A stretch of DNA of 21,827 nucleotides, taken from the IMG/VR virus record IMGVR_UViG_3300025154_000403, positions 1 to 21,827 of that record. The stretch is one strand, 5' to 3'. Positions 1 to 21,827 of the stretch are shown piece by piece (positions within the stretch are counted from its first letter, which is position 1; each line of letters opens with the position of its first letter). Source of the DNA: a virus. The notes under the pieces are model-generated. The model was not told the origin of the DNA. It did not search any database and saw only the letters and a program-made list of their open reading frames with translations. The position numbers and the translations under genes were made by a program.

Positions 1-1033
1 GGTCGCGGTTCAGGGTCTCGGAGATCTGGGCAGCGTCGTCATCACGAATATCGGAGCGCACTTCAGATTGCGCCTCGTCGCCGCCGAGCTTGCCGGGTGT
101 CCCCTGGGTGGTGGCTGACTGCCCAAGAATGCCCCGGCTGACCTGGACATCGAGCCAGTCGGCCAGCCGCATGAAGAGGGTATCGCCACCGGTGGATTTG
201 CCGCCCTCGATAAATTCGATTCTCATCGACTCGGGGATCACCGCCGCCGCATCGCTGCCCAGGTTGGCCACTGCCATCTTGAGGATCTGGATATCCTCTT
301 TCAAGGCGCCGCTCTGGTATCTGCCGAGACGCAGTGGCATGCCAAAAACCTCGGCGAAGGCCAGCCAGTCTTTCAGCGTATAGTTCTTGCAGAGGTAAGA
401 CCAGGCCGCCACCCTGGCTATCCCGCCACGGATCGGCAGGCCGGTCTTCAGATGCGGCAGGTGGACCAGAAATTTGTATGGAGCCAGCTCTACTCCCTCA
501 GCCAGATTGGCTGTATCGAGCAGGCGTATCTTGCGCCGGGACTCCCGATCAAAGATAAAGAAGCGGGGATCTCGCCATTCATAGGAGTCAGGAATCCATT
601 TCGATCCGCGCTGCCACATGATTTCCGACACCGAGTATCCCTTGCCAAGGGCGTCAAGCAGATCCTTCAACAGGCCGCGGAACCCGGCTTTTTTGACTAA
701 CGCCCGGACCTCATCGGCAAGCATGACGTCTTTGGTCTCATCACTTGCCGACTCGACCACCACCGGCAGCGACGTTACCGCCAGTCGCCTTTTGCCGATC
801 TCACAGCGGTAGTGGAGATCGCGTTCTTCCATCTCTTCAGCAAGCGTCAGGTAATCGTTCGCATCGCCGGCAGCCGCGCCCTGGAGAAGGGCAGCCAGAC
901 GGTACGGGGTCAACCCGCCGGTCACCGCATTGTCCCAAACGGTGCGCACGCCAGACAAGGTCGGTGCCGCAAGCTCCTCCTTGAGCAGCTGGCTTTTGAC
1001 CGGATTGCCGCGATGATCGTAGAGTATCGCCAT
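1..1033 (-). CDS. Mu gp29-like portal protein (DUF935), 3' end cut off
   Basis: The frame stays open on the minus strand from 1033 to the window edge, giving about 344 residues without a stop. The translation starts MAILYDHRGNPVKSQLLKEE and contains WQRGSKWIPDSYEWRDPRFF, LPIRGGIARVAAW and KDWLAFAEVFGMPLRLGRY, the pattern of Mu gp29/DUF935 portal proteins, which form the dodecameric ring at the packaging vertex. Residues near the cut (LGQSATTQGTPGKLGG) also fit the family. The start ATG at 1033 overlaps the terminase stop as TAATG and has GGGG seven bases upstream; an in-frame ATG at 1039 is less well spaced. Following directly after the terminase is the usual Mu order. The C-terminus is missing only because the window ends. 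Confidence 0.93.
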   Translation of the reverse strand, partial: MAILYDHRGNPVKSQLLKEELAAPTLSGVRTVWDNAVTGGLTPYRLAALLQGAAAGDANDYLTLAEEMEERDLHYRCEIGKRRLAVTSLPVVVESASDETKDVMLADEVRALVKKAGFRGLLKDLLDALGKGYSVSEIMWQRGSKWIPDSYEWRDPRFFIFDRESRRKIRLLDTANLAEGVELAPYKFLVHLPHLKTGLPIRGGIARVAAWSYLCKNYTLKDWLAFAEVFGMPLRLGRYQSGALKEDIQILKMAVANLGSDAAAVIPESMRIEFIEGGKSTGGDTLFMRLADWLDVQVSRGILGQSATTQGTPGKLGGDEAQSEVRSDIRDDDAAQISETLNRD

Positions 1034-2553
1034 TACCATGCCCCGCTAATAGCGCCGAATCCGGCGGTTGTTTTGATGACGCGGAAGAAATCATGATCGT
1101 CCCCACCTTTTATCTCGCGCCGGGTGACACTCTGATAGTCATATTCCATCTCGCCTTCCTGCCAGGTGGCAAACCAGCAGAGAGCACCGGCAATACCCGA
1201 ATCGCCATGCCGTTTCTTCTTGTCCTGCCCGGTGTTCTTGGTCTCCGGCAGCCGGGCTACACCTTTAAGGATCTTGAATGCCCGGTGATCCTCGATAACA
1301 TCGGCGATTCTCGGCAGCAGCCAGTTCCTGTCCTCAAATGCGGCCTTGTACTTCGGCATGTTCTCCCGGTACCAGGTCTCTGACAGCATCACCTGGCTGA
1401 CCCTGGTGGCTCCGTACTTCTGCATCGCCACCTCGGCCAGATACTGACCGTTGCCCCGGGCGTCGAAGGCCCCGTGCCTGAATCTTGGCAGGTGGTCGAT
1501 GATAAAAAAAAGGATCTGCTCCTGTTGCCGAAAGGGCATATTGCGCAGTTCAAGAGAGAAGATCGTCCGCCAGGTGGCCGCCTGGGTTTCCTGGGCTGGC
1601 ATCATGATAGTGAGATCGCCAGACCTGGCGAAGTCCTCGCCGAGAACCGTCTGCCGATTTGGATCAAGCCCGGTCAGCAGCGGAAGCAAAGTTTCTTCGC
1701 ACCAAGCCTGCACCACCGACTGACGCCAGACGTCAGCCCGTTCGTTGAATTCATCCGTCTGTTCATAGCGGACGACCGGGATATCAGCTGACATGCAGCC
1801 CTCGATCAGCGCCCGGGTAAGATATGTGCCGGCGCCCTGTGAGGGAATGCAAAACAGCTCTTCCTGCCCGGCATCGCCGTAGAAGTCGATCAGGTCCTGC
1901 CGCCACTTCGCTTCTGCCTCAGGTGACCATCCCCGGCCCAGGGTGAGGCAGATCCGTTGATACAGGCCGTCTTCTAGAGCATCGTCCAGGGTCACCCGGT
2001 GCAGGGAGTAGGGTGTTCTGCCTGCTCGTATATCATTGATCAGCTCATTGAACGGGTTGGCGTCACCGTTATGCGTGGAGATAATCCGCACCTGGCCGCC
2101 CCACATCAGAAGGGCCATGGCCGCTTTTATCAGCTCTTTTAAATCGTCATGAAAGGCAGCTTCATCAATCACTACCCGCCCGGCTTTACCGCGCAGGTTG
2201 GATGGCCTCGAAGAGAGCGCCACGATCTTATGGCCGCTGGCGAATTTTATCCGGAAGGTAAGGATGTCCTTGTCCTCGTCGGCCAGGATCTCTTCCTCCA
2301 CCGCCCCGGCCGCCAGCTGATATTTCTTTACCCAGTCGGCGCAGTCGCCGATGAACTCCTCCGCCATCTCCTTGTTGTAGCCGATGTACCAAACGTCATC
2401 GCCGCCGGTCTCGGCGGCGAACAGCGAGTCATCGGCAGCCTCCGACCAGGACAGACCGATCCGCCGCGACTTTTCCATCACCTTGACCGGTGAAGTGTCG
2501 GCGGCCCAGCGTTGCTGGTACGGCAAAAAGGCGTATGGCGTAGAGGCTGTCAT
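1033..2553 (-). CDS. Mu gp28-like terminase large subunit
   Basis: This 506-residue protein is the ATP-driven DNA-packaging motor and nuclease of a headful-packaging Mu-like phage. An adenine-motif/Walker-A-like segment EKSRRIGLSWSEA (residues 27-39) and a Walker B GRVVIDEAAFHDD (about 125-137, Asp130-Glu131) are visible, followed by a motif III-like IISTHNGDANPF. The C-terminal half carries acidic stretches (GLDPNRQTVLGEDFARSGD; FDARGNGQYLAE) expected of an RNase H-like nuclease. Length agrees with Mu gp28. It overlaps the upstream small-subunit gene by ATGA and the portal gene by TAATG, so the three are translationally coupled. Confidence 0.95.
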   Translation of the reverse strand: MTASTPYAFLPYQQRWAADTSPVKVMEKSRRIGLSWSEAADDSLFAAETGGDDVWYIGYNKEMAEEFIGDCADWVKKYQLAAGAVEEEILADEDKDILTFRIKFASGHKIVALSSRPSNLRGKAGRVVIDEAAFHDDLKELIKAAMALLMWGGQVRIISTHNGDANPFNELINDIRAGRTPYSLHRVTLDDALEDGLYQRICLTLGRGWSPEAEAKWRQDLIDFYGDAGQEELFCIPSQGAGTYLTRALIEGCMSADIPVVRYEQTDEFNERADVWRQSVVQAWCEETLLPLLTGLDPNRQTVLGEDFARSGDLTIMMPAQETQAATWRTIFSLELRNMPFRQQEQILFFIIDHLPRFRHGAFDARGNGQYLAEVAMQKYGATRVSQVMLSETWYRENMPKYKAAFEDRNWLLPRIADVIEDHRAFKILKGVARLPETKNTGQDKKKRHGDSGIAGALCWFATWQEGEMEYDYQSVTRREIKGGDDHDFFRVIKTTAGFGAISGAW

Positions 2554-2987
2554 GCGTTAATCCCCAGGATCTGCCGCCTGATTTCATTGGCGGTCTCGGG
2601 AGTGAGACCCGCCTTCGTCACTTCCTTCACTACATCCTCGGCTACCCGCTGCGTCTTTTCGAACTTGTCCCAGCGCTCCAGGAGTGCACCCAGCTTGGCC
2701 AGGGCGTCCATCTTCGGGGCTGTCCGTTCTTCGGCTGGGCAATTCTCGATATGCACCAGCTGATCCTCCCAGAGATCCCGCAGCCGCTGGATGTTGCCGC
2801 GCTTCTGCGATCGTGCCCGGTCCCACTCATCTACGGTCTGACCAGGGGCAATTGTCTCAGCCTTCCACCTGGCCAACGAGGTGATGCTCACATCCAGCTG
2901 GGCGGAGATCGCCGACAGGGTATGTCCGTCGGCATAGAGCCGCTGCGCCTGGGGGGCAAGAGATGCCTTGTCGCCTTTAGTTGCCAA
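2550..2987 (-). CDS. Mu gp27-like protein (DUF1804 type), probable small terminase subunit
   Basis: About 145 residues. The N-terminal third has a helix-turn-helix of the DUF1804/terminase small subunit style (AQRLYADGHTLSAISAQLDV, then SITSLARWKAET), followed by a charged helical region (RLRDLWEDQLVHIE; LGALLERWDKFEKTQ). It would recognise phage DNA and hand it to the large subunit. I place the start at TTG 2987, because GGAGGA lies six bases upstream and the overlap with the previous gene is then only 11 bases. The longer ATG frame (3020) adds 11 residues and lacks an obvious ribosome site. The stop overlaps the terminase start (ATGA). Confidence 0.8.
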   Translation of the reverse strand: MATKGDKASLAPQAQRLYADGHTLSAISAQLDVSITSLARWKAETIAPGQTVDEWDRARSQKRGNIQRLRDLWEDQLVHIENCPAEERTAPKMDALAKLGALLERWDKFEKTQRVAEDVVKEVTKAGLTPETANEIRRQILGINA

Positions 2988-3225
2988 GAGCTTCCTCCAG
3001 GTCGGCGATCTGGTTGGCAATCGCCAGCAGTTCTGCCTGGGTCATCACCAGTTCGTCCATAGAGTTAGCGGCTTCGGCGATCTGCATCCGCTCGATCTCC
3101 ATCAGTGCCGGGTTGATTTGATAAGGAATGGTCCGGCAGAGTGTCTTTGCCTTCATCCGCAGGCTGGTCTGCCGCTCAACCAGTTCCATCCGCCTGACCT
3201 TCATCATCGCCAGATTTTGATTCAT
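2977..3225 (-). CDS. Mu gp26-position protein, coiled-coil
   Basis: Eighty-two residues, almost wholly helical and charged (EIERMQIAEAANSMDELV; AIANQIADLEEAL), with no cysteine cluster or membrane segment. It lies where Mu carries gp26, just upstream of the gp27/gp28/gp29 packaging genes, and overlaps both neighbours (TAATG at 3225; 11 bases at its end). Small helical proteins in this position are conserved in Mu-like phages but I know of no proven function; a packaging or assembly accessory is the likely role (inference). No catalytic motif is visible. Confidence 0.7.
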   Translation of the reverse strand: MNQNLAMMKVRRMELVERQTSLRMKAKTLCRTIPYQINPALMEIERMQIAEAANSMDELVMTQAELLAIANQIADLEEALGN

Positions 3226-3614
3226 TATGCTTGTCCTTTGCCCTTGACAGAGGCTTGGATCTGACTGAAGTCGATCCGGTCAACCAGCCTGGTGATGGCC
3301 TGGGTGTTGAGGTGGATGATAGTGGACAGATCACCGGCCAGCTTTTCGTAGTTCTGCACCAGGATGATGTTGTTGTCGTACTTTCGTTCAAAGGCCAGAT
3401 AGTGTTTTTCACTGGCGGTTTGCTGCTCCTGCAGCTCTTCCTGTAAAGCAACCAGTGTTTTGGAAAGGGCCGATACCGCGGCGGCGATTTTAATGAACGC
3501 CCAGAGAGCGAACAGCGGCGGGATGACCAAAAAGATCGCGAAGATCGTTATCGCCTGAAATCCATCAATCGCTGTAAATAGTGCCGTGAGAGCACTGATC
3601 ACCGATGCATCCAC
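3225..3614 (-). CDS. N-terminal membrane-anchored coiled-coil protein (candidate i-spanin or lysis accessory)
   Basis: A 129-residue protein with one long hydrophobic stretch at about residues 19-50 (GFQAITIFAIFLVIPPLFAL and on), long enough for one or two passes. A heptad-like charged region follows (LVALQEELQEQQTASEKHYL), then a hydrophilic tail. That topology resembles inner-membrane spanins (Rz-like) and some phage accessory proteins. The short lipoprotein at 4562-4714 could be its outer-membrane partner, but the two are separated by the lysozyme and a zinc-finger gene, unlike nested Rz/Rz1. It follows the zinc-finger gene directly and overlaps the gp26-like gene. GGAGGAG lies upstream of the ATG. 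Confidence 0.72.
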   Translation of the reverse strand: MDASVISALTALFTAIDGFQAITIFAIFLVIPPLFALWAFIKIAAAVSALSKTLVALQEELQEQQTASEKHYLAFERKYDNNIILVQNYEKLAGDLSTIIHLNTQAITRLVDRIDFSQIQASVKGKGQA

Positions 3615-3824
3615 CTATCTCCTCCTTTGAGGTCCGAACTTTTCGCCGCATGTCACGCAATACTCGCAACCCATTGCCGCCTGACGCCTCGCCTCAGGAA
3701 TTTTTTCTTTGCAATTCAAACAATGGGTTCTCGATTCTCCCTGCGGTTTGTTGCGCTGCTGCTCCTCCAGGGCCTGTGCCAAATACCGGCGGTCCAGATC
3801 CTGGGCCTGTTCAAATATTTCCAT
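3615..3824 (-). CDS. DksA/TraR-type zinc-finger protein
   Basis: About 69 residues from the ATG at 3824. A short helix precedes a four-cysteine finger, Cys35-x2-Cys38 (CLNC) and Cys56-x2-Cys59 (CVTC), with the TraR-like segment IPEARRQAAMGCEYCVTCGE. TraR-type phage proteins bind the RNA polymerase secondary channel and mimic DksA plus ppGpp. Many Mu-like phages carry one among the lysis genes, as here. The N-terminal acidic motif EQAQDLDRRYL is the part expected to reach the active site. The frame extends upstream, but the 3824 start leaves a short 14-base overlap with the transglycosylase gene, which is more plausible. Confidence 0.85.
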   Translation of the reverse strand: MEIFEQAQDLDRRYLAQALEEQQRNKPQGESRTHCLNCKEKIPEARRQAAMGCEYCVTCGEKFGPQRRR

Positions 3825-4302
3825 ACATCCGCTCGATCCGTCTGACGTAATTGAACGTCTCCTCAGCATGCCTGCCGGTGATCTTCGGCAGCTGAGTCGA
3901 GACGCTTATCCATTTGGTCTTGAAGGTGGCGAGACGCTGGGCCTTGATAATGTTGCCGGCCCCGGCGTTATAGCTGGCGAACATGAAGCGCAGTCGCTCG
4001 AGATCCTCTTCCTTCTTCCAGATGTCATAGCAGCGCCGGTCATAGCAGATGCCGGCACGAATGCTGAACTCTGGATTGAATGGGTCATCGGGGATATTGA
4101 GCTTAGCTGCCATCTCGGCGGAGGTGGCGGGCATCAGCTGCATGATACCGATCGCGCCTGCAGGCGAAACCGCTTCCGGATTCAGCGTGCTCTCGGCGAT
4201 CGCCTGACACTTGAACCAATTCCAGTCGAAGTCAGGCCAGAAGAATTCACAGGTGAACCGCTGGAAAAGTTCGTTGAATTGGTTGGTGATCCGGTATGCC
4301 AT
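3811..4302 (-). CDS. SLT-type lytic transglycosylase (phage endolysin)
   Basis: A 163-residue single-domain muramidase of the Slt70/goose-lysozyme fold that cleaves peptidoglycan between MurNAc and GlcNAc. Diagnostic motifs are AIAESTLNP (catalytic Glu37), SPAGAIGIMQLMPAT (46-60) and FASYNAGAG (108-116), in the right order and spacing. No signal peptide or membrane anchor is seen, so release would depend on a holin, or the enzyme may ride in the virion. The ATG has GAGGG five bases upstream. Following genes overlap it, forming one lysis/packaging operon. In Mu this position is held by lys, which has a different fold. Confidence 0.95.
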   Translation of the reverse strand: MAYRITNQFNELFQRFTCEFFWPDFDWNWFKCQAIAESTLNPEAVSPAGAIGIMQLMPATSAEMAAKLNIPDDPFNPEFSIRAGICYDRRCYDIWKKEEDLERLRFMFASYNAGAGNIIKAQRLATFKTKWISVSTQLPKITGRHAEETFNYVRRIERMYGNI

Positions 4303-4475
4303 TTATCCCTCGTGGTTTTGCAATGTGCTCAACCTCTACAAACCGGAAACAGGGGATCAACCCTGTCCCCGGCTCATGGAGAAGATGAGGTATTACTGTA
4401 CGAAGGAAGGTATACGAGATTGAAGGTGAGAGTGTTATAGGAACTACTTCAGTAGCTTATTGCTGCAGGATTCCC

Positions 4476-4508
4476 CCGTAACCACCACGTCGAACATGGT
4501 GGTTACGG
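4476..4508. terminator. Strong 12-bp hairpin between spanin-like and lysozyme genes
   Basis: CCGTAACCACCA (4476-4487) and TGGTGGTTACGG (4497-4508) are perfect inverted repeats around a 9-base loop. The minus-strand transcript of the lysis operon would form this hairpin about 55 bases after the lipoprotein stop. No T-run follows on the minus strand, so it is more likely an RNA processing or stability element, or a rho-type/attenuation element, than a classic intrinsic terminator. The remaining stretch 4303-4561 has no convincing gene. Confidence 0.6.
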
Positions 4509-4561
4509 AGTGTCTTTTGAGGGAAGGGGAAGGTTGGCGCTCGCAAGGTTCTAATTTCGGA

Positions 4562-4714
4562 TTACTCTGCGGGATTATCTTTGGCGGCTTGACGATAAAA
4601 TTCCATCTGCTCGATAATCTCAGGAGGCAGTTCAGCGGGAGGGCGGGAGAAATACGAGCACCCGGCTGCGATGAGGATTGCCAGGCAGGCCGCTATAATT
4701 AATTTTCGTTTCAT
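4562..4714 (-). CDS. Small proline-containing lipoprotein, candidate o-spanin (Rz1-like)
   Basis: Fifty residues beginning MKRKLIIAACLAILIAAGCS. A basic start, a hydrophobic core and a lipobox ending at Cys19 (IAAGC) predict cleavage by signal peptidase II and lipidation. The mature part is only about 32 residues with PPAELPP. Short, proline-bearing lipoproteins next to a phage endolysin are typical outer-membrane spanin subunits, which join an inner-membrane spanin to disrupt the outer membrane at lysis. GGAGGAGAG precedes the ATG closely. A possible partner is the membrane/coiled-coil protein at 3225-3614. Lipoprotein assignment is firm; the spanin role is inferred from size and place. Confidence 0.75.
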   Translation of the reverse strand: MKRKLIIAACLAILIAAGCSYFSRPPAELPPEIIEQMEFYRQAAKDNPAE

Positions 4715-4747
4715 CTCTCCTCCATTTTGCCATGTAGTAATTTCTTA

Positions 4748-6202
4748 TCAATCACGCATCCGGCCGTTGCCTGTCCTGGGGGCGAGGTTGCCTGATGTGC
4801 GGAGTATGCCTTGTTTATAGCCAAACTCTACGTTTCTGTATCTATCCCACATATCGCCAATAAACCCCCACGACCCAAAAATAACATCCTCGCGCTGAAC
4901 CTCCCAACCATCGTCCAACCCATCGGCGATTGCTTCTACGCGGTCGGTATAATCAAAAAAGACATCATGATTCCATAGTGTCTTTAAATTCATCATATAT
5001 GCAATTAGCGCTGATCCTGCAAAATACACACCCCCCGAACCAGACGAACGGTATTCAGCATTCCACGCGCTGTCCCCTTTTTGCGGTGCTATAACGGCAT
5101 ACTGAAACCACTCAGGCATCCCAATCATATCAGAAGTATATGGATAGGCTGTGTTGTAGCTTTGGTCTGGGTTCCACGTACAAGTTACTCCCTGAGTGCA
5201 ATCAACCCACTCCTGAGTTATGTAGGCGGTCATTTTATCCTCCCCGAACTGGATGTAATCTGCCGGAACTGGTCCGTACCCATCTGCGTAATCCCCAGAT
5301 TTTTGACCAATACTCAGCATATCCGTATCATTAAAAAGTCTGCCAGCAAACAATATTGGCATCTTTTTCCCATACCCGAACCCGGCTTGTGAGTTCCACC
5401 CAGGCTGGCCTGACGCAACGACCCCATACACGTCAATGCAAAACTGCAAATAGTTGATTAGCAGTGGCATTTTAGCCTCTAGGCTGGTGTTGGTATGTAG
5501 AGTTAAGGCCGCTTCGATGACTTTTTGTGGAAAATAGTAATTATCTGGCACATTATCATTAGGCAAAATATATCGACTGGCAAGATCACCCGCTATGTGC
5601 ATAAGCCACGGACGTGAGAAATATCCAGCCTGAGTTGTGATGTTTGGGATAGTTGTTGCTGAAAGTGATCGCAGAAGATTTGTTTGTATCTGTGACACGT
5701 TGAATAGTTTTTTGTCTGGATCACTATACCCTGGTCTAAAGGTTCCTGCCGGTGGTGCGGAAGCAAGACACGTTAAAACTGCCGCAGTTTTTAGGTACCC
5801 GGTATAGACATTTGGCACAAATGGAGTGGCGTTACTGATAGCAGAGACAAGCGACTCTCCAGCATTTAATGTCAATGGTGTCTCTGTGGAGATACCGATC
5901 CCTACATTTGTCCCAGCCGTATAATTGCCTGTTCCGTCATAGCTTTGGGAGTCTACTGGATTTATCATGCTGCCATTCATCGGCCTTGGGTCTGCCGTGG
6001 ACCCTGGCGTAATGTTTATAATGTCAACCCCACTTCCAGAGTCTACAACCCAGTAATCACCATTCACAAATTGGCCGTATTCCACTTGCCCAGAAAAAGT
6101 CCAGGCAACGCCGAACTGTGTGATGGTGTCAGTTGTTGCAGACAAACTAGGTAATACATACAGCACTATTGCAAGTAGATTAATTACCCCAATTCGTATC
6201 AC
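4748..6202 (-). CDS. Large exported protein of unknown function, possibly an alpha/alpha-barrel polysaccharide-active protein
   Basis: The 484-residue product starts at GTG 6202 with GGAGG six bases upstream. Residues 1-22 (MIRIGVINLLAIVLYVLPSL and on) form a Sec signal peptide. The middle contains helical segments with aromatic and glycine-rich turns (AGYFSRPWLMHIAGDLASRY; NSQAGFGYGKKMPILFAGRL) that remind me of alpha/alpha-toroid lyases or hydrolases acting on polysaccharides. I see no certain catalytic set, so this is only a suggestion. The C-terminus is hydrophilic with no anchor. The gene is AT-richer than the phage core and overlaps the 248-residue gene upstream by 23 bases. A tail-associated depolymerase is possible, but a signal peptide would be unusual for one. 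Confidence 0.75.
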   Translation of the reverse strand: MIRIGVINLLAIVLYVLPSLSATTDTITQFGVAWTFSGQVEYGQFVNGDYWVVDSGSGVDIINITPGSTADPRPMNGSMINPVDSQSYDGTGNYTAGTNVGIGISTETPLTLNAGESLVSAISNATPFVPNVYTGYLKTAAVLTCLASAPPAGTFRPGYSDPDKKLFNVSQIQTNLLRSLSATTIPNITTQAGYFSRPWLMHIAGDLASRYILPNDNVPDNYYFPQKVIEAALTLHTNTSLEAKMPLLINYLQFCIDVYGVVASGQPGWNSQAGFGYGKKMPILFAGRLFNDTDMLSIGQKSGDYADGYGPVPADYIQFGEDKMTAYITQEWVDCTQGVTCTWNPDQSYNTAYPYTSDMIGMPEWFQYAVIAPQKGDSAWNAEYRSSGSGGVYFAGSALIAYMMNLKTLWNHDVFFDYTDRVEAIADGLDDGWEVQREDVIFGSWGFIGDMWDRYRNVEFGYKQGILRTSGNLAPRTGNGRMRD

Positions 6203-6926
6203 TTCTGGCCTCCAGGGTATCCCATATAACGTCTACTCCGCGCCGAAATAAATACAATCCAATTTCAGCCGGTTGGTCTGTTTGAGTAATAGCCATACTG
6301 GTTGACCACCCGCTCACTGCGGCAAAATTACTATCCATTATTGACAATGTGATAGAGGTGGCCGGGATATAGGTGATAAACAGATAATAAGTGCCAGCGC
6401 CAAACAACGTTGTATCGGCAGGATCTATCGTTGTCGTCGAGGTGGCCTTACCCTTTACAGATATCCTATTAGTCGTGTCGGCGTCTATTCGTAAAAAACC
6501 ATCTAAAACAGATACTGCCGAAGCGTTATATAGATAAACCCCGAAGGCAAAATCGAGATCGGACAGTGCGTATGATGCGATCCTGAACGCGACCCTATAA
6601 TATGTAGTGCCACTTGCCTGTGGCCCAAACTGCCATTTTGCCACTCTTGCCTCGTCAGCCGCATCGTTGCCCTCTGCAAACGCCGACTGCGCCCCCTCAA
6701 GTACAAGCGTGGTATAGTCGTCGTTCCACCCTGTAGGGGTGGCGTCTATTTGGGCATCGCTAATTTCGTCATTGAAATCTACATACAGGAGCCCGGTAAA
6801 TGTTGGTGCAGCAGGCGCACTCGCAGTAAGCTCGGCAATCTCTGAAGGAGAAAACGCCCACGCCCAAGACGAGACAAAGCAGAGCAGTATAGAGATTGCA
6901 ATGATGAATTTTCTCATATCAATCAT
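6180..6926 (-). CDS. Exported protein, probable beta-sandwich (ConA/LamG-like) domain
   Basis: This 248-residue protein starts with a Sec signal peptide (MRKFIIAISILLCFVSSWAW, then AFS). The mature chain is rich in Thr, Ser, Asp and aromatic residues in alternating strands, for example TGLLYVDFNDEISDAQ, TTYYRVAFRIASYAL, FGVYLYNAS and YYLFITYIPATSITLSIMD. It closes with EIGLYLFRRGVDVIWDTLEA, as in jelly-roll carbohydrate-binding or LamG-like domains. Fold assignment is by eye. The start at 6926 overlaps the preceding stop as ATGA; ATG 6917 (MRKF) is an alternative. Its place between two other exported proteins suggests one surface-acting or carbohydrate-binding module. Confidence 0.75.
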   Translation of the reverse strand: MIDMRKFIIAISILLCFVSSWAWAFSPSEIAELTASAPAAPTFTGLLYVDFNDEISDAQIDATPTGWNDDYTTLVLEGAQSAFAEGNDAADEARVAKWQFGPQASGTTYYRVAFRIASYALSDLDFAFGVYLYNASAVSVLDGFLRIDADTTNRISVKGKATSTTTIDPADTTLFGAGTYYLFITYIPATSITLSIMDSNFAAVSGWSTSMAITQTDQPAEIGLYLFRRGVDVIWDTLEARSDTNWGN

Positions 6927-7732
6927 GCGCCTCCGCTATGATCTTGCAGATTGCATTTCCGGTATTGCGGATAAAGCATCCATACGAGCCATGTAACATT
7001 TATCCACGTCATCGTTATAACACCCGCACCGCCGCCTACCGTCAAAACAATCCCGCGCTCATAACCTGATGCTGGTGGAGATGTGATTACAGGAGTATAT
7101 GTGGCTGTGCTTGCCCCGTTGCTGAAATAATAGTGGTCGGCACTCGCACCGTCGATATTGATATTTCCTGTTCCTGTCGTGGTGGAGGTTGCCGAGGGAT
7201 ATGATGCCCCAGCGATGGTCTGTTTTAGTGCAAGCGCCTCATCCATTTGCTCGTATGTCGGAGCAATTTTCTGTTTATCGGTGGTCGGCGTGGTATCGCT
7301 GATAATCGGCCTGAGTGGAGTAGCTGTGCCTGTCCCTGACCCTGCTCCCGAGGCCGTGAACTCTACCCCGATTGTATTTGCAGATGCGCCAATTGCGGTG
7401 AAATCTGTGGTGCCTACCGCTGTGATTACGTAGACAACTCCGGTTTCAAACGTCCCGGCTGTCTGCTCTGATCCGGTTATGGTGAGGTCGGAGTAACTGG
7501 CAGCATTGAAGGCTATATTTTCCTTGTCGGCTTTATCTGCCAACAGAGCATTGATTTCAGTTTCAGTGTAGAAAACACCCTGTAGCTGCGTCTTATGGTC
7601 AGCCCACGTCTGCCAAATCTGAGCTGACCCGTTCCATCCATAAACTTGATCCGTATCGGTGAAGTCGGTAGCTGTTGCTGCGAACGGACAGGCCAGCAAT
7701 GCAATAATTAATGGTGCGAATATTTTTTTCAT
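6923..7732 (-). CDS. Tail-fibre-like protein with an N-terminal signal peptide
   Basis: From ATG 7732 (GAGGG upstream) the product has 269 residues. It begins MKKIFAPLIIALLACPFAAT, a Sec signal peptide cleaved near ATA-TD. The following sequence, FYTETEINALLADKADKEN and then GVVYVITAVGTTDFTAIGAS with ANTIGVEFTASGAGSGTGTA, is of a type common in phage tail fibres and tail-associated repeats. A C-terminal GYERGIVLTVGGGAGVITM resembles fibre tip domains. The last 25 residues (TWLVWMLYPQYRKCNLQDHS and on) do not look like a continuation, suggesting truncation or a frameshift. A fibre-like protein with a signal peptide is odd, since virion proteins are normally assembled in the cytoplasm. Confidence 0.75.
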   Translation of the reverse strand: MKKIFAPLIIALLACPFAATATDFTDTDQVYGWNGSAQIWQTWADHKTQLQGVFYTETEINALLADKADKENIAFNAASYSDLTITGSEQTAGTFETGVVYVITAVGTTDFTAIGASANTIGVEFTASGAGSGTGTATPLRPIISDTTPTTDKQKIAPTYEQMDEALALKQTIAGASYPSATSTTTGTGNINIDGASADHYYFSNGASTATYTPVITSPPASGYERGIVLTVGGGAGVITMTWINVTWLVWMLYPQYRKCNLQDHSGGA

Positions 7733-7739
7733 TTTACCC

Positions 7740-8291
7740 TCATGCTGGATTGTAAGCTGGTGAGTCATCTGGATTGAACATTAAACTATCGTCTGGATTT
7801 ACTGCTTGTTCGACGGAAGTAGTATATCTGCCGAGGTAGGTCTGTACTCTCACCGCCTGTGCTGACATATCACCAGTGTAAATAACAACCCCGCCTCTCG
7901 TTGGATGAAAGCCAATCCAGGCAAAATCTACATTGAGTAACGCGTACCATTCAGCACCTGACCGGACTATCGGAGCCATGCTATTAGCGGAGTCAAAGAA
8001 GACATCCCCTCCAAGGTCAGTGTCGGCTTGCAAGGTGACTGCATTGCTTGGAAAAGCCCACGTAGCATTAGGCAAATCAGCAATCGTCCCCGTTGTCAGG
8101 GTTATGCTTGATTCGCCGATAATACCAATCATATTATTTTTGATCAGCCAGGCCCCAGCCAGGCCGTCTCGAGGCAGCCCGCCATTGTTCAGATCAACCG
8201 CGTTGCCCCAGCCGTACAGCTCGGGAAACAGCTCTTCGATCGCTTGCACACTCAGGCGTTGCAGGTTTTTCTTCGGAGCGAGATCATCCAT
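7740..8291 (-). CDS. Hypothetical phage surface or fibre accessory protein
   Basis: This 183-residue product is coupled to the 119-residue gene by TGATG, with CGGAG upstream. No signal peptide. A helical N-terminus (LQRLSVQAIEELFPELYGWG) precedes a strand-rich part (GAWLIKNNMIGIIGESSITL; WAFPSNAVTLQADTDLGGDV; EWYALLNVDFAWIGFHPTRG). The C-terminus has a degenerate tandem motif NPDD in VNPDDSLMFNPDDSPAYNPA. I do not recognise the family. The soluble beta-rich body and the position before a fibre-like gene suggest a structural or adhesive role (inference). Confidence 0.7.
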   Translation of the reverse strand: MDDLAPKKNLQRLSVQAIEELFPELYGWGNAVDLNNGGLPRDGLAGAWLIKNNMIGIIGESSITLTTGTIADLPNATWAFPSNAVTLQADTDLGGDVFFDSANSMAPIVRSGAEWYALLNVDFAWIGFHPTRGGVVIYTGDMSAQAVRVQTYLGRYTTSVEQAVNPDDSLMFNPDDSPAYNPA

Positions 8292-8650
8292 CACGCAGCT
8301 CCGCGCACGCGCATGGCAAAGGCGGCCATGTCCGCGCCGCCGGTGTTCTCGACCACGATTTTGACGGCAGGACAGAGCAGGCTGCTGTAGAGAAAGAAGG
8401 CCGGAGTGCCGGCAGTCACCGTGCCAACATCGGACACCGCGCCGGCTGTTACGCCGTCCGGCAAACGAACGAGCTTCACCGTGCAGTTTTTGTCGGCGCT
8501 GATGTCGATGCCGATCCTGCTGGCCATGATCGTGTTGATCACCGCGGACTCGCGCACCGGATCGGCCGCCGTGATTATCTCCTCGTCAACCAGCAGCAAC
8601 GTGCTGCCGGTGCCGATATTTCCTGTCGGCACGCGTAGCTTATCTTCCAT
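8291..8650 (-). CDS. Hypothetical beta-rich phage protein, first gene of the cargo block
   Basis: The 119-residue product has a strong ribosome site (GGAGG four bases before ATG). Sequence such as KLRVPTGNIGTGSTLLLVDE, CTVKLVRLPDGVTAG and FFLYSSLLCPAVKIVVENTG suggests a small beta-sandwich, in the style of phage head-decoration or fibre-attachment proteins. There is no signal peptide and no known motif. It is the first of five overlapping genes read toward the lysis genes and is separated from the recombinase by 111 bases, where a promoter or terminator could lie. Confidence 0.7.
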   Translation of the reverse strand: MEDKLRVPTGNIGTGSTLLLVDEEIITAADPVRESAVINTIMASRIGIDISADKNCTVKLVRLPDGVTAGAVSDVGTVTAGTPAFFLYSSLLCPAVKIVVENTGGADMAAFAMRVRGAA

Positions 8651-8734
8651 AAAACCTCCGTTAAGGGCGCATTAAAAAAAGAAACGGACCATCTCCAGCT
8701 CGTGAAGATAGCCCGTTCCGTCAACAAAATTCAT

Positions 8735-8748
8735 CTGAACCAGTTCAG
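8735..8748. repeat. Short palindrome downstream of the tyrosine recombinase
   Basis: CTGAAC-CA-GTTCAG is a 6-bp inverted repeat with a 2-base centre, 14-27 bases after the recombinase stop. It could be a regulatory protein site or a weak crossover-type site; nothing further supports either. The rest of 8651-8761 has no supported gene beyond a 20-codon open frame discussed in the findings. Confidence 0.35.
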
Positions 8749-8761
8749 TACTTGCGCTGTG

Positions 8762-9607
8762 TCACCCAAGCAGCGATTCTATCATCCTGCTTGCTTCGGC
8801 AACACTGACCTGCCCAAGATAGCGTTGGGTTGTCGTCAGGTCAGCATGCCGCAAAATAACCTTGCTGACCATCTCCAGCGGGATGCCTGCCCTGGAGGCC
8901 TGGGTTGCCGCGTGCCGCCTTAAATCGTGCGGCCTGAGACTGACACCGACAGCTTGCCCATGTTCCTTGACCATCCTGAAAGCGGTGGAATACGAGATAG
9001 GGAAAATCCTCTCACCGGCAGCTATTCTTTTGACGCGAACATAGTCATCCAGGCGCCGCATCATCTTCTGAGGAACATAAACAAACTCTCCTTGCCGCCC
9101 TGATTTTGGCTGCTCAATAGAGATTGTGCTCACCTCGATATTCAAGTCTCGAGGCCGGATGCTTAGGACCTCACCCACCCTCATCGCAGCACGGCCCATC
9201 AGCTCGAGCATCAGGCGATCACGCCCGTTGGCACGATAGATGATCTCGTCTACAACCTCTTTGTCAAGCAGCTCGGGAGACACGCAGCGCGGCTTTTTAT
9301 AAAGCTTCTTGATAATCCCTCTGCTGCACGGATTGGTAAAATCGAGGTCGAAGACATCTTTGACAAAATTGAAAAATGCTGAGAGATGACACACTCGGTT
9401 ATTCTTCGTTGCCGATGACAGCCCGTCGGTCAAGATCTCCAGAAACGTAGAGAGATCGCTTTCGGTCACCGCGGTAATATCGATTCCAGAAAAGAGGTCC
9501 GCGAACTTTCCGAGCGTGTATGAAAACGCCCTGATCGTATTCGGCCTGGAATTTGCTTGGTGATAATCCATATAGGCTTTGACGCCTTGTTCCACAGTCA
9601 TATTCAT
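8762..9607 (-). CDS. Tyrosine recombinase (XerC/D-type integrase)
   Basis: 281 residues from ATG 9607, chosen because GGAGG sits seven bases upstream and the start overlaps the preceding stop (GGATGA). The N-terminal core-binding SAM-like domain spans about 5-100 (RPNTIRAFSYTLGKFADLFS). The catalytic set is complete: Arg143 in RAAMRVGEVLSI, Lys168 in EQPKSGRQGE, His227 and Arg230 in PHDLRRHA, His254 in LRHADLTTTQ, and nucleophile Tyr263 in QRYLGQV. It should be active in site-specific strand exchange. Mu-like phages move by transposition and do not need one, so its presence after Mor suggests a hitchhiking module or a resolution/inversion role. Start at 9628 is possible but less well supported. 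Confidence 0.92.
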   Translation of the reverse strand: MNMTVEQGVKAYMDYHQANSRPNTIRAFSYTLGKFADLFSGIDITAVTESDLSTFLEILTDGLSSATKNNRVCHLSAFFNFVKDVFDLDFTNPCSRGIIKKLYKKPRCVSPELLDKEVVDEIIYRANGRDRLMLELMGRAAMRVGEVLSIRPRDLNIEVSTISIEQPKSGRQGEFVYVPQKMMRRLDDYVRVKRIAAGERIFPISYSTAFRMVKEHGQAVGVSLRPHDLRRHAATQASRAGIPLEMVSKVILRHADLTTTQRYLGQVSVAEASRMIESLLG

Positions 9608-9798
9608 CCTGTTACCTCCTTCAGCCATGCATCCAACTCAGATAAGAATTGCTCCATTTTCAAAACTCTGACCTCCGTCCTCCTCCGGTGGAAAAAGGCG
9701 ATGACGCTCGGTTTCTCTAAATTCGTTTTCAGTATGATATATTGATCAGCCAAGGCATTGCGGGCCTCGGCTATAGCCTCGATTGGAATGCTATCCAT
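9604..9798 (-). CDS. Small helical protein coupled to the recombinase
   Basis: Sixty-four residues from ATG 9798 (GAGGG about six bases upstream), beginning MDSIPIEAIAEARNALADQY and ending FLSELDAWLKEVTG. It is mixed helical with a basic stretch FFHRRRTEVR. No cysteine cluster or membrane segment. Its stop overlaps the recombinase start (ATGA), and the recombinase ribosome site lies inside its last codons, so the two are translationally coupled. It may be a directionality or accessory factor for the recombinase, but nothing in the sequence proves that. A longer start overlapping Mor is less likely. Confidence 0.65.
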   Translation of the reverse strand: MDSIPIEAIAEARNALADQYIILKTNLEKPSVIAFFHRRRTEVRVLKMEQFLSELDAWLKEVTG

Positions 9799-9809
9799 TA
9801 GGACCCTCA

Positions 9810-10160
9810 TCAAAATAGCCGTAACTGTTTGTCTTCTCCAGGCTCTCTCCCCAGGATGGTCCACACCTGTCGCTCACTCAACCTGGCCCAGCGGGCGATG
9901 TCCTGGACCCGCTCGCCATTGTCGTACCTTTCGATGATGACCCGATTGCGGGCCTGCCGTTTCAGATCATCCAGGTTGCGGCAATACAGATGCGTGCCGC
10001 GAAATTCGGTAACGATCCGCAGCACGATCCGCACGCCATAGCCTGGAACCATCCCCTCGATTACCCGGGCGAGCTGCGCCAGATCTCCCGGCAGTTCGTC
10101 AATGTTGGGGACCAGGTCATCGGGGAGATGATCAAACTCAGCGGTATTCGACATCGACAT
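9810..10160 (-). CDS. mor: Mor-family transcriptional activator
   Basis: The 116-residue protein matches the Mu Mor/C family. After an acidic leader, DELPGDLAQLARVIEGM and GVRIVLRIVTEFRGTHLYC correspond to the dimerisation region. The C-terminal helix-turn-helix (ARNRVIIERYDNGERVQDIA, then RWARLSERQVWTIL) binds DNA. In Mu, Mor is made from the early operon and turns on the middle promoter. Here it closes the early operon just after GemA, overlapping its end. ATG 10154 has a better-spaced GAGAGG than ATG 10160. No second family member (a C late activator) is seen in the window. Confidence 0.93.
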   Translation of the reverse strand: MSMSNTAEFDHLPDDLVPNIDELPGDLAQLARVIEGMVPGYGVRIVLRIVTEFRGTHLYCRNLDDLKRQARNRVIIERYDNGERVQDIARWARLSERQVWTILGREPGEDKQLRLF

Positions 10161-10575
10161 CCTCTCTCGCTGCCCATTGTTTCAATGATTCGATCAGCCG
10201 GTTGAGCTGCCCGCTATCGCACCATTTCAAGTTATCGACGCCGATCTGGCGTTTGACGTAGGCCTGCAGGGCCAGGTCGCTCCGGTTGCGCACCACCCCG
10301 GCATCGGCCAGGGTAATCCACAGGGCCAGCACCTTGCGCCGCTGGCCGTCCGCATACACCGGGCTGGATTTTGACGGCTTTGCCGGTCGGCTTTTCGCCT
10401 GCCAACCCTTGGCCCGGAACTTGTTGAGCAGCACGGTGGCCTGCCGCTCATCGAGCTGCGCAGCCGACTCCACCTTGAAGTGCAGATAGAGCATGTCCCG
10501 GTACACTTCATCCGTGAGACCAAGTGCCTTCTTGGCGATATGGATCTTTGCCAATGCTGCTTTTGAGGGAGGCAT
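10138..10575 (-). CDS. gemA: GemA-like protein (Mu gp16, DUF1018)
   Basis: From ATG 10575 (CGGAG seven bases upstream) the protein has 145 residues. Its start, MPPSKAALAKIHIAKKALGL then TDEVYRDMLY, is diagnostic of the GemA/DUF1018 family. A middle segment (ERQATVLLNKFRAKGWQ), a basic linker, and the C-terminal GQRRKVLALWITLADAGVVR with LKWCDSGQLNRLIESLKQW also match. In Mu, GemA (gp16) is reported to modulate host gene expression and DNA topology; the mechanism is unclear. It lies directly before Mor, as in Mu. Confidence 0.93.
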   Translation of the reverse strand: MPPSKAALAKIHIAKKALGLTDEVYRDMLYLHFKVESAAQLDERQATVLLNKFRAKGWQAKSRPAKPSKSSPVYADGQRRKVLALWITLADAGVVRNRSDLALQAYVKRQIGVDNLKWCDSGQLNRLIESLKQWAAREDVDVEYR

Positions 10576-10577
10576 TG

Positions 10578-10910
10578 TCACACTCCGATAAGCTCATTGA
10601 TTTCCGCATCAGTGCAGCCATAGTCTTCACGCAGGGAATCGATGAGGCTTTCCACCTGAGATCGCAGTCTCTTGATCTCGGTTGCGTCCGCCTTCATCCT
10701 TCCCTGGTCGACATGGCCACCGCCGCCCAAGAGCAACCCGGGCGCGAACTCACAGAGGATATCAGCCAATATCTTCGGCGTATTCTTGGCGAGCTCCCTA
10801 ACGGCCAAACACATGAAACACACCATTTTGCCATGGCTGGTTCTCAGTATTGATTCTCTCCCGCAGCACTCACATGCGGCTGCCGCCGTTCCTGGAATCG
10901 TATTTTTCAT
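10578..10910 (-). CDS. Zinc-ribbon protein of unknown function
   Basis: 110 residues. The N-terminus has two CxxC pairs, CECCGRESI (about 13-19) and MVCFMCLAV (about 29-37), spaced as in a small zinc ribbon. A glycine-rich loop (LLLGGGGHVD) and a helical C-terminus (IKRLRSQVESLIDSLREDYG) follow. It overlaps the GemA gene and the preceding gene by four bases each. Several short Cys-rich proteins lie in this part of the operon; regulatory or nucleic-acid-binding roles are likely (inference). I do not recognise a named family. Confidence 0.75.
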   Translation of the reverse strand: MKNTIPGTAAAACECCGRESILRTSHGKMVCFMCLAVRELAKNTPKILADILCEFAPGLLLGGGGHVDQGRMKADATEIKRLRSQVESLIDSLREDYGCTDAEINELIGV

Positions 10911-11269
10911 GATGATTTCCTTGCCAGCACGTACCGGCCATAGCGAACATCTTCACCGAAGCGGTTGACGGTCTTGACCAGGTGAGTTTCAATGTCATGT
11001 TTCTGGCGCAGATCATTGATCCTGGCAGCCAGCCGCAGGATGCCGTATTCCTGCAGGGCCTGAATGGGATCGATCGAGCCGAAGGTCTCCAGATGCCGCA
11101 GCACCTTTTTCTCTTGATTCATTACGCTATCCTCCTCAATTAATTCCGGGCCCACAATTTGCGGCCGCACCTGGTATGACAACCCCTGTCGCATCAAGCC
11201 ATTCCGACAATCCGAACAGATTCCGGATTCACTAAAATCACCATGACCGCAGCCAGCGCAGATGCTCAT
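10907..11269 (-). CDS. Zinc-ribbon plus winged-helix (HTH_55-like) protein
   Basis: The 120-residue frame has an N-terminal four-Cys finger (CAGC at 4-7, and CSDC at 18-21), a linker, and then a helix-turn-helix unit (QEKKVLRHLETFGSIDPIQA, then LQEYGILRLAARINDLRQK) and a strand-like tail. That second unit is the short winged-helix domain found as a separate small protein in many phages. An in-frame ATG at 11122 preceding this unit has GAGGAGG nine bases upstream, so a 71-residue short form may be made too. It overlaps both neighbours by four bases. Confidence 0.75.
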   Translation of the reverse strand: MSICAGCGHGDFSESGICSDCRNGLMRQGLSYQVRPQIVGPELIEEDSVMNQEKKVLRHLETFGSIDPIQALQEYGILRLAARINDLRQKHDIETHLVKTVNRFGEDVRYGRYVLARKSS

Positions 11270-11814
11270 CCTTGCATCCTATCTTTCTTCCAGACCGCCA
11301 TTTCTTCGTCAGTGGGTTTATCGTCCCGCAGTCCCTGGATATAGGCATCGAGCGGACTCTGGATCGAGGCAATAGGATCGGGGCTGGCGGATCTGGTCAC
11401 CCGGTTGGTTCTGGCTGATTGCTCTGCCTGGGAGTCCGCCTTGTCTGCCATGTCCCAGGCCACCTTGCTCAGGTATTTATGATTCTTCAGCGGCAGGATG
11501 AGAGAAATGCGGTTATCCACCATCTGCTCCATAGCCTGGGCCCAGATCCGCGGCGGGCAGTTGCGATCGACCTTGCCCTGGACATTGACATAGCCGCAGG
11601 CCGTGAGGCTGCGGATCTCCTCGCTGAGCCGCAGGGCCTTCTTCCAGGTAAGCCCGGTTTTGCCAGGCCTGAACAGCGATATATAACTGAGGACCGCTTT
11701 CGGCAGCGGAGCGGGCAGGGTGGCGATCACGGCCAAAGCCTCGCGGCACAGGCCATCATTCATCCAGGTGTCGGCACTGGCGATCGCGCCGCATGCAGGG
11801 CAAATCAACTTCAT
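11266..11814 (-). CDS. Zinc-ribbon phage regulatory-type protein
   Basis: 182 residues from ATG 11814, which overlaps the preceding stop as TGATG and has GGAGGAA about nine bases upstream. It begins MKLICPACGAIASADTW, half of a zinc ribbon, continues with helices (KKALRLSEEIRSLTACGYVN; RIWAQAMEQMVDNR) and ends in a polar tail. The arrangement recalls conserved Mu-like phage proteins of unknown function in the early operon. No catalytic motif. It overlaps the next gene by four bases. Confidence 0.75.
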   Translation of the reverse strand: MKLICPACGAIASADTWMNDGLCREALAVIATLPAPLPKAVLSYISLFRPGKTGLTWKKALRLSEEIRSLTACGYVNVQGKVDRNCPPRIWAQAMEQMVDNRISLILPLKNHKYLSKVAWDMADKADSQAEQSARTNRVTRSASPDPIASIQSPLDAYIQGLRDDKPTDEEMAVWKKDRMQG

Positions 11815-11981
11815 CAATGATTCCTCCAAGGGCACCACTGGCCATTTCGTTTACACCATTCACCCCGCGCCTTGCGGCACCATTCAACGGGGCAGGTGCT
11901 CCCGGTCGGATAGGCTATACAGTCGGGCAGCTCAATTGGTTTTTCGTTCTCTTTCTTGGCCTGCTTGTGTTCTTCTTGCAT
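11814..11981 (-). CDS. Small Cys/Trp-rich protein
   Basis: A 55-residue protein with GAGGAA upstream of the ATG. The lysine- and glutamate-rich start (MQEEHKQAKKENEKPIELPD) precedes a compact domain with cysteines at 21, 30, 35, 43 and 50 and tryptophans beside them (CPVEWCRKARGEWCKRNGQW). The spacing suggests a metal-binding or disulfide-free zinc knuckle. It is coupled to the next gene by TGATG. I do not know the function; similar small proteins lie in early operons of transposable phages. Confidence 0.72.
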   Translation of the reverse strand: MQEEHKQAKKENEKPIELPDCIAYPTGSTCPVEWCRKARGEWCKRNGQWCPWRNH

Positions 11982-12010
11982 CGTTATTCCTCATTGGCTG
12001 GCATCATCAG

Positions 12011-12058
12011 GCCGGTGGAACCACCCACCGGCGACCCCGGACAGGCCGGGGTTTCGCC
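12011..12058. repeat. Two abutting strong hairpins between early genes
   Basis: GCCGGTGG (12011-12018) pairs with CCACCGGC (12025-12032), and ACCCCGG (12034-12040) pairs with CCGGGGT (12046-12052). The second can extend with GGCGA/TCGCC (12030-12034, 12054-12058), which competes with the first stem. They fill the only real gap in this part of the operon (11982-12062). No T-run follows on either strand. A structured RNA element for termination, processing or translation control is possible. Confidence 0.6.
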
Positions 12059-12062
12059 TTAA

Positions 12063-12326
12063 TCACTCAGGAGTTTTTAAAAATTCTGCCGGGCAATCAG
12101 GATTCTTCGAGATGTTATCGAGCTGCCACTCATACATTGCATCGGCGTGTTCATTCGCATGATCGGCTAAGTCAAAGTCTCCGGATGCGTTCACCAATTC
12201 AGCCCACATGCGGACAACTGCAGGAACAAATCGATCACTTGCCCGAAGTAGGAATACAGGTTCGTCTTCGCCGATCTTTCCTTCAGGGTCTTGAATTCTG
12301 TTATAGTCTGCTCTTCCATGGATCAT
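12063..12326 (-). CDS. Conserved-type small phage protein
   Basis: 87 residues starting MIHGRADYNRIQDPEGKIGE, a start I associate with small proteins in transposable and other phages (dYNRIQDP...EDEPVFLLRA). The rest is acidic and helical (DLADHANEHADAMYEWQLDN). No cysteine fingers or membrane segments. GGAGCG precedes the ATG, and the start overlaps the upstream stop (ATGA). Function unknown. The following hairpin pair could end or stabilise its message. Confidence 0.72.
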   Translation of the reverse strand: MIHGRADYNRIQDPEGKIGEDEPVFLLRASDRFVPAVVRMWAELVNASGDFDLADHANEHADAMYEWQLDNISKNPDCPAEFLKTPE

Positions 12327-12517
12327 GATTCGCTCCTTGTTGTTGTTCCTGATAATTTGCAGAAGGCCCGCAGGCCATCGCTATCCTCTATGGTGCCGTT
12401 GTAATAACCGCACCGCTGCCACTCTTTGGTGCCTTCCATCTTGCAGGTGCAGGTCCCATCAATGGGACATTCAGCTACAATCTCGGTTGCCCGCCGAATG
12501 GCTTTACGCTGCGTCAT
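12323..12517 (-). CDS. Small Cys-containing protein
   Basis: 64 residues; MTQRKAIRRATEIVAECPID is followed by GTCTCKMEGTKEWQRCGYYN, with Cys at 17, 23, 25, 36 and 53. The cysteine pattern suggests a small metal-binding fold. It overlaps the preceding gene by 14 bases and the next by four. Function unknown. Confidence 0.62.
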   Translation of the reverse strand: MTQRKAIRRATEIVAECPIDGTCTCKMEGTKEWQRCGYYNGTIEDSDGLRAFCKLSGTTTRSES

Positions 12518-12785
12518 GGCTGGTCTCTTTCATTTTGACAAAGGCTTTATCGCCAATCAGACGGCGGAGACCTTCTTCATTGCAATACTTATCGCAAACG
12601 TTTTTCTCGTGGACCCGATACTTGATGCTGTTCTCAAGGCCGATTACCTTGCAGCGTGGCTCAATGTGGAGCGGATTGCCATCGCAGCTCATAACCTGGA
12701 AGTTTCTCACGAAATGGTCGCAGCCGCCGCAATTCCTACTGGTTCCGCCCTTCTTGTATTTGAGTTGTTCTTTTATCTTCAGCAT
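12504..12785 (-). CDS. Small Cys-rich protein
   Basis: About 93 residues from ATG 12785 (MLKIKEQLKYKKGG), which overlaps the previous stop. It contains CGGCDHF, SCDG, PRCKVIG and NVCDKYC, seven cysteines in all, consistent with one or two zinc-binding knuckles. The upstream extension of the frame (to 12869) lies inside the preceding gene and lacks a ribosome site. Function unknown; it belongs to the run of Cys-rich early proteins. Confidence 0.68.
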   Translation of the reverse strand: MLKIKEQLKYKKGGTSRNCGGCDHFVRNFQVMSCDGNPLHIEPRCKVIGLENSIKYRVHEKNVCDKYCNEEGLRRLIGDKAFVKMKETSHDAA

Positions 12786-12955
12786 GCTCGCACCCCCGAA
12801 ATATTCGATGAAGCAGATTTTCGTCGGCGAATACACCTTCGATCTCCATTGACTCGGCGATCGCTGCACCTCCGGTCCTTACCAGAACGAAGATCTGAAC
12901 TGTTGCCGTCAACCCATCGACCGTTAATTTCAAACTCGACGTTGTCTCTTTTCAT
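12779..12955 (-). CDS. Small basic protein with DRR repeats
   Basis: 58 residues from ATG 12955 (MKRDNVEFEINGRWVDGNSS). A repeated motif follows: GKDRRCSDRRVNGDRRC, three DRR units at 6-7 residue spacing, then RRRKS. Such (S/G)xDRR repeats occur in small phage and bacterial proteins of unknown role. A competing frame at 12736-12933 also reads through here but lacks the neat junctions seen for this one (stop overlapping the next start). A poor GGGGGTG is the only ribosome-site candidate. Confidence 0.6.
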   Translation of the reverse strand: MKRDNVEFEINGRWVDGNSSDLRSGKDRRCSDRRVNGDRRCIRRRKSASSNISGVRAC

Positions 12956-12957
12956 CG

Positions 12958-13572
12958 TCACACCCCCGAGATATCCAAAGGAATCTGCCGCCACTGATCA
13001 AGGCCGATCCGCTCATGCACACGCAGATAGACCCTGCTCTCCAGGACGTTCAGGCTGTCGTTGATCGCCTCCATGGCCTTCTTCCAGCGATCGTCATCGA
13101 TGTTGAATTTACGCAGGCTCATGATCCGCTTGACGTTCACCTGGCCGGCACGGTCCACCTGGAAGGCGTCGTTGATCAGCATCTTCAGTTCAGGCCGGCT
13201 ATCTCCTGACCATTCCTGCAGGCACTCATCGACCAGGGCCTTGGCCACCTGCAGGCGCTCGTCAAAAACATAGGTCTCTGACACTGCCCGGCTGACCTTG
13301 TAACGGCCGTCGAAACTGAGCAGGGTGATATTGCCCTTCAGACCGCCCAAATCTTTGTTGTATTCCTCCGCAGACAAATCACAGAAGCTCTGAATATCGG
13401 CGAAGGCGGCGGTCTTAAACGCACCCAAAACTTCGCTGACATCCCGAGCCGAGCTGACGATCTGCAGGACCAGGTCATTGCGCATCTTGTCGATCTCTTT
13501 GACCATCGTCTCCGGCACCAGACGGCCCTGCGGGTCCTGCATGTAGCCGGTCGGTATCGTGTTATCGGCCAT
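12958..13572 (-). CDS. DUF3164 family protein
   Basis: 204 residues, starting MADNTIPTGYMQDPQGRLVP, a classic DUF3164 beginning (GyM.D..GrlVP). Conserved blocks include KEIDKMRNDLVLQIVSSARD, LLSFDGRYKVSRAVSETYVF and LKMLINDAFQVDRAGQVNVK. Found almost always in early operons of Mu-like phages. No proven function; sometimes mislabelled as sulfate transport. GGAGG lies six bases before ATG and the start overlaps the upstream stop by 11 bases. Confidence 0.92.
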   Translation of the reverse strand: MADNTIPTGYMQDPQGRLVPETMVKEIDKMRNDLVLQIVSSARDVSEVLGAFKTAAFADIQSFCDLSAEEYNKDLGGLKGNITLLSFDGRYKVSRAVSETYVFDERLQVAKALVDECLQEWSGDSRPELKMLINDAFQVDRAGQVNVKRIMSLRKFNIDDDRWKKAMEAINDSLNVLESRVYLRVHERIGLDQWRQIPLDISGV

Positions 13573-13786
13573 TATCGACCTCCTGCTGGATGAGATCTGA
13601 CTTGAGCTGCAGATACCGGGAAACCCGCTCGGCGTAGCTGGTGGCAGCCATGGCCAGCAGCTGCAGTTGGGTGTCGGACAATTCCGCCTGGCCGGAATCT
13701 TCCATCTCGGCTACTTGGCCATTCGACAGATTGAGGAATCCCAGAAGGCAATCGAGACAATCCGCCTTGTAGCCTTCCATGATCAC
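13562..13786 (-). CDS. Small acidic phage protein
   Basis: A 74-residue product starting at GTG 13786 (or ATG 13780, MEGYKADCLDC). It contains two cysteines near the start and a helical, glutamate-rich body (NGQVAEMEDSGQAELSDTQL). Function unknown. It overlaps DUF3164 by 11 bases and follows the 52-residue gene after 30 bases. No strong ribosome site is visible for either start. Confidence 0.6.
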   Translation of the reverse strand: MIMEGYKADCLDCLLGFLNLSNGQVAEMEDSGQAELSDTQLQLLAMAATSYAERVSRYLQLKSDLIQQEVDNGR

Positions 13787-13816
13787 CGCATTAATCTGTT
13801 CATCAAAAAGCCCAAG

Positions 13817-13975
13817 TCAGGCCGTCTGCCTGATCTGCCTGATCTTCTCTCCCAGGAGCTGCTGCTTGCCCTCCAGTGGCAGGGACGATCCAAGGGCGAT
13901 CTGCTCAACATCAGCAATGTCGGACGCTATGGATTGCAGAAGGTCCCGTTGCCTATACATTTGTATAGTATTCAT
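13817..13975 (-). CDS. Very small helical phage protein
   Basis: 52 residues (MNTIQMYRQRDLLQSIASDI and on), wholly helical, ending KIRQIRQTA. AAGGAG lies upstream, nine bases from ATG 13975; in-frame ATGs at 13981 and 13984 are closer to it. It follows the HTH gene stop directly. Function unknown. It is supported by the ribosome site and by filling what would otherwise be a 200-base gap. Confidence 0.6.
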   Translation of the reverse strand: MNTIQMYRQRDLLQSIASDIADVEQIALGSSLPLEGKQQLLGEKIRQIRQTA

Positions 13976-13988
13976 GGTCATCATCTCC

Positions 13989-14303
13989 TTATCTGAATGT
14001 GCATTTTCGGCAGGCCATATACAGCCTGATCGTTTGCGAATTGCCGGGCGTCCGGATGGTCTGGGCCCGCTGATAATTATCGATACATTTGGACGGCTCG
14101 ATCTGGCCGAGAATCGGACAGGTCACCTTGCCGTCAGTCCCGTATATTGCCATCACTCGCTGCTCTATGCGGTCCGTGCTTGCCTGATATTTGCCGCGCA
14201 AAACCAGGGAAAGAGTGGTGGCGGAAATGTCGAGCTCGCGGATAACAGCCTGCGAGCCCTTCTGATCGACATGCTTTTGCAGTATTCCCAGCCAGTCAGT
14301 CAT
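13989..14303 (-). CDS. Helix-turn-helix protein with C-terminal Cys pair
   Basis: 104 residues. The first half resembles a Cro/XRE-like HTH (LQKHVDQKGSQAVIRELDIS, then ATTLSLVLRGKY). The tail has cysteines (VTCPILGQIEPSKC; MACRKC) that could bind metal. GGAGAA precedes the ATG. The start overlaps the previous gene by eight bases. A DNA-binding role in the early operon is likely; the target is unknown. Confidence 0.75.
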   Translation of the reverse strand: MTDWLGILQKHVDQKGSQAVIRELDISATTLSLVLRGKYQASTDRIEQRVMAIYGTDGKVTCPILGQIEPSKCIDNYQRAQTIRTPGNSQTIRLYMACRKCTFR

Positions 14304-14829
14304 CGGTATTCTCCTTGATGTCCTGTTGGGCTACCAGCTCAAATAAATCAAGGACCGGTCTAATCGGACCGGAGTCCTTGATCAGCAGGTAAACCTTCAG
14401 CCTGCCATCCCTACCGGTCACCCTCAGATAGCCATTCTTTTCGAGAAGTTTGATGTATTTATCGACACTGTCTTCCCCGGCATCGGCCAGACGCTGGATC
14501 TCTTTTTTTGTGAATCGCCGCCTTGCCCGGATCAGCTGCCAGATCCGGTCGCAGACCGTGCGCCGTTTCGGCCTTCTCTTGGCGATCGCCGCCAGTGGCT
14601 TGGAGATAATCCTCCAGGTCGGGTTCCGCTGATCTGGACCGCCGACGCCGTAATGCTTCATCTGTGGGTTATCCTCAATTTCCTCCAGATATCCTTCCCG
14701 CACCAGCCGATCCATCACCCGCAGGACCGGTTTCCGTGGCCGTTCAGAGCCATCGATAGCCTGAGCGAGACTGATTTTTTTCCCTTTATATGTCCGCAAA
14801 TATTGCACGACAGGTTCGAGTACAGTCAT
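14296..14829 (-). CDS. Winged-helix protein downstream of B
   Basis: 177 residues from ATG 14829, four bases after the B stop. It seems to hold two winged-helix units: about 1-60 (VLEPVVQYLRTYKGKKISLA; RVMDRLVREGYLEEIEDNP) and about 95-150 (VCDRIWQLIRARRRFTKKEI; KYIKLLEKNGYLRVTGRDG). A basic linker (IAKRRPKRRT) joins them. Probably DNA-binding and specific to this phage group. The frame continues upstream through B in another frame with low-complexity Ser/Arg/Pro, which is not coding. Confidence 0.8.
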   Translation of the reverse strand: MTVLEPVVQYLRTYKGKKISLAQAIDGSERPRKPVLRVMDRLVREGYLEEIEDNPQMKHYGVGGPDQRNPTWRIISKPLAAIAKRRPKRRTVCDRIWQLIRARRRFTKKEIQRLADAGEDSVDKYIKLLEKNGYLRVTGRDGRLKVYLLIKDSGPIRPVLDLFELVAQQDIKENTDD

Positions 14830-14833
14830 AATC

Positions 14834-15523
14834 TCACCCGGCAAGAAAGGATTTGAGATGACTGCCGGAAACCTGCTCCAGCTTATTGCGTTTGGCGAGC
14901 TGCTCCGCCCGGGCGAACCAGGTGGTAGTGGTCCGCAGCTTTCCCTGACCGTTCTGGGCGATGAAATGCAGGGCGCAATCAGACAACTGTGCCCCGCAGA
15001 TCGCCTCGGCCAGGCCGCGGATCTCCTCGACATCGAACAACTCGAAACGGATGATCGAGGTAAAACGGTCATACAGATGCCGGAAACGCCGGAGGTTCTT
15101 TTCGGCATGCTCCATGCCCATCATGATGATCGGCGTATTGGTCATGTCGTTGATATCCCTCAGCACCTCGACGGCCCCGCCGCGCACCAGGTAATCAACC
15201 TCGTCAATGATGATCGGACGCGGCCGCTCGATGAGCTGCTCAACGATCTGGTTGAACAAATCGTCTGTCCGAAATGTTGCGGCAACGCCCAGCTCGGCCG
15301 TGATATTGGCCAGCAAAGAGCGCCGCGAGCTGATATCCTTGGCCCGTACATATGGCACGTCGTTGCGGTTGGCGTACCATTGCCCGACATCGGTCTTGCC
15401 GGTGCCGGGAGGGCCAAAGGCCAGCATGTTCCCGATCCGTCCTTTGATGGGTGTCTGCACCACCTCAACGCCGTGAACAAATCTCCTGACGTTTTTGGTT
15501 ATTGCAAAAGTCTCTTTCGTCAC
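14834..15523 (-). CDS. MuB-like AAA+ ATPase, transposition target factor
   Basis: 229 residues from GTG 15523 (AAGGAGG seven bases upstream; ATG 15529 is too close). Walker A GPPGTGKT is at 37-44, Walker B PIIIDEVDYL around Asp107-Glu108, and a sensor region at MMGMEHAEKNLRRFRHLYDR. This is the MuB/TniB/TnsC type: an ATP-dependent DNA-binding protein that delivers target DNA to the transposase and stimulates strand transfer. It is shorter than Mu B and lacks a large N-terminal HTH. It lies downstream of A in the same operon, after two tiny genes and a plus-strand terminator-like hairpin. Confidence 0.9.
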   Translation of the reverse strand: MTKETFAITKNVRRFVHGVEVVQTPIKGRIGNMLAFGPPGTGKTDVGQWYANRNDVPYVRAKDISSRRSLLANITAELGVAATFRTDDLFNQIVEQLIERPRPIIIDEVDYLVRGGAVEVLRDINDMTNTPIIMMGMEHAEKNLRRFRHLYDRFTSIIRFELFDVEEIRGLAEAICGAQLSDCALHFIAQNGQGKLRTTTTWFARAEQLAKRNKLEQVSGSHLKSFLAG

Positions 15524-15558
15524 GTACATTCCTCCTTGTGTTGATTTTTTGTTGAAGA

Positions 15559-15589
15559 GGCCCGGTGTTCTGCGCACCGGGCCTTTTTT
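15559..15589 (+). terminator. Intrinsic terminator facing plus-strand transcription
   Basis: GGCCCGGTG (15559-15567) and CACCGGGCC (15575-15583) form a perfect 9-bp GC-rich stem with a 7-base loop, followed by TTTTTT (15584-15589). Polarity is plus; the early operon runs on the minus strand, where no T-run follows the stem. It could stop antisense transcription entering from the left. Confidence 0.8.
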
Positions 15590-15613
15590 AATTGGTTGTT
15601 AAAGTAAAATATT

Positions 15614-15862
15614 TCATCGCCACCAATTGGCCCGGTAGCGCATGGTGCGAGAGTGTTGCATGAAAATCAAACCGGCGATTGTCCATTTAAATCTCCAGTC
15701 ATAGAAATCTCGACCATCTGCATGGCTGATCATTTCCTGCGTTCCTTTTGTTTCGAAGATTCCGTGGACATTTTGCAGATGGGCAACCACTTCATCGTAC
15801 GGCATGGTTTTATCGCATGCCAAACAATGCCAGTTGTTGAATTCCTTGCTGTCTTCAGCCAT
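15614..15862 (-). CDS. Small C2H2 zinc-finger protein
   Basis: 82 residues from ATG 15862 (AAGGAG six bases upstream). WHCLACDKTMPYDEVVAHLQ and NVHG give Cys13-x2-Cys16-x11-His28-x4-His33, a classical C2H2 finger. The C-terminus is aromatic and basic (FYDWRFKWTIAGLIFM; MRYRANWWR) and may touch membrane or nucleic acid. It sits between A and B. Function unknown. C2H2 fingers are uncommon in bacteria, but small ones occur in phages. Confidence 0.75.
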   Translation of the reverse strand: MAEDSKEFNNWHCLACDKTMPYDEVVAHLQNVHGIFETKGTQEMISHADGRDFYDWRFKWTIAGLIFMQHSRTMRYRANWWR

Positions 15863-15872
15863 GCTCATCTCC

Positions 15873-16022
15873 TTAAAATTCGAGATTGAGGGCGTAATGG
15901 CTGCGCATGGCTGCCTGAGCAGCTGCGATCTCATCACGGTTGACAGCGATCATCACCGTCGCAGCAAGAAGACAGGAAATGATAAACAAGCAAAACAGGC
16001 TAGAATTGTGGTGATTTTTCAT
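15873..16022 (-). CDS. Tiny single-span membrane protein
   Basis: 49 residues from ATG 16022 with GAGGAA eight bases upstream. MKNHHNSSLFCLFIISCLLA begins a hydrophobic segment of about 19 residues (8-26), then a polar tail (RDEIAAAQAAMRSHYALNLE). A single-pass inner-membrane protein or an uncleaved signal anchor. It follows the transposase gene closely. Role unknown; membrane peptides in early operons may affect exclusion or host physiology. Confidence 0.65.
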   Translation of the reverse strand: MKNHHNSSLFCLFIISCLLAATVMIAVNRDEIAAAQAAMRSHYALNLEF

Positions 16023-16050
16023 CGCGTATTCCTCATTGTTTGGCATCGTC

Positions 16051-18300
16051 TTACAGTTCAACCAGCGAGCCGATAGCCACGCCGATCTTGTCTCTCAAAT
16101 CGCCTTCCAGATCCCGGTACATACTGCCGGCATTGGTCTCATAGTATTCCGTCAGCCAGTCATGTTCCTGCTGAGTGAGCAGGCGTTTGCGGCCCTTGGT
16201 CTGAATGCGGATCTGGTCGTATGTCTCGGAGTCTGAGCGCAGCAGGACGATCTTTTCTTCCTTGTTCATCACCCGCTTTTCATTCTCCGTCACTTCTTCC
16301 TCGATAGCCTTCAACCGCTGGTCGAACTGCCGATCATCCTCGGCCAGTTCCGCCTGGGCCAGTACCGCCTTCGCTGCTTCATCCAGGGCAGGGGTGGTAT
16401 ATTCACAAGCGAGGCGGGGGAACTCCACGACCTTGCCAACCTGGTCCTTGCGCAGCTGCATATAATCCTCATAGGCCTCGCGCTGGCCCTCTGACTTGCT
16501 GATCTTGGTCAGCTTCTTGCGTTCCTCGCGCATGAATTTATCCTGGTGTTTCCGGGCGGCATTGGCGAATCCTGCCGGATCGATGCCCACCCATTCCGGA
16601 TCGATCGCCGGGCAGAGGAATGTCCGCTCGTCATGATCGTTCACCAGATAGATAAAGGCGGTGCCGAGGTCTGCCGGATCAAGCAGGACAAACACCGTCT
16701 CGCCGACATGGCCGGCGAATTCCGCAGACTGGTAATATCTCCGGTCGACCTGCACGCCCTTCTTGCCGATGACGCGCTTTCCGCCATCCGTTGGCGCAGG
16801 CATCAACAGCATATCGAGTGCCCGCAGCTCGTTGATCCGACGGATCGGCTCCCGCCAGCCGCGCACCATATCGATCGGCTTCTTACCGTTCAGGCCGCCG
16901 TGCGCATCGTGCTGATAGACGAAGTTCGTCCATTCGGTGCAGAATTTCTGCAGCTCCGCGGATGTCATGTTGACCGCGATCGGCTCGCTGTCCTTGTTCA
17001 TCACCCGCTCGGCAAAACTGCGGCGGGCTTCGATCGCCTTACGTTCGGCGACATTGTGGCCAATATAGTTCGGCATCAGCTCGACCAGACCGTGCAGGAA
17101 GGTTCTGAAGGTCCGCTCGATATGTGGTTTTTCCCAGCCCTGGAAAGGGGTGCACAGCTTCTGCTCGATCCGCAGACCATGCATAACCCGGACGACATGG
17201 TCGGACACATAGTCCTTGCCATTATCGGTCTTGATAACTTCCGGCACACCCCAGTCGATCAGGCATTGCCGGATCAGGGCGACGACGGATGTCGCCCTGG
17301 AGGTCTTGGAAACGAACAACCGCAGACGCCTGCTGTAGACATCGATCATGCCGATCAGGGAATGGCGGCCGTCAACCAGCATCAGATCCGCCGGCGTCGA
17401 ATCCGCTTCCCAGAGTTGATTCAGTCGCTCGACATGGTCACTGGCCGAGCCGAAGGCGAACATCCGCTTATTCTTCCACTCGTCGGGGTTGGTATAGAAC
17501 ATCCACAGCTCGTTGTTCTCAGTGGTCCATCGCTGCCGGAAACGACCGACAACGCTGGTCGATGGCACGTCCATGCCGAATTTTCCCTGCAGAGCCCGGA
17601 GGATATTGTGTGAACTGGTCTGGGGATTACGGCACATGATCTTGATAACTTCGTCTTGCTGGGCATCGGTGAGCGCCGTGCTGCCGCGCTTCGGATTGTG
17701 ATAGTTGAAGGCCAGCCCGGCGATCCCGAATTTGTAATAGGAATCGGCGATGCGCTTGATGGTTGAATAGCTCGTCCGTTCACCGACAATCCGTTTAATG
17801 TCGTCTGATATGGCGACCCTGCCGTCATTGTAGGCCTCGACAAAGGCCTGATCACCTGTCTTGCTTCGCAGGGCGTAGCGCTTGAGTTCGAAGCCTGCCG
17901 CTTTGACGAAGGCATCGCAGGTCTGCAGCAGGGAAAACCGTGCATGCGCTTCCAGTCGGCGATGCTCCGGCAGCCGCGCGAAGGTAGCCATGCCATCCTC
18001 CTTGGCGATCTGCTCGCGCTCACTCTCCACCGCCCGCTCCGTCAGCATCGTCCTGGCCGCTTCGGCGCCGGCCTGGGCGTCTTCCCCTGCCGGCGTCTCG
18101 GTTTCCGGAACTGCGTCAAAGGCCGCCAGGACAAGCCGGTAATTCTCCGGCATGCTGGTTGTGAAGTAATGTTTCTCGTTGCCGCCTGGGCCTTTCTTCC
18201 ACATATATCTGGTGCCGTGGCGTTTGAGGGTACGCCGGACGGTTGTTTCATGTTGCCTGATAGCTATGCTGATCTCGGTTACGGTGGCGGTTCGAATCAT
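16051..18300 (-). CDS. MuA-like DDE transposase
   Basis: A 749-residue enzyme catalysing strand cleavage and transfer for replicative transposition and integration. The N-terminus has an HTH start (VTEISIAIRQHETTVRRTLK). DNA-binding helices follow (SDDIKRIVGERTSYSTIKRI). The catalytic core shows Asp300 (LWEADSTPADLM), Asp359 (VIKTDNGKDY) and Glu395 (WEKPHIERTFRT). D-to-E spacing is 35 intervening residues, nearer TnsB/TniA than Mu A. A Mu-transposase C-terminal beta-barrel region (KRVIGKKGVQVDRRYYQSAE; GETVFVLLDPADLG) and a charged C-terminal tail that would contact the B ATPase follow. AGAGG precedes the ATG. Confidence 0.97.
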   Translation of the reverse strand: MIRTATVTEISIAIRQHETTVRRTLKRHGTRYMWKKGPGGNEKHYFTTSMPENYRLVLAAFDAVPETETPAGEDAQAGAEAARTMLTERAVESEREQIAKEDGMATFARLPEHRRLEAHARFSLLQTCDAFVKAAGFELKRYALRSKTGDQAFVEAYNDGRVAISDDIKRIVGERTSYSTIKRIADSYYKFGIAGLAFNYHNPKRGSTALTDAQQDEVIKIMCRNPQTSSHNILRALQGKFGMDVPSTSVVGRFRQRWTTENNELWMFYTNPDEWKNKRMFAFGSASDHVERLNQLWEADSTPADLMLVDGRHSLIGMIDVYSRRLRLFVSKTSRATSVVALIRQCLIDWGVPEVIKTDNGKDYVSDHVVRVMHGLRIEQKLCTPFQGWEKPHIERTFRTFLHGLVELMPNYIGHNVAERKAIEARRSFAERVMNKDSEPIAVNMTSAELQKFCTEWTNFVYQHDAHGGLNGKKPIDMVRGWREPIRRINELRALDMLLMPAPTDGGKRVIGKKGVQVDRRYYQSAEFAGHVGETVFVLLDPADLGTAFIYLVNDHDERTFLCPAIDPEWVGIDPAGFANAARKHQDKFMREERKKLTKISKSEGQREAYEDYMQLRKDQVGKVVEFPRLACEYTTPALDEAAKAVLAQAELAEDDRQFDQRLKAIEEEVTENEKRVMNKEEKIVLLRSDSETYDQIRIQTKGRKRLLTQQEHDWLTEYYETNAGSMYRDLEGDLRDKIGVAIGSLVEL

Positions 18301-18326
18301 GACGGCCTCTGCGTTCTCGGTTGATG

Positions 18327-18998
18327 CTACTCTTCAATTGCCTGCAGAATTTCCCGTAAGGCCGCGGCGAACTCTTTCTTCCCCACCTCCTGCCATTGGC
18401 TGTCGTAATTGCGCTGTACCAGCGTGAGAAGGGAATGAAAGACCACCTGCACCTCTTCCGGGATGACCTTTGCTGATCGCTCCCCGTACTTCCTGGTCTT
18501 TTTAATTAGATCACTGAGTTTTTTATTCTGATACGAACTGACACACCGCTGCACCAGCTCGGCGGTGATCTTGCATCCTGTTTCCTTGGCGATGTCGATC
18601 ACCATCTGCCAGACCGCTATCTGCTGATCTTGGCTCAGGCTGGCCAATGGCCGGGCCTGAGCCTCATTTTCCGGCAGAATTTCAAAAACGATCACTTCGT
18701 CTTTGTCTCCCATGGGAGACATTTTGTCTCCAATTGGAGACAAATTCTCCACCACGTTATAACTGTCGATCAACCGATATGCCTGCGGCCGTCCGAGGTC
18801 CCATGCTTCCCGGCAATACTCCTCGAAGGTATCGTAATCAATCCGATACAACCGTTGATCGCGGATGACCGAAAGTGCATAACCGACCCGTTTAAACCCT
18901 CTGAGGTTCTGTTCAATCTCGGATTCAAGCTCGGTGAAAACCTTTTTCTCCCGTTCTGACAATGGATCGGGAATATCGTGGATGGCCAGATCGTTCAT
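18327..18998 (-). CDS. DNA-binding-type early protein with palindrome-encoded heptad repeat
   Basis: 223 residues. Sections such as LRGFKRVGYALSVIRDQRLY, YDTFEEYCREAWDLGRPQAY (then RLIDSYNVV) and ILPENEAQARPLASLSQDQQ belong to a family common on phages, ICEs and plasmids, in which DNA-binding or partition-like roles are assumed. Between them lies a variable insert, LSPIGDKMSPMGDK, a 7-residue tandem repeat encoded by two perfect DNA palindromes. The C-terminus is charged and helical. GGAGG lies ten bases upstream of the start, which overlaps the previous stop (ATGA). Function unproven; expressed just before the transposase. Confidence 0.78.
   Translation of the reverse strand: MNDLAIHDIPDPLSEREKKVFTELESEIEQNLRGFKRVGYALSVIRDQRLYRIDYDTFEEYCREAWDLGRPQAYRLIDSYNVVENLSPIGDKMSPMGDKDEVIVFEILPENEAQARPLASLSQDQQIAVWQMVIDIAKETGCKITAELVQRCVSSYQNKKLSDLIKKTRKYGERSAKVIPEEVQVVFHSLLTLVQRNYDSQWQEVGKKEFAAALREILQAIEE
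18704..18744. repeat. Two tandem perfect palindromes inside a coding gene
   Basis: GTCTCCCATGGGAGAC (18705-18720) and GTCTCCAATTGGAGAC (18726-18741) are both perfect 16-bp palindromes; flanking bases extend them to 18 and 22 bp. Their centres are 21 bp apart, two helical turns. A third, partial GGAGA...TCTCC pairing reaches 18750. Arrangement is operator-like; they also encode a 7-residue repeat. Confidence 0.9.
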
Positions 18999-19237
18999 GC
19001 TTGTTCTTCCTCCATATCTTTAGGTAATTTGAGATAATTAACCGGACACCCATGATCGCGCAGCCAGGCCAAAACCTGCCTGTTGTCGCGGTCTCCCAGG
19101 AGGGTTTCCACCACCGGGGAATGATAGCGAAAGCCGAGGTCTTTCTGGATATCCAGCGGCCTCAGTCCCTGTATAACCATCCAGGCCCGCGCCTCTCGTC
19201 GGTCTATCCGCACTCGTTTCTTCCGTTTAGCTTTCAT
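18995..19237 (-). CDS. BcepMu gp16-family phage protein (HTH, Ner-position)
   Basis: 80 residues: a basic start (MKAKRKKRVRIDRREARAWM), then a helix-turn-helix (VIQGLRPLDIQKDLGFRYHS, then PVVETLLG) and DNRQVLAWLRDHGCP. This is the pattern of the BcepMu gp16 family of phage-associated DNA-binding proteins. They occupy the place of Ner near the early promoter and may tune early transcription (inference). GAGGAAGAG precedes the ATG; start and stop overlap neighbours by four bases. Confidence 0.85.
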   Translation of the reverse strand: MKAKRKKRVRIDRREARAWMVIQGLRPLDIQKDLGFRYHSPVVETLLGDRDNRQVLAWLRDHGCPVNYLKLPKDMEEEQA

Positions 19238-19545
19238 AGCTCTTCCTCAAGTTTCTTCATTTTATTCCTGGCCTTACGTGCATCATGATAGGCTTCTGCC
19301 CACATCAGCCGTTTTATTTTCGGCTCGTCTATCACCTGCGCGCCCAGGGCGCGCGCGAAGATCTGCAGCGGCTCGACGGTATTCCCAACCTCGCAGATCA
19401 CTGTCAGGGCTGACAGAGGAGGGGTGTATTGCCCCTGGTCGACGTTGAGCCACTTTTCAAAGGTGGCCATGGTCAGCCGCCCGTTGCCGTTCCCCTTCAT
19501 CAGTCTGACCCCAAACCTGTCAACCATCAGCATTTTCTTACTCAT
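19234..19545 (-). CDS. Hypothetical early phage protein
   Basis: 103 residues. A basic N-terminus (MSKKMLMVDRFGVRLMKGNG) is followed by a compact part (VDQGQYTPPLSALTVICEVG) and a highly charged C-terminal helix (YHDARKARNKMKKLEEEL). Family unknown to me. It overlaps both neighbours by four bases; GAGAGG lies upstream of the ATG. A nucleic-acid-binding role is possible because of the basic ends. Confidence 0.72.
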   Translation of the reverse strand: MSKKMLMVDRFGVRLMKGNGNGRLTMATFEKWLNVDQGQYTPPLSALTVICEVGNTVEPLQIFARALGAQVIDEPKIKRLMWAEAYHDARKARNKMKKLEEEL

Positions 19546-19838
19546 CTAAAGTACCTCTCTAATATCTGCTCTTTGGTATAGGTGACGTACTTGGCCCGGT
19601 CGCCCAGCCACTTCCCGTTGACTCGCACCCGGAACCTGGTGAGCCAGTATTCACTCCGCTTCTCGCTTTGTATCGATGGTTGACGATAAAACAGAGTGCT
19701 GCTGGGCTCCCACTTCAAAGCCCAAAAACGTGCGGGGAAAAGTTCTATTTTCAGGGTGCAAAAATCGCCTGCTTTTTTGCCTTCATTTTGAGGCAAACGC
19801 TTGATCCAAATTTCTGAAGACGGACGTCGCTCACTCAT
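19542..19838 (-). CDS. Hypothetical protein, first gene of the early operon
   Basis: 98 residues from ATG 19838 (AAAAGGA five bases upstream; a longer GTG start at 19853 would bury this site). MSERRPSSEIWIKRLPQNEG begins it; a basic aromatic region (YWLTRFRVRVNGKWLGDRAK) ends it. No recognised domain. It is the first gene behind the predicted minus-strand early promoter, with a roughly 125-base leader that contains the inverted repeat at 19871-19909. Confidence 0.7.
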   Translation of the reverse strand: MSERRPSSEIWIKRLPQNEGKKAGDFCTLKIELFPARFWALKWEPSSTLFYRQPSIQSEKRSEYWLTRFRVRVNGKWLGDRAKYVTYTKEQILERYFR

Positions 19839-19870
19839 ACAATTCCTTTTCACTATCCGACCAACATCCT

Positions 19871-19909
19871 GACCAATATCTGGTTTAAGTAAAAAACCGG
19901 ATATTGACC
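19871..19909. promoter_or_regulatory. Long imperfect inverted repeat in the early leader
   Basis: GACCAATATCTGGTTT (19871-19886) and AAACCGGATATTGACC (19894-19909) pair at 14 of 16 positions around a 7-base loop. It lies in the predicted leader between the early promoter and first early gene. It could be an operator for a dimeric regulator such as a Ner-like protein, or an RNA hairpin controlling early expression. No T-run follows. Confidence 0.65.
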
Positions 19910-19969
19910 CATTGCCCTATTCCTTGGTATTCTCATTTTGCGTGTCAATTGTCGCTCTGCCATAGTGCA

Positions 19970-19998
19970 TATATAGCCCCATAAATAGTGCACGTCAA
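19970..19998 (-). promoter_or_regulatory. Predicted early promoter (Pe)
   Basis: On the minus strand, TTGACG (19998-19993), a 17-base spacer and TATATA (19975-19970) make a near-consensus sigma70 promoter, transcription starting near 19,963. TAGTGCA-type motifs overlap the spacer/-35 (19987-19992) and lie next to the -10 (19963-19969), suggesting repressor control. Confidence 0.7.
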
Positions 19999-20007
19999 AT
20001 TAATTAT

Positions 20008-20126
20008 GGTGCAGGACGTTGATGTTTTGCACTTTGTTTGATGATATGCCCTTATAATATGACATATCAATTACTTATAGTTTAGAGTCGCATCATACTT
20101 AGTGCGCAGGACGTTGCGCAGGACCT
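20008..20126. promoter_or_regulatory. Operator-like direct repeats between the divergent promoters
   Basis: GGTGCAGGACGT (20008-20019), TGCGCAGGACGT (20103-20114) and TGCGCAGGACCT (20115-20126) share GCAGGAC; the last two are adjacent 12-base tandem copies differing at one base. They lie upstream of both the repressor gene and the early promoter, as expected of phage repressor operators. No binding evidence can be had from sequence. Confidence 0.6.
20019..20069 (+). promoter_or_regulatory. Candidate repressor promoter(s) with inverted repeat
   Basis: TTGATG (20019-20024), 17 bases, then TGATAT (20042-20047) is one candidate. A perfect TATAAT (20053-20058) with TTGCAC 20 bases upstream is another. 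The TATAAT lies within an inverted repeat, TGATATG (20042-20048) and CATATCA (20063-20069), perhaps an operator. Either would give a leader of roughly 85-100 bases for the repressor. Confidence 0.45.
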
Positions 20127-20150
20127 TCAACAAAAGCTATACGGTGGGAT

Positions 20151-20807
20151 ATGAGTATAGGGGATAGGATTAAAGAGGTGCGCGGAAGCACAAGCGTTGG
20201 CGAATTTTGCAGTTTGTTTAATATCCACCGAAACACCCTTCCAAGATATGAAGCTGGAGGAACTGTCCCTGACGGTGAATTTCTTTCCTCTCTGTGCGAA
20301 AAGTACAATATAAACGCTAACTGGCTATTACTTGGCAAAGAACCAAAACACTTGAAAGAAGGGACAAATCCTTATTCTCCTCAGCCCTCAGACTTTGATC
20401 TTGTTCCAATGGTAGAACCAAAGCTATCCGCTGGAGGTGGCGCGTTTGTTGAGTCCGAAGGAGTCAGGGGATATTACGCTTTTAGGAAAGACTGGCTGCA
20501 CAGGGTGACATCGAGCGCCAAGGACCTGGTGCTCATGCGCGTGATCGGCGAGTCCATGCACCCGACCATCCAGGAGCACGATACCGTCATGGTCGATACC
20601 GGCAGGCGGGAAATTTCAGAAGGGAAGGTCTACGCGATCCGCTACGATCAAACAATCATGATCAAGCGCCTGGTCTTCCGGCCAGGTGAAAAAATTCTTG
20701 TAATCTCAGACAACAGAACAGAATACGAACCATACGAAGCCGCCATGACCGACCTGCACATCATCGGCCAGGTCATCTTCTTCAGCCGCGTCCTGGTCCC
20801 GGAGTAA
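20151..20807 (+). CDS. LexA/CI-like S24 phage repressor
   Basis: 218 residues. An N-terminal HTH (RIKEVRGSTSVGEFCSLFNI, then HRNTLPRYEAGGTVP) is followed by a linker and an S24 peptidase domain: probable self-cleavage site Ala94-Gly95 (LSAGGGAF), nucleophile Ser135 (IGESMHPTI) and Lys172 (TIMIKRL). It should hold the lysogenic state by binding operators between the divergent promoters and be inactivated by RecA-stimulated self-cleavage. Mu's own c repressor is not of this type, but many Mu-like phages use S24 repressors. A weak GGTGGG precedes ATG. It is transcribed away from the early operon and is followed by two genes on the same strand. Confidence 0.93.
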   Translation: MSIGDRIKEVRGSTSVGEFCSLFNIHRNTLPRYEAGGTVPDGEFLSSLCEKYNINANWLLLGKEPKHLKEGTNPYSPQPSDFDLVPMVEPKLSAGGGAFVESEGVRGYYAFRKDWLHRVTSSAKDLVLMRVIGESMHPTIQEHDTVMVDTGRREISEGKVYAIRYDQTIMIKRLVFRPGEKILVISDNRTEYEPYEAAMTDLHIIGQVIFFSRVLVPE

Positions 20808-20854
20808 AAAAGAGAAAATAAAGACCAGAAAATAACCTTTTGGGGAGAAAACGA

Positions 20855-21034
20855 ATGAGCAATGATGGCAAGAAAGATAAGTCTGGCGGGAATATCGAAA
20901 AACGTGATAGAATCAACGAAGGCCGCGATTTCAACAAATCTATCAATAGAGAAGATCGTACGATAATAACCCCTGTAAACGATACCGCCCCACCGCCAAG
21001 GAGGCCAAGGCCGTCAGATGGAGACAAAAAATAA
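20855..21034 (+). CDS. Short hydrophilic protein with a proline tail
   Basis: 59 residues from ATG 20855 (GGGGAG seven bases upstream), beginning MSNDGKKDKSGGNIEKRDRI and ending in a PPPRRPRPSDGDKK tail. Highly charged and probably disordered. It lies between the repressor and the SLATT-like membrane protein, overlapping the latter by 17 bases, so they are likely co-translated. It might regulate or escort the membrane protein (inference). I do not know a named family. Confidence 0.7.
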   Translation: MSNDGKKDKSGGNIEKRDRINEGRDFNKSINREDRTIITPVNDTAPPPRRPRPSDGDKK

Positions 21035-21572
21035 TCTCTTGACTGAGGATGAAAAGGATAGGGCTCATTGTCTTTTATTTGGGGTCCGTCGGTCTATCAG
21101 ATATCACAACCGAAGGAGACAATTCTTCGATCGAGTAAGCAAGTGCACTGATGGGCTGACGGCAATAAGTGGTTCAGGAACTATCATTGCCGCACTATCC
21201 CAGAATTTCACTAGTTTATCTGTATACCTTGCAGGGATTACAGCTTTTTTCTCTGCCATTAATTTAGTGTTCGATACCAAAGGCAACTCTCGCCTTCATC
21301 ACGATCTGGCCCGCCAGTTCATAATCATTGAAAAAGATCTGATTGATCCAAACCTCACGCCTGCTCAAATAATCAAAGCAGAATCGAACCGTCTTGAAAT
21401 AGAAGGGGGAGAGCCGCCGGTATTGAGAGTCCTTGATCTTATTTGCCACAATGAACTTATCAGGGCCATGGGGTTCGAGCAAAATGAGCGCTTTGATATC
21501 AAGTTTTGGCGGGCGATGTTCGCACATCTTTTTGATGTGTTTCCGAGCTCGATAAAGAGAGTTTCAAATTGA
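21018..21572 (+). CDS. SLATT-like two-transmembrane protein
   Basis: 184 residues. A charged N-terminal helix with VRRSIRYHNRRRQFFDRV (23-40) leads into two hydrophobic helices, about 45-62 (DGLTAISGSGTIIAALS) and 66-85 (SLSVYLAGITAFFSAINLVF). A conserved-looking HHDLARQFIIIEKDLI (94-109) and a cytoplasmic C-terminal domain follow. This helix, 2TM and 'DLAr.f..le' order resembles SLATT proteins, proposed membrane effectors of nucleotide-signalled or stand-alone defence systems. On a prophage, expressed with the repressor, it could exclude other phages. Family call is by eye, without a profile search. Confidence 0.72.
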   Translation: METKNNLLTEDEKDRAHCLLFGVRRSIRYHNRRRQFFDRVSKCTDGLTAISGSGTIIAALSQNFTSLSVYLAGITAFFSAINLVFDTKGNSRLHHDLARQFIIIEKDLIDPNLTPAQIIKAESNRLEIEGGEPPVLRVLDLICHNELIRAMGFEQNERFDIKFWRAMFAHLFDVFPSSIKRVSN

Positions 21573-21588
21573 TTTGAGGTCGTGACCA

Positions 21589-21794
21589 GGTGTCAAACCT
21601 TGCGTGTAAGGTTTCAAACCTTGCGTTAAATTTAACCCGTTTGCGGCTTTTTTAAATTTTTGGATTCAAACCTGCATTTTCACGATCGCCCACCAAACCG
21701 CGTTCAAAATCTCCAACCATTCCACAACTTTTTAAAACTTTTTTTCAATTATCTCACTCACACTCTCTTTGTTTATAAGGGTTCATACCTTACA
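21589..21794. repeat. Transposase-binding-site-like repeats at the phage end
   Basis: Four related copies on the plus strand: GGTGTCAAACCTTGCG (21589-21604), GGTTTCAAACCTTGCG (21610-21625), GGATTCAAACCTGCA (21662-21676) and GGGTTCATACCTTACA (21779-21794). The first two are 21 bases apart. A few weaker TTCAAA matches lie between (CGTTCAAAATC near 21703). Multiple ordered sites inside the terminus are what a MuA/TnsB-type transposase needs. The stretch 21573-21827 has no gene. Confidence 0.8.
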
Positions 21795-21804
21795 CCCCCT
21801 CACA
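21795..21804. other. Candidate left terminus of the prophage
   Basis: Mu-like termini start 5'-TG. Reading the minus strand inward, TGTGAGG (from 21804) or TGAGGGGG (from 21802) lies eight to ten bases outside the outermost binding site. The 23-25 bases beyond (ATTGTCCGGATAACGAAGG and on) would then be host DNA. The exact base is undetermined, since the other end is outside the window. Confidence 0.5.
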
Positions 21805-21827
21805 ATTGTCCGGATAACGAAGGTGAG

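Follow-up and report, generated by a model that had tools for sequence, protein, structure and literature searches.

Between the recombinase and lysis genes of the Mu-like phage analysed here lies a block of five overlapping genes, several with what appear to be secretion signals. The question is what such proteins would do for a phage, and whether they would serve the lysogen or the release and spread of progeny. By "the window" we mean the whole stretch of DNA analysed, 21,827 nucleotides of IMG/VR record IMGVR_UViG_3300025154_000403.

Organization of the locus

On gene content the carrier is confirmed as a Mu-like transposable phage, with a MuA-type DDE transposase (phrog_310, E = 2.7e-80), a Mor/C-type activator (phrog_836), a Mu-type terminase (TerL, phrog_2) and a portal protein (phrog_113, E = 5.9e-102). 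The block occupies 8650-4748 on the minus strand, flanked by the recombinase and the lysis transglycosylase. Its ORFs (8650-8291, 8294-7740, 7768-6923, 6926-6180 and 6202-4748) overlap by 4, 29, 4 and 23 bases, in agreement with a sequence-only reading that had described five overlapping genes between Mor/recombinase and the lysis genes, and all five are preceded by a Shine-Dalgarno-like sequence. The third ORF opens at 7768, and a ribosome-binding site (GAGGG) favours the ATG at 7732 and therefore the 269-aa product named in that reading. The features are as follows (a slash marks the predicted cleavage site).

9810..10160, minus: Mor/C-type late activator (context; phrog_836, E 6.4e-11; Mor, PF08765)
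8762..9628, minus: tyrosine recombinase adjoining the cassette (context; PF00589, E 6.8e-20; phrog_1)
8735..8748, no strand: candidate operator upstream of the unit, a perfect palindrome (CTGAAC-TG-GTTCAG)
8681..8719, minus: predicted intrinsic terminator separating recombinase from cassette (17-pair stem plus TTTTTTT; -25.1 kcal/mol, z -4.6)
8291..8650, minus: opening gene of the unit, native-looking (GC3 0.78, like the phage core), 119 aa with no signal peptide
7740..8294, minus: 184-aa protein without signal peptide, C-terminal end NPDDSPAYNPA (GC3 0.50)
6923..7732, minus: predicted exported fibre-like protein, 269 aa
7670..7732, minus: its signal peptide, MKKIFAPLIIALLACPFAATA/TD, conserved in L003 and L005
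6180..6926, minus: predicted exported protein of 248 aa, beta-rich by prediction and lectin-like by analogy
6855..6926, minus: its signal peptide, MIDMRKFIIAISILLCFVSSWAWA/F (ending LLCFVSSWAWA/F), a leader module common to several cassettes
4748..6202, minus: predicted exported 484-aa protein, putative glycan depolymerase (phrog_34846, E 4.7e-28 by hmmscan, residues 20-424)
6137..6202, minus: its signal peptide, MIRIGVINLLAIVLYVLPSLSA/TT, with GTG start
4735..4803, minus: C-terminal tag RTSGNLAPRTGNGRMRD plus following bases, conserved exchange border (95.7% DNA identity to L003 over 69 bases)
4562..4714, minus: small lipoprotein, 50 aa, MKRKLIIAACLAILIAAG/CSYFS (from translation)
4476..4508, minus: strong hairpin between lipoprotein gene and lysis transglycosylase (-29.6 kcal/mol, z -5.9), without a U-run on this strand
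3811..4302, minus: lysis transglycosylase (context; PF01464, E 1.3e-19; phrog_669 endolysin)

Profile searches returned no family for the 119-aa protein, whose position is held by a 105-aa gene in G002 and G408. The C-terminal tag of the 184-aa protein is shared with a 475-aa protein of virus contig L003 (EQAVNPDDSLMYNPDDSPAYNPA). The lipoprotein gene comes after the three signal-peptide genes (269, 248 and 484 aa), and L003, L010 and L082 likewise have one after the cassette. No second exact copy of the palindrome exists in the window. We rejected a programmed frameshift joining the overlapping ORFs, because each gene has its own Shine-Dalgarno sequence and each exported one its own leader. 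The idea of a fibre switch, inverted by the neighbouring tyrosine recombinase, was likewise rejected: long inverted repeats are absent around the block, where the best distant pairs are 17 nt at 82%.

Base composition and probable foreign origin

The impression that the 4.75-7.7 kb part is AT-richer than the phage core held up when measured. The GC content of 4748-7768 is 48.0%, against a core mean of 55.2% (sd 1.3, minimum 53.4%; non-overlapping segments of equal length within 1-19853), and third-position GC is likewise lower, at 0.44-0.50 in the AT-rich stretch versus 0.60-0.78. The AT-rich part begins with a composition switch within the 184-aa gene. Because AT-richness is also seen at the window's repressor end (44.7%), low GC is insufficient by itself to single out the block. 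Related Mu-like phages and Desulfobacterota prophages were found to lack such a block wherever the corresponding region was on hand, which bears out the claim that it has no Mu counterpart. Two hallmarks of a moron are thereby present: insertion between genes that are adjacent in relatives, and a base composition unlike that of the backbone.

Predicted export

Three Sec signal peptides had been proposed, and all three have an n-h-c layout, with scores of 4.33 (fibre-like), 4.74 (248-aa) and 3.30 (484-aa); the 119- and 184-aa genes, two of the five, have none. The score is a home-made rule, not SignalP, and its cut-off of 3.2 was chosen after the cassettes had been seen. At this cut-off, none of the 132 ORFs that lie outside the cassettes in three phages (the window, G001 and G002) has a signal-like N-terminus. 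Every large cassette protein of the window (3 of 3) and of G002 (3 of 3) has one, as do 3 of the 4 in G001. The leader of the 248-aa protein is 38-66% identical to those of five other cassettes, attached to an unrelated payload, and its counterparts read LILCLWASASWA/FPPGFIG in L003, L004, L079, L080 and L082.

A modular cassette in other phages

The block is one case of a modular cassette; ten further virus contigs carry it as well, spread over at least four backbones. The signal peptides, the N-terminal half of the fibre protein and short C-terminal tags are kept between phages, and the payloads are mostly unrelated: leaders are 38-82% identical, whereas payloads have no significant BLASTP match except for one pair. 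Payload kinds include the beta-sandwich plus helical type of the window, right-handed beta-helices (L003 and L080), a rhamnogalacturonan-lyase-like protein (PcRGLX, in L004) and jelly-roll-like proteins; L010 and L011 have weak LamG and weak Polysacc_lyase matches.

DNA identity between the window and L003 is limited to the leader and N-terminal half of the fibre gene, the second leader and the C-terminal tag. The fibre genes are 83% identical over 591 bases, and the N-terminal half has dN/dS of about 0.09, with the ratios inverted in other frames; the 3' end of the window's fibre gene is out of frame relative to its homologues. The partner of the 4735..4803 tag in L003 is the end of an unrelated beta-helix gene, and a repeated scan with this tag matched L003 only. 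A comparison of L010 with L020 and L011 gave 90-93% DNA identity in backbone genes and only 49-59% identity in cassette proteins. Leaders on genes under purifying selection, foreign composition, unrelated backbones and exchange of payloads can be read directly from the DNA, and as predictions Sec export and modularity of the cassette proteins are well supported.

Lysis-type genes adjoin the cassette in the window, G001, G002 and L005. In G001 it sits within morphogenesis genes, with a separate tail-fibre-like gene lacking a signal peptide behind the tape measure; in G409 it is placed directly behind the tail genes, the usual site of virion fibres. The exported proteins of L010 and L011 carry MopE and cysteine-rich motifs, which would suit an oxidising compartment. 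A pattern scan of genome contigs for a lysogen with the cassette gave ten matches; L030, the match that was examined, proved to be a ribonucleotide reductase hit by chance.

The exported proteins

The fibre-like product is built from virion-fibre modules, and its residues 96-137 match a structural protein of a cyanophage virion. The 248-aa protein may be lectin-like, by analogy; its structure model was unusable (pLDDT 41).

The 484-aa protein had been suspected of being a large polysaccharide-active protein, and we regard it as probably glycan-active. AlphaFold2 (AF2; pLDDT 75, pTM 0.83) gave a beta-sandwich (residues 22-146) and a helical alpha/alpha region. The best folds are all weak, with VIA-align Z at most 4: PL5 (4f10, Z = 4.0), PL17 (3.4), PL26 (2.9) and GH127. 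Foldseek gave no match at E <= 0.001 in the PDB libraries and the families listed there, and Pfam, NCBIfam and PDB sequences gave no useful match. By tblastn the protein matches Omegavirus mycobacteriophages (E = 2e-30), and in BFVD it matches a 706-aa entry (Foldseek, 8.8e-23), the same length as gp43. Homology extends over the full domain (residues 18-420, 28% identity to gp43 of Redno2), placing it in the phrog_34846/Omegavirus gp43 family. Residues R156, P157, K244, Q253 and D257 are conserved in alignment A3. Across 395 Desulfobacterota genomes there were two matches to the enzyme family, and the exported cassette was seen in neither.

A proposed role and its alternatives

The reading to which we give slightly better than an even chance is that of a mobile modular cassette whose Sec-exported fibre, lectin-like and glycan-degrading proteins digest surface or matrix polysaccharide around lysis. 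Their timing, substrate and attachment to virions we infer, late expression from position alone. The phage would make the proteins late, send them to the periplasm ahead of lysis and release them once the envelope opens. They would then attach to the host population's surface or matrix polysaccharide and cleave it, letting progeny get clear of debris and biofilm and find fresh cells; the swapping of payloads would track changes in host glycans, like tail-spike exchange in virion depolymerases. A bolder version, which we think rather unlikely, is that unrelated phages share a secretion-leader cassette exporting a self-assembling fibre-lectin-depolymerase complex before lysis, either as a free matrix-dissolving machine or joined to progeny virions outside the cytoplasm, with payloads swapped between fixed leader and tag sockets. 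Joining outside the cytoplasm, if true, would be a new way for tailed phages to assemble their appendages.

That the cassette proteins are virion parts, either exported fibre or spike subunits joining the particle during or after lysis or proteins using the hydrophobic N-terminus as a virion anchor, seems to us unlikely. It would explain the virion-fibre modules of the fibre protein, the position in G409 and the fusion of the 484-aa domain to LamG in a Redno2 tail-region gene next to minor tail genes, and the conserved C-terminal tags could serve as docking tags. Against it, signal peptides with cleavage sites are conserved though needless for cytoplasmic assembly, G001 has its own leaderless tail-fibre-like gene, and the cysteine-rich and MopE motifs indicate an oxidising compartment. 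Relatives that look like ordinary virion proteins without a signal peptide amount to the distant Redno2 protein only; the cassette relatives keep theirs. A very improbable variant is that the N-termini do not function as signal peptides and that an ordinary tail-fibre module has been misread. Fibre-like modules are indeed present and the leaders were called by a home-made rule, but canonical n-h-c regions and small-x-small sites recur across cassettes, the layout is constant despite differing hydrophobic cores, window ORFs start at the leader with their own ribosome-binding sites, and no control ORF passes.

The sequence-only reading had left undecided whether the block serves the lysogen as a moron or phage release and spread. 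If it is a moron, its exported proteins would be expressed from the prophage and would trim the host surface or cover it, in the service of superinfection exclusion, adhesion or nutrient use. The foreign GC, the insertion relative to relatives, the upstream terminator and the temperate, Mu-like carrier all speak for this, yet we hold it to be quite unlikely: the same cassette occurs in backbones without a Mu-type transposase and inside the morphogenesis genes of G001, and only about 30 bases separate the terminator from the first cassette gene, ahead of which we found no convincing sigma-70 promoter. Since it occupies non-Mu backbones, often beside lysis genes, release and spread are favoured over lysogen fitness.

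Comparison with known systems

Phage depolymerases are usually viewed as virion spikes or as enzymes passively freed by lysis. Tail-spike and tail-fibre depolymerases resemble the cassette in their beta-helix or lyase-type glycan enzymes, fibre modules and interphage domain exchange. They differ in having an N-terminal virion anchor where the cassette has a Sec signal peptide, which in the 484-aa protein directly precedes the enzyme domain, and the cassette's fibre, lectin-like and enzyme components are each exported as a protein of their own. Redno2 gp43, annotated "lysin A" without a test, carries a LamG domain where the 484-aa protein has its signal peptide, and lies in a tail/lysis gene region of a phage with a mycobacterial host.

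Bacillus phages encode the soluble capsule-lytic enzymes PghP and LevP/GH32, depolymerases that are not part of the virion and are thought to open a path for the phage (PMC6966330, PMC4595243). A signal peptide is absent from the phage GH32 enzymes (PMC4595243), whereas the cassette has Sec leaders on several linked proteins, and its hosts are likely Gram-negative. Porphyromonas gingivalis phages also encode proteins of unknown function predicted to be exported by host Sec, and the parts of that report available to us mention neither a fibre/lectin/depolymerase cassette nor leader-payload exchange (PMC10367356). The soil-virus chitosanase V-Csn is likewise a polysaccharide-degrading enzyme of an environmental phage, presented, in the portion of the paper we drew on, as a single auxiliary metabolic gene (PMC9485262), unlike the exported, multi-protein cassette.

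The fibre, lectin-like and enzyme parts with their Sec leaders appear to travel as one swappable unit among unrelated environmental phages. If the proposed role is true, phages would secrete, actively and no later than lysis, a glycan-degrading kit that acts as a public good. This would bear on phage spread in biofilms and on the turnover of polysaccharides, and cassette parts might be recognised among many viral "auxiliary" carbohydrate enzymes. The leader and tag borders could be used to find new exported glycan enzymes. Other exported or lipidated enzymes lie near cassettes: an SNase in L079 and a PLA2-like lipoprotein in L010.

Organization and composition of the block

The window, a 21.8-kb IMG/VR virus record, holds a fragment of a Mu-like phage that reads on the minus strand. 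A plus-strand repressor is followed by a MuA-type transposase, early genes, a Mor-type activator, a tyrosine recombinase, the block (8650-4748), a lytic transglycosylase, a terminase and a portal. The five block genes (for proteins of 119, 184, 269, 248 and 484 aa, the third fibre-like) overlap one another by 4-29 bases, and a Shine-Dalgarno-like sequence precedes every one of them. Around the block lie:

8735-8748, just upstream of terminator and cassette: perfect palindrome CTGAACTGGTTCAG
8719-8681, minus strand: strong intrinsic terminator at the recombinase/block boundary (-25.1 kcal/mol, z -4.6)
4714-4562, minus strand: gene for a 50-aa lipoprotein, after the five block genes
4508-4476, minus strand: very stable 17-pair hairpin (z -5.9) in the gap between lipoprotein and transglycosylase genes, the transcribed strand having no U-run

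The palindrome is a possible operator or activator site. The tyrosine recombinase (8762-9628) of this transposable phage directly adjoins the imported block; in Microcystis phage Mwe-JY25 an integrase gene likewise lies just upstream of its homolog of the 484-aa protein.

The sequence-only reading had described three Sec signal peptides and an AT-rich composition, and both descriptions hold. Signal peptides were called with a home-made rule that rates the n, h and c regions, at a cut-off of 3.2 chosen after inspecting the cassettes: all three block proteins pass, as against 0 of 132 ORFs outside the cassettes in three phages. Composition along the window is not uniform: the low-GC stretch has 48.0% GC against 55.2% (sd 1.3) in the phage core, and third codon positions set it apart more sharply (0.44-0.50 versus 0.60-0.78). 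The switch falls within the 184-aa gene, and the 119-aa gene looks native by composition. The window's repressor end is likewise AT-rich.

Related Mu-like phages also bear out the claim that the block has no Mu counterpart, wherever the region is visible. In MuM16-1 and YPCBV-1 nothing but small genes and lysis genes lies between the middle genes and the terminase, apart from a serine protease in MuM16-1. Of 395 Desulfobacterota genomes, 15 contain Mu-like prophages whose terminases are related (E <= 1e-60; identity up to 75%), so a host in or near Desulfobacterota is plausible for the window phage. The cassette was not found in the seventeen Desulfobacterota prophage stretches read, some of which, including the 75%-identity one, are on contigs that end too near the terminase to tell. 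Judged by its sequence, the block is foreign to the carrier phage.

The same cassette on different phages

L003, on the 63-kb contig G002 whose head-gene and replication sets differ from the window's, has the same gene order. A 105-aa protein comes first, then a 475-aa protein that ends in NPDDSPAYNPA, and after it three exported products: a fibre, a second protein, and a right-handed beta-helix protein with the C-terminal tag of the window's 484-aa protein. A lipoprotein, a papain-like peptidase (phrog_16701; 12774-13454, between cassette and lysis genes), a transglycosylase and a terminase follow. Within the block, DNA identity to the window is limited to three segments: the fibre signal peptide (leader) with the N-terminal half (83% over 591 bases; dN/dS near 0.09), the second leader, that of the 248-aa protein (75% over 110 bases), and the tag (96% over 69 bases). 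A scan for the AFPPGFI motif of the second leader recovered three further loci (L079, L080 and L082). This leader is 38-82% identical across six cassettes, and the payloads behind it give a significant BLASTP match in the L079/L082 pair only. At the sequence level, the leaders are genuine coding sequence, conserved and cassette-specific, and the payloads have been swapped between fixed leader and tag borders.

An independent set of related contigs, L010, L011 and L020 (67, 20 and 65 kb), has its exported genes between capsid and head-completion genes wherever the contig shows their position. The conserved blocks are again signal peptide plus fibre N-terminal part and C-terminal tags, as in the window and L003. 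Between L010 and L011, backbone genes are 90-93% identical in DNA, versus 49-59% for cassette proteins.

In all, the cassette is on 11 distinct contigs, the window included (G000-G004, G007-G009, G408-G410), spanning at least four backbones; G005, G006 and G010 have the enzyme domain only. Phage morphotypes were inferred from gene content. No Mu-type transposase was found in the other ten contigs, most of them fragments. Sampling is narrow, because several contigs come from neighboring accessions (3300025000, 3300025009, 3300025011) and most are fragments.

Predicted proteins

The 484-aa protein is a member of phrog_34846. It has homologs in Omegavirus mycobacteriophages, where the protein is fused to LamG and encoded in the tail/lysis region, and in Microcystis phages, where it is annotated as a carbohydrate esterase. 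In the AlphaFold model of the 484-aa protein (pLDDT 75, pTM 0.83), residues 22-146 form a beta-sandwich and a helical region comes after it. A Foldseek search of the PDB gave no significant match; the weak best structural matches (Z 4.0 or less) include PL5, PL17, GH127 and PL26 glycan enzymes and complement C4b. Among sister-cassette payloads are beta-helix enzymes, proteins that match LamG or Polysacc_lyase weakly, and a PcRGLX rhamnogalacturonan-lyase-like protein. By analogy, cassette proteins may act on glycans. Structure prediction for the 248-aa protein gave no usable fold. One module of the fibre protein recurs in a virion structural protein of a cyanophage. Compared with the homologous knobs of L004 and L080, the 3' end of the fibre gene (6923-7000) is out of frame: some bases are missing and the tail that matches lies in another frame, so the C-terminal knob of the window copy may be damaged by a lesion, or mis-assembled.

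Beside sister cassettes are an exported SNase or a PLA2-like lipoprotein. The former, a staphylococcal-nuclease homolog with a signal peptide (L079, 7606-8070), lies downstream of the exported cassette and could digest extracellular DNA. The latter, with a CCWQHDFDY motif, lies between cassette and lysis genes in L010 (12722-13192) and also occurs in L011. Another 484-aa-protein homolog, with a signal-peptide-like N-terminus (L012, 7896-9263), is on a contig filed as viral that looks like bacterial chromosome, its neighbors being an aldo/keto reductase and a serine recombinase.

Possible role of the cassette

Three of the window's cassette proteins have predicted signal peptides, whereas virion depolymerases have anchors and are not known to carry signal peptides. 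Among free enzymes, PghP and LevP/GH32 of Bacillus phages work outside the virion (PMC6966330, PMC4595243), the GH32 members being reported without signal peptides (PMC4595243). Porphyromonas gingivalis phages are reported to encode Sec substrates of unknown function (PMC10367356). Our searches of open-licence papers turned up no description of exported fibre, lectin and depolymerase genes that form a linked, exchangeable set.

We propose that the cassette would be expressed in the late phase, its proteins exported through Sec and set free at lysis, where they would digest surface or matrix glycans. The leading alternative is that they attach to virions, since parts of the cassette derive from fibres and the G409 cassette is placed behind tail genes. 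The cassette could instead be a moron serving the lysogen, but it adjoins lysis genes and also occurs in phages without a Mu-type transposase; for these two reasons we favor a role in the lytic phase.
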